A DNA stretch of 64,000 nt, from contig NC_136008.1 of NCBI RefSeq assembly GCF_048128805.1, forward strand, positions 17,091,572-17,155,571. Reading direction: 5' to 3'. The DNA is from Centroberyx gerrardi (lineage: Eukaryota; Chordata; Actinopteri; Beryciformes; Berycidae). A program made the translations under genes and the position numbers. The notes beneath the pieces are model-generated. The model ran no database searches. It had not been told where the DNA came from and worked only from the letters and a program-made list of their open reading frames with translations. Positions 1 through 64,000 of the stretch are shown one piece after another (the stretch's first letter is position 1; every line of letters begins with the position of its first letter).

Positions 1-603
1 GTTCATCTGCAGATTCATATGCATCCTCATCACCAGCTGTATAAGGGACTGCAGCCACAACGGTCTCAACCTCTGTTGCTTCGTTTTCAACAGCAGTCAC
101 CTCAACAGCAACCATCTCAGTCAGGGCATCGGCCTCCGATGAAGCAACCTGTTGCAGTGCAACTTCCAAATCCAAATAAAAAGCAGCGGATTGCATGCAC
201 ACGATGTAACAACACCTTCTCCAGTCGCTGCTCACTGCGAAGGCACATATCCTTGAATCGATGCAAAGGTGGACGCGTTACAAATCCACCCAAAACAAAT
301 CACTGTTCCCGCTGCAACACTGGCTTCCCAAACACAATTAGTCTTATATTTCACCAGAGGAGTGGCATTTGCAAGCCTGCCATCAAGCCTGTGCGTTGCC
401 CTGTTTGTGTTCGCTGGTTTGGCACACTGGATGGTTTGCAGAAACACCTGCTTACACACAACCAGTCTGAATCATATCGCTGTGATGTCTGTCAGGGTAC
501 GTACCCAAACCTTAAATCACTTAAAAACCACCGCAGGAGGGTTCATCGCATCATGGCTGGAGACACCGTGCCAAAAACAAAACAAGAGCCGCTGCATTCT
601 TAA
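1..603 (+). CDS. C2H2 zinc-finger protein, C-terminal part (5' end outside window)
   Basis: The frame is open from base 1 to a TAA at 601-603, and base 1 already falls inside a finger-like helix (HLQIHMH), so the gene starts upstream. After a Gln/Pro-rich linker come four finger-like modules. The first two (CTRCNNTF..., CSRCNTGF...) end in a Cys instead of the second His or have odd spacing, which makes them degenerate C2HC fingers. The last two (CPVCVRWF...HLLTH, CDVCQGTY...HRRRVH) are closer to consensus. The tail reads KQEPLHS, a possible SUMO-type site. A nuclear DNA-binding or protein-binding role is inferred from the family only. The gene lacks the terminal HYxxHARG finger of its neighbours. 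Its irregular fingers most resemble those of the gene at 3279-4655, so the two may be diverged duplicates. Confidence 0.8.
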   Translation, partial: VHLQIHMHPHHQLYKGLQPQRSQPLLLRFQQQSPQQQPSQSGHRPPMKQPVAVQLPNPNKKQRIACTRCNNTFSSRCSLRRHISLNRCKGGRVTNPPKTNHCSRCNTGFPNTISLIFHQRSGICKPAIKPVRCPVCVRWFGTLDGLQKHLLTHNQSESYRCDVCQGTYPNLKSLKNHRRRVHRIMAGDTVPKTKQEPLHS

Positions 604-972
604 TGACAATTCAGTTTTTCTGAGAATTGTCTGTAAATGTGACATGGTTGAGCAGAGCTTTTGAGAACAGAGCACATTTTTTATGATAGTTTATTCTTGA
701 CCTGTTTGTCAGATGTACTTTCTTTCATTTTTACTGTCAAGGAATAATTTTGACATTGTTCAGTCACATACATGTTTTTTTGTGTAAAAGTGACCCTTTG
801 AATATCTTATACCAGCTTGACACTTAAAAAAAAATTTTTTTTTTGTTTTATCATGTTAATTCATATATTACATAGCCCCATTAGCCTGTAAATATTCCTA
901 AGTATTTGGTAATAGTTAAAGCAAACTTTATCACAGAGGTAGTGATGTAGCTTGTTTCTTGTCCCTGCTGTT

Positions 973-978
973 AATAAA
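973..978 (+). terminator. Poly(A) signal of the first zinc-finger gene
   Basis: A canonical AATAAA lies 370 bases past the stop codon, the first one downstream on this strand. No transcript evidence is available. Confidence 0.55.
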
Positions 979-1166
979 CATACCAATATATACATTGTGT
1001 CTCATTTCATTTTTTGTGGTATCGGATTTCATAGCTTATTCAAAGGCCAGTAAGGCCAGTAGTGGATGGTTGATGACAAATACAAAATGTTATTTTCATC
1101 TTTATATAAAGAGCATGTTCAAGATTACCATTACAATTTCACTGCAAGTACAATTAACCTATAATC

Positions 1167-1168
<2 letters not shown>

Positions 1169-1225
<57 letters not shown>

Positions 1226-1243
1226 TAATATATAATATATAAT
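1169..1243. repeat. (TA)n microsatellite
   Basis: About 48 bases of uninterrupted TA are followed by imperfect TATAATA units. Short frames across it encode only Tyr-Ile repeats and are not genes. Confidence 0.95.
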
Positions 1244-2479
1244 ACTTTGTATTACAGGGAAACAGAGTACACATAAAATATTGACCATGTTTCTTTTCTC
1301 ACAACACAAGTATGATAAGATGCAAACCAACAACTTTAATTTGTACATGGTCTCCTCATTTCAAGGGATCAAAAGTATTTGGGCAAATAGAAACAATGTT
1401 GACTAAAGTGATGTTAACAAAGGAGTTTATTGTGCAATGACTTATAAAAGTTTGAATGTAAAAACATCCGTTGATTTATTTTCAAGTTCAAAGTATGTAT
1501 TTGGTAAGTTTGTAAGTCAGTTGTGGAGTGCATTTGCCTTTAAATTATCTAGGTACAGTATGGAGTTCATGGTTACCTAAATGACAAAAAGTAAATGGCC
1601 TGATTTATTAAATGAGCTGAAAATCATGATGTTCCAACTATAATGCTTCAAGATTGACCCAGGCAACTTGTGGCCTAGCAAGTGGCCTCTTCTAATTTCT
1701 GCACTGATTTCAGTAGGACAATTAACAGCAGACATGATGACTGAGTCTTGTTGACTCTTGTACAGTTTGATTCATAAAGGCTGTAGTTCTTAACTGTTCA
1801 TCCAATATTGATGAAAAATACCTTGAAATCAACAGTTATACTTACTATTCAACCTAGTCTATATAACCTCATAGTTATTGTCATTTCACATACAAAGTAA
1901 TGAGACCAAAGCATGAAAATCTGTTACTGTCCAAATATATTAGATTTCACTGTACATGAGATATACAGCTTGGAAAAAGTATACAAAGAAGCATACAAAT
2001 ATAAACAAATATTAGTGTTCACATTTTAAGGCCAAAATGCATATATGCCAATATACATTGGTTAGTCATTTATTTTTAAATGGATATGAACCTGATTATA
2101 CAGTCAGTTTTTTTTAAAAGATCCCCTGGGCCCTAGTGCTCACAGTGTGACACTGTGGTTGGGATATAGTCTGTTATTCTATGGTAAACAATGGGATGTG
2201 GTAGAGAATTTCTCATCTCAACTCATTTACTGACCATTTTATTTGTACACCGAGATTACCTTCTTTCTTTGTCTGGCCAATGTAATTCTTTATAATATAA
2301 TATATTTTATCTATTACATGAAATAATGGTATATTCAAGAAAAGAAAAGATAAATGAATACTATTCTGAAAATATTCTTTTTCATCGTGTTTTGCAGATC
2401 AAAATTCACCCACTTTGACTTCATAACTATTGTACATCAAATCACTAGGCGAATCAGTAGCAACTCCAGTCCAGTAGAT

Positions 2480-2721
2480 GTCAGTAGAACCCGGAAGGTG
2501 GCTGACTGGACTGTTGTAATGCAAGCGCGCCATGAGTAGAATAAGAGCAAGCTGTCTCTTTTGGTCTTGGTAGCTCACTGTTAGCTACCTACTCCCGCTA
2601 AACACCGGCAAATTGTTGCCATTATCGTAAATGACTCATGAAACGACATTTGTTGCTTTCTGTTTGTTGCAAATACATAGTGAAGGAGTAGGACTGTGGC
2701 GCTTTGATTTACATTTTACAG
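2480..2721 (+). promoter_or_regulatory. Promoter and noncoding first exon of the 3279-4655 gene
   Basis: Base composition changes here to a CpG-containing segment with an ETS-type CCGGAAG at 2491. A good donor (ACAG followed by GTAAGC) ends the exon at 2721. The partner acceptor (TCCATCCATAG) ends at 3214. The transcription start is not determined. Confidence 0.5.
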
Positions 2722-3278
2722 GTAAGCCAACATGATTATCCATGTGCTGGTGTGGCTAAGGCTAGCGCTAGGCAAGTAGCAACAAAACATTGTCGCGCAC
2801 GTTGGTAGACTACAACAAGCGCCTAAAGTATAGTAATACAGTGTGATGTAGTAGTTACTATAACAGTAGGCAGTGGAGTAGTTGGTGTAATTAGCTTGTT
2901 GTCAACTTGTTTCAGAGTCTTTGCTAAGCTCGTGTTAGAAGTTTTGGCTTCTGTTCAGAGACTAATTGTTTTAGAAACCTAACAGTGTGTTTCACGAAAT
3001 TGATTCGCAAATAGCATTAGCTTCATTCAACCAGAAAATTTGATAATCGACTCTCGTTAACTTAGTTAGCATCCGTTACATTTACCATGAACAGTAACTG
3101 GCTATTCTGGGCAAGTGCAGTGCCAGCTAGCATCAGTCACCACCAGCTATTATAAATGCATCATATCTGTTAATTTATGATTGTACAACTACTAAAACTG
3201 TTCTCCATCCATAGAAAAGGGACTCCAAAGGACCCTACATCAGCAATTGGCACATCCACGCCTAGCCTAACTTTAATC

Positions 3279-4655
3279 ATGCAAAGAGGAAGACGAAAAT
3301 TGCAACATCTCCTGGCTGGGAGCAGAAGCACAGGACCAGGCTTGATGAAACACCGCCAGTTTTGCTTTAGCTGTGAGCAGATGTTTCCAAACAGAATGTG
3401 GTTAGAGGAACACTCCTGTCCTGCTGCAAGTTACATCTGCTCTTGTGGAACTGAGTTTTCTTTATATGTAGACATGCTGGAACACAGCAGTACACATGAA
3501 CCAGGGCACCAAGTGCTTGATCATCAAACTATAAGGAAGCGCAGATTTGAGAAGCACAGAGAGCAGGAGGAGCAGCTCAAAAGGCTCGAGTCAGCTGGGC
3601 AGGGTCTCTGGACTGTGCCTAGCTCGAAAAGTCTGGCAGCACCTTCTTTGACAATGGAGTCGAAGTCACAAGTATCCATTAAATCAGCTCTTATGCCACA
3701 ACTCCCCATGCGGTCTGCTCAAATTTCACAAGTGCCTGTGCGTCCCCCTTTGTCACAAGCATCTTTGCTTCCAAATCCTAAACCCCCAGCAATAGACACT
3801 ACTAATAATTTTGCAGATTCAGGTGCACCCACAGTGGATCTTTGGACAATTTATCAGCCAGTGGTGTTGGTGAAAACGGTGCGTCATTTTGACAAGAAAA
3901 AGCCATACAATTGTGGTAAATGTGGGCTGTGTTTTATAACAAAGAGATCCCTCACCATTCATCACAATACTCATGCTGTGGATAAGGTTTTTGGCTGCCT
4001 CGGATGTGGGCTGCTCCTCTCCAGCAAGAAGACAGTGCCTCGCTACCATCATTGTAACTCACCTATCTCTTCCCTCAAAGTCAGACTCATCACTGCTAGA
4101 CCGTTGAATTACACGAAGCCAAATCAAGCTGATAGAACTAGGAGTCACATTCCCTGCATGTCTGATCAAAAGAGTCAACGGTTTCACATCACTCCCTCTA
4201 AGGAGCTGCAGTTGAAGACACCCGCACACTCGGAGCCAAAAGTGTGGAAGAGACCTACACAGGCAACCTCTGCAACAAATGGGTTCATATGTCGAGTCTG
4301 TCACATACCTTTTGAAACTGTTCAGCTGCTTCAGAGGCACAAGTGTATCAGAGCACAAGAATTTGTGGAACAACAGGCACTATCTGGCAAACAGTTTAAC
4401 AGACACAGGAAAGTGATCAGCCCATATCCTTCTCAGATAAATGGTGAGAAAAAACTTGGGGTGCCAGCTTCTGATAATGTAAAGACAAGCCGAGACGTGG
4501 CAGTTGGGCTGGACAGAGGGCTCAGGGCTTGTCCTGTAAATGGGAACATAGAAATGGATTTGGAAGATGACTGTTACATAGTTGAAAGCTCCCCAGCCAA
4601 ACCTGCTCAGATGATCTACCAGCTAACCTCATCCCTCCCTGTTATTAAGACATGA
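3279..4655 (+). CDS. Small C2H2 zinc-finger protein, 458 aa
   Basis: The single coding exon begins at an acceptor ending at 3214. The start is taken as the first ATG inside the exon (3279), because an upstream ATG at 3177 lies in the intron. Fingers are sparse and irregular: CFSCEQMF...EHSC near residue 30, a CSCG variant with one residue between the cysteines near 55, CGKCGLCF...HHNTH near 210, CLGCGLLL...HHC near 230 and CRVCHIPF...RHKC near 335. Several use a terminal Cys in place of His. A Lys/Arg-rich helix follows the first pair. The C-terminus has an acidic DLEDDCYIVES patch that could be a SUMO-interacting motif. The protein is probably nuclear, and its role is unknown. It is not a KRAB, SCAN or BTB type. 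It most resembles the partial gene at 1-603 in finger style. Confidence 0.82.
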   Translation: MQRGRRKLQHLLAGSRSTGPGLMKHRQFCFSCEQMFPNRMWLEEHSCPAASYICSCGTEFSLYVDMLEHSSTHEPGHQVLDHQTIRKRRFEKHREQEEQLKRLESAGQGLWTVPSSKSLAAPSLTMESKSQVSIKSALMPQLPMRSAQISQVPVRPPLSQASLLPNPKPPAIDTTNNFADSGAPTVDLWTIYQPVVLVKTVRHFDKKKPYNCGKCGLCFITKRSLTIHHNTHAVDKVFGCLGCGLLLSSKKTVPRYHHCNSPISSLKVRLITARPLNYTKPNQADRTRSHIPCMSDQKSQRFHITPSKELQLKTPAHSEPKVWKRPTQATSATNGFICRVCHIPFETVQLLQRHKCIRAQEFVEQQALSGKQFNRHRKVISPYPSQINGEKKLGVPASDNVKTSRDVAVGLDRGLRACPVNGNIEMDLEDDCYIVESSPAKPAQMIYQLTSSLPVIKT

Positions 4656-5208
4656 CAAAACTAAAAAGGCACTCAGAGTTTGCAATTCACGTTTTATTGA
4701 CTTCTGGGCAATGGACCAAGTGCATAAAGATGGCGGTCTCCTGGTTTAACGGCATCTAGTTTAGGTTCATCCCACATTGCAACACGAACACAATGCTTCC
4801 CAGCGTCCTCTGAAATATTTTAACAGATTTTCCAGTGATTTACACAGTAGGACGGGTAGTGACATCAAACTGTTCATTTTAATTGTGACGGTGGTTTGCT
4901 TTTGTTGGTGCAGTGAACAGTCGTCCAGTATTCATTCCTCAAATGTTAAAATTTGGTGTCCCTACTCTAGTTACAGCAGTAGATGTAAATTAGTAATGTT
5001 CAGTATCAAACGTATGTGCATGGTTTACTCACATTGGGTTGGGATAGTCCCATATTGTGTGATAGGTGTTGTTTTTTTTTTGTTTTTTTTTCAAATATGC
5101 TTTTTGTAGTATGTCCAGACTGTGTGGTGTGAGGCTGTGAGATTTGACCGCAATGCCTTGTGTGTTCTTACCAGCTTTGTCAGACTTTAAGAATACAATA
5201 TATGTCAA

Positions 5209-5214
5209 ATTAAA
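5209..5214 (+). terminator. Poly(A) signal (ATTAAA variant)
   Basis: ATTAAA lies about 550 bases beyond the stop of the 458-aa zinc-finger gene. A GT-rich stretch follows within 30 bases, as expected for a cleavage site. Confidence 0.45.
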
Positions 5215-6480
5215 CTATATTTTGAAACTTGCTGTGTGTGTGATAATGCAGTAGATTTACCGTATTATCCTACATTAAGAAAATTGAGTTCACATCAGAT
5301 AGCACCTTTGTGCATAGGCAAAAGTCAGAGTATAAGATATCAATTGGGGGTTTAATTATTTTAAGGAACAATACCATTGTGTCTTTCTACGCAAATGTAT
5401 TAGACATCTTGTGGAATGTAGTGTATTTTCAGTTGAGGGTAGGAATATGAAAATATAAATGTTACAAATTACAATGCATACACCCAATAATCTGGAAACC
5501 TCTGAAATATGACTAGATGATTTGGTTAGTTTACAGTTACATTTTTGAAACATTCCTCTGTATATTTATGTAGATCCTGTTGCATATTTTTAAATATGAG
5601 GGAGACGTCAATATATGAATTAAGTGTTTCCTGGAGTCATACGTTTTATTGTGTCTATATTTTTCTACTGCTTCTTTACATGCTTTTTTGCATCATTCCT
5701 CATTTTTTTTTATTATATAGAAACATATGTAACACATGAAACACATTACATAGAGACATTGCGTACAGTGGTATTATAACGAATATACAGTCAAGACTTG
5801 AAGACGCCCAAGGTTTTACATGTCTTTAAAGTTTTCACAGGTTTATAGTATTTTAATCCATGTAACATTTTTATGTAATGTTCAATCTCTCAAAAGTAGT
5901 GAATGGTAGATTCTTCTTCGTCTTTTTTCTGTGACTTATGCAACTGATGATGCCCAATTTTCCTCCCGGTGATGAATTATCCATTTTCTGTCTGGGGGTC
6001 ACACTGACCCAAATCTCCAGCAGAGGGGGCAAACCATGGGGCAAACTCAAAGCAAAAAAGAAAGGCGCTATGTTGTGTCCATTAATGATGAGGTAGGACA
6101 AGAATGGGAATCCATAGATGCTGCCTTCAAGTGCGCCTCGTATGCTCGTTATTCCGAGGTTGTGAATACACTTTTGAAGTGCTTATGGTTGAAATAGACG
6201 CTGTAACATATTTTGTTTTGGTGACCGGCGTTTCATTTTAGAAAAGTAGCACTGAGCCACTCTTGTGCTGCAGCAGCAGAACGAAGAGAGAGAAATGTGT
6301 GTCAGGCATTTGATTGATGTTTCAGTTTTGGCAAAAGTTTGGTGTGTACATCAGTTTAACCATCAGTTGTTGACACGGCTCCCACATGCTTAATATTCCG
6401 TAAACGTCACATCTCGCCAACTCCAGTATCATAGGGACTTCCAAACTTCCCAGTCGTATTTACCAATTTGTTGTGTTCAT
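5215..6480. other. Intergenic DNA, nothing recognised
   Basis: AT-rich sequence with no exon-like frame, no RNA gene and no repeat that I recognise. Short open frames lack codon bias and homology signals. Confidence 0.5.
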
Positions 6481-6830
6481 GCGCGTTCTGCTCCTAATTA
6501 CTACATTTCCGACAGCACTTGAAGTCAGCAGATGTGCGCGCGACGTGATTGACGCTTTTTCGGTTTGCTTTGTGCATTGAGATATCGAGGGGCCCACCAC
6601 TGCTAGAAAAAGCCACGTTCTCTGTGCCAGTTCAGATCATAGATTAATGCACGTTTGTAAAAAAAAAAAAAGAAAGAAAAAAGTGCCAAACAAATGCGCA
6701 GCGACGGAGCATGTGTTAGCTTGTAGCTAGCCAGTGCTAGCTGGTTCAGTAGCGGTCAGTGTATGGCTACGCAAAGACCACTCTCCCACTCAGGCAAGCA
6801 ATTTGTGTTTACCACTAGGCATCTTTTTCG
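6481..6830 (+). promoter_or_regulatory. Promoter and noncoding first exon of the AT-hook zinc-finger gene
   Basis: A CpG-containing stretch (GCGCGC and CGACG words) ends in a good donor (TTTTTCG followed by GTGAGT) at 6830. The ATG at 6763 would run into a stop directly after joining to the next exon at 8410, so this exon is treated as 5' UTR. A GCTAGC cluster lies at 6720-6743. Confidence 0.45.
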
Positions 6831-8409
6831 GTGAGTGATGTTGAGGAATTACCAATTAAACTGTGATATATAATGCAAGTCATACGACCTGGCATTGCAG
6901 TGAGCTATGTCTGTGTGGCCTGCAACGCAACATATCGGAGCTAGCAATCTGGCCTGCTACAACACACCACACGCCTGCATGCACTGATAGTTAGGGTCTT
7001 GGTAGGATGTATTGCTAAATGTTTATATTGAAGTTGCCGGGGCGGTCCTATTGTGAATGGTTGTTAAAAGGGCATATGAAATTACCAAATAGGCACAGTT
7101 GTGTCTGGGTGGTTACTAGGTGAGCATTGCCATTCCCATCCACAAAAGCCCTTGGCTCCTGTGTATCAAAAGGACCTCACCAGATGAAGCATGCCTGCAG
7201 GGGAGATGGGTGAAAAGGCGAGTGTAGTTTGTCTACATTAGCTGTTACATAAACTGTTCTACAAGGCAAGTTTAGTCAAATATATCCTCCAGATTTAGGA
7301 GCATTGTATCCTAATATTTGTTCATGTTAACTTTTATGTAGGCTGTTAGAGCCATGAATAGTCACAAAGACTGCTAAAATCAACCATTTCCCTGGAGAAA
7401 AATGACTGAAGCTCTGTCACATCTCTCTGGATAGGTATTTAATGAGGAAAACTTCAGATGTGTATTCTGGTTCTTTTGGCGGCCTGCAACAACCATGCTA
7501 CATTTACTCTTTTCAACCTAAAGCCTGGCAAAATGATGCATGTCCAGCTAGGATAACTCCCCATATTAGGAAAGTAACTGACTATGGCATTGTGATAACA
7601 GGGTTCTCACTTAATTTGTCCCAAATGACATCATGACTCACTGCACAACTTTGCTTGAATCACAAAGACGTTCAGCATCCTAATGTCAAATCAGGCAACC
7701 CAATTAGTTCTGTGAAGGAGGTAGCGGGCTGTCTTGGTTACCATTTAACAGTGCTGATACAGCCACCACTTGTAAATTAATAGAGCAAATGGGCAAAGCA
7801 TGTGCTGCATTCATCAACTCTAGAAGTTGTTCCTCTGCTGGACATATGCTCATTTGTGATTTTCAGGTCAAGCGTAATTACACTGTAAGCCAGTGTGACT
7901 GTAACAGGCGTTGTGACCAGATACAGTATATTTTGCTTTAGGAACACAAATCAGTGGTTTTCATGAGTTGCATCCTCCTTGTCACTGTTTAATCCACAGA
8001 CTCTTGACATGGGGAGTAAATTGTCCTTCAGCAGAGGAAGCAGTGACCAAAATTCAGTCTCTGAATTAACTTCTGTGACATGCCATCCTCACATTCCCTT
8101 TCATGCCTCTACGGACTGCAAACAGGTAGCTAGCTAGAAAAACAATCACCCCAAAAGTTATGTTGCATACTATACTAAGCCATAACCACATTCAGAGCTT
8201 GCAGATCTAGCCATGGATAGCATAAAACAAATTATAATGGCGTTAACAAGCAAACCATGACACTGACAAATAGCTTTGGGCTTTTTTATTGTTTTTGCAT
8301 GTTTGTTTTATTATTGTTTGTTGTTGCCATGTTTTTATGGTTGTTTTGTTTACAGTTTTTAGGAAACTCGTGCATTATTCAGTGACAATAGGATTTTTCC
8401 CTTTCACAG
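6831..8409 (+). other. Intron 1 of the AT-hook zinc-finger gene
   Basis: The intron runs from GTGAGT to a TTTCCCTTTCACAG acceptor ending at 8409. I see no exon or repeat inside it. Confidence 0.45.
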
Positions 8410-8484
8410 ATAGCTGAAGAAAAGATATGCAGAGAGGAAGACAGCAGTCATGACCTCAGCCCTAGATGTGGAGAGGGTCAAGCA

Positions 8485-11400
8485 ATGAAGGACACTGAAT
8501 TGAATCAACCCACATCTGAATCACACTCATCATCGGGGCATCTGCAATCTGATGGCCTTGCTAATTCTGAAACAGTAGGTGAAGCTAATTGGCAACAGAG
8601 TAAGCAGATAATGTCACAGGTAACAATGGAAGGAAAATCTGAAACTACACCTCTGTGGACTTCTACAACAGACATTCCTGGGCAATCTGTGGAGGTCCGT
8701 AGAAAACGTGGGCGCCCTCCTAAGAGAAAAAAGCTGCTGATTGAGGCTAACGATGACCAAGATCCTACAGGTCCGGATGCAGTTGAGCAGAAGGAGTGCA
8801 TTGATCCAGTACCTTGTACAGCTACCATGGCTCCTTTGCCAGAATGCTTGGCAAACCACAACAATGACGATGTACCTAACAGTGTAGACGGTCCCTTAAT
8901 CAGTGATCCACCTCGCAATGAGATGAGTGATCCTCACTCTGTCTCTGATTGTAAACCAGAAGATGGTATCCCTGTGCTGCCAAAAAGAAAAAGAGGAAGA
9001 CCGAGAAAAACAGCAATGACAGTTTCTAAAGAGAAAATTGCTGTCGCTGGTGCCGTTGATGCTCATGCTGATAAAGACAGTGGACCTGCAAGGAGACTGA
9101 GGAGTAGAGGGGAACAGCACCCCTTGACCCCAGATGGAAAGATATGTTCTGATGTCAAGGTAGACCTAAAGCAGAATCAATTGACTCCCACAGTGCATGT
9201 GCCAAGCCAGAATAAATCCAACTGTCAAGGTATTAAAAGAGGTAGGCCAAAGTTAGCTGATCGGCAGATTCCAGCTAAAGTGTCAAGACTTGCTGTTAGC
9301 CAGGAGGCCTCATCAATGCTGAGCAGTGACACAGGCTGTGGAGAGAGAGTAGAGACAGATAAGCAGGCCAAACTGAACACTGACAAACAGGAGGCCGATG
9401 TTGATGAAAAGGACAGACACCTTTGCCCCCAGTCTGGAGTAGGACCACAGCAGAGTACAAAATTGATGGAGGGAGCATTGCCACGAAGGAGATTACGTTC
9501 TAAGGTGGCAGTCGGGCCTACTTCCCAAGTTATTCCTTCACAAAGTCAGCACAGTTTAAACTTGGTAAGCCCTAGAGGAAGTGTTGAGCCCAAAAAGGAG
9601 CATTCAATGAACATAAATGGCAGTGAGGAATTCAAGTCACAGGGCAGCGTTGACTCTCCACCGAATACAGAGCCCGGTAGCTCTGATGTCAGAACCTCTC
9701 GTAGACATGGACTACCACCTAAACCTGTTGGGATCCCCTCTAATGTTAAGGCTGAGGATATAGAAATAGAGCTAGATCAGTTTAATTCCATCTCAGATTC
9801 GAATAGTCATACATCTTTACAATATAATGCCAATACTACAGTAAAGTCTGAGTGTCCAAACAGTCGGCGAAACACTTTTGGGTACAGGAGACGCAAGAGA
9901 AGAAGAAGAAATGTGTTGTTACAGAGAGAGCACCTTGCAGTGGCAAACCAGGGCCATGAAGGCGACACTGAAGCTCAAAAAAGAACAGACTGTGGTGACC
10001 CTGATAAGGAGGGTAACTCAAATGGTAGCTCCACTAAACGAAGGGGAAAAACTCTGTTGAAATGTAAGGACTGTGGTCGTACATTTAAATTTTTGTCTCA
10101 ATACATAATCCATCAACGCATTCATACAGGAGAAAGACCCTTCAAATGCCCTGAATGTGGCAAAGGTTTTACAAAAAATTCTAACTTAAATCTTCATCTC
10201 AAGACACATAAAAAGAGCAACGCATATCAAAAATGTCCACATTGCAAGATCAAATTCTCTTGCGCCGAGTATTCTGCTCATATGAAGATGCACTCGCATG
10301 AGCTGAACCAAGGCTCTGAGAAGGCTACGTCTGAAAGACATAGCAGAGGTGATGACCATGACATCAATGAAGCTCTTCATACAGTAAAGAGAGATGGTGG
10401 TAAACAAGTGTGCCAATATTGTGGGAAAACATTCCCCTTTCGGTCTGCACTTATAAGGCACGTGCGCGTACACACTGGGGAGAAGCCATACAAATGTGAT
10501 ATATGTGGGAAAGCCTTTGGTCAGGCCTATTTCCTTCGTGTTCATGAGTTGACCCACTGGTCTGTGAAGCGTTATAACTGCACACTCTGTGGAAAATCAT
10601 TCACTCATTATAGTAATGCAAAAAACCATTCGTGCAGATTTTTTAAGGACAGTGAAGAAATTCAAACTAAGAGACGAGTTAAGCCCTCACTATCTTATAC
10701 ATGCCACATCTGCAAGAATACTTTTTTCCAGCTGCAAGAGTTCAACAGCCACATGAAAGCCCACACTGGTGCAAAGCTTTACCGCTGTTTATTGTGTGAC
10801 AAGCTTTTTGGTGTGATATCAGAATTCAATGCACATCGCAGTCACTGCCACCGAGCCAGAGGAGAACATGATGATCCCACTTCTGTGATCAAGGATGAAG
10901 AGACAGTTGCAGCAATACAGTACTCAGTGCCACAAAATACGCAAAGAGGTTCATCAGGACACAAGTCATTTCCCCCTGTCACAACCATGAATTGTGAAAC
11001 ACCTACAAAGAGCAGTCACACGTCTTTTCAATCTTCACAGACCCACCGCAAGAAACGCATTATTAACTCAAAGAAACCTTTCCAGTCAACCATTATACCA
11101 TCTCAGAATCTCTCACACCTTGTGTCAAAGTTAAACAAGCTAGATAACAGATCCGACCCCAGGAAATATCTATGCCCAAGCTGTGGACGGCTATTCCGAC
11201 ACATGGGACGACTCCGAGCCCACATGCTCACTCATGCCCGTGGTAAAAGTTACACCTGTGGCTGTTGCGGCAAGACCCTTGAAAACTGGAAAAAACTGTG
11301 GCATCACCAGAGAATCCATAGACAGAGACGCGGCCGTTTCACTTGTCCTCAGTGTGGTCAAGGTTTTCGTTTTGTGGAGCCCTACAAAAGGCACATGACT

Positions 11401-12057
11401 GAGCACCCAGAGTTCCAGTGGATTCAGGGAAAGCCCAAGAAAGTGTCCCTGCCTTATCAATGTGAGCAGTGCAGCACCAGCTTTAAGACACTAGATTTGC
11501 TGTTCAATCACCAGCTTTGCCATTCCTCAATACAAGATGTACACAGGGACACTGATTACGATTTATCACTAGATGATCATAGTCCGCACTCGAACAAGAG
11601 AATGTTCAGCCCTCTCATAAACAACCACATAACAATGTACCATCCTGAACCTCAGCAAAACGACTTCTGCCCTTCTTCATCTCTCCAAATGGACAACCCC
11701 CTGGAGGGCCCCTTATTGAAATATCCAGACCCAGTTCCTCCAGAGCCACCACTGATACAGGTGGTTCCCTTTGCCCAACATCAGAGTCCTGACTCATGTA
11801 AAACTGTCCAGCGGCCCAAGAGCACACATTTGTACCAAGATAAAGAAACCAGTCATGACAGAATAGGAGAAAATGTAATTGGAAAACAGATTGCAACTTT
11901 AAAAGCTGCGAAAAGGAATGTGACCCGAGATGCTGTCAAATCAAATGAGTGTGAAGGGTCTTCTGAGGGCATAAAGTGTGCTGTGTGCGGTAACACTTAT
12001 TCCATCATTTCAGACCTTTATCAGCACTATTTGCAGCACGCTAGAGGACAGTTGTAA
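8485..12057 (+). CDS. AT-hook and 13-finger C2H2 protein with terminal HYLQHARG finger, 1190 aa
   Basis: The exon starts after an acceptor at 8409, and the frame is open from there. 8485 is the first ATG in it, so a longer N-terminus from an unseen exon is possible. The N-terminal half is disordered and has three AT-hook motifs (KRGRPPKRKK near residue 74, KRKRGRPRK near 170, KRGRPK near 251) and two RRLRS patches. From residue 527 there are thirteen C2H2 fingers in groups of 3, 5 and 4. Only a few use the TGE(K/R)P linker. One last finger (CAVCGNTY...HYLQHARGQL) is separated by about 150 disordered residues and ends at the stop. AT-hooks bind the minor groove of AT-rich DNA, so a nuclear chromatin or transcription role is inferred. 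It is related to the genes at 24578 and 31990 through the last finger. Confidence 0.88.
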   Translation: MKDTELNQPTSESHSSSGHLQSDGLANSETVGEANWQQSKQIMSQVTMEGKSETTPLWTSTTDIPGQSVEVRRKRGRPPKRKKLLIEANDDQDPTGPDAVEQKECIDPVPCTATMAPLPECLANHNNDDVPNSVDGPLISDPPRNEMSDPHSVSDCKPEDGIPVLPKRKRGRPRKTAMTVSKEKIAVAGAVDAHADKDSGPARRLRSRGEQHPLTPDGKICSDVKVDLKQNQLTPTVHVPSQNKSNCQGIKRGRPKLADRQIPAKVSRLAVSQEASSMLSSDTGCGERVETDKQAKLNTDKQEADVDEKDRHLCPQSGVGPQQSTKLMEGALPRRRLRSKVAVGPTSQVIPSQSQHSLNLVSPRGSVEPKKEHSMNINGSEEFKSQGSVDSPPNTEPGSSDVRTSRRHGLPPKPVGIPSNVKAEDIEIELDQFNSISDSNSHTSLQYNANTTVKSECPNSRRNTFGYRRRKRRRRNVLLQREHLAVANQGHEGDTEAQKRTDCGDPDKEGNSNGSSTKRRGKTLLKCKDCGRTFKFLSQYIIHQRIHTGERPFKCPECGKGFTKNSNLNLHLKTHKKSNAYQKCPHCKIKFSCAEYSAHMKMHSHELNQGSEKATSERHSRGDDHDINEALHTVKRDGGKQVCQYCGKTFPFRSALIRHVRVHTGEKPYKCDICGKAFGQAYFLRVHELTHWSVKRYNCTLCGKSFTHYSNAKNHSCRFFKDSEEIQTKRRVKPSLSYTCHICKNTFFQLQEFNSHMKAHTGAKLYRCLLCDKLFGVISEFNAHRSHCHRARGEHDDPTSVIKDEETVAAIQYSVPQNTQRGSSGHKSFPPVTTMNCETPTKSSHTSFQSSQTHRKKRIINSKKPFQSTIIPSQNLSHLVSKLNKLDNRSDPRKYLCPSCGRLFRHMGRLRAHMLTHARGKSYTCGCCGKTLENWKKLWHHQRIHRQRRGRFTCPQCGQGFRFVEPYKRHMTEHPEFQWIQGKPKKVSLPYQCEQCSTSFKTLDLLFNHQLCHSSIQDVHRDTDYDLSLDDHSPHSNKRMFSPLINNHITMYHPEPQQNDFCPSSSLQMDNPLEGPLLKYPDPVPPEPPLIQVVPFAQHQSPDSCKTVQRPKSTHLYQDKETSHDRIGENVIGKQIATLKAAKRNVTRDAVKSNECEGSSEGIKCAVCGNTYSIISDLYQHYLQHARGQL

Positions 12058-13890
12058 TGAACTAAATGGAGAACGTCTGCTCCTACCATATGTAGATTGG
12101 ACTTTTTTCCTCACTGTGTTCTTATTACAGGGTTCCCATTGTCATGGAAAATAGAAAAATCATGGACTGAAAATTGTTTGGGTTTTTTTTCTACGCCTGG
12201 AAGAGTTATGGAAACTGAAATGTATCTCAGAAGATTTGGAAATGTCCTTCAGATTTGTTCAGAATCATTTATTCAACCAGTTAGATATGTATTTGTCAAG
12301 TATTTTTAATTTGGTCTAATTAGGCTACCTAAGACAATAATCACCCAAATAACAGATTTACTTATTAATGATACAAACGGAATTTACAAAATATTGGGGA
12401 CACCCTTTATTAAATCCGTACCAGTCACAAAGGAGGATGTAGATAAAGAGAAGCATACGAGTTGGAGAAGGATTTTTAAATTTTGAGACAAGATATGGAT
12501 TGTGCAGCTCAATATCAGAAAAATGTCCCTCATATTTTGTACATTCAGTATGTTTTTTGGCTAGCCAGACAGACATTTAAGTAGCTATTCAACAACAAAA
12601 TTAATCATTTGAACATAGATGCTGACTAATACTTGTTAAGAAATTGTTATATTTCAGTGATTAATCATGGGAAAGGTAACGTTTGATTAGTAGGAAGTTG
12701 TAGAAACCATGTTAAGAAATGACCACTGAAACATTTTGACTATTCATTCAGCCTTTGTTGTTGCCTTGCATTTTGTGGGAAACTTTATTTTATAACAGCA
12801 TTTTTCTCCCTAAAAAGTATGAACAATGTAAGTAGTAGATGTATATTTTTACACAGGCTTCAAACATTGTCACCTTGCTACTTTATACATCCGTTCACTG
12901 TATAACGAAGGTGAATTTAATATGAACGTTAGTGTGCATTTTATCAAAACCATGTAGGTCTATTCTTCACTTATGCAAGTCATACAAATACTCAAATTGT
13001 TTCAGAGGAAGTGCTGTATTGTCCAAAAAGCTCAAATTAAACTTGTGTTCTGGTCGACAACGGGGACTTGTTTTTTCAGCTTTTTATACTTTTAAAATTC
13101 ATATTTATATCAAACTGTGTTGACTTCTGGCATGTATATTTTTGTCAAGAAGCCCTGAAATGGATTTGTTCTGCTGTGGACTTGTAATATTGACATGTGA
13201 TGGTTGAAATCAAATGATGCTAAATTTTACAGAAATTACATTGGCGAACACATTCCACATTCCATAGTTTGACAGGAGATTTGAAGAAGATCCATAATTG
13301 TTGACTGCTTTTAAATAGCTACATTTTCCTGCTTTGGTTTCAGGCTTGGTTTAATAACTTCATGAAAAAAACAATCAAATCACATCATTTGAAAAGATGT
13401 TTCTCTGGTGGACACCCTGTTGTATATATTTTTATGCTCAATTGGTTTGTCTTTGACAACAATAAAGGTCACTTTTCTATTCATGTGATTGCTATTATTT
13501 TTATGTCACAATGTGTGCATAGATTGCTAGATATATTTCTTGAATAGTATATATAAGGAATGGTTAAATTCATTAACGCCTTTGCTCTATGATATCCATG
13601 AGATGTCACTACTGCAATCCAGAAATGTTTTTGGTAACATGAAAGCTTGAAGCTTAATGAAACTTAAATATCAGTAGGCACTACTGCATCCTGTATACGT
13701 TAACTACCCCAGTAGATGCCAAGATGCCCCTAGTCGGAGCATTTTACCATATGTTGATGGGAAAAAACAACTTAAACTTCTTCATAGTCAGTTAAGGACC
13801 TGCTGCAGCATATTTCAACGGTCCAAAGTGATGAATTTGAATACAATGTGTAGTGTTCTGAGAAGCAGTCAAACACATTAATTGGCTTTG
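12058..13890 (+). other. 3' UTR of AT-hook zinc-finger gene and convergent intergenic gap
   Basis: AT-rich, with no further coding signal. The UTR probably ends after the AATAAA at 13461-13466. That leaves about 400 bases before the tail of the oppositely directed trypsin gene. Confidence 0.55.
13461..13466 (+). terminator. Poly(A) signal of the AT-hook zinc-finger gene
   Basis: A canonical AATAAA lies 1.4 kb past the stop and is followed by a T/GT-rich stretch. It is the best candidate before the convergent trypsin gene. Confidence 0.5.
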
Positions 13891-13898
13891 AAAGATGT

Positions 13899-13904
13899 TT
13901 TAAT
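13899..13904 (-). terminator. Poly(A) signal of trypsinogen gene A
   Basis: Read on the minus strand this is ATTAAA, about 65 bases after the stop codon. That is the short 3' UTR expected of a pancreatic trypsin mRNA. Confidence 0.6.
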
Positions 13905-13935
13905 TTCTTGCCAGCAGGTATCTAGTTTCCAGGCT

Positions 13936-14724
13936 TAGAACAAATGTTCCTTCCAGTAAGGTTAATTTAGTTGGAGGACATGGTGCTCTTGATCCAGGAG
14001 TTGTAGTTGCAGACCTTGGCATAGACACCAGGCTTGTTCCTCTGGGCACAGCCGTAACCCCAGGACACCACACCCTGCAGCTGACCGTTGCACACCACGG
14101 GGCCGCCGGAGTCACCCTGACAGGAGAAGAGGCAGAGACAACAGAGTGAGACGCAAGATGAGAGCAGGGCTGTTTCGAAGTTTGGTCGGTTCCACTTTGA
14201 AGTACAGTGATGATGACTTTTGTTCCTACCTGGCAAGAGTCCTTTCCTCCCTCAAGGAATCCAGCGCAGAACATGTTGGAGGTGATCTGTCCGGGGTAGG
14301 AGCTCCTGCAGCTGCTGTCGCTCAGGATGGGGGCATCCAGGCACCTCAGGCGATCAGGGTAGTTGCCTAGAGGGGAAGGAAAGAATGTAGTATATATGAA
14401 TTTTGCCATCAGTTTCTAACAAGTTTTTACCTAAATGTGATTGTTGCTGTTTCCTTACTGCCAGAGCTGCTGGTGTTTCCCCATCCGGAGATCAGACAGC
14501 GAGTGCCTGAGCTGGCACAGCTGGAGGGCAGGGACACGGTGCGGACGTAGCTGTTCAGGGTGGCGGGCTTGCTCAGCTTGATCAGCATGATGTCGTTGTC
14601 CAGGTTGCGGCTGCTGTAGCGGGGGTGCTTGATGACCTTGGCGGAGTTAATGAACTGCTCAGTGCCCTCATTGACAGCGATGTTGTGCTCACCGAGACGC
14701 ACCTGGATGCGGCTGAGGAGAGAG
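13936..14724 (-). repeat. Near-identical tract shared with trypsin B (copy 1)
   Basis: This tract matches 17846-18634 at a constant offset of 3910 bases. I find two substitutions in 789 bases, one in intron 4 and one in exon 4. It covers exons 3-5, introns 3 and 4 and the start of the 3' UTR. Similarity stops abruptly at both edges, and intron 2 on one side and the 3' flank on the other are unrelated. This pattern suits recent gene conversion. Confidence 0.9.
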
Positions 14725-15598
14725 GCATGAGGTAAATCACGCATTTGTTAAAAACAAAAACAGTAATCCCAGACTGAACCACCAAAAGAGGTTTCATATG
14801 AATGTAGCCTTAATGTCCAGTGTTGGGGATTCGCTTCAATACATGTAATTACACTAGTAGTTTAATTACATTTTGCAATTGGCCTAACTTGGTGGTAGTT
14901 CAACTAAATTCTAATTTGAATGGTGTTTTCAGTAGTAGCCTATATTCCTTTTGTGTCATTTTGAGGTGTAGTTAATTACTGCAACTACAAAGTATTTTGA
15001 ATATAAAAGAAATTAAGGGAATTGCATTTTTTCCTCCCTTTTTTACTAAAGTTGTTTGAACTACTATTTCTAAGTAACTTGTTAACAAAACTGTACTTCT
15101 CTTGTGAATAACTTTGCTGTAGTTAGTAGTAGCTACTGACCTATGCTTTCAAAGTAGCCTCCCCAACACTGCTAATCCATCTTTCTACTTCAAAAATTGT
15201 CATTTTTGGAAATTAGCCGGTTTGTGGCAGCCTTGTGGTATAACAGTAAAGTCAGTTGAATCTAAAATAGAACCTATATCACTTACGATTTGTAGCAGTG
15301 AGCGGCAGACACCACCCAGGTGCTGGAGATCAGGGAGCCTCCACAGAAGTGGTAGCCAGAGCTCAGAGAGACCTGGTAGGCAACAGAGTTCTTTCTGCAC
15401 TCGTATCCTCCCACAATCTTGTCGTCCTCATCCTCAATGGGGGCAGCAACTGATGGAGAGAGAGAATAAACCAATATTTGGCTTTTACAGGATAGTAATT
15501 AAAAAAAAATTACAATGTATATTAAAGACAGTAACACTGCTTTAGTTTTCATACTCACATGCCACTGTGAACAGAGCCAGAAGAATGAAAGCCTTCAT
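13967..15598 (-). CDS. Trypsinogen A, five exons, 247 aa (teleost prss1-like)
   Basis: Exons on the minus strand are 15598-15559, 15449-15287, 14712-14459, 14366-14230 and 14116-13967. All junctions are GT-AG and the sum is 744 nt. The product is a secreted serine endopeptidase precursor of the exocrine pancreas that cuts after Lys or Arg. The signal peptide is [15 protein letters not shown]. The activation peptide is APIEDEDDK, an enteropeptidase site with EDDK rather than DDDDK. The mature enzyme starts IVGGYE. The triad is visible as His in SAAHC, Asp in DNDIML and Ser in GDSGGP. The specificity Asp is in KDSCQ. Exon phases match the trypsin family. No lesion is seen. It differs from copy B at 17877-19181 mainly in exon 1, introns 1 and 2, and residue 187 (Ala here, Thr there). 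It is on the strand opposite to all the zinc-finger genes. Confidence 0.96.
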
Positions 15599-15646
15599 GA
15601 TTGTGCCGGTCTGTGCCTCGGTGCCAGAACCGCTATTCTGTCGTCC

Positions 15647-15655
15647 CTTTTAAAC
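15647..15655 (-). promoter_or_regulatory. TATA-like box of trypsinogen A
   Basis: On the minus strand the sequence reads GTTTAAAAG about 50 bases before the start codon, the usual TATA position for trypsin genes with very short 5' UTRs. An E-box-like CACGTG lies further upstream near 15729. Confidence 0.6.
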
Positions 15656-16226
15656 CCCTCTGTCCCTTCGTTATCTGATTGGCCAAGGACACAACGAAAC
15701 ATTTCCATTTTCACCTTTCAAACAGTAACACGTGCGTGAAAACACATCTGGTAGACGAGAGCCAACATAATGATGATGTGTCTTTTCTTCCCACCACCAC
15801 CCCAGTGCACTGGCTTTATGAAAAATATGACTATAATTTTGTTTCTGTTTGACATTCCTGCAGGAGTTCAAAGCAAAACATTTTGCCTTTGCCAATATCC
15901 TCATAAAATGTCTGTTTATCACTCAATGAACTGTACTATATTGGTTTAAATCACAGTTGATTAGAGATGGTATTGAGAGGAAAGACCAATAACCTTTAAA
16001 GCAACATTGTCCATCAATTGTCTGCATTTCACCATAGTTTTTATTTATTTCACCTCCAGTCCTCAGATTTGTATTCATAGCCACATACAGTAGGTGACCT
16101 AGACCATGGAATGAAAACCTCCTGTTCCTTTGCACTGTGGAAAGAGACTTGTCATCAATGCGGCTATACTATAAAGGTACATTTCCTCATTTTTGTTTCT
16201 AGTGAAAAATGATTGTTTCCTGCTTT

Positions 16227-16332
16227 TTGTGTTCCTGGTTCATAAAACACTGAGTAAACAAAACAAAACCAAACAAAACAGAGATTGATGTCAAATTGTC
16301 ATTTTTTTATTGTTTATTTTAATGCAGTCATA
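16227..16332 (-). pseudogene. Relic 3' flank of a lost trypsin copy
   Basis: This stretch aligns with the sequence just downstream of trypsin B (about 17725-17836). Shared blocks in the same order include GTTCCTGGTT, an ACAAAAC-rich run, AGAYTGATGTCAA, a T-rich stretch holding AATAAA on the minus strand, and CAGTCAT. No trypsin exon follows on its gene side (16340-17720), so the body was lost or never copied. The alignment is by eye, with several small gaps. Confidence 0.5.
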
Positions 16333-16699
16333 CTGTAAGTGTACAATACATTTCTTTTATACATTTTCTATCACACATTAATAATGTATGTTTTGCTTCA
16401 GGGGGAACAATGTTAGGTCTCTCTTCTTTTTTCTTACAAATGTTTTTTCTTGACTATGTGCCACTAAGATTGTTTGTGCCACTAAGATTGTCATTCTTTA
16501 GTACTCATTTGTACTGTGATGATGTATGTATTGAAACTTAACATATTTTAATTTGAAATGAATGGATGAATTATAATTATTATAACTATAACTTTTATAA
16601 TTATAACTTTTTATGACCAAGAAAACATGAGTATGTTGACATAGCTACCCCACCGCCTGCTATTTATTTGTTGATTGTATTGTCTTCGCTTGCTGTCTT

Positions 16700-16890
16700 G
16701 TTGTTTTGCTTTTATCTTGTGTTGTGTTAAGTGTTATACTGGAGGACCGCAATGGAAATAAGCCTTCGGGCTTTATTGTGTTTTCATCCTCGGTGATTTT
16801 TAATGTATGTAATGACTGCATTGCAGTGTTAGCCTATATGTGTTTTTTTTTAATCATCAAATAAATTCATTCATTCATTCATTCAATGAA
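16700..16890 (+). repeat. LINE-like 3' tail ending in (ATTC)n
   Basis: The segment contains an AAGCCTTCGGGCTTTATTG hairpin-like motif and ends in AAATAAATTCATTCATTC. A 3' end made of a short tandem repeat is typical of CR1/L2-clade non-LTR elements. No protein-coding part remains, so the family call is tentative. Confidence 0.45.
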
Positions 16891-17803
16891 ATCTAGGTTT
16901 ATTCGGTTACATATAATTCTGTCATCTTAATGGTGTTAGTCAAGTACTTAGTAAGGAGAGCTACCATTTTTCTTCTTATGCATGAAAAAATCAACTTCCA
17001 ATTGAATCTTTGTGTTTACTTATGTTTGTATACAGTATTCATATCGTAATCTTCTCTTGTCACATCAGTAAACTAAAGCAAGAAATATCCCAGGAATTTT
17101 TTTTTTATTTTGGTTGTAAATGTCCAAAATTTCAAGAAATAAACAGAATATTTATCATCCAAAGCCACTGAGTCAACATTAATGGTTATGCATAATTAAG
17201 TTTATTGATATGAGTATCACATTGTCAATATATATTTATGAAGCAAGAAATCTGTGATGGTCATTTTCTCTGAATGATGTAGTTCCTGTGTCCCTTTTAT
17301 GAAGTATTTCATCTCAAAAATAGGTGAAAATGAATTTTCTTTAGTAGTAGTTGTTTAGTGGTAGTTGTTAAGTAGCTTCACTGATAAAAAAAAAAACATA
17401 TTTAGAAAAATGACCCAGTAAATGGCAAACTATTGCATTAACACTAATAAAACCAAATTAAAACTGAACAAAGTATCCTAAGATGTAGGACTAAATTAGC
17501 ACATATATCACAAAATATTGCATCATTTTCTTTTTGCATTTGTATGAGGAAATTATCAAATATGATACTAAAAGTATGTTTATACATATTTTAAACTGAT
17601 AAAGTTTCATTCTGACAGGAGAAAAAAGTAAAGAAAACAAAACCAAAAAAAAAACTATTTACTTGTGGCACCTGCTTCATACTTGAATAAGCACTAATTA
17701 GGTATTTGTTCTCAGCAGGATTTTCTGTTCCTGGTTACATACCTGCTTTATCCAACACCAGAAAAACAAAACAAGACAGAGACTGATGTCAATTTTTAAT
17801 CTT

Positions 17804-17809
17804 TTTATT
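17804..17809 (-). terminator. Poly(A) signal of trypsinogen B
   Basis: On the minus strand this is AATAAA, about 70 bases after the stop codon. Confidence 0.65.
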
Positions 17810-17845
17810 TTCTTGTGGCAGTTGTTACAGTCATGGGTTCCTTCA

Positions 17846-18634
17846 TAGAACAAATGTTCCTTCCAGTAAGGTTAATTTAGTTGGAGGACATGGTGCTCTT
17901 GATCCAGGAGTTGTAGTTGCAGACCTTGGCATAGACACCAGGCTTGTTCCTCTGGGCACAGCCGTAACCCCAGGACACCACACCCTGCAGCTGACCGTTG
18001 CACACCACGGGGCCGCCGGAGTCACCCTGACAGGAGAAGAGGCAGAGACAACAGAGTGAGACGCAAGATGAGAGCAGGGCTGTTTTGAAGTTTGGTCGGT
18101 TCCACTTTGAAGTACAGTGATGATGACTTTTGTTCCTACCTGGCAAGAGTCCTTTCCTCCCTCAAGGAATCCAGTGCAGAACATGTTGGAGGTGATCTGT
18201 CCGGGGTAGGAGCTCCTGCAGCTGCTGTCGCTCAGGATGGGGGCATCCAGGCACCTCAGGCGATCAGGGTAGTTGCCTAGAGGGGAAGGAAAGAATGTAG
18301 TATATATGAATTTTGCCATCAGTTTCTAACAAGTTTTTACCTAAATGTGATTGTTGCTGTTTCCTTACTGCCAGAGCTGCTGGTGTTTCCCCATCCGGAG
18401 ATCAGACAGCGAGTGCCTGAGCTGGCACAGCTGGAGGGCAGGGACACGGTGCGGACGTAGCTGTTCAGGGTGGCGGGCTTGCTCAGCTTGATCAGCATGA
18501 TGTCGTTGTCCAGGTTGCGGCTGCTGTAGCGGGGGTGCTTGATGACCTTGGCGGAGTTAATGAACTGCTCAGTGCCCTCATTGACAGCGATGTTGTGCTC
18601 ACCGAGACGCACCTGGATGCGGCTGAGGAGAGAG
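17846..18634 (-). repeat. Near-identical tract shared with trypsin A (copy 2)
   Basis: Partner of 13936-14724, at an offset of 3910 bases with two visible substitutions. Edges are sharp. It ends about 12 bases into intron 2 on one side and about 30 bases past the stop on the other. Confidence 0.9.
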
Positions 18635-19181
18635 AAATAGAGGTGGTGGTGATGGATCAATCAAGTATCAGCTATTTTCTACATTCAGCATTGCCAGATA
18701 TAGGGTATGGCTGGAATGTGACTGCTTCTTAGTTTGTTAAATCTCAATAAAATGCAAGCTTGTTAATTCTGAGCCAGTAGATGTTTACTCACGACTTGTA
18801 GCAGTGAGCAGCAGACACCACCCAGGTGCTGGAGATCAGGGAGCCTCCACAGAAGTGGTAGCCAGAGCTCAGAGAGACCTGGTAGGCAACAGAGTTCTTT
18901 CTGCACTCGTATCCTCCCACAATCTTGTCGTCCTCATCCTCAATGGGGGCAGCAACTTCAACACAAAAATAAGGTGTTACAAAATAAGTGTGTTTAAAAC
19001 TCATCACTTCATTTGGAGGTTAGCAGTAACATAATCTAGAACTGTTTTTCATCCTGCTATAACATTCAATACAGAAAGTAATGAAGTAAATCAGCTTTGC
19101 CCCTAAATTTTGTCTCCCTGCATAAAAATACAAGAGCGTACATGCCGCAGCGAACAGGGTCAGAAGAATGAAGTACTTCAT
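17877..19181 (-). CDS. Trypsinogen B, five exons, 247 aa (teleost prss1-like)
   Basis: Exons on the minus strand are 19181-19142, 18955-18793, 18622-18369, 18276-18140 and 18026-17877. The sum is 744 nt with the same phases as gene A. The signal peptide is [15 protein letters not shown], followed by the same APIEDEDDK activation peptide and IVGGYE mature start. The His-Asp-Ser triad, the specificity Asp and all cysteines are kept. Exon 2 has two silent differences from A. The only difference in exons 3-5 changes Ala187 to Thr, next to a disulfide cysteine. Intron 2 is 170 bases here against 574 in A. The first donor (T followed by GTACGC) is weaker than the GTGAGT of gene A, so splicing or output may differ. 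It is transcribed away from the Myb/SANT-like gene, whose first exon starts about 700 bases upstream. Confidence 0.95.
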
Positions 19182-19225
19182 GATTGCGTCGTGCAACTAC
19201 GAGACCTACACAAGCTGCACTGGGT

Positions 19226-19233
19226 CTTATATA
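19226..19233 (-). promoter_or_regulatory. TATA box of trypsinogen B
   Basis: The minus strand reads TATATAAG about 45 bases upstream of the ATG, a close fit to the TATA consensus. Sequence beyond it is unrelated to the upstream region of gene A. Confidence 0.7.
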
Positions 19234-19847
19234 TGTAGGCTATATGTAACCTGATAGCTCTTTATCTGACCTTCTCAAGGTCACTGTACTTTTCTGTGTA
19301 GCCTATACACAGTGATTAAACATTATCTCCCCTGGGAAACGACAGCATGGTCAAAGAGAGCAACACGTGGATACACATGACTCATTCATTGAGAGAACCA
19401 TCTGTCAGTTGAATTTTAATTCTCTGTAACACTCGACAAGATTTGAATCTTGAAATTACAATACTTAATTTAATATTATATTTAATATTTAATTTCATAC
19501 TGAATAAAATAATTAACAGAAAAAGATTGAACATTATTTATTATTTTGGACAAATTAGAATAATTTGTTATTCGTTGTATGGAAATAGGCCTATGTATTG
19601 CAATAACATTTTGAAGTGTATAAAATGAAATAACTGCCAGTGATATTAGACATAACACAGGCTAACTAATTTAATGTAATAAAAACGTGATTATTACGGG
19701 GCTGTGATCACAGTGTTAAGCTACCACCATTATTCCTTCAGATCCCATTAAAGATTATTGCAATAAATCGATGATATGTACCTGACCTGAGTCTGGCTGA
19801 TGTTTACATTTTCCTAACTTTGCTTGGTCCTGAACATACCCCCTTAG

Positions 19848-19955
19848 TGACGTCAATAGAAAGCGACTGTCTTCGGTTTGTGTATCGGCAGGTGAGCTAA
19901 CAGCTGCATCAAATGTGTTTTGGTTTTGTTTTGCCTCTCGTGCACGTATCATGAG
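19848..19955 (+). promoter_or_regulatory. CRE-bearing promoter and noncoding first exon of the Myb/SANT-like gene
   Basis: A full palindromic cAMP-response element TGACGTCA lies at 19848-19855. The exon ends at 19955 with a strong donor (ATGAG followed by GTAAGA). The matching acceptor precedes about 10 bases of 5' UTR before the ATG at 20802. A second possible donor is at 19900. The start site is inferred. Confidence 0.5.
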
Positions 19956-20801
19956 GTAAGAAATAGAACATTTTCACCTTTGTACCCAGGTGTAGTTGTA
20001 TTTTGCTGGCATTTCAGATGAGGTTGCAGCTTAACTTGGTCCTGTGGTAGCGAGTTAGCTAGCTACATTGCAAGATCAGCACCTAATGTATGCGGAATGC
20101 GCAACCATTGCGGATGTGGTGCAGAAAAAAATGCGCATCGATGCGACAGAATACAGAAGTCAACATCACTGCCAAATATGAGCATAGCTATTTGAATATT
20201 TTACAGCGACGATGTTGTAAACAAGGTTATGTTTTGTTCTTGCATTTCAGCTCTAGGAACGATCCCCTACCTGGATGTTGCAACTTGCTGTAAATCAGCT
20301 GACCGTTTAGATGCAGCACTTAAGCCTCTCCAGTTGTACACCTTGAACTTCTTGCACTTTAGTTTTTTTCGCAAGGCACATATGTTTTTATAAACATATC
20401 CATATCAATGAAAATGATAGAAATGGATTTAAATGACTGTAGCTAGCCATAAATGTCTCTCTTGACTCCGTGGTCTAATCAGGAACAGGATGAATGTATC
20501 TTTAACGAACTTGCACAACTTGATTACTTGAATAATTTGATACATAATGTTGAAAATCAAAGTACTTATTTATATTTTCCCTTAATGATATAGCTGTATA
20601 TTTCATATGCAGCATCACCCTGTAGTCTGTGTGCCACTAGTACCCTAAGCAGGCTCATAATTATTTGATATAATGTACTTAGCACTTGTAATATACTTTG
20701 CAGTAAGTTCAATCATACGGTGAACTTCCATTAATGGGGCAGAAGCTGTCAGTAACAGAATTGGCCCACCAGTCAGTTCTTCTGTAAACCAGGCCTGACT
20801 C

Positions 20802-22153
20802 ATGACTGAGTACTACGAGGAGGGGGGGCTGCTGTATGAGCAATCACCTCCCATGCACATCAAGGTGGAGTCTCCCGAGGGACCCTTTGGAGGGGGAGTC
20901 TCAGAAGACGGCTTCCCCAGGGAGGATGAGGACTCGGAGGGCAGCTGTGACCAGAATAGTGGATTACCTGGAGGACTCCCCTTCAATGTGGTAGTGGTGC
21001 ATCCTAACATCATGGCGCCAGGCATGTCCTCAGATGACCTCTTGTCCATTGAACAAAGTAAGCCCTAATACGTTCAAGGCCATAATGAGAAACAGGACCC
21101 CACACGTCCTTGTTTATGTTTAAACTGCTGCTCAGCATATGCAACAAATAGGCAACAATGTTTTAACATGTAAGATTATGGAATTATTTTATTACCAGTG
21201 TACATAAGCCAAGTTAGGATAGGCAACAATAAATCAAATTCAAGCTAAACACTTAAAATATGTTTTAACTAAGGGTACATTTAGCTTCAATATGACTGCT
21301 CAAATAGTTTGGTAGCATATCCACAATTGGGAAAAAATTAATCTTTAATGCTCTGATGGAGGCTTTTCTTGCCAAAATGTGTTATTGCTTTGTGGTGTGT
21401 GCCACAAAACACAGACATGTGCCAAAAGTGCCATAAAGGAAATGCAAGTATTGAATCTAGTCATTTATTTCCAATTTTGGATGTGCTACCTCACTCTTTT
21501 TTGAGTAGTCATATTTGATTAAATTTTTTTTTTTTTGGCTCAGCACTCCACAAACAAGAATGCCCTTGTTGAGGTGCACTTCTCTGCCTCACACAGCACA
21601 TTTAGCTTCACTTTCTTTTTTCTCTTTTTTTGGGGGGTATCCTCTCGCCTCTTTCTCTGCAGACAGAGCAATGTCAGCAGCATTGGCTGCTGGTGGCGCA
21701 GGTAAAAGGAAGAGTCGTTTCAGTGGAGCAGAGCTGGAGGTGTTGGTGTCAGAAGTAACTCGGTGTGAAGGAGAGCTGTTCGGTCCTGCAGGAAGGCTCC
21801 GGCGACGGGAGAGAGAGCGCATCTGGGCAGGAATCCTGGAGAGAGTCAATGCCGTGTCCAGAGTCCCACGTACCCTTCGAGAGGTGAAGAAGCGCTGGGA
21901 TGACTTGAAGAGACGCAATGGGGGCAGGCTGGCAGATGCCCGCCACCGCAGCTGTTACCTGCCATCCAGCAGAGGGGCGTCAATGCTTGGACGGCCATCG
22001 CAGTCAAGCCCCAGGCTTCAACACACCAGGCAAAAGCAAAGCACCAGACCAAAGGCCAGTTTCCCATGCTTCACTGACTCTGATCCAGGTAAAAATTAGT
22101 TGCCTAATTGCTCTGCTATTTTTCTTTGTAGGTTCCTATGATTATAGGTGTGA

Positions 22154-22217
<64 letters not shown>

Positions 22218-23167
22218 TTACATTTTATTAAAGGCTTATTATTTTTCCTTCTGTTGTTTTTTTTGCAGTAGGAGGAGGGGAAGGATCAGAGAGAGATGGT
22301 TTGGAGAAAGATGAGGACAATCCTGAACGCGAGCGAGAGGTGGGAGAGCCAGAGTGTGAAGCAGCAGACAACAGCATGGAGGACAAATTGGGGTTAGGAC
22401 TAGGTCTGGGCATAGGACCGCCCCCTCCATCAGAACGGTGGCTGCCTCCTTCCCCCCTCTACAGTGCTCCTTTCCTCAACGGCAGCCCTCAGCCTAGTCC
22501 TCAGCCGTCACTTGGAGCACAGCAGGGTCCCCTTGAGGCCCCGCCACGCAGCTCATGGCTTGAAGATGAGCTCCGAGGGCTAGGAGAAGCAGCCATTCAG
22601 CTGGGGGATCGTGTAGAGAAGAGTCTGCGGGAGTTTGGGGAGGGGTTCAGACATGACATGAGAACACTTGTTGCTTCCCAGGAGGCACTCGCAGTCAGTC
22701 TACAGCAAAACAATGTCCTCTTGCAAAGGCTTTTAGGAGTGCTTGAGGCGCAGCAACAGCCACAGCAACAACATCGTATTCAACAGCCACACCAGTCACA
22801 AACATCCCAACAGCACATACCGCCACAACAGGCTCAGCAGCAGCAGCTACAACAAGTCGAGCCACAGCAGCAGCAGCAACAACAGCAACAACAACAACGG
22901 ATCGATCCACCACAGCAACCACAGCTACAACATCAGCAGCAGCCTCATGTAGTACAGCAACAGTCACAACAGCACCAAACACAAATACAGCAGCCGCAGG
23001 TCACTCAGCGTTCAAATAATCAGTCAGCTGGAGCGGTGGTGTCCGCACCATCGCCGCCGGATATACATGGTACTTTTCACCCTGATCCACCCACAGACAT
23101 AAATGGAACTGTGCAGAGGCCACGGCGAGGAAGAGCTGTAGATCACCGGCGTAGAAGACGGCGTTGA
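20802..23167 (+). CDS. Myb/SANT-like (MYPOP/NAIF1-type) DNA-binding protein with polyQ tract, 526 aa
   Basis: Coding exons are 20802-21057, 21663-22088 and 22269-23167. Phases are 1 and 1, and the total is 1581 nt. Exon 1 encodes an acidic N-terminus with IKVESP, a consensus sumoylation site. Exon 2 holds a trihelix Myb/SANT-like domain at about residues 103-172 (RFSGAELEVLV, RRERERIWAGI, REVKKRWDDLKRR), the fold of MYPOP, NAIF1 and MSANTD proteins. Exon 3 gives a Pro-rich part, a helical segment with heptad leucines near 325-388 that probably oligomerises, a Gln-rich region near 388-475 and a very basic tail (RPRRGR, HRRRRRR) that can act as nuclear signal. MYPOP is a repressor that binds profilin, but here only the architecture supports that comparison. 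No poly-proline profilin site as strong as in mammals is evident. Confidence 0.85.
22159..22215. repeat. (TA)n microsatellite in intron
   Basis: 57 bases of TA repeat in the last intron of the Myb/SANT-like gene, about 50 bases before the acceptor. Length variation could affect branch-point spacing. Confidence 0.95.
22749..23010 (+). repeat. CAG/CAA-rich tract coding for polyglutamine
   Basis: Mixed CAG and CAA codons encode a run of eleven glutamines within a region of roughly 90 residues that is over half Gln. Codon mixing reduces slippage, but expansion polymorphism is likely. Confidence 0.9.
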
Positions 23168-24500
23168 GGGGAAATTACTTCACAAAGACTTGAAGAACAC
23201 ATTGCGCTTATTTATTTGCTGTTTCAAAATCTGACTTGAAATTATGCTCTTTTTCTATTGACGATGTTTCTGTAAAGAATATACTGTAGACTGGGAGTTT
23301 TTTTGGAGTGAGAGAGTCTTGCTTTCCACTCCATCTCAGACTTATGTTTTTTCTTTGGAGAAGACTGGAGTCAGTGGATAAGAAACTCAAAACACATGAG
23401 ATAATAGTGATGGCCTTAACATTAGCTTGATTCCTCAGAAATACATAGTCTTGTGCTCATAAACTCAGACTTCCTGAAAAACAGTTGTTCTGTGGAGTGA
23501 CAACTTCACCCATGAGACTACATTACCCAGTCAACAACATAGGTGCTCATGTTTAATATGCATGTCATTGTACATGCTTTACAGCAGAGGTCCGACGCTC
23601 ATGATGTTCCTACTAGTTCAGTACTGTCTGAAGGCTATAGATACACTAATTACATTGTCATAAAGTACTTGTAATCTGCAGCTGTTACCATATATTGTAG
23701 AGGTATATAGCTATTGTAATTACCTGCAAATGTATGCTTGTGCTTTGTTAACAGTTTCATGGTACATATTTCCCGGCCTTGGTTGGACAATAAAGTTAGA
23801 TTGTGTTCTGTTCAGTGCGTTTTGAGACAAACATGATAAATCTTATAAAAATACCAGTTTTTGGCAAATGACCATACTCTCCCAAAGGGTTAGGGTTAAT
23901 TGCATCTCAGTAGGCTTCAAGTCGTCTCTGGTTGAATTTATAAAGCATACATCAGTATGTATAGGGCTATTTATTATAATCTTGCATGCAGTAAGGTTGA
24001 TGTGTACGTAGATCGTTGCAAGCAAACAGCAAATGGCCATCATCTGCGTACAATTTTGCACAACTTATATTTTGTAGATAGCTATTGTTCCGCTGAAATG
24101 TATCAACTAAACTTTAATAAAGTCAGACATGGGCTACAAATAAATCCATTTGATCGGTCGTGGATTTGTCACATAGTGAATTAATAGTTTCAAAATTGAT
24201 GGCTCTATTAAAAAAAACTGATGTAGGCGCAATAGGCTACATAAGTGAGGGTTGCTAGACAGGCGTCTGCTGCCACTCTTGCATAGGAAGAAAGCGCTAC
24301 ACAACATAAAACCCGCCAGAAAGCGAAAAAATAAAAGCGTATAGTTTGTCACGTTTAAAAAAAAAAAACTATTATGTGAGTGTTTGGTGTACACAACAGC
24401 AAAATCATAATGTTATTGTGAGGAAGGTGTTTAGAATGTTGGACTTTAAATTACATATTCAAAAATGTTGGATTTATGGTAATCAGTGGGGCTTTTATTG
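23168..24500 (+). other. 3' UTR of the Myb/SANT-like gene and intergenic DNA
   Basis: The UTR probably ends after the AATAAA at 23789-23794. Beyond it I see no gene or repeat, apart from a two-unit GGGTTA match at 23887 that is too short to mean anything. Confidence 0.55.
23789..23794 (+). terminator. Poly(A) signal of the Myb/SANT-like gene
   Basis: A canonical AATAAA about 620 bases past the stop, followed by a TTGTGTTCTGTT GU-rich element. Confidence 0.65.
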
Positions 24501-24510
24501 TGAAGGTGTT

Positions 24511-24577
24511 GACCGGAAGTCCGGTTTATTTTTCTGGCTAGGATGATGCTCTAGACAAGGGGGTGCATGGGTGAAAC
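24511..24577 (+). promoter_or_regulatory. Promoter/5' UTR of 17-finger gene with ETS palindrome
   Basis: ACCGGAAGTCCGGT at 24512-24525 carries an ETS core and is nearly palindromic. The start codon context AACATGGCCGC is a good Kozak site and also resembles a YY1 initiator. Confidence 0.5.
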
Positions 24578-27500
24578 ATGGCCGCTGTAGACCCATCGGA
24601 GTCCCCGAAACGGCAGAAATCCCCTGTCGAGGAGGTGGAAACACCAGGGGAAAAGACCGAGGTGTGCGAATCGGAATGTAATTTAAAACCGGCGGGTGAA
24701 ATAGCAAGTACAAAATCCGCGGAGAGCCCCACCGGTGGACAAGAAGCCACTGTTAGCAACGATGGCGATCATATTGCCAGCCATTCTGAGGTTAGTGGCG
24801 AGCCTGAAGCTGGAGCTGACACAACGACATGTAATTCACTGGAAGATCCAAAATCGACAGAAAAAATGGCCCACAACACCGAGGTGGCTAGCAGCGTTCA
24901 GCGGAGTTTCGACTGGTCCGACACGGAAGACGACGATGAAGATTTGCAAACGCGCAAGGAAAAAATTGGGAACTCTGGTATGCTAAGGTTGTTTCTGTAT
25001 ATTTATACTAGCTTTAGCTTCCAGGCTAACGTTAGCTGTAGCTCTCACTACCGCTTTAACCCACCAGCAACTGGAGTAACGTTAGTTTCCATAATATAAA
25101 CAAGTTACCCTCCGCCAAAATGGTTTGTTCTCTGTGCTTGAATGGGGCCACTCTTTTATTAGCATACAGTTTATTAGGTGACCGAAATATCAGCAACCAC
25201 TGATGAGGTAGGTTGCTTATTGCTCATTGTTAGTGAAAATATTACCATGATGTTCTTTTCTCCTCTAGACCACAATAATGATGTGGAGAAACCCGAGGTG
25301 CAGCCAGATACACTTGTTGAAGCTACCTCTGATGCAGATGCGCAAGAAAAGTCACATTCTGACGAGAAGAGCACCGTAAAGGATGTAGGTGACAAACTGG
25401 TGGGAGAAGTTGATGGGATAGAGGAAGTGGACGATGATGGTGATGGTGATGATGAAGATGCAGGTAGAGGAGAGGAAGCTGATACATTTGCTAAACCAAG
25501 AAGGTGGGGTCTGCAGTGCAAGGAGTGTGGGATGAGGTTCACCCGACGCGAGACGTTCAATCTTCACCGTCACTTCCATGCACACGAGGATGAGCTGACC
25601 CCCCTTACCTGTAAAGAATGCGGCCTTACCTTTCAACACCGCAGCAGCCTCATCAAACATCGAAATGAGCATAAAGAGAAGGAGGAGCAAGTCATAACTC
25701 CAAAGAGGGAGGTACACACAAGGGAGATACACACAAGGGATGACAGGAGTTTTAAGTGTGCCCAATGTGAGAAAATTTTCCCTACAGTGGATAAGCTGAG
25801 GGACCACAACTGCAACAATATTCCAGAAAAGCCTTACCACTGCCCCCTGTGCCGCCAAGAGTTCCAGTTTAAGGTATCTGTCACCAAGCACATGCAGTCC
25901 CACTCCCTGGAGAGCATCTTTACATGCCAAGAGTGCTATCAGAATTTCCCCGACAGTGTGGCCCTGCGTTTACACCAGCGATGTCATGCTGCCCTGAAAC
26001 CCTACGAATGCCCTGAGTGCGGCATGGTATTCAAACACTACTCCGTCATGGAAGACCATCGTCGTAAGCACACGGAGAACATGCGCTCTCACCAGTGCAA
26101 TGTCTGTGGTAAGACCTTCAAGTATAGCAGCCTCCTGCATCAGCATCAGTATCTGCACACAGGCCAGAAGCCCTTCCGCTGCCCCGAATGCGGTAAAAAA
26201 TTTGCCTTTGCCCAGAACATGAAGGCGCACTGCCGTCAGCATAGGCTGCATGAGAACAACCCCCTCTCCTCCGCTGATCAGCCTAGCAAGCAGGCCCCTG
26301 TGCCTGTACATGAGACAGCTAGAGGACCGGGAAAGGAGAATACAAACCAGAGCGAGGAACCAAAACGTGTATTCAACTGTCCCCTTTGTCCACAGACCTC
26401 CTATACACCTGCTAACCTGAGAGCCCACATGCTTATTCATGAGGCAGAGTATGAAAAGATTGACAGCAGATCCAGGCCTGCAAGGGAGGATGTTGACAAG
26501 ACCTGGGAAAAAGGACACACCTGTCCCCACTGTCCAAGTATTTTTCGTGATGAGCCAAGTTTCTATGGACATTTGTTAAAAGTCCACAAGTCTATAGCAC
26601 ACTATTTAGAAAAGGTGAAGACAGGACCTGTACGAAAAGCTTCTCCATTTAGTAGTGATAATGTGCAAGGAAAATGGAGGAGTGATGGAATAAGTAGTAA
26701 GTCATACAAGTGTTCAGAGTGTGGCAAAATGTTCCGTCACCGCTCTGTGTTAGAGTTGCATATGCGCATTCATTCCAAGGACAAGCCTTACCAGTGCAAA
26801 GTGTGTGGCAAGGGCTTTCGATTCAGCAGCTACCTACAGCAACATCTCATCATCCACACAGGCAAGAAGCCATACAAATGTCCTGACTGTGGGAAGGACT
26901 TTGCCTTCCTTCAGAACATGAAGACCCATCAAAAGCTGCATCAAGAGAAACCATTCCGTTGTACTAGCTGCCGTAAAGGTTATAGCGATGAGGCCCAACT
27001 TCAGCACCACATGTTGTCTCATAATGGCGAGAAACCTCATAAGTGTGACCTTTGCGACAAGAGCTTTGGATTAGCCTATCTGCTTCGTGATCACATGAAC
27101 ACACATACAGGAGAGAGACCTCATCGCTGTGACGAGTGCCACAAATCCTTTTCCTGGTTTAGCAGCCTCCTAGTACATCAGAAAATCCATGCTCGCAAGC
27201 GCCAAGGTTTCAGCCAGTATAATTCCTTTCCAGCGGGTACTAGGATGAGAGGCAGAGGGAGCAGGGGAAGGAGAGGGGGTAGGTTTGCGTGGACCTGGCC
27301 TAGATCAGTGGGAGGCTCAGGGATGGTTGCCTCTCAGCAGCCACCTCCATATCAAGTTCCTACGCTGAGAGATGCTGAATTGCACAGGAGGGCAGTCCAA
27401 CCACACACTCCCATGCTATCATCTCGCATGGAATTACAAGGCAGACAGCAGAAGGAGCCGTGGCTGTCAGAGGTTCACCCTCCACCAGTCCAGTGGAAGG

Positions 27501-28897
27501 TGGATGGTGGAGAAGTAATGCCTGTTCCACTGTCTCAGCAGTCTCAGCCACATTTAGCACCACAGCAGACACAGTTTGACAGCCCACCACAAGCAGGCCT
27601 ACAGCAACACCATCAGAGAAGCTGGATAGATAGCCCTTTGATATCTCAGTCTGGCCCGACTTCAGTTCAGAGTTTAGAGTCATCGCACATGAAAGAGGCT
27701 GTTTCAATTGTCAGCTCCCTTCCAGCAGCTGTGCCAAATAAATCCAGTCCATCACTTGCGAGTGAGATTGAGCAGCACAGACAACCCAAGTCTGTGACTT
27801 GGAGTAGCACACCGGCACCCACAGCACTAGCCTCCACTAGCTCTTCGCAACATGAATTTCCTGTTTCCCCAGCCTACATGGAAGGGGCAGCACTTTGGAG
27901 TGTAAGACCTACTCCGCTAGCATCAACTTCACAGAGCTCTCCAAATAAGCTTGGTCAAGAGCTTCAACTGCCAAGATGGTCAAGTGCCCCAGTGTCAACG
28001 CAAAAGGCTGGGAATGAGCCATCCACACCTCCTAAAAAAGATGACAGTAGAGTGTGGGACTTAAGTAATCCTCAAGTAATACCGTTGACTGTTAGCCAGC
28101 CAGAAAAGCCATGGAATGGTTGTGAGCCGCAAAAACAGTGGGCTTTAGGCTTAGCAGGTGCATCCACCTCAGCTCAGATAGACCAAAGCAGTGCTATGTC
28201 CGTTTCAACCCCTGTATCTCATGGGGTAGGTAGCACCTTGTGGGACTTCCAAACACCGGCAGGCATTCCAAAGACTATAAGCCCCTCTGACAAATTAGGC
28301 AGTAATCAAGAATTTCAGCTACAGCAAAAGCAGGTGTCATCTGGCTGGGCTAATGTACAAAGTCAGACATCCACTCAAAAGGTTCCCATCTCTATACAAT
28401 ATGAGCCTCACCGTTTTGCCCATGGGATAGGAACAGCGGTATGGGGTTTCCAAACTAATCCAGTGGGTCCTCAAACCCTGCTCGCTGGGCAACTCAAACC
28501 AGGGAATGGACAGGAGCTGCAGCATCAACCAATGGTAACGGGCACTCAAATAATCATAAATCAGCCTTCTCCCTTTTTCTCACCTCCACTTGCTCCGCTC
28601 CCCCCTCTTGCTTTGCCTGGCCCTCACCCTCTTCATTCTGTCGCAGTTGGTGCACTTTCAAGACCTCCACACCCAAATATCTTTTTCACACCACAGGCAG
28701 TCATGAGCGAGAGGCCACACTTGTCACAGACCCTGTCCCTACCTCAGCTTGCCCCACGGACAGAACCTCACAAACTTGGAGCCCGTTTGCCTTTTGCCCC
28801 AGAACGGCTTCTTCAGTGCATGATATGTGGGTGCTCTCTTCCTCGGGAGTTGGATCTACAGATGCATTACCTGCAACATGCACAAGGAGAGATTTGA
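24578..28897 (+). CDS. 17-finger C2H2 protein with terminal HYLQHA finger, 1342 aa
   Basis: Exons are 24578-24977 and 25269-28897, joined in phase 1 (G then AC), 4029 nt in all. Exon 1 is acidic and disordered and ends in a DWSDTEDDDEDL patch. A Glu/Asp-rich segment precedes the fingers. Sixteen fingers span about residues 215-778. Some use TGQKP, TGKKP or TGERP linkers, which favour contiguous DNA binding; others are separated by 40-100 residues. An Arg/Gly-rich stretch (RMRGRGSRGRRGGR) follows. Then come about 530 disordered residues rich in Pro, Gln and Ser, with a recurring LWDFQTP/VWGFQTN/VWDLSNP module. The last finger (CMICGCSL...MHYLQHAQGEI) ends at the stop. That finger ties the gene to those at 8485 and 31990. 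A transcription-factor role is inferred. No KRAB, SCAN or BTB domain is present. Confidence 0.92.
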
Positions 28898-31619
28898 CAG
28901 TTTTACACTAGCAACAAGGTTTAGCTTTGTTTTGTTTTTATAATTTCTGTCCAATAGAGCCTCATTTATTTGAACCTCAGATGTCCAATTTGACCAGTTA
29001 ACTGGATGGGCATTATGAATGAAAAGATGTATGTGAAACTTTATTCAGTTGGTTGTGCACAATTAATGGAATTAATGTTGTTATATGCTATTTAAAGTCT
29101 TATAGCTCCACATTAGACTGTAGACTGTTAATTGGAGTAGGAGGTGTATATGCATGTGCCATTGAATGAGTTTCACTGTCATTTTAAATGCATTTAAGTT
29201 ATCCAAATATTTCACTGGTTTAAACAACTTCTGATGGGTGCAGATTAGTGCGGTTCTACTACATTTCATTTGCCAATGAAGTTTAGGTTTAGACAATATT
29301 AGTACTTTTCTAGTTCTGTTCAGATGTCATAAACCATTTGAACTGTGTTTCTTCATGTACAGTATACTGTGTGCCTTTATGAGTACAGTCTGCATGTCTG
29401 CTGTCTTGGTATTCTAGGCCTAGTTTGTGCTAAAGGTAGACTCAACAATGTGACCTCACTCCCAATATACAGAGCAACTTTCTAAGATACTGTAAACAAA
29501 TGTAATTTTTTGTTTTTTGGGGGGAGGGGGGACTATGGTGCTCACATCTTACATGTGTCAGAACATACCGTGAAAAGGTCACTGGCTACAATCCAGTTAG
29601 GAAACTTTTCTATTCACAGGGCCATTGGCCGGGCCCAATCAAAAATCTTATTCAGTGAAATTCTGATCAATATGGTATGAATTTGGTCTCAGCAAAAGTA
29701 CCTGTTATCTAGGGGTGTCAAACTTTCCATGTAAAGGTCACTTCACAGTAAGAGTGTTCTCTAAATTTAACTCTTAAGTGACTAATGGGAACAGGGAGCA
29801 AGTAGTCTTTTATTACATGATATTGCTGACGTTGTCAAATAGTGAATTTTGTAATAAATTCAACTTTGATTTACGTGAAGTTTTGTCATTACTCTGTTAA
29901 CATTTTTTCACAATAGTAAGGCAAACATGCAACCGATGCTATGAAAAGTATTTTTTGCTCCGTCAGGGCGAGTCAAATTAGCTAACTGTTGGCAATGTGT
30001 CATGACTAAAGAGTTTCATAGTTTGTAACTGATTGCAGTTGGTAGTACTTAGCATTCATAGTAAACTGCTGAGTGCCATGTGCTGTATATCTCTGACCAA
30101 GTACCAGTGAGGGGCTAAGGCTTATAAGAATGACCACTTCAGAGCAGAATGTACCTATATTCATAAAACTCAAGTCAACCTTTGAATAAAAAGCAATGTA
30201 TCTTTATGAATAATGACTTAATTCCCTCCAAAATTGTGTAGGTTAATTTGAGTGCAGAATCCAAACTCCTTTCCAACCCTGCTGTGTTACTACACAATAT
30301 GTACATTGGTAATGGTCATTTGGGTAGATTTGGTGTGCCTATTATGTAACTAAAAATATAATTATTACTGTAAAAATTAAACCCATGATCTATTTTGTAA
30401 AGAATTGTCCCTGAGCAGTGTCTTAAGATTTAAAACATGTGCCCTACTACCTCTATCCATTGTTTTAGCATGGAAAAAAATAGAAATTTCCCATGATGTC
30501 TAGATATTGGATTGAATAAAAACTTGCTTTTGATTATTGTTGTGTTGCTCAATATTTGATAGGTAAGCCTACTATTTCACAGTCCCTGACTTCAGGGTTA
30601 TCATTTTACATTTATCAACTTTAACACATTTTCTTACATTTTGTTTGCGAAGAGAGTGAATAGAGTAAAATAAGAATGACCTGAGAAGTATTTCAGCAAG
30701 TGTGTAAAAGATTGGGCTGGCTTTGGACTTGAGTCTGGAAAACAAACATAAATTCAGCATTTGCTCCATGATATCTTGCTGTGTTTCTGCTTCCTGGAAT
30801 ATGCTGTAGTTAGAGGCGGAAGTGCACAAATTCTGTTTAAAAAAAAAAGTTTCATTACTTTGGTAGAGTAAGACTCTGATAAAAGTCCCCCAATCATAAT
30901 TCTACTTAAATAAAAGCACTGAAATATGTAGTAAGCTATTAACATTACTGTTATTATAAGTAAAAACATGCTCAATACAATGGTTTTAAATGTCACTGCA
31001 AGGAAACATTTCACTGTATGGGCAAATAGAAAACAAAAAAATAATCTCGGCATTTAAACTGTCAAATGAAAGTAAAATTATTGTTTTGAAACTTTTTTTT
31101 TTTTTTTTCATTTGCTGGGTTTTATTTCCATAATAACAAACTCATGCGTAGTCTGCCCTCGATCTATAAATGGTATGCTGTAGGCTAGGCTCCTAAAAAA
31201 AAAGTGAATTGGGGTTTTGTATTAAGGCAAGTGAGAACTTGGAAAAAGATTTAGTCAACCAAGTTAATAGAGGTTTTTATCAAGTCATGTAAATGGCTTA
31301 ACACACTGAATCAGTTTCCCAAATATTGTCACTTCAAGGACGCCCAAATAAATAGGCTATAATTTAGGCCATATGACCTCATTTGATAAGATTTTGTCTG
31401 AGGGAGCCCCATCTGAGAATATTTTTGTTGTGTGGTATGATTTGTACAAAACTGTTTATACTGTTGCTGGGGACTGGGGGGGGGGGGGGGGGCTATGATC
31501 AAAATAGACATTCCTATATAAATCTCACCGTCCTAACTTCAAATTAATGAAATAATGAAAATAAACATTGTTCATTTTGCGGGGACCCCCTGGACTGGGA
31601 TCCTACTTTGAGAATCACT
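28898..31619 (+). other. 3' UTR and intergenic DNA after the 17-finger gene
   Basis: Candidate AATAAA signals lie at 29853, near 30184 and near 30513; the first is the most likely. A run of 17 G at 31476-31492 is the only striking repeat. No exon or RNA gene is recognised. Confidence 0.5.
29853..29858 (+). terminator. Candidate poly(A) signal of 17-finger gene
   Basis: The first canonical AATAAA, about 950 bases past the stop. Later copies are alternatives. Confidence 0.4.
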
Positions 31620-31989
31620 GCACCTATGACACTTCCGTCGGAGGATGCATGCACGGCGCAGGCGTGCGTAGCAAACTAGCTAGCTAGCCTAGCAGCGCGT
31701 TGTTGTTTATTTTAAGGAGGCAGGTCGTGCGTCGCTCGCAGTGGGCAAGACCAATACAAGATGCTACACTGTGTTGTGTTAGCTAATTGGATTATTACAT
31801 ATTATATTTTCATCCCCTATCACTCCGGCCAAGCGCAGAATGCTGATAAGATCAAGGACAACTTTAAAACAGTACCGTGTATCTAAAATTGTGGCCTAAC
31901 CTGGTTAGCTAGGTAACGTTAGTTAGCTAACTAGCACTTGCTAAGCTTAGCACGATCACTTCCAGTCAAAGCAACACTGCCACGCCAAG
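31620..31989 (+). promoter_or_regulatory. Promoter and 5' UTR of the 28-finger gene
   Basis: A CpG-containing stretch has an ETS-type ACTTCCG at 31630, an NRF1-like GGCGCAGGCGTGCG near 31655, and several GCTAGC/TAACGTTAG words up to 31945. No TATA box is near the ATG, as usual for a housekeeping-type promoter. Confidence 0.45.
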
Positions 31990-34900
31990 ATGGACGAAGC
32001 CACAGTCGCAACGATCAAAGAGGATGGAGCTGAAGACGAACCCGGCAAGTCAGACAAAAAATCCCAAAACAATGGCGGTACAACGGTCGATAACAGCATT
32101 GACAGTAAGTATCCTGCGTTGGTTAGCATTGCATTAACGATAACGTCGTTAGCATCATCGTCACACCACCAGTGTGTGCAGGCATAGTCACCTACAGTAA
32201 CTTTAGCGCAGGCTGTTCCTGTTGGACATGTTGCAAAGTATCTTCACTCTTCCCCCCCAAAAAAACACCTTTGTGCAACCGGGCACTAATGCATTATGTT
32301 ACCTACACGCTACCGTTTTAAAATGTATATAATATAGGCTACTCAAGCAAGTTTGCATTTAAGTTAAGTATGTAATGAAAATAAGTAACATTGCTACTGT
32401 GTGTTCAAAATCAAATGCAAACATAATACATATTCAGTGAGTATGTACTGCTTACTGTGCCCATTCAGTGGTGATTAAGTATGCTCTATGGTCACATTTA
32501 AGTATATTTAAAGAGTACATCTCATGACCAGGCCAAGCTGTGAAACCATACAGATGAATTATCCTATCTCCTATCTCACAAGTTAATATTAGGCAAGGCA
32601 AGGCAAACTTTATTTATATAGCACATTTCATACACAAGGCAAATCCAATGTGCTTCATATAAAACAGAAAAAATACATAAATATCCTCCTAAGACAACTT
32701 GCTCAGGGCCACATACCACAACTATTTAAAATGACATTTAAAAAAAGAAATAAAGAAAGAGATAAAATAGGTAAAACATAAATAAATGAAATAACATAAA
32801 TAAATAATAATAAAGATAATAACACCTGTTAACAGTTTAATATTAGGGTCTAGTTATCTAGCCAGCCAAGTGGCTAGCTGACTCCCACCATGTTAGTTGA
32901 CTTAAACAATCAGTAGTGCTGTTGTGGGTTTGTCATCAGGACTTAACTCTGCAATCTCATAGCATTGGAACACTGTCGCAAATTAAACTCTTTTTTTTCT
33001 CTCCTGTCACAGAATGTGAGAATTAAATGTTATAAACTTATGAACTACAGTATATAATCATTTAATGGCTCAAATTCATACTTTTGTAAAAAAGACCTCA
33101 TTACACGATCAGATGAAAAATACACAACTTAAATCCAACAAACTAATATACATAGATTAGCACTCTTAGAAATGATTAATTAAATTCTATCCAGTTCTCC
33201 CTGTGACAAACAAGAGAGCTTGCAAAATAAAAGTAAATTATAACAAATTGGCTAATAAACAACAAAATATTTATTCTAAATACATTATTAGCATTTTAAT
33301 AATATCTGATGACATACGAGCCATTTAGTGAAATAGATATTGTCTACTCACATTTGCAGTTGTTTGACACTGTCTAGCGCCAGCACTATGCACTGCATTG
33401 TTCACTGTTAACACAGCTAGGTTTTACAGCAGCAATGCATTATGGGCATTATGGGGTATCTTTAGTAACATTGGCAGCTCACTCAGAAATACTCGTATCC
33501 AGGCACTTCTCGCGTACACAAAATCAACCTACTATGCAATGTAAAGACACTACATACTCATTTTACGTCATGCTTTGTATGTTAAATGGACAGTACACAG
33601 TTTCAAACACACCCCAGGATAGTCAATGTTATGCTATGCAATGCTTGACTAAAGATCTTGTATGAGGATATAAGTATAGCAACTTACATTTGTTATAACA
33701 AAGTGAAATATTGCATGATGATGAGAGGTAGCACTGCTTTGCACAGGAATGTGTCTCATATTTTGTATCTATAACAATGAATAGTAAGATAAACATACGT
33801 GTGTTCTGTGTAAGAACTGAATACGTGAGTGTCTTACTGTAGGCAAGTCAGCATTACCTCTATGGCCTCAGATGAATTTTTGGTAACATGCATCATAAGT
33901 CCATAGGAATGTAACGGTGGTGCATCTGTTTTTGGGATTATTGTATTTGCAATGGCAAAAATGGCACGCTGACACATTAGTCAGAAAAATTCAATTTTTC
34001 TAGAGGCTTTCTTGTCCTTGTCCTAATTTTGGGCAGCCTCTACACTACAGTCTAAAGTTACAATCTTTCAAGAAAGAAGTATGAATCATCATTATGCCCC
34101 TATGACAATGAAAATAGCTAAAATTAGCATGCAGCGGTTTGTACTTCATTTTTCAACCATCAGTATCATTACTCTTTCAGTGCACAGAAACTAATTTTGT
34201 TCAGAGCAGGTGCTTTAAGAACCCTCTCATTCAGTACTTCAAAGTAAAACTGTGCTTGACACAATCGAATCGTTTTGGTAATAGTAATCTGGCATGTTGT
34301 TTTATGAACATGGCCTTTTATTTTTTAATGTAATTTTATACTCTTAAATGAGGGTTGAGGTCTGTTCACTTTCAATTCAATCAGGCCAGAGTGTAGGGGT
34401 TAGGGGTTTGGATTTTGAAATAAATCCACACTTGTATTCAAACCAAACCCTGCTTTGAATATTGTAAAAATCATGAAATAAACGTTAACATGTTTGACAG
34501 TCAAGTGGAAAGGATAAACACTGAGTGCCAATATAAATTTTCCAACTGTTGCCATTTTATCAAATATGTGAGGGGGTTATTAAATTCACAATTTACCTTT
34601 TTGTCATAGCTTGGATCAGAAAAGGCTAGAAATCTGGAATTTTGAGATGCACAGAGTTGTACTGGTTTATTGCCTATGACTTTCTTCTTTTGCCACATAC
34701 CTCTTAATACCAGCCTGTGCCTTGAAGTAAGCTTATGCCATTAGACTTGATTTTGAAAGTAGCATCAGGTGTGCATTGAAGTAAATTTAAGTCTTTTTTT
34801 CCCCACATAACCTTGACACTGAGCAATAACAAGAGTGTACAGAGCATTTTGTTGCTGTATGCCTATTGGAAAATAAAACACATTCCACAAGTAGCCTGTA

Positions 34901-37900
34901 ATATTTCAAATAACTGCAAGATTGAACTTATAGGTTAGGTTATTTGGTTCAAGTATGTGCTGGACCATCTGGAATAACACTGGATGTGTTTATTTTTTAC
35001 GAGTACTGTTATATCCCTAGAAGCCTATTTTCTGATCATCTTCATAACAGTTTTGGACGGCCTTTCGCAAGTCTCTAAACTGCTTTTTTGTGCGATATAT
35101 CTTCACCTTTATGACCAGTACAATGTAAACAGTAGCTGACTTGTATTCTCTCTTAATTAGACGGAGAGAGAGAAATAGCAGTACTCCACAGTAACTGTGT
35201 GGCTTGTATGAAACATAATTTTAAGATGATATAAAATAAAGATTGATTTGCACCTGTGCATTTGTGTTTGCCTTTCTCCTTTTCTCTGGCAACAGGAGTG
35301 GCCCTGACCTCCCATTTTCCCCTTTCTATTTTTAGGGGATGGGCTTTTCTGGTGTGGGGATTGTGGAGAAACCTTCAGAGAGGAGGCAGCCTACTTGGAG
35401 CATCGCCATCAGCACACCCAAGACAACTCCAGAGTGTATTTAGACCCCCAGTTGGATGGCCAAAAAAATCAACAAGATGGTCAACGAACTCAGTTTTGTG
35501 CTTTATGTTCACTCTCATTTGTTGAATCAAGTGAATTCCACTCGCACATGGTAAAGAACCATGGTCAGGCTCCCCAAAAGCAGTCTGTTGCTCAGATGAA
35601 TTCTGGTGTGACGAAGCAGCACATCTATGAATGTCCAGACTGTGGGAAATCTTATGGTGTGATTGGACACTTTCTCAACCATCAGCGCTCACACAGGCAA
35701 GCCTCTAAATCGGTTTTTCATGAGCTTGAACACTTGAAAAAGAAGTCATTTCAGTGCGAGTCTTGTGGGCGGAGTTATTCTCGTGCGTCAGCTCTTGATG
35801 CCCACCGTCGCTGTCATGAGGGAAAATTAATAAAGTCACGAAACAGGGGTTCAGGAGATGCAATTCACACTGAGGAGCCAATAGTGGAAAGCGAGCACAG
35901 TGAAAACCAGACAGATGATGCTCCTGAAAAACTTTTTAAGTGTTCATGTGGAAAAGCCTTTACTGCCCTGTTACGCCTGAAAACACACCAGCGGTTTAGC
36001 CGTAACAGCCAATGCTCGCCAGAACAGATGAAAGAAAAACCAAAGAAAAGCTTTTACTGCAATGAGTGTAAAAAGACTTTCAATGGCCATATTGCCCTCT
36101 TCAACCATCAGCGATGGCATGCCAATCATTCAGATGATGATGCAAAAAAGTTCCCATGTGAGGAGTGTGGAAAAGTATTTATGACTCTGACATTCTACTA
36201 CAAGCATCAGCGTTTGGCACACAGTGAAGAGACCCCAGCAAAGTCATTCCTTCACCAAGTATGTCAGCTACAGAAGAAGGCTTTTGAATGTAAGGATTGT
36301 GGGCTGAAGTTTTCCAGGGCTTCTGCACTTCACTCCCATCAGCTTCATCACACTGATGTCTTCAGAGACACAGAGAAGGAGGCTCAGCCAACCTCTCCAC
36401 TACCTCAACACAAGTCCTTGGAAGGCAAAAGGGAAGAGACCCAGCACTTGGCAGAAGAAGCTGATTCACAGGACACGCTTCATACCACCATGGCTGAAGA
36501 AGACTCCTATGTAAATGAGATTGATGAAGACGTTGAGAGTTATGAAACTGGGGATTTCAATGTAGAGGTTATCAGTGCAAGTGAATCTGATGAAGATGAG
36601 CCCCTCCAAGACCCAAATCCCGATCTTGAGCTGCTGTGTGAATCAGATCAGGAGTTAAAAGATGAGATTGAAACTGAGGTTTCCCCCAGTAGTCTTGTTT
36701 TGAAACCAGAGATGGATCTGAAAATTGTACAAATTGACTTTGAACATGTTGAAGACCAGGGCACACTGGAAACGATGGAAGTTGAGGATAAAATGACACT
36801 CGAAAGATTTGACTGTCCGGAGTGTTACCGCTGGTTTTCTAGTGCTTCATCATTGCGTGTTCATAGAATGTGGCATGGACTTCATAAGAAAAAACAACAG
36901 ACTCGAGGTCAGCCCACAACCATTTACACATGTGATATCTGTGGCCATGAAACCAGTAGCCATGCAACACACTACAATCACATACAAAAACACAAGGATC
37001 GAAAACCATACAAGAATGTAATGTACCAGGCTGCAGGATTAGAGAAGAAAAGTTTCAAGTGTGATGAGTGTGGTAAATGTTTCTCACGAATGTCTGCCTT
37101 GATCTCTCATCAGTTGCACCATCCTAAAAGAAAACCATACTCATGTCCAGATTGCATGATGTCTTACTCGCATGCAGGTAGCTTGCATAACCATAGGAAA
37201 AACTGCCCTGCTCAAAAGAAAGATAATGATATTTCAGACAGTAAAAAAGTGTTCAATCCGAAGAAAACCCTTCTAGGCCCTAAGATTTATCATTGCGAAC
37301 AATGTGGAAAGGGTTTTTGGTCTTTGGGAGCTTACTCCCACCACAAGCAAAGTCAAACTCAGTGTGCAGACTTGAGGCAAAGGAAAGGTCTTGCAGCATC
37401 TTTGCACTCTGTTAATGGACATCCACGCTCCAGTGTTAAGGTTGCATGTCCAGTTTGTGGTAGGAAATTCCGTCACAGGGGCATAATGAAATTGCATATG
37501 CGGAAACATGAAAATGGAAATCACAAATGTGAACTCTGTAGCAGGTCTTTCCGTCTATTCTCCAGCCTCCTCAGACACCAGGTTGTGCATACTGTGCAAT
37601 TACTCCCACCCCCCATTAAGTCTTTTCAGCATCAAGTTGAACAGGTGAAAAAGAACACATACAGCTGTCCTGACTGTGGAAAGCTGTTTTCACGGGCGAA
37701 AGCTCTTCAGTTTCACATGAAAAGCCATGGTTATGAGACTGGGTACTCACTGTCGTCACCAAGGTCCTCTGTCGTGCTAGAGGAGCGGCAGTGCTCAACA
37801 TGCCTTGCACATTTCAACACAAAGTCCTCCTTACGGGCTCATCAAAAACTTTGCATCAAAAGAGACAGTCAAGCACTTGATGGTGTTACAGAACCCTCAG

Positions 37901-39792
37901 AAAATAATAATACTCTTAAATGGCCCAAGGGCAACATGGATGTCAACAGAAAAGGAGTCTCTGAGGGAGTGACAATGGATGCTGAAATTAAGAATGAAAT
38001 GGACACTGGGGAGCTAAACATGAAAAACCACATGGCTGTGTGCAACTTGGAAAACTCAAGTGCAACTGATTTGAAATACAAATGCAAAGAGTGTGAGAGA
38101 AGCTTTTCTGTGGTTGGAGCTTTGAATTTTCACAAAAGAATTCATCTCCAAGGTCACAAATCAAAGGCAAAAACAAAATTACCAGTGTCTGTAATACTCA
38201 AGAAACCTAAACAGGAAGTACCAAGCAAAGGATCATTTTACTGTTCAGAATGTGGGAGACGATTCATCTCCAACTCAGCCCTTGGTTCTCACAAAAGATG
38301 GCACACAGAGAAGAAATTTCCTGTCTCTTTAGTAAAAGATGATGATTTGAACTCTGTTACACACAAGACAGAAGCTGAAGGACATTTTCAGTGCAACAAA
38401 TGTGGCAAGCAATTCTTCCACCTGTGTGTTCTCCAGCGCCACCAGTTGTATAATCCCCTGTGTCAAATCAAGACTGAGCCAGAGCCTGATTCAAACAAAA
38501 GTGTGGAGAGCAGCGACAAATCACCGCAGACAGAATTTTCATGTCCAGAATGCAACAAAACATTTGTGCGAGGTTCACTTTTAGCAGCCCATTATGAAAG
38601 TGAGCACAGCAGCGCTTTGGAGTCTGCTGACCGATCCCAGCTCACATCAACCGACCAGGCCCCAGAACAAGCTGATGTCAACCTCAGTGGCAGTGAGACC
38701 ATCTCATCGAAGAAACTGAAATCAAAAGCTCACCAGTGTCCTCTGTGCTCTATGGCTTTCGCTAAAGTCAGAGGCTTGCGTGCCCACAAATGGCAGGCCC
38801 ACTCAAAGAGCGCAAAAGGCAAGAGTAAAGTTTCTTTAAGTGCAAGTAAAGATTCTGCTGCCTTGACCAGTGAGGTTAACAAGAAAGAAGATGTTTCTAC
38901 GGTAAACGACAATGCTACAGTGATGAGCAAATACATTGCTGCAAAGAAAAATAGCACTATTGGCAAAGGAAGGAAGAAAAGCAGATTAGACCTCCCACCT
39001 TTGAAATCTGTCCCCTGCCTTGACTGTGGGAAGCGCTGCAGCTCTGCCAGTGCTCTCCTCAATCACAGAAAGGTTTGCCTAGAGCACAAACAGGAGCCTA
39101 AGCAGGAGATGCAACCTCCTGAAGCCGTGGCTGATGTGCCCCCACCGCTTGGCCGCCAGGCAGAGCATATAGCCAAATGCCTCTTCAAGTGTGATAAGTG
39201 TGGGAAAGCTTTCCAAACAGAGGAACAACTGGGAATCCATAAGACTCAGGCAAAGAGCCGGCCTTACTGTTGTGCCCTCTGCTGCCATGGCTATTGGACT
39301 GAGACTCAACTGCAGCAACACCTTGCCTGGCATGATGAGGTCCGTTGTCGTCTCCCAATTGAGCTTCGTTATAGGCTCAGTGCTGCTATGACTTCAAGAC
39401 CTCCAAAACCTAACATCCCCTCTGCCGACAAGAGGGGGAACTCATCTCCATCTGATACGCTTAACCCATCCAGTCGGTCACAAAGTAGCCACAAGTGCCA
39501 ACATTGTGGCAAAGCCTTTCTTTCACCAACTGCATTACAAAAGCATGAAGCTCAGCACAGTAACAATGACTCATATTGTTGCTCTATTTGCCCCAGGACC
39601 TTCAGTGAGATTCAGGAACTGATCGATCATCACCAGGAATGTATAGGTGATTACAAACGGCAGAGTGATGCCCCTGCTGCTGTCTCATCAGGAGATACCA
39701 ATGGCCTTACTTGTCTTGAATGTGGAACATCTTTCTGTCAAGAAATTGAGTTGCACCAGCACTATATTGAACATGCCCGTGGAGCATATTAG
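31990..39792 (+). CDS. 28-finger C2H2 protein with terminal HYIEHARG finger, 1523 aa
   Basis: Exons are 31990-32104 and 35336-39792, joined in phase 1 (A then GG), 4572 nt. The start has a good Kozak context (CAAGATGG). Exon 1 gives 38 acidic residues with IKED. Exon 2 opens with a finger (CGDCGETF...HRHQH), and about 28 finger modules follow. Many end in Cys or have stretched His spacing. Few carry TGEKP-type linkers, so this is not a simple DNA-reading array. Four modules share a different linker, HxxxxLxKK(S/A)F or close to it, before CxxCGxxFSRAxAL (near residues 163, 340, 598 and 799), which points to internal duplication. An acidic spacer of about 130 residues splits the array near residues 370-500. 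The last finger (CLECGTSF...HQHYIEHARGAY) ends at the stop and matches the ZNF576-type end. A nuclear role is inferred. Confidence 0.92.
32105..35335 (+). other. Intron 1 of the 28-finger gene
   Basis: A 3.2-kb intron from GTAAGT to a TTTCTATTTTTAG acceptor. It carries a dispersed repeat at 32590-32720. The rest shows nothing that I recognise. Confidence 0.8.
32590..32720. repeat. Dispersed fish repeat fragment
   Basis: The words GGCAAGGCAA, TTTATTTATATAGCAC, ATTTCATACACAAGGCAA and ATGTGCTTCATATAAAA form the well-known interspersed motif seen in many teleost introns, probably the 3' part of a SINE or LINE. An AT-rich simple stretch follows to about 32820. Confidence 0.55.
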
Positions 39793-40876
39793 ACTAACTG
39801 AACAGAACTAAAATGAAGACACATTAGATTGTTGAAAGGGGTTCGTGGTTGCCATACTACTTCAGTGTTAAGCTACAAATGTCTTTGTTGGACCTTTGTT
39901 GCATTTAGGTTAATCAGACCAGAGAGAAATCAACTTGTTTTCAGTAGTTTTTCTATATTATTTGAGACTCTTAATATTTAAAAATAAAAGCAGTTCCTTA
40001 GGTAATTTCCTTATTCTCAGGCTCTCCTTTACACTGGAATAGTATATGTACAAATGTTGAAAGAAATAACACCTTTTATTAATTTCTTTACTTGATTGAA
40101 AACTGTTCTGCTAAAATGTTGCAAGTGTATAGTTTCAAGAGAATATTTAACTTTGCCCCTTTTTGAACAAGCTGTCAAGAATTTCACTCGAACCTTGTTA
40201 ATCCGAAAACTTCAGGGATTATTTTGACCAGTAAAATGTCAAAATGACTGAATTGGGCAATTCATATTCAAACATATCAAAAAAGAAACATTTATGCATG
40301 TATGTGTCTATGTGCATGTAATCCAAAATGCCCCAAACAATGAAATGTGTTGTTGAAACACTTCAATGCTTAATGAGGAAGAAGGAAGGAACAATTCTGC
40401 ACAACTAATATATTGTCCTTTTGCTGCAGTCAGTTTGAATACCTGAGGTTTGGATGAACAGGGTTCTAAAGTATATGTAAGTAGAGAAAAGATGCAGATG
40501 TCTCAAATCAATAACATGCACTTCACTTTTTTATAAACTCTGAATTGGTCAAATAATTGACTGTAATGTTGAACCTTACAGTCAGTTATTGCCATAAAAC
40601 TTACATTTTCATTATCGAATTACCATTATGTTGTGCATTAACTGATTTACAAGCTTTCATGTAAGTTCCTTTTCAATGTTACTTTTCTATGTTGTGAAGA
40701 AGCTATCCTTACTAAAATATATTTAGATAGCACTTAAGTTCATGTAGGTTGTTAGTCAGTTGTACCATTGATTTAGTGAAAAATAATAATTAGTATTGTA
40801 AAAGCACTGTTCCAATAATATTTTAATTTATGAACATGACCAATCTCTATACCCTTTGACTACAAGTTTAACTTGC
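39793..40876 (+). other. 3' UTR of 28-finger gene and gap before the duplication
   Basis: AATAAA at 39983-39988 is the first poly(A) signal after the stop. The rest is AT-rich with no coding signal. Confidence 0.55.
39983..39988 (+). terminator. Poly(A) signal of 28-finger gene
   Basis: A canonical AATAAA 190 bases past the stop codon. Confidence 0.55.
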
Positions 40877-43427
40877 TGTTTCTGCAATGAAGAAAATGTT
40901 CTTTACACAGTTACAATTAAATTGAACCATTTTGTGTGAATTGTGTTGTGTGAGTAATTTGTGAAGCCATCTCAGTGGATGTGTAAGTTTTTGGAATCAT
41001 TATTTAGTCTAGTTTGTAGTAGTTATTTCTATTTCCTGGTTGTCACTCATCTTCTGACTAATGAATTAGTCTATAGTCATGTTAAATAATTTACTGATAA
41101 CGTTGTAGGCTACGTACTGCACTTATCGTGAGGGCATGTTGATTACAGCTATTAAACATAAAATGCAACTGACATGAAATACAACCATTGACCAGAAAGG
41201 CATACAGAATAATTTATAACCAAAACTATCAATCTCTATTGGTTGTGTCTTCAAAGCATTTTTTTAAGATCCTTTTCTCTTTCCTTGATCACTGCACAAC
41301 ATCAATGAATGTTTTAACCAGCTTTTTAGGCAGCACATACTATGGATGACAGCTTAGCTTTTTAGCCATACATCAAAAATGATAAAAGCTATAGCTACAG
41401 TGTATAAGTGTAGAGAGGTTTATTCTTGAGTTGGTGTATTGATCCCATCTATGAACGAAGAGAACAGCTGCAACTCAGTCTTGTAAGTTTGTGTTTTGTG
41501 TTTCCTGCTGCACTTAATTATTAATGTTTCCAGTAGTGATCAGGTTTTTTTCTACCTGGTACCAAAATGCAAAATTTCCAAGACAATAATGATTTGTTCC
41601 ACAGTACTGATAAAATGACAATATGGGTGTTAATCATTTAGTTTATATACTCACTAACAAAATACATCATTTAAAATGCTAAATTATTTTCCAGTACTGA
41701 ATGAATGACACTGCAGGGGAAACATACATGCATATAGATAATTGGTCTGTGGAGTTCAAATGCAGTAGACTAATTGGCACAAGATTTGCTTTACAGTGTT
41801 TGTAAAATTTCTGATTTAATGTTTTTTTGTTCCTTTTTTGTTCTTTTGTAGCAAAGCAGTGCAGCATGACATGCCAGGATTGTGGACTGGAGTTTTCACA
41901 CTGGAAGGTTTTCAAGACCCACCTGTGCAGGCATGAGAAGGAAGAGACCAGACGATTGAGTAAAAAAAGAAAAGCTGAGACTGAACAGAACAGCAGTCCA
42001 GAAGACTTGATCTTTGAGAGTGTAAAATATGGAGAAAACAGTGATGTAGATGTGGATGGTGATGTAGATGATGTTGACATTTTGGGCAATTCATTGCAAA
42101 TAAACCCCTCAGACTCAGTCCAAGGTTGTGGAGTTGCCATGGCCTCAGTGGAGGAGAAACCAAGCTTCAGCACCTCTCGGAAGGTTTATGTTTGCTCGAA
42201 CTGTGGGAAGGTTTACTCTTATCCAGAGTCCTTCAGAAACCACCAAAAGATGCATGAAAACCAGGTTAGCAAAAACAGAAGCCATGAGAGTTGCAAAGGA
42301 GCTGCCCACACTACAAGATGGCATTTGAGGGATGAGTATTTAAGGCTCACATAAAGACAAAGTATTTGGTATTTTCTAATGCTGGTGCCTTCTTTGCCCT
42401 TAATAATGCCTCTCTGTCATTGATACTAAATGTACTGGGCATGTTTCTCATTTCTCAATTTCTTTCCCAGTTAAAGGTTACAGTTAAACTGTTAAAGATT
42501 CATGGTTGGGGCTAAAAACAAAAAAACAAAAGAGAGAGAGGGTTAACAATTACCGTATTTGTGCAACTGTGGCAAGAATTCCTCTTGGTGAATTTGAGAA
42601 ATGTTCCACATAACCAACAATCAAATTTTGACGTCAAATACTGTTATGCTAAATTTCTTGAGACTGTCTTCGGTCTGATTATATTGATATCGATTTTTCA
42701 GGTGGTGATATACAAATAATCCTTGTAAGACACATATTGAAGATCTACAACAAAGTAAGCCTCAACAATTCTTGTGTGATGTTGTAAAAGAAATAGGTTA
42801 TTGAATGTATAGCCTACTGTTAGTTTTTGTTATCCAACCATACTTAAACTAAGATGAAGGTAGGTATTCAAAAACATGGTCATGAACTCAAATACAAATG
42901 AGATTTTTGGAATAACAAACTTGTCAACTTGTAAAACTAACTAGGCTAAAATAAACTATGCCTGAAATGTTTGTAGTCTTTGTTTATGTGCAGGGTAAAA
43001 ATGAATGAATTTTGGGCCACACATTTTTGGTTATTTTAACTACGCCATGAGATGCCACTATCCTGTAGAACGACTTGTTTGGCCCTCATACACCTTTTGT
43101 TCTTGGAGGAAGTGCCAGCGTTCACTGTTTGCACAACCCATGTTGAAAATACATGCCAGTCCTGTTTGGGATTATTTAAATAGCCTGAATTCAGATTGCT
43201 GTTGAGTCTGCGAGTGTGTTTAATTTGTGCAGCAAGAATCCAAGTTGGTCCCAATTTGAGGTTAGTTGAGGATGTATTGAAATATTTATGTTATTAATTT
43301 TTTTTAAAGAATTTATGATTTGTTGTTTATTACACAATACATCTTGAAAACGTACAAAATACCTGTTCTGAACTTCTGTCATTATACCTTTAAAAAATAA
43401 CTTTACTAAAACTAGAACTCAAACTTG
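40877..43427 (+). repeat. Duplicated segment A, copy 1 (2551 bp)
   Basis: Repeated at 43844-46394 with a constant offset of 2967. I found no difference in the stretches I compared, and all peptides from both copies are the same. It carries the orphan two-finger exon. The right edge lies inside an AAACTA-rich repeat that continues in copy 2 but is cut in copy 1. Confidence 0.97.
41852..42354 (+). CDS. Orphan two-finger C2H2 exon, copy 1
   Basis: A good acceptor (TTTGTTCTTTTGTAG) ends at 41851. The exon opens with CA, so it needs a donor ending in phase 1. From the first internal ATG it would read MTCQDCGLEF. It encodes one finger (CQDCGLEF...THLCRH), a basic patch (SKKRK), an acidic spacer with DVDVDGDVDDVD, a second finger (CSNCGKVY...HQKMH) and a 31-residue tail to TAA. 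No first exon is evident in the duplicated segment. The donor of exon 1 of the 28-finger gene (32104, phase 1) would fit, which makes this a possible alternative last exon; otherwise it is a remnant of a lost paralogue. AATAAA lies at 42950-42955. Function is unknown. Confidence 0.5.
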
Positions 43428-43843
43428 TGGACAGATTGTTTTGAAAATTGTCAGCATGTTAAATTCTGTCCCAGTCCGACATTCAGACAAATTGGCCAGT
43501 GTTGAATCTAGGTTTTGCTACTGCGGCCAATGGCTGTCCTCCCTACCCATCGGTCTATTGTAATACAAATGTTTTGAGCCCATTCACTCTCTGGTCTCCC
43601 AGCTGTCGTTATGTGTGGATCACAAAGATCCTATTTACTCCTTTTAAGAAAACAACGTCGTTCCTAGAAAATGGGTAGAATACTTTATGGAATGATATAG
43701 GCTAAAGGAAATGGTTGATGGTAGGCTAATTTATGTTTTTTTTTTAAATTGTTGATTTACCTATGTAATTTACAAATATTTCTGTGTTTTGTCTTTGTGT
43801 GTGTGTGATACATGTTGTATTTTACAGGTTCCTGATCTTATAT
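43428..43843 (+). repeat. Segment S: copy of the start of piggyBac-fusion exon 2 and its upstream intron
   Basis: These 416 bases match 48883-49298, which is the end of intron 1 plus the first 16 bases of exon 2 of the gene at 49345. The copy carries the acceptor (TTGTATTTTACAG) but only a scrap of the exon. It abuts segment A on both sides. Confidence 0.95.
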
Positions 43844-46394
43844 TGTTTCTGCAATGAAGAAAATGTTCTTTACACAGTTACAATTAAATTGAACCATTTT
43901 GTGTGAATTGTGTTGTGTGAGTAATTTGTGAAGCCATCTCAGTGGATGTGTAAGTTTTTGGAATCATTATTTAGTCTAGTTTGTAGTAGTTATTTCTATT
44001 TCCTGGTTGTCACTCATCTTCTGACTAATGAATTAGTCTATAGTCATGTTAAATAATTTACTGATAACGTTGTAGGCTACGTACTGCACTTATCGTGAGG
44101 GCATGTTGATTACAGCTATTAAACATAAAATGCAACTGACATGAAATACAACCATTGACCAGAAAGGCATACAGAATAATTTATAACCAAAACTATCAAT
44201 CTCTATTGGTTGTGTCTTCAAAGCATTTTTTTAAGATCCTTTTCTCTTTCCTTGATCACTGCACAACATCAATGAATGTTTTAACCAGCTTTTTAGGCAG
44301 CACATACTATGGATGACAGCTTAGCTTTTTAGCCATACATCAAAAATGATAAAAGCTATAGCTACAGTGTATAAGTGTAGAGAGGTTTATTCTTGAGTTG
44401 GTGTATTGATCCCATCTATGAACGAAGAGAACAGCTGCAACTCAGTCTTGTAAGTTTGTGTTTTGTGTTTCCTGCTGCACTTAATTATTAATGTTTCCAG
44501 TAGTGATCAGGTTTTTTTCTACCTGGTACCAAAATGCAAAATTTCCAAGACAATAATGATTTGTTCCACAGTACTGATAAAATGACAATATGGGTGTTAA
44601 TCATTTAGTTTATATACTCACTAACAAAATACATCATTTAAAATGCTAAATTATTTTCCAGTACTGAATGAATGACACTGCAGGGGAAACATACATGCAT
44701 ATAGATAATTGGTCTGTGGAGTTCAAATGCAGTAGACTAATTGGCACAAGATTTGCTTTACAGTGTTTGTAAAATTTCTGATTTAATGTTTTTTTGTTCC
44801 TTTTTTGTTCTTTTGTAGCAAAGCAGTGCAGCATGACATGCCAGGATTGTGGACTGGAGTTTTCACACTGGAAGGTTTTCAAGACCCACCTGTGCAGGCA
44901 TGAGAAGGAAGAGACCAGACGATTGAGTAAAAAAAGAAAAGCTGAGACTGAACAGAACAGCAGTCCAGAAGACTTGATCTTTGAGAGTGTAAAATATGGA
45001 GAAAACAGTGATGTAGATGTGGATGGTGATGTAGATGATGTTGACATTTTGGGCAATTCATTGCAAATAAACCCCTCAGACTCAGTCCAAGGTTGTGGAG
45101 TTGCCATGGCCTCAGTGGAGGAGAAACCAAGCTTCAGCACCTCTCGGAAGGTTTATGTTTGCTCGAACTGTGGGAAGGTTTACTCTTATCCAGAGTCCTT
45201 CAGAAACCACCAAAAGATGCATGAAAACCAGGTTAGCAAAAACAGAAGCCATGAGAGTTGCAAAGGAGCTGCCCACACTACAAGATGGCATTTGAGGGAT
45301 GAGTATTTAAGGCTCACATAAAGACAAAGTATTTGGTATTTTCTAATGCTGGTGCCTTCTTTGCCCTTAATAATGCCTCTCTGTCATTGATACTAAATGT
45401 ACTGGGCATGTTTCTCATTTCTCAATTTCTTTCCCAGTTAAAGGTTACAGTTAAACTGTTAAAGATTCATGGTTGGGGCTAAAAACAAAAAAACAAAAGA
45501 GAGAGAGGGTTAACAATTACCGTATTTGTGCAACTGTGGCAAGAATTCCTCTTGGTGAATTTGAGAAATGTTCCACATAACCAACAATCAAATTTTGACG
45601 TCAAATACTGTTATGCTAAATTTCTTGAGACTGTCTTCGGTCTGATTATATTGATATCGATTTTTCAGGTGGTGATATACAAATAATCCTTGTAAGACAC
45701 ATATTGAAGATCTACAACAAAGTAAGCCTCAACAATTCTTGTGTGATGTTGTAAAAGAAATAGGTTATTGAATGTATAGCCTACTGTTAGTTTTTGTTAT
45801 CCAACCATACTTAAACTAAGATGAAGGTAGGTATTCAAAAACATGGTCATGAACTCAAATACAAATGAGATTTTTGGAATAACAAACTTGTCAACTTGTA
45901 AAACTAACTAGGCTAAAATAAACTATGCCTGAAATGTTTGTAGTCTTTGTTTATGTGCAGGGTAAAAATGAATGAATTTTGGGCCACACATTTTTGGTTA
46001 TTTTAACTACGCCATGAGATGCCACTATCCTGTAGAACGACTTGTTTGGCCCTCATACACCTTTTGTTCTTGGAGGAAGTGCCAGCGTTCACTGTTTGCA
46101 CAACCCATGTTGAAAATACATGCCAGTCCTGTTTGGGATTATTTAAATAGCCTGAATTCAGATTGCTGTTGAGTCTGCGAGTGTGTTTAATTTGTGCAGC
46201 AAGAATCCAAGTTGGTCCCAATTTGAGGTTAGTTGAGGATGTATTGAAATATTTATGTTATTAATTTTTTTTAAAGAATTTATGATTTGTTGTTTATTAC
46301 ACAATACATCTTGAAAACGTACAAAATACCTGTTCTGAACTTCTGTCATTATACCTTTAAAAAATAACTTTACTAAAACTAGAACTCAAACTTG
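43844..46394 (+). repeat. Duplicated segment A', copy 2 (2551 bp)
   Basis: Second copy of 40877-43427. Its right neighbour is the rest of an AAACTA-rich repeat, not segment S. Confidence 0.97.
44819..45321 (+). CDS. Orphan two-finger C2H2 exon, copy 2
   Basis: Same 503-base exon as at 41852-42354, with the same acceptor, phase requirement, stop and downstream AATAAA (45917-45922). I see no difference between the copies. A possible internal donor (ACCAG followed by GTTAGC) follows the second finger in both, so the printed stop may be bypassed by splicing. It lies 3.2 kb upstream of the first exon of the piggyBac-fusion gene. Confidence 0.5.
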
Positions 46395-46560
46395 ATAACT
46401 AAAAACTAACTAAACTAAAACAAAAAAAGACAAAATGAACAAAAAACTAAAACTACCAAACACTGAAAACTAAAACTAAACTGAAATTGAAATGCAAATG
46501 TAAACTATAGAAAAATTAAAACTAATGAGAAATCCCAAACTATAATAACCCTGCCTACCC
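46370..46560. repeat. AAACTA-rich degenerate repeat
   Basis: An A-rich stretch built of AAACTAAAACTA variants ends in CTATAATAACCCTG, a motif common at the ends of fish interspersed repeats. Its first 25 bases are also present in copy 1 of segment A. Confidence 0.6.
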
Positions 46561-48230
46561 CTTCACAATCTTGTCTAGAATAAAGCTTTATCTTTAATTC
46601 TATGTGACTCATTAGACAGACTTATTTTTTTCTCTCTGTAATAAGCTGCAACAATAAAAGTTTGCATACAGCTCTATGTTTACTTTTGTTCATACTGGTC
46701 AGTAGGCTGGTTTAATTGACTGAAATCAGTAGTGAACTGGTAAGCTGTGCAGTGCAGTGGTGAATGCAGTATAGGGTGCTCACATAGTAAATCTATGGTC
46801 AGTTCACAGGAAGTTTTTCTGTAATGATGGGGTGTCACAGTGGGGGAATCTCTCTCAAGCAGCTGAACTGTGGAGGATCCTACAATATGTTGCAACAGCA
46901 CCACCAACTGGCCGCTACGCTTTCTGTTTCTCAGGTCTCAGGACAGACCAGGGACTTGTTCAACCATTCACTTTCAGTTCAGTCTATTCAGGGAGTTGAT
47001 TTTTCTCAAAATTTTAATATGACAAATTAAAAGTATTTATCAATGGGAATGTTATTTTATCAATTACTGCTCCACTATCAGTAATTGAATTGCTGTTGTA
47101 ATTGACATTCTTTTCTGAAAGGTGGTGAAACCCTGTGATTATCTGGTGTTGATCTGCTGTTGATGCATGCACATCAGCTGTGTGTTCCAGATACTCAGGC
47201 TTAGTGGATTAGTTTATTCTCTTTTTTTCAGCTTTGCATGAGGACATCACACCTGGATGGTAAAGAAGAGTCGGTGGATGATGGGATGAAGAAATCTCAC
47301 ATGCTGACTTAACCAACAGTTCAAATAGCACCTCTGAGTCTACATCTTGCAGATATAACCTAATGAATAACACATTCCTGTTCCTTTTTCAGTAAAATTG
47401 ATGTCATGTCTAAACGCATCAAAGTTGTAGGTAAGAGTAAAATCAGTATTTGAAAAATGTAAAAACTCTAAAAGGGTAGTAATCTGTGTCATAAAAACAT
47501 AATTAATATCCCTTTTCCATGGAATAATTGGCGGAAAGAAAGGATTTTCTTGTGACTGATATAACGCGGTATACTGAGGCAAGCAAAACAGGGTGTCATC
47601 TTCATGCCCATTGTTGTGCCAGAAATCTAAAAATAAGGAACATAATTGAAAAAAAAAAAATTGACAAGTAAAGTGAATTTAAGTGTAGTTCTACTGACAA
47701 CATCTTGGTCAGGTGCATGGGAGCTCTTTGAGGAAGTATCTTTAATACAAGACATACATTGGGCACAAAATCTTTAATATCATGGTATTTGATAATGAAA
47801 AATTATAATTCCGGTGGTACAATACATAAAATGGGATGATTTCACTATAAAGTAGTGATTTGTTATCTGTTGTGTCTGTTTTGATTGCACTGTATGAGCA
47901 GTTATCCCCTGTCCATTTTGTGACACATAAAGAATAACTAATATGTAGTTGGCCAAGAGAGTAGACTTTCCATAATATGTTTTTTATCCTGTTTTCATAA
48001 ATCATATGCATATACTGTGTCTCTTAGAAAGAAAAACTTTTGTAAGGTTTGAATCTCACACTCGAACATCTGTACATTTCTGTAGCCTATATTTGTGCAT
48101 ACATTCTCTAGAATATTATGTAGGCTGCATTTGGTGCACATTTGTACAGGGCCTTGCTTGCACATTTATTTTTTATATGGTCACATTCTGTTTATATGTT
48201 ACCCCCATCTGTGTGTTAATGTTAACATTT
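46561..48230. other. Intergenic part of segment M, nothing recognised
   Basis: AT-rich DNA found only once in the window. It has short frames without homology signals and a 28-base exon-like stretch near 47232 that is not supported by anything else. Confidence 0.5.
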
Positions 48231-48232
48231 AA

Positions 48233-48259
48233 TAGTAGTAGTAGTAGTAGTAGTAGTAG
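48233..48259. repeat. (TAG)n microsatellite
   Basis: Nine TAG units in a row. Confidence 0.95.
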
Positions 48260-48419
48260 CCTACATTTGAACAGTTGCTTTTGCACACCCTGCACATATG
48301 CTCTTGAATTAAGTCTTGAGTTATGTCTGTGTGAATCGGGTAACTGCATACATCCTTGTATCTGAAAATGTCTTTGTTGCAAGCATGCTGTTTATCCTCT
48401 TTAATTTATTGTATTATAT

Positions 48420-48538
48420 TTATTTAGCGCTATTATACTGCTCTATCATCCTACTCCCTGTTTTTGATTAGATTCTGTTGCTGCAAGAATGCAACTTCCC
48501 CACGGGGATCATTAAAGTTTAATGTTATCTCATCTCAT
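48420..48538 (+). repeat. L2-like LINE 3' tail
   Basis: The end GCAACTTCCCCACGGGGATC followed by ATTAAAGTT and TATCTCATCTCA units is the typical 3' end of fish L2-type non-LTR elements. Only the tail is present. Confidence 0.55.
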
Positions 48539-48559
48539 GAATGAAAAATGTTGACCGAC

Positions 48560-48688
48560 CCAGAAAAACTACAACTTCCGTGACTGCCGCACTCCTCGTT
48601 AGACAGTGACGTCATGATGTCTGCTGCTGGACTATGTTGGCTTTGTGCGAAACGACGCGGAGATGTTTGGGCGGCCGAGTCATCCTAG
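48560..48688 (+). promoter_or_regulatory. Promoter and noncoding exon 1 of the zinc finger-piggyBac gene
   Basis: A palindromic CRE TGACGTCA lies at 48607-48614 and an ETS-type ACTTCCG lies at 48575. CpG content rises in this stretch. The exon ends at 48688 with CCTAG followed by GTAACC. The acceptor of exon 2 ends at 49282. Confidence 0.5.
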
Positions 48689-48882
48689 GTAACCTTACAT
48701 CTACATCTCACTGTATTCATACGACTATGGGTGTGTGTGTAAACCGATGGACACAGTAAATGAGTGAATATATGCTATTTCTGCTCTGTAGCAGGTCGGA
48801 ATTGCAAGCATTTGCAGACTGATTATTCCTCAAAATTAGTTATGTAGGCTAACCAGGCTAACATTATATGTGATGGTTATTG

Positions 48883-49298
48883 TGGACAGATTGTTTTGAA
48901 AATTGTCAGCATGTTAAATTCTGTCCCAGTCCGACATTCAGACAAATTGGCCAGTGTTGAATCTAGGTTTTGCTACTGCGGCCAATGGCTGTCCTCCCTA
49001 CCCATCGGTCTATTGTAATACAAATGTTTTGAGCCCATTCACTCTCTGGTCTCCCAGCTGTCGTTATGTGTGGATCACAAAGATCCTATTTACTCCTTTT
49101 AAGAAAACAACGTCGTTCCTAGAAAATGGGTAGAATACTTTATGGAATGATATAGGCTAAAGGAAATGGTTGATGGTAGGCTAATTTATGTTTTTTTTTT
49201 AAATTGTTGATTTACCTATGTAATTTACAAATATTTCTGTGTTTTGTCTTTGTGTGTGTGTGATACATGTTGTATTTTACAGGTTCCTGATCTTATAT
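48883..49298 (+). repeat. Segment S' (original of the 416-bp copy)
   Basis: Matches 43428-43843 at an offset of 5455. Here it runs through the acceptor at 49282 into exon 2, and similarity stops after 16 exon bases. Confidence 0.95.
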
Positions 49299-49344
49299 AG
49301 ACCTGTATTCAAGTCCATTTGAGGAACCCGAGAAGTAGGGAACC

Positions 49345-52300
49345 ATGCAGAGTCTGACCCAGACGATGAAGAGTGGGCCAAAACCAGCAGAGATTGAGGC
49401 TGGGAGAAAACCAGTGACTACAGAAATCTCGGCGCAACCGTCAGAGATCAAGACCGGGGCGCAACCAACAGAGAGTGAAACAGAAGCACAAGTAGTGGAG
49501 AATAACTCAGCTGTTTTTCTTGAGAATGAAACGGTAATCACAGCAGATGAGAATGAGACTGTGGTGCAACCGCTGGGAGGTGAGACGGCACAAACACCAG
49601 GAAGTGTGTCGGTCACACAAGCAGCGGGGAATGATCCTGCTGTTCAGCCAATGAGTGACCCCTCACATAATACTGGAGGGATGCCAATGGACACAACCTC
49701 AAAGCCTAGTGCCCCTACAGCAGTGGTACCTGATACACCGCAGAATCCGGATTGTGGTGTACAAGAGGTGAGGAAAGTGGATAAAGTACCTGATGGCAGA
49801 AAATACATCCCTTCCAAGAAGGACAGGCTGGACCCTCTGAAGATGGACATGTCCAAGCCAATGGTTATGCCTCTCACATGTGAGTATTTTAGCTTCTTTG
49901 CTGGTAGTTCTACATTTGCTCTTATTCTTTATTGAACCATGCGGGCTAGGGTTGAGCGATGTATCTTTTGCAGCAGTAGCCTAGGGGAAGTTATGGGAGA
50001 GGAGGGGTCACCCACAACCCCTTATTAAAGAGCCTTGTACTGTTGACCACTGACCCACTCTACCGCAGCAGCGCACTTTAGCAGTAGTAATGGGTAAAGA
50101 GCAATATTAGCACATCAGTCACCAATTCCTTGCCCATACAAACTTTTCATACCAGTATGTGTATTAGGAAGGGGGACTTTCTGAGTCTCAAGCTGGCTTT
50201 AACCCCCAGGCTACTGCTGCCCCAGTTGGATGAAACTATAATTACTTTATGCAAGCCCACAACCACATCCTTTTCTTCTTATGCTTCTAGCTTTATACTT
50301 TCTATGTATACTTCCTCCTTCTTTATACTCTTCTGTAGTGTCTCTTTTAATTATTAACATGTTATATGCACACTTTCTTGCTGCCCTATTGTCCTCTAGC
50401 ATCTCAGCTGTCCCTGCAGTGCATCGAGTGCCACATAATCTTCAGCGATCACAAGAGCAAGGAGCGTCATCTGAAGTTGAGCCACCCAGCAGAATATGAG
50501 CAATGTATACTGAGGAATGCCCTTTTTGCCTGCTATGTTTGTGACCGCCACTTCACAAACTCCACCGAGCTCATGGCCCACCAGAAAGCCCATATAGAGA
50601 AGAAACCCTTCAAGTGTCCAATCTGTGGTCAGGCCTTCAACAAGTCGTCAGAGCTCACGCTTCATAAAAAAATTCATTTTGGCCGGGATGGTTATGCCTG
50701 TTCGGACTGTGGCAAACCGTGCAAAACACTAACCTTGCTTAAGTACCACCGCCGCACACACACTGGAGAGAGGCCGTATGTGTGCAAGGAGTGTGGAAAG
50801 AGGTTCAGCATGTCTAAGACTCTACAGAAACATATAGCGTCACACTTACCAGAGGGAACTGAAGGAGATGGGGGAGACACTTCTGCCACTGCTAAAGCAC
50901 CGCTGAAGAAAAACAATGGTAAGACAAATTGGTCAGACGTATTTGTATAGTAATAATGTCACAGAAGTGTGTTTTTATATGGTACATGTTAAAATGGTGA
51001 GGTAGTTTTAGTTATTTCTTTGTTAAGGTTTTCCTTAATACAATGATATAATTTCACAAACCAAACTATGATATCTTCCATGTCACAGGAAATATGTTGA
51101 TAATACTGTGTGGCACTTTTTATGTTACAGTGCAATGTGTTAAAACTTTCCTCCTTTTTTTTTCTTTTGCTAGATGCTTCTACAATAAAATATCCCTGTT
51201 CTGTATGCAAGGCCACCTTCAAGACTACCAAGACACGGCTACATCACATGAAAAACAAGCACAATATGTTGCCTGCAGCAACCAGTAATGCCCTCCCAGC
51301 TGCGCAGCTAGTGAAACAAGGTACACCCATTATAACCCCAATATCTATCTGCCAACCAACACTACTGCAAGTGGAGCCAATTGGACCTCTTCAACAAGTT
51401 GACGCCAACATTGACACAGAGCAGATTCGCAGACTTATTGAGTCTTTGGGAAATGTGCAGAAAGTGAATCAGGTTGTCATATTGGGGCAGGTGCCACCTC
51501 ATGCCCCACCACTGGAACTGCAACAGATATCAGAACTGGGAGAAGCAGTTCATCTGAATTTTACCCCGCAGCAGCTGGGTCTTATAGAGCTAAAACAGAC
51601 TGAGTCTAAGACAGTGGAACTGGAACATTCAAATATCCCTTGTGATTCAATGGAGCACACAATTATATTGGAACCTATTACACCAGATGGACAGTTGGAA
51701 AACCCTTCTTTTTCAGAACTAGGTTCCCATATAGCAACACCTGAAACTATAGGGATAACACTTGTTGAACCTGAGCAAACAGTAAGACATGAGGGAGAGA
51801 TGATACATCAGATTCTTCAACAGCCTGAGACTGGTACAGTTCAATCTGATCCAATGGATCAAATGGTTTGTCAGAGTGAGGAAGTTGACCTCAAACAAAA
51901 CCTTGAGCAAACAATCATATTAGAACTGACCTCTGCCTTGATGCCAACTGTGGAGTTAGAACAATCCCAATCTGTACCGCAAAGTGAAATGCCATCCTCT
52001 GTACTAGTGCCAACCACTGAATTGGAGAAGACTTCTGATGAGACTGTTATAGGTCAGCAGGAGACCAGCCTATCTGTTCCACCACTTATGCCTACAGTTG
52101 AGTTGGAACTGACACCTTTACAGACAGACCAACAGGACCTTCCTGCTTGCCCTTTTGTCCCAACAGATGCATTTACACAAAACCACAATCCAGGTGAATC
52201 CCAAACTAATCCCAAAGGAGAAGCTGATTCACAGATACAAACAGTGAGGCTGGATGAGGTCAATTCTGTGATAGATGGAGCCACAGTAGAAGAGACGCAT

Positions 52301-55300
52301 GAGAAGCCTGAACAAGAACCATCTGAGAAATTGCTGGTAGATAGCAGAGAGAGTCAGGAGCAGTTGGAGGTGTCCAGAGAGGAGGACACGTCTACTAAAG
52401 AAGAGGTCTTGTCACAGTTGGAGACCAAGCAGGTGCAACAGATCTCACACCCACCCATAAATGTAATGTCAGCTCAAGAACTGGTGAAAGTACGGAAAAG
52501 AAAGCCAACCCGGGCATTTATTTTTCAAGAAAATATGCAAGAACTGGCATGGACCACACAAAAGGATGATTTACAAATTGATGAAAAACCTGCCAAACGC
52601 CAAAGAACAAAAAAGTCTCGCCTTGTTGTTAAATTTGGTCCACAAAACAAAGACAAGAAAACCAAAAAACAGAAGAAGCCGTCACAGCCACTTCAGTCGA
52701 CCCAGGAAGAACCGCTAAAGGGTAAAGCATCAACCACAACTCTGTCAGAGAAAAAATTGCCATCACAAAAGAAGGGAAGAAAAGCAAAAAAAGACAAGAA
52801 AGAAGAGCATTCAGTATCCACAGCAGAAATAAAATCAACTTCCTCTACCCATGATCCACAAGTGCAACATATTAAAGAGGATACAAGAAAAAATAAAATG
52901 AAAAAGCAAAAAGACGTGGTCAGTGAGGGTGTGGAGGATATAAGTGAGCAAGAGGTTGTAGCCTCACCAGTATTTAAGAGGAAAAAACAACAGAAAATCA
53001 TGCAAAAAAGTCAGCCCAAGAGAACAAAGGCTGGAAAGTTGACAAGTAAGGAGAGAAAGAAAAAACTGACAAAGGAGCAAAAAATGAATACAGAAACAAG
53101 CACAGCATCTGCAAACATGCCTGGCCCACAAATAACACAAGACTCTCTACTTCTACTGAAGGGTCATAAACAGCCCCAGTTAAAAGTTTATAAACTAGAT
53201 CCTTCAAAGGCATCGGGCCAGAAACAGGAGCCTCCACCTCACGAGTTACAGACAACCTCTCAACGGAGAAAAGACATCACACGCAATCAGCGAAAGGATA
53301 CAACAACTGAGTCTGCAAATAAACTCACAGCTGGAGGTAAGAAAAAAGGAGGGAGACCCAAAAAGAACCAGAAAGCTCTTTCATTGTTGTCCTCTCTACA
53401 ACTATCCCCTCCACCATCTGACACTCTGCCCACCAAGCCAAAGACCACCCGAAAACGTAAAGCCTCCTCAAAGGTGGAGGCGGAGGGAGTGATAACCTCG
53501 TCTCATTCCAGGCGTGCTTTAGAGTGTAAGGACTGCGGAGAGAGATTTAGTGAAGTCTCCTCCCTTCAGGAACACAAGGCGACAGTACACATCGTGGAGA
53601 GTCCCGGTCTCACTTACACCAATGGAAACATCTTTGAAGGGGTCTCCAGGCTGGATCTATGCCAGCCTCCAAAACTGCATAATGAGGTCATTGGGGTGAT
53701 GAATGCTGCTACAGACTGGGACACTGAGGCTGAGATGGGAGAGATGGCATTAGAAGACAGAGAGCGGAGTGTCTCTTTCCCAGCTTTGAATCCCTCTCCC
53801 TCTTTACCTGTTACTGCTCCAGATGCCGAAGCAAGTGGATATGAAGATAAGAGTGGAAATACAGCTGTACCAGACATTGCATCGTTGATGGGTATTACAA
53901 AAGAGATTCCAGAGAGTCAATGTCTTACCCCTCCAGAAGTTCTGTCACCGTGTCTCTCAAAGGCTGATCAAATGAAAAATGAGTCAAAAAGGGAGGCCCC
54001 TCCATGTTTATCATCTAATACCCCTTTAAATAGCTCTAGCCAGACAAAGGGTTCTGAGGCAGGAGGGGCTTTGGTATTAGATGAGGGCAAGCCAACATGT
54101 CAGACCAGCAGACAAGATATCCCCAAGAATCCCTTGCTTCCCAGCTCAGAATCGGAAGTCCAGGGTGCCACAGATGAAGACATTAAGGAGGGTTTACTTC
54201 TTGATGTAGATTTAGTCACTGTTGGGGAGCAGAATGAGCGAAATGATCCAAACTTGGCTCAAGAGTGTGGCTCCCAAATTGAACCTTTTGGACCCCGTAA
54301 TCCTGAAAGTGGCAGCACTGACACACTCGTACCTCCTGGTCAGATGGATAATGAAACGACAACTGAAACAAGCCTAACGTCGCAGACTGTTTCATGCTCC
54401 ACACATCAGCCAGAGATCAAAGAAGAGGAGGAGGAAATTTTAGTGCAGAGAAAAGAAGAGGGAGCGAGAGGAGCAGTAAGGGGTAGGAGACGAGGGACAG
54501 GACGTCTAAGAAGGGGCGTGATGTCAAGGAGAAATTCAGTTGGTGATAATGTCAGACGAACAGAACCAGAGAAAGAACCGGATGAATGTCAGGTAGTCTA
54601 CGAAAAACATCCACACACATCTGATTCTGAAATCAATGAAAGTGAGACCAGCACACCTCAGCATACTCAGTCAACATCCCAGAGTTCACAGCCAGAGATG
54701 AGCCCCACATTTGAGCCCAATAAAGGCACCGCTTCTACCACATCTGTGCCTTCTGTGCCCTCTTCATTAGAGGAATCTCCTGGAGAGCAGGTTGTCTTTG
54801 AGCTGGAGTCCGTTACCACCAGTGTTGTGGAGGTAATGATGTCAGAGGAAAGGCTGGGACTGGAGGGAGGAGAGGAACACGACAGAGAGGCTGGCCAATC
54901 TCCAGGCATTATACTTGAGAGGTTCCTCACTTCTAGACAGAGAGAGACTGCTGACAAGGAGCAATCGCTGATGGCAATAAGCAACAATCAAAGACAGGTG
55001 AGGATTTTAAGTCAGCTAATCAATGAAACAACGAATGGTGTATATTAATACTACGCTTAAGTTTAACTTTATTGATCCATTTAGGAAATTCATCTTGTCC
55101 ATGGGGCACAAACAAACACACATTAACAAGAAGCAAATGACAGCAGGTCTAAGAATACATTTTACAGGTCTAAAGTAGTTAGAGTCTAAAATAAATAAAT
55201 GGGTTGGTAGCAATAAAAATATTTGCACAGCTTATGAGATTGTAAAACAAAAATCAGTACTGACTGTTGAATACATTAATGGCAGCAGGAGCAAAGGACT

Positions 55301-58300
55301 GCTTGAACCTGGTTGTTTAAATTTAGCGCTGCAATATTCTGGCTCTCTGACTCATTTTAAATTTCTGGTGTAAGGGATGAGTGTAGCCATTCAGAATAGA
55401 GTGGACCTTATTTAAAATAGGGTCAGTGTAGAGCCGAGCTACTGGCACCTGTTCAATTCCTATGATCCTACTCGCTGTCTTTATTATGTGCTGCAGTTTG
55501 CTACGATCTGAACTGAACAATGTAATTATTTTAAATGCTACTGTTTTTGTTCCAGGGTTTGGACAGCATTGCTGAGAACGAAGTGGTGTTCAGGGAAGTC
55601 CCGAGAGGCCAGGAGATCAAGGTTGAAGAGAATATCTCAGATCCACCACTGGTTGCACACACCTGTCACAGTAGACAGAGAGTGGGCCTGCCGCCACAGA
55701 ACCAGCATGATATAAGGACAGTTCTAGTGAAGGAGGAGAGCTGCCTCATTCTGAATGATGCTCAGGCCACACAGGGCAGTAGACACATCCGATGGAATGT
55801 GGAGCAAATCAACATTGAAAACACCTCTGGTCCACGTACGTATTGGGGTCAATTGTAGGTTACTTGTAGAATTTGTATAACTTATTTCTTTGTTCATGTT
55901 ATGTCTTTCGAATAGTTAATCGTAGGCAGGTGATCATCAAATGTCTTGATAGATTTGGACTAGAATCTGTGCACTATGGTGACTAGCTAAGTGGGAAGAA
56001 AAGCCTTCTTAGGGCTTTGTTGTTTCAGAGACAGATGAACCATTTTTAGGGCTTTTTGTTTTCAGTGATAGAGAGCGATGAGACGACCAGCGCCTCTAGC
56101 ATGGCCCCTGACTTAAACTCCAACCAGTGCATCTTCTACCCAGTGAAGGAGGAGGAGAGGGAGGTTCTACTGGGAGGCTCTCAGAGTGACGATGGTGTTT
56201 TAACTGTGGGCGTGTCCAGTGATGCCAGGATTGGCCAGCAGACAGAACATCGGCCAGCCAGTATTAATCTGCGTACGTTATTGTTTTATCCAGTTACCAG
56301 CATACCAGTCATTACAGGAAGACTTCTATTTCAATGTTGTCTGCTTTGATTGTTTACAACAGATGAAGGGAGCCATGCCACAGAAGACTACCAGGAAACC
56401 AGAGTGAGAGGGACACTATCAAGAGCAGGGGTTAATGACTTTGCAAATACAGAAGGTTTGTTTAATGTAATACAAACTTATAATGACCAATATGTATAAC
56501 CGCTTTGTCGAGGTCCGTCAGCTGTTTATTATAAATGTTAAACACAGATGATAACTTTTCTTCCAGCTGTGGCAGACATTGAGGGGCAGGATAGACCACA
56601 GCTTCGGGACTTCCTTCTCCAGAGTTCTGATGAGGAGGACTCGGCTGTTTTTGAATTGCCTGATCCTCAGCTTGACTCGGAGGCAGAAGCCATGGCCTGT
56701 TACTACAAGAACCAAAACAGCAGCCCACCACAGCCAAATGAAACGTCACACAAGTACCGTACAGCCTCATTTATTCAGACTTCAGTCTTTCAAACTGAAC
56801 AGCTATTGAAACATAAAGTATGAAATGGGCAATGTAGTGATGCAAAAATGGCATTTTATTAATTGTTCCCTTTTATACTCGGGATGCAGTGATAAATCGA
56901 CCACTGATCATAATTGGTAGAATACTCATTCTAAACAGGTCATCTGTGATTGGCTGAGCACTGTTTCAACTGCCTGATCTCAAAAGAATGGAATGTTACC
57001 ACTCACCCTATTACCACTACAGGTGGTAATAGGGTGAGTAAGCACCTATGTTTGCATAAAAACAATGATTTATTTACACATGGTTAGGCCAGCAATGTCA
57101 TGCAGCCATAAGAACAATCTGTTAAACACAGTGTTATATTGAAATTTTACTGTTTATGCTTGCTGTGCACTTTTACATAATGTGCTGTTGCCAGTAGAAA
57201 GTCTGGGTAAAACCAAAACACATCAAATCAGCCGATCACACAGTTACAAAATTGGTAATCCCCAAGTTAAATGAAAGTTAAATGAAACATATATTACATA
57301 TATTATTGTGAAGTTTGTGACCCATCAACTTTTATCAGATTATTAATATTTTCCTTTCAATATGTGCAGGAAAGCCCTTAAAATTTTGTACTACTGTACC
57401 TGCCAAAGTCATTGCCCACATGCCAGATCATTACTATTCCTTGCTCTGCTGTTATGTGGTTCTCGCTTGTTTGATCATATTTTATTTCTTATTCTCCCCT
57501 AGCTTGCCAACCCCAGAGAACCAGCTCCATTCCCATTCACTAAGAGAAGGAAGCGGGAGCAGAGAGCCCATTGATTACTTCTCCAAGTATTTTGGTTGGG
57601 ATACCTGGGTAGAAATTGCCCAATGCACAAATAAACTGTCCAACATGCCCAACCCTGTCACAGCCAAAGAGATTGCACAGTTTGTTGGGATCCACATTGC
57701 AATGGGAACTTTGAAGGTTAGTGTTCCTGTGTGACCCATACCTTGATTGTCAACAGTTTGCTTGCACCATTGGTTAGACTGCAAGACTAGAAAAATGAAG
57801 CAAGTATTTTATTTGATGATGGAATAACTAACAAATACCAGCCTCTATTTCATTTCTTGTATGTTATAATTTATTTGGTCTCTTCTGTCACTTTTCAGTT
57901 TCCCAGCCTGAAGCTCTACTGGCAGGACTTTACTAAGGTACCCCTGATTGCTGAAGCCATGCCACTTTCCCAGTTCCTCCAGCTGTCTCGCAAGCTGAAG
58001 CTAGCTTCTCCTGCAAAGGATCCAATCAACAATGTTGGGGAAGAAAGAAATGATTGTGACATTCAAAATGTACAGCAAGCTACAACTAATACTAGTGCAA
58101 CGAGCAGTTGTAATAGTAGAAACGGTCAAATTTCTCTGCTTAGTGATGGGCAGGGCCAAGGGGACAAGCCAAATGAGCTGAACTGTTCGAACACACAGAC
58201 TGATCCCCTTTGGAGGGTTCAGCCATTACTGTGCCGTTTCCAAGCAGGATGCCTGTTGCTGAGACGAGAGGGTGATTATGGAGTTGATCAGTATCCTCTT

Positions 58301-59209
58301 CCTTTGACGACCGGGAAGATAAGCACTAACAAGCCTTCTCTCCACTGCACTACATTAATTGGATTTGGCGGTCTGGTCCTACATTTGGATCTTAAATTGG
58401 ATCTCTCAGACAAAGAAGATGCCGTAGAAAAAATGGTCCCCAGAGGTAGTATGGTGTTTCTTTGCAAGCAGGAACTCTCTACCCCTGCAATGCTAGAACG
58501 TCTATTAGTTGCGGGGGTTCATGGTGCTGGCAGGGTGGGAGGAGCGATGGGACAAATAGGAGATGAGTTTATCAGCTCAGATGGGAGGCTGATGTTGCGC
58601 AGGTCACATCGTGGTTTCATACTTTCTACGGTTGGAAATGGCCAGAGAAACATGGCGTCTCTCACTGACAACTTCGAGAAAGCCCAGATGTCAGCTCGCC
58701 TCAACAGAGACTTACAAAATCTTTACCGTATCCCGCTCACTGCCTCAGCCCCAACTTGCTGGCCTCAAGCTGTGCTGTGGTACCTTACAGATCTGGCTTT
58801 GGTCAACTCATGGCTTCTGTACAGACAGGATCATGGGCCAGTGTCTGAACCTGTGACCCTCATGGCCTTCAGGCTGGAGGTGTCTAAGGCTTTGATCCTG
58901 TCCAGTGGCTCGGACACCCAGGACTCGGTTCCCCCTCAACCCCCCACACAGAAGGCTCATGCAGCAAGTGAAACCCCCAATCCCAACCTGTTAGAGGAAA
59001 GTCCTCTCCCGGATGCAGCCACACGGTACGACGGTTCTGGCCACTGGCCAGAGCAGCTTGGGGAGGGAGAAGGGGGCAGGTGTCGTTTTGGGGGCTGTGA
59101 GAGAACATCTCGAGTGCTATGCCTTAAGTGTTGTGTCTTTCTTTGTATCTCGCGCAACCACAACTGCTTCTTAAATTTCCATAATCAAGGGAGTTTGGGA
59201 AACGAGTAG
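49345..59209 (+). CDS. C2H2 zinc finger-piggyBac transposase-derived fusion protein, 2389 aa
   Basis: Coding exons are 49345-49879, 50400-50918, 51174-54997, 55556-55835, 56066-56272, 56363-56455, 56567-56753, 57503-57716 and 57899-59209. All are GT-AG with matching phases, 7170 nt. An in-frame TAG just before the first ATG fixes the start. Residues 179-380 carry six C2H2 fingers of ZNF576 type (CIECHIIF..., CYVCDRHF...). A seventh lies at 1134. Between and after them are a Lys-rich region (790-1127) with an AT-hook-like GRPKKN, and an Arg-rich RGRRRG. Middle exons carry VKEE sumoylation-type sites and SSDEED. From about residue 1906 the protein is piggyBac-like: DYFSKYFGWDTW, VTAKEIAQFVGIHIAMG, SLKLYW, a LTDLALVNSWLLY segment, and a C-terminal Cys ring (CERTSRVLC...NCFLNFH). 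One catalytic Asp may remain (GVDQ); two appear replaced. It is probably a domesticated nuclear DNA-binding protein. Confidence 0.88.
55058..55530 (-). repeat. 5'-truncated L2-like LINE in an intron
   Basis: On the minus strand a frame at 55520-55323 encodes LQHIIKTASRIIG...LYTDPILNKVHSIL...HPLHQKF, and a further stretch reads FKQSFAPAAINVFN. Both match the C-terminus of L2-type reverse-transcriptase polyproteins. The element ends at 55058 in the usual AATTTCC...GGATCAATAAAG tail. It sits antisense within the intron 54998-55555 and nearly fills it, its broken 5' end being about 25 bases from the acceptor. Only the last part of the element is present. Confidence 0.75.
57001..57039. repeat. Perfect 17-bp inverted repeat with 5-base loop
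   Basis: Arms at 57001-57017 and 57023-57039 (ACTCACCCTATTACCAC and its exact complement) flank TACAG. It lies in the intron between the acidic exon and the first piggyBac-domain exon. No surrounding similarity to a transposon end is seen. Confidence 0.9.
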
Positions 59210-59697
59210 TGTTCACTCCAGAGTTAACGGTTTACTTATTTATTTATTCGTAAACATCTTGCTTTCTGATTTAGAATGTAACTGTGATTTCAGATAAAAC
59301 CACATGTAAAGCCAGCTATTCAAGACAACTGTATTATCCCCTCTGTCTCATAATTTTTCCATGATGCCTTTCAGTGGCAGCCTCATTCTTTTCCAGGATT
59401 ATTGTGCCGCAGGTTAAAAACTAAATGCTTTGTGATGTGGCTTGTAATGGTCTTCCTAATGTTTTTTGTCAAGTGTGAAATGAATTTGCCTTCAGAAGGA
59501 CATGTGAAAAGAATCATAGCCATACAATTTGTGCTGGAAAAGAGGTGGAAATTGATTTTGAAATTGTCATTTCCATGTTTTTTTTTGTTTTTTTTATTAT
59601 TTATTTTAACCTGAATCAATTTACATTCCATATGACAAGCTTGTGTTTGGCTCATGGGATTTTAACATTCTTATTTATTTGACCTTCAGTTAGAAAA

Positions 59698-59703
59698 AAT
59701 AAA
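59698..59703 (+). terminator. Poly(A) signal of the zinc finger-piggyBac gene
   Basis: A canonical AATAAA about 490 bases past the stop, the first on this strand after it. Confidence 0.6.
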
Positions 59704-59709
59704 TGAAGT

Positions 59710-60147
59710 ATTTTTAAAAAAAAAACTTTGTTATTGACTTCTTTGAGGACTCCTGACAAATGTTTGCATTCTGGTCTTTTTTTTTTTTTTTTTTTTTACT
59801 AATTTGTAGAAGATGCATAACTCAGAACTTTTCCTGAGCCAGTGGAGAGGTAGTCATGTGACCCTGGCCTCTAATTACATACACTGAATGTGCAAAACTA
59901 ACTTACTCTTTTCATGAATGCAGATCAGTTAGAGAAGGATTTCTGAACTCAATAAACTAAATGAAATTCAATAGCAGTACCTAAATATTTTGCACATTAT
60001 ATAGCAAAAACACGACAGACATTATGCACTTAGGAAAAACATATTCAAACATATACATTAAGGTGAGTTGGGTCACATACTTGACATACCCGCGTGTTTT
60101 TCTGTGTGGGCAGATATTAAGTTAATGCTTTGATAAGGTTATTTGGG

Positions 60148-60191
<44 letters not shown>

Positions 60192-60949
60192 AAAACAAAA
60201 CCAAGTAAAAAGCAAGAAGTTCTTTTTCAGGTTGTGCTGGGTCACGTGACAGGGAATCAACCATAGAATCGGAATGAGTAGAACAGGGTTTCCATTCAAG
60301 TCTACATTCATAAAGATATACTAACATGTCAGTGTCGTAGGCTATTTGTCTCATTTTTTTTCAGCATTACAAATCTCCAGAATATCAACTGTTCAAAAAA
60401 AAGCATCGTTGATGTGATGTAGATTTATAGATATATAGATTAGCTATATGCACCAACCGTCAATAAATGCTGGTTTGAATGAACAACCTTTGATATCATA
60501 AAGGCACAAAATTCTAACATTAAGACAACAACACATGGTTCAATTATAGTCTATGTCAATTAATCAATGGACAAAATTTATCAAAGGGCAAGCTACATCT
60601 TGACTACAGCTACATCACCTTTTTTGTTAATATCCCTCCTGTTTGAAACTGTGACAGCTAGGCTACATATTTTTCTGCACGCGTGGCAAAGTCTTTTTTT
60701 TTTTTAATCCTAGAATTTATCATATTTTTTCATTTGCGGAAAGGGTTTCCACATTATTGTTTTTTAGTTTTGGATTGCTTTCTCATATTTCTTTCTAGTT
60801 ATCACAGTGCGGGAGTTAGTGCTGCTCTGTCTCCACCTCTCTTCGGCAGTGGAGCGATTGATCTTTCGATCGATTGATTCTAACAGTGCCATGCGCTGTC
60901 CAAACATTAATCAGTGCTTATTTCCATGACAACCTAATCAAGAGTCAAT
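59710..60949. other. Intergenic DNA with simple repeats
   Basis: It contains a T run near 59778 and a GT microsatellite at 60151-60189. No exon or RNA gene is recognised. Confidence 0.6.
60151..60189. repeat. (GT)n microsatellite
   Basis: About 19 uninterrupted GT units. Confidence 0.97.
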
Positions 60950-61091
60950 GGCAGCCATCTTAGTTGTACCAATGGCGATTACCATGATGCACCAGGAAGT
61001 GTCCGTTCTATCCATTCTATTTCTCTAGGGTCAACTCTCAACAGTCAAACTGTCTGCCCCGCTCTGGCTGCTTTCAAAAAAGCGGTTCGAG
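60950..61091 (+). promoter_or_regulatory. Promoter and noncoding exon 1 of the ZNF576-like gene
   Basis: It contains GCCATCTTAG (YY1-like) at 60953, an ETS-like CAGGAAGTG near 60993 and a donor (TTCGAG followed by GTATGT) at 61091. The next acceptor ends at 61806. Confidence 0.5.
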
Positions 61092-61806
61092 GTATGTGTC
61101 TAGTGGCTTCTTTCTTTATTATGCAAATAGCTTACTCTATGTATCGACATCGACGTAGATGGTATTGATTTATGGCAGGCTTATGCAAACACTAAACAAT
61201 GAGTTAAAACTTGGTGTGTAAAAAAGGTAGAAAAGTATTCGATCCCTTTTTGAACTGCGAATGGCAGCCAGTATGATACGCTAGCTAACTAGCAGCAGCT
61301 AGCTAGCTGCTAGCTAACGTTAGCCAGCTCGCTAGCCAAGTACTTTCTGATTAGGTAGTTGCACAGACGTGAAACAAAGGGGTTGCATTTACCTTTCTGC
61401 ATATGATTTTTGCGCTACCATCTAAACACGTGATTTCATTTTAACCACTTAACGCTAGGCCGGATTCCCGTATGCTAACATTTAGCTAGTTAGCTAGCGG
61501 CCTTGCAAACGATAAGGTAATGAAACTTCACTGATTCATGTGTGGAGATTTGACAAAATACTACATCCCGTGGACTATTGCTTGTATAAATTAACTTCTC
61601 CAAGTTGCCCAAACCTAGTTAGTAGAGTTGGCTAGCTAACGTTATAGTCATTTGTTGGACGTAGTTGATTGGTAATCTAAGTACTTGCATTACGAGTAGG
61701 CTAAACAACAAAGTTAGCTAACTTGGATAACTTAGCCCAGCAGCTATCCAAACAGCTGTCCTATTTTGTATTTGAAATGTAATATTTATTTTTTTGTTGA
61801 ACCCAG
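61092..61806 (+). other. Intron 1 of the ZNF576-like gene, rich in GCTAGC words
   Basis: It holds a dense cluster of AGCTAGC/TAACGTTA words at 61280-61330 and 61480-61645, including an exact 18-bp palindrome at 61294-61311. No exon is seen. Confidence 0.5.
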
Positions 61807-61850
61807 GACCATTGTTGTTGGTGCCTGTTCAGACCATCCAGTGTCCCAGG

Positions 61851-64000
61851 ATGGACTCAGACATTTTGAATATAGAGGAGATAGTGATGGGACGGGGATT
61901 GCCAGATCCACCTCCAGAAGTTCCTTCTGAAAAGCCAGTGGAACCCTACACATCCATCACTATCAAGGCGCCTCCTGCAGCTTCTGTTCAACCATGTGAG
62001 TGGTGCTGTAATCATAGCTTCATTTTGGCAACAAGAACTGAAAGAATGAACTGTTCTTGGTACAATCTTTCAAATCTTCTCCTGTTTCCACAGACCAGCA
62101 TGAGAATCTGCAGTGTTTTCAGTGCTTTATCACATTCTGCAGTGCCAAAGCCAAGGAAAGGCACATGAAAAAGAGCCACCGGGAAGAGTATAAGCAGCAG
62201 CTTCAGCAGGTAAACTTCACAATATCTGCTGTCTTACATAACACTGGCAACACTAGAAAGGGTGATGTGTTTTTTTTGTCATTTACAAATTCTGTGTGTC
62301 CAATGACAGCCTGTGTTACTTAAGATTTGGAGGAACTGGGAGAGAAAGTAAGCTCAACTGATTAGCCAGCCAATCTGCCTCTTGATGGAAGTTGTTAAAA
62401 CACTCCCTCAGGTTGACAATGCAGATGTGCATTTATGATGTTTGAATATCCGTTGTTTTGGAAAGAGGATTAGTGCCTCAGTAATGGTATTGTATCTGAG
62501 TAAAACATAATACTTGTGTCCATTGCTAATTGGCAGCTGACAAAGCATGAAAATGGGGCAGGGACGTTTCTTTTCGGTGCTCATGTAATATATGTTTAAA
62601 TTGTAATTGGTGTTCATGACAAGTTTTCCTGTAATTTTCCTGCCAGTGTTTTCAACCCCATGTGGTGAAATCCAGAAAGGGGGATAAGGGAAAAGACAGG
62701 CCAATCTTTGACAAGACCTTTCTTGATATTGCAGTATCCATTCTTTCTCGCACTTGAGGTGAATTTCTTCTGCCCCTGAAGGTGCACAAAGTAGTTACAG
62801 AAGCAAGCTTTTTATGCTTTAAGTAGGCATCATTTTCTAGTAAATGCAGCACACCTAGGCCAAAGGTACCATCTGCAGAATTTTGTCATTATTATATTGC
62901 TGTCAAGTCAGTGGTATTCCAATGGAAGCAAAATTGTAGCCGCAATAGTCATAGTCAGTAGCGCAAGTAATATGCTATGTGCTTTCATGTGGTACAGTTT
63001 GAGTTTTAGGTCAATTATTCTGTAAAGTCATATGTTTATTTGATAGCCTAGGCCTATAGCTTAATTATCTATGTTTATTTTTTTATGCTACTTGAATACA
63101 TGTGACAGAATGCAGACTGTATATGTCTTGTACCATGTTACTGTGTTAGATCAATATCAATATAACCCTATGCCAATGTCACCGAGACAAATTCCTGTAC
63201 ATTGCTTGTACTTGGCGAATAAAGTGAATCTGATAAACTATTGTTCAGCATTTCAAAATTTAGCCTTTGTCTCGTATTGTTTTAAATTTGTCTCATCAGG
63301 TCTTTATTTTTCCTTCACAGGGAAATACATTGTTCACCTGCTATGTGTGTGATCGCTCTTTTCCATCATCTGAGGAACTGACACAGCACCAGCCGACACA
63401 CAGCAAGGAAGACAAGCCCTTCAAATGTGTTCACTGCAAGGAGAGCTTCAGAATCTTCTCTGAAGTGAGTGTTAAAGTATGTGATGTGAGTGTTGCCAGT
63501 GGAATCCAACTGGTGATCAGGGGCAATTTGCAATCAAGTCTCTGCACTGCACTCATGTTAACCTTCTGAGTGTTGAGCAGTGTTATAAATCTCTGATTAA
63601 AAAGTATCAAGTTACTGTTTACAAATACCATTACTAACACGTGCCAGTTTGGAGCAAATTGTGGAATGTTAAGTTTCACTTTTGTTTTCACAACGGGAGG
63701 CTCTGTCAGATTGAGTGCAGTGCTGCTGATTACTGGTCTATGCATCACCAAATGACAAACATGATGTGATGTACACATTAGGTGCAGCATTAGAGATAGA
63801 TTTAGATCAGTTTCTATACATTGACCAACTTTTTATTTTGTGGTGGCCGTGCTGATATTGTGGTGGTCCGTCTATGTATGGGGAAACACTGAATAGTGTA
63901 ACTATGCTACAGTTGCTTCAGATATTGTGCACATTCTAGTCTTTCATCTAATTATTCTGTTGCATTTTCTACCTCTGTCCCTCTCAGCTCACAACCCATA
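61851..64000 (+). CDS. ZNF576-like C2H2 protein, 5' part (3' end outside window)
   Basis: Exons are 61851-61995, 62094-62209, 63321-63464 and 63988 onward, with phases 1, 0 and 0 and GT-AG junctions. The start is the first ATG after the acceptor at 61806. The first 48 residues are acidic and Pro-rich (MDSDILNIEEIVMGRG). The first finger (CFQCFITF...KERHMKKSH, EEYKQQLQQ) and second (CYVCDRSFPSSEELTQHQPTH) match, in order and in the unusual ERHM and SFPSS words, the start of human ZNF576 as I remember it (CLITF...ERHMKREH, SFPSSKALITHQ). A third finger (CVHCKESFRIFSEL) crosses the third intron. It is also the closest relative of the finger block in the piggyBac-fusion gene, whose equivalent fingers sit in one exon. 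The product is probably nuclear; its function is not known. Confidence 0.85.
62210..63320 (+). other. Intron of the ZNF576-like gene, nothing recognised
   Basis: The intron runs from GTAAAC to TTTTTCCTTCACAG. No repeat or extra exon is recognised. Confidence 0.7.

Follow-up and report, generated by a model that had tools for sequence, protein, structure and literature searches.

A fish gene probably derived from the fusion of C2H2 zinc fingers with an old, catalytically decayed piggyBac transposase

New transcription factors are known to arise when a host regulatory domain is fused to a transposase, and the cases in print that involve piggyBac appear to be few. The host-transposase fusions cited in PMC12062965, KRABINER and others, combine transposase parts with host regulatory domains as the present gene does; the large survey from which they come concerns tetrapods as described, and the excerpted text does not mention a fish C2H2-piggyBac fusion. 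In CSB-PGBD3 (ERCC6-PGBD3), a host N-terminus is spliced onto a 3' piggyBac transposase by an exon-trap route, as outlined in PMC2268245; this N-terminus is CSB and not a set of C2H2 fingers, and the transposase, complete within one intron, is reached by alternative splicing. According to the same outline, the domesticated piggyBac genes PGBD1 and PGBD2 also have upstream host exons, with the transposase in a single 3' exon, and both have lost the DDD triad (PMC6143343, in outline). Likewise, the PgmL proteins of Paramecium are triad-less domesticated piggyBac proteins for which an architectural role was suggested; they serve ciliate genome rearrangement, and the excerpted text of PMC6143343 makes no mention of a C2H2 array. 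Outside the piggyBac superfamily, POGZ bears C2H2 fingers scattered toward its N-terminus (7-9 of them by the summary account of PMC7386202) and a C-terminal DNA transposase of the pogo type (DDE_1, HTH_Tnp_Tc5, triad DD35D) within some 1200-1410 residues.

The gene reported here was found in a window of 64,000 nucleotides, the whole stretch of DNA analysed, from the genome of Centroberyx gerrardi. It shares the overall layout of POGZ, with seven C2H2 patterns and a C-terminal transposase, but is longer (2389 residues) and its transposase is a piggyBac (PF13843) whose triad was lost. Unlike that of CSB-PGBD3, its transposase part is split by an intron and has a decayed core. No fish zinc finger-piggyBac fusion was recognised among the titles and abstract openings of the literature searched, a statement that does not extend to the architecture of the fish PGBD proteins named in the excerpted text of PMC8086355. 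From the sequence, we consider it likely that this is a host gene formed when a multi-finger C2H2 protein acquired an old piggyBac transposase as 3' exons, and that it would act as a DNA-binding regulator.

Table 1. Features of the gene (window positions; + strand)
Feature	Position	Strand	Content
Exon 1	49345..49879	+	residues 1-179, acidic and of low complexity; open frame from the start codon
Exon 2	50400..50918	+	five C2H2 patterns, residues 186-327
Exon 3	51174..54997	+	two C2H2 patterns (residues 360, 1136)
Exon 3, other features			basic region at about residues 791-1130, pI 10.4; KKKGGRPKK at 1075; separate Arg-rich stretch near 1454
Intron 3	54998..55555	+	repeat family at about 55059-55509; AATAAA at 55190 and 55212
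Exon 4	55556..55835	+	acidic linker; SUMO-like motifs IKVE, VKEE
Exon 5	56066..56272	+	linker; VKEE motif
Exon 6	56363..56455	+	linker
Exon 7	56567..56753	+	acidic linker
Intron 7	56754..57502	+	repeat family at about 57046-57260; no AATAAA
Exon 8	57503..57716	+	piggyBac dimerization and DNA-binding domain, first part: YFSKYFGWDTW ... EIAQFVGIHIAMG
Exon 9	57899..59209	+	remaining piggyBac-derived region; stop codon 59207-59209
Decayed catalytic and insertion domain	58271..58726	+	about residues 2078-2229
Catalytic aspartate 1, candidate	58286-58288	+	GVDQ
Catalytic aspartate 2, position	58463-58468	+	reads Cys-Lys
Catalytic aspartate 3, position	near 58697	+	Arg or Leu, depending on the alignment
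Dimerization and DNA-binding domain, second part	58757..58969	+	W..YLTDLALVNSWLLYRQD..FRLEVSKAL; 6/6 conserved columns kept
C-terminal Cys-rich (cross-brace zinc) domain	59081..59182	+	pI 9.1; 6/6 conserved Cys/His columns kept
Polyadenylation signal	59698..59703	+	AATAAA, first one 3' of the stop codon

A preliminary description had proposed nine coding exons with consistent phases. The GT/AG borders of all nine were re-derived, and joining them reproduced an open frame of 2389 residues over 49345-59209 (Table 1). Four of the 36 donor combinations for exons 4-7 were open from ATG to stop, and the pair used in that description (55835 and 56753) gave the 2389 residues. Codon scores in the open frame ranged from +0.04 to +0.37 bits per codon for exons 1-9, against -0.17 to -0.32 for the 3' flank and the four introns (of eight) that were tested. 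For exons 1, 4, 5, 6, 8 and 9, another frame scored as high as or higher than the open one: the score tells exons from introns, yet does not always favour the open frame. Donors were ranked against all GT in 48000-62000. The exon 3 donor outscored all others of the model (12.2 bits, top 0.3%), while that of exon 1, CAT/gtgagt, reached the top 1.1%; donors were weak at exon 5 (1.4 bits, top 27%) and exon 7 (1.1 bits, top 30%). Acceptors were in the top 0.4% for exon 4 (11.2 bits) and the top 15.6% for exon 6. The least secure point of the gene model is the splice from exon 7 to exon 8. Another possible donor for exon 7, at 56817 (3.6 bits), was rejected, being out of frame with the acceptors at 57503 and 57517.

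Intron 3 allows for alternative splicing of the kind known from CSB-PGBD3 (PMC2268245, as outlined there), whereby one promoter would give rise to a finger-only protein, through polyadenylation within the intron, and to the fusion protein. This possibility, which we hold tentatively, is compatible with the fusion, of which it would be one particular version. Reading through the exon 3 donor meets a stop codon at 55046-55048, and two AATAAA signals lie beyond it; these sit in a repeat with at least 48 other matching pieces in the same genome and may be unused, and the splice sites on either side of the intron are strong. The same stop and signals could instead mark the end of a zinc-finger gene, in or after exons 3-7, next to a separate domesticated piggyBac gene with its own promoter, made of exons 8-9, whose first exon might reach further upstream or have escaped notice. 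The exon 7 donor is weak, and the exon could continue as far as a stop that ends at 56823. Within exon 8, no in-frame Met precedes the YFSKYF motif; upstream of the exon, its frame has no stop as far back as 57321 and includes an ATG at 57420, so that a separate start is conceivable. Two adjacent genes nevertheless appear unlikely. Intron 7, including the stretch ahead of 57503, is intron-like in its codon scores (-0.19 to -0.26) and devoid of AATAAA, and no acceptor within 57300-57560 scores higher than the one at 57503 (8.2 bits). Moreover, exons 4-7 are open in the phase that joins exon 8, and both exon 3 and exons 4-5 contain SUMO-like motifs. The repeat of intron 7 has at least 39 other copies in the genome (40 of 276 candidates scored).

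In the predicted fusion protein, the C2H2 pattern occurred seven times, five in exon 2 and two in exon 3. PF00096 (zf-C2H2) matched four stretches of exon 2 above the cut-off, with 82.4 bits, and with several such fingers the product belongs among the C2H2 zinc-finger proteins. The exon 3 finger at residue 1136 remained below the Pfam cut-off (23.3 versus 25.2 bits) and that at residue 360 was weaker still. The fingers may be of the ZNF576 type. PGBD1 carries a SCAN domain and is not known to have a multi-finger array. No Pfam family matched exon 1. AT-hook-like regions had been claimed as well: the motifs KKKGGRPKK and VRGRRRGTGR are indeed present, but no Pfam AT-hook was matched in exon 3 at E <= 1, and the assignment is weak. 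Three psi-K-x-E motifs were found in exons 4-5, where shuffled sequences would contain 0.08, and exon 3 harbors further SUMO-like motifs (IKEE, MKNE). Exon 7 is possibly the former N-terminal tail of the transposase.

The piggyBac descent of the C-terminus, as originally proposed, was borne out by the domain search. Exons 8 and 9 joined matched PF13843 (DDE_Tnp_1_7) with 67.3 bits (E = 2e-18, cut-off 22.4) over profile positions 2-106 of 349, outscoring exon 8 alone (29.3 bits, positions 2-53) and exon 9 alone (21.7 bits, positions 56-106, slightly below the cut-off). The profile is continuous across the intron at 57717-57898, which upholds the in-frame split of the transposase part; a misreading of this intron was ruled out because the profile spans it. 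No Pfam match was obtained in the C-terminus past profile position 106; alignment with the genome's own piggyBacs showed the remainder to be of piggyBac nature. Pfam also gave no match to pogo DDE_1 or HTH_Tnp_Tc5 in exons 1, 2, 3, 8 and 9 or in the exon 4-7 linker (for exon 2, among the best 25 of 37 families). A phmmer comparison of the C-terminus with solved structures returned no piggyBac, only a DNA topoisomerase at E = 1.9; catalytic positions were therefore mapped through L001, an intact transposase of the same genome that matches structures 6x67 and 9c0f.

The catalytic aspartates of piggyBac PB are D268, D346 and D447 (PMC7351741, as excerpted). The first had been thought to survive in GVDQ, which aligned to catalytic position 1 in two of three alignments but not in the third; the second and third, already noted as reading differently, were lost in all three. 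Several core segments are absent from the fusion protein in the alignment to piggyBacs of its own genome, and a stretch of about 50 residues in exon 9 has no counterpart in the transposons. Neither the three-aspartate triad nor an RNase H-like core with insertion domain, both expected of an active transposase, was found intact. The binding parts, by contrast, are well kept: among residues conserved in piggyBacs of the same genome, 19/21 survive in the dimerization/DNA-binding and Cys-rich domains versus 6/29 in the catalytic/insertion domain (one-sided p = 8.1e-7; the lowest p of 19 transposon rows was 0.042). Within the dimerization and DNA-binding domain, conserved columns are retained at 7/9 in the first part and 6/6 in the second. 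The conserved ligands of the Cys-rich domain, C2348, C2353, C2361, C2364, C2376 and H2381, confirm that the C-terminal Cys ring is preserved, as had been stated. The same contrast was seen with hhalign, where the N part (E = 1.5e-10) and the second dimerization part plus Cys-rich domain (1.1e-13) were readily matched, as was the Cys-rich domain alone (residues 2330-2389, E = 2.6e-7, probability 89%), and the core was barely recognisable (0.11 in one comparison, and 0.0028 in the one in which six of six control transposases reached E <= 1.2e-31). L029, a piggyBac that this genome carries intact in a single frame, displayed a milder form of this pattern (17/21 versus 14/29, p = 0.019), its core being still clear (E = 1e-24). 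The decay pattern is the best evidence for the proposed domestication.

Searches of the host genome with exons 2, 3, 4-7 and 9 revealed no second copy of these exons. The best match to exon 2 elsewhere was to other zinc fingers, at 43% identity (150 of 1539 candidates scored), and exon 3 matched only itself. For exon 9, the five best other matches were 31-36% identical over the C-terminal part, and identity in short pieces reached at most 45% over 33 residues; the recent insertion of a live transposon was ruled out on these grounds. The genome contains at least 123 PF13843 matches. In a tree, the gene joined L012, L037/L013b and L028 (support 99/96) on the longest end branch, 2.14 (L002 omitted), which leaves the exact donor family unsure. 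The alignment took in 11 of 18 fetched loci (L022-L028, L031, L032, L037, L038), with the first L031 piece trimmed to 320 residues; L029 (later added as a control), L030, L033-L036 and L039 were left out, as were the earlier piggyBac loci L006, L008, L010, L011 and L014-L016. Viral contigs searched with the piggyBac alignment gave 49 pattern matches, and bacterial and archaeal contigs searched with exon 9 gave 33; none was confirmed in either case. A general listing of inverted pairs in 56500-60600, made without a dedicated TTAA or end-sequence search, contained 17 pairs, none judged to be a piggyBac end pair around exons 8-9. A perfect 17-nt inverted repeat (57001-57017/57023-57039) was dismissed as a transposon end, lying in a repeat-bearing intron.

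The abundance of PF13843 matches and the lost catalytic core are also what a functionless, decaying transposon copy would show, had it by chance stayed free of stops and in phase downstream of a finger gene. We regard this as very improbable, given the lack of close relatives of exon 9 and the persistence of all 12 conserved C-terminal binding sites downstream of a lost core. In addition, the frame is open over the 507 codons of the piggyBac-derived part, whereas simulated unconstrained decay left 0 of 300 frames open at each of 0.2, 0.3, 0.5 and 1.0 substitutions per site, with a mean of 9.0 stops at 0.2. A still active enzyme targeted by its fingers, for which one could invoke the GVDQ aspartate and PGBD5, described as active despite a divergent catalytic domain (PMC12324416 and PMC6143343, in outline), is hardly credible with two aspartates replaced and core segments missing. 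The sequence instead favors the originally suggested fusion, domestication and loss of catalysis, on account of the single copy of the exons searched, the open frame and the selective survival of binding parts. With its intact frame, no second copy and a probable immobility suggested by copy number and the lost triad, the locus resembles domesticated host genes of the PGBD kind.

Since the parts for binding and pairing were kept and the cutting part decayed, an old genome parasite has probably turned into a gene regulator. Capture of the transposase as a 3'-terminal 'exon trap' is the likely route, and the predicted transcript would encode a nuclear protein that has lost the ability to cut DNA and is most likely a DNA-binding regulator, a piggyBac counterpart of POGZ. 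Its C2H2 fingers would select target sites, dimers would form through both halves of the dimerization and DNA-binding domain, and the SUMO-like linker motifs, if SUMOylated, may recruit chromatin factors. The Cys-rich domain may add a contact to DNA, or to a histone: that of Paramecium Pgm, a domesticated piggyBac, binds histone H3 and not DNA (PMC8086355, as excerpted), so the fold alone is no proof of DNA binding.

More speculatively, this counterpart of POGZ, uniting a C2H2 array, a dead piggyBac dimer and a Cys-rich reader, may bind relic ends of related piggyBacs in its own genome, either to silence them or to exploit them as a ready-made regulatory network. The persistence of distant relatives of the donor element in the same genome makes the fusion directly testable. 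If true, it would be an independent, convergent counterpart to the POGZ solution, and would offer one natural protein in which uses of the piggyBac fold other than cutting are separated.

Within the 778.9 Mb genome, the window corresponds to C12:17091572-17155571. The nine-exon single gene model of the preliminary description could be rebuilt on the plus strand as one frame of 2389 residues, running from the ATG at 49345 to the stop at 59207-59209, and every exon border is GT/AG. For exons 4-7, 36 combinations of donors were compared, and 4 of them left the frame open from ATG to stop. Splice sites were ranked against all GT or AG of positions 48000-62000 using a vertebrate splice matrix. Most ranked high, including the exon 3 donor (top 0.3%), the exon 4 acceptor (top 0.4%) and both sites of exon 8 (acceptor top 2.1%, donor top 1.8%); the exon 6 acceptor was middling (top 15.6%), and the weak sites were the exon 5 donor (top 27%) and the exon 7 donor (top 30%). 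With a codon score derived from four of the window's other reading frames, all nine exons came out positive when read in the open frame (+0.04 to +0.37 bits per codon), and the 3' flank and the four introns tested out of eight were negative (-0.17 to -0.32). The score reflects exon-like composition more than frame, since an alternative frame equalled or beat the open one in exons 1, 4, 5, 6, 8 and 9.

Several sequence features favour a single gene comprising exons 1-9. Exon 8 has no in-frame Met ahead of the conserved motif, AATAAA is absent from intron 7 and first appears downstream of the stop codon at 59698, introns 3 and 7 hold repeats present elsewhere in the genome, and SUMO-like psi-K-x-E motifs occur in exon 3 (IKEE, MKNE) and in exons 4-5 (three, versus 0.08 expected from shuffles of these two exons). 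Besides the proposed fusion protein, the gene may also yield a product with fingers only that terminates within intron 3, where a stop codon (55046-55048) is present with AATAAA at 55190 and 55212; such a pair would resemble the CSB/CSB-PGBD3 system as reported in PMC2268245. It is improbable that exons 8-9 form a gene separate from the zinc-finger exons. What speaks for such a separate gene is that the exon 8 frame stays open upstream as far as 57321 and includes an ATG (57420), although the stretch from 57321 to exon 8 has an intron-like codon score.

For the single nine-exon gene, splicing of the intron said to split the transposase part (57717-57898) is well supported because the PF13843 (DDE_Tnp_1_7) profile continues across it. 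Exon 8 alone matched profile positions 2-53 (29.3 bits) and exon 9 alone 56-106 (21.7 bits); joined, with exon 7, they reached 67.3 bits (E = 2e-18), and the domain search proposed earlier identified the C-terminus as piggyBac-derived. Past profile position 106, the C-terminus gave no Pfam match. At least 123 PF13843 matches were found in the same genome, some of which were taken as reference. No second copy of exon 9 was among the matches listed (16 besides itself), the best five others showing 31-36% identity confined to its C-terminal part. Exons 3 and 4-7 matched only themselves in this genome, and exon 2 matched ordinary zinc fingers (best 43%, 150 of 1539 candidates scored). In the tree, the window protein grouped with loci L012, L037/L013b and L028 (support 99/96) and had the longest end branch (2.14).

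The piggyBac catalytic residues are reported as D268, D346 and D447, the dimerization and DNA-binding domain as 117-263 plus 457-535, and the Cys-rich domain as 553-594 (PMC7351741); our alignment was anchored to these domains through L001, an intact transposase encoded elsewhere in this genome that matches the solved structures of piggyBac (6x67) and piggyBat (9c0f). One catalytic aspartate had been noted as possibly surviving in GVDQ. Replacement of the second and third was found in all three alignments, and the GVDQ Asp (58286-58288) occupied the first catalytic position in only two of the three. As the T. ni transposase is reported to lose all its activity in vitro through one triad mutation (PMC6143343), and two aspartates are replaced here, DNA cutting by the fused protein is very unlikely.

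Among columns with at least 80% identity in the transposon rows, the window protein keeps 7/9 and 6/6 in the first and second halves, respectively, of the dimerization domain, 6/29 in the catalytic and insertion domain and 6/6 in the Cys-rich domain, the last bearing out the described C-terminal Cys ring. Binding parts (19/21) versus core (6/29) gave a one-sided Fisher p of 8.1e-7; the lowest value among 19 transposon rows was 0.042 (L003), nine of these rows being poor controls because the Cys-rich domain or the first half is mostly missing. Eight of them (L002, L022, L023, L026, L027, L032, L037, L038) keep at most two Cys-rich columns, probably because their open frame stops early, and in L013b the dimerization domain is without most of its first half. 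A comparison with the transposon profile by hhalign, free of column counting, agrees: the first and last parts of the window protein reached E = 1.5e-10 and 1.1e-13, and its core 0.0028 (0.11 with slightly shifted borders), versus E <= 1.2e-31 for the core in six of six control transposases.

Locus L029 (G000:C12:569500-573200), a 617-residue open piggyBac frame added later, has an intact frame and YLASS in place of the Asp-containing motif at the second catalytic position. Its pattern is milder (17/21 vs 14/29, p = 0.019; core E = 1e-24), the core being partly decayed and the Cys-rich domain retained; it may likewise be a domesticated copy, lying on the contig that carries the window. At L030 (G000:C24:20565500-20572500), a piggyBac fragment runs into a long run of N, so the 1059 residues of its apparent open frame are artefactual, a product of the gap or mask.

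A merely decaying copy is very unlikely, the core being mostly stripped of conserved residues, yet the frame open and the downstream zinc ligands all conserved. When the exons 8-9 frame (507 codons) was simulated unconstrained, with substitutions only and 300 trials per level, it stayed open in 102, 25 and 6 trials at 0.02, 0.05 and 0.1 substitutions per site and in none at 0.2 or more. Some of the distance to the transposons reflects differences between transposon families, so not all of it can be placed after capture. Core loss with all conserved ligands of the downstream zinc domain kept in an open frame points to selection on the C-terminal protein.

Seven C2H2 patterns were found, five in exon 2 (Pfam zf-C2H2, 82.4 bits over four stretches) and two in exon 3, whose finger at residue 1136 falls under the Pfam cut-off; these fingers may be ZNF576-like. 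Downstream lie a basic region (residues ~791-1130, pI 10.4) and, near residue 1454, the Arg-rich stretch described earlier, while the AT-hooks described with it were unconfirmed. The window also holds a zinc-finger gene cluster, in which the first three Pfam-confirmed frames share a similar terminal H-Y-x-x-H-A-R-G tail. The pair of identical translations suggests that the segment was duplicated in tandem very recently or was duplicated in the assembly.

Other features of the window
Feature	Position	Remarks
Frame with Cys/His-rich stretches	3174-4655	C2H2 fingers unconfirmed by Pfam
C2H2 finger frame	8392-12057	Pfam-confirmed
Near-identical reading frames	13900-14415 and 17843-18325 (minus strand)	~3.9 kb apart; 13900-14415 matches trypsin (PF00089)
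Myb/SANT-like domain frame	21509-22099	PF13873
Glutamine-rich reading frame	22232-23167	
C2H2 finger frame	25178-28897	Pfam-confirmed
C2H2 finger frame	35308-39792	Pfam-confirmed
Identical translations	41679-42185 and 44646-45152	2967 bases apart, both strands
C2H2 finger frame	41815-42354	Pfam-confirmed
Perfect 17-nt inverted repeat, 5-nt loop	57001-57039	intron 7; adjoins repeat with at least 39 other genome copies

The fused protein probably acts as a DNA-binding regulator, in which the C2H2 fingers would pick sites, the piggyBac-derived part would form a dimer, the basic Cys-rich domain (pI 9.1) could give further DNA contact and the linker might allow SUMO-dependent recruitment. Caution applies to this DNA contact, since the Cys-rich domain of Paramecium Pgm is reported to bind histone H3 and not DNA (PMC8086355).

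In architecture, the gene resembles POGZ, described as combining a pogo transposase with 7-9 fingers (PMC7386202); however, it is not a member, pogo domains being absent from the Pfam matches listed, and by descent it belongs with domesticated piggyBac genes. No report of a fish zinc-finger-piggyBac fusion was recognised at the level of titles and abstract openings among the papers listed, and an annotation of this gene with some generic name may well exist already. Fusion, domestication and loss of catalysis, as initially proposed, are well supported within the reach of sequence data, and host-transposase fusions, finger-transposase ones included, are already known.
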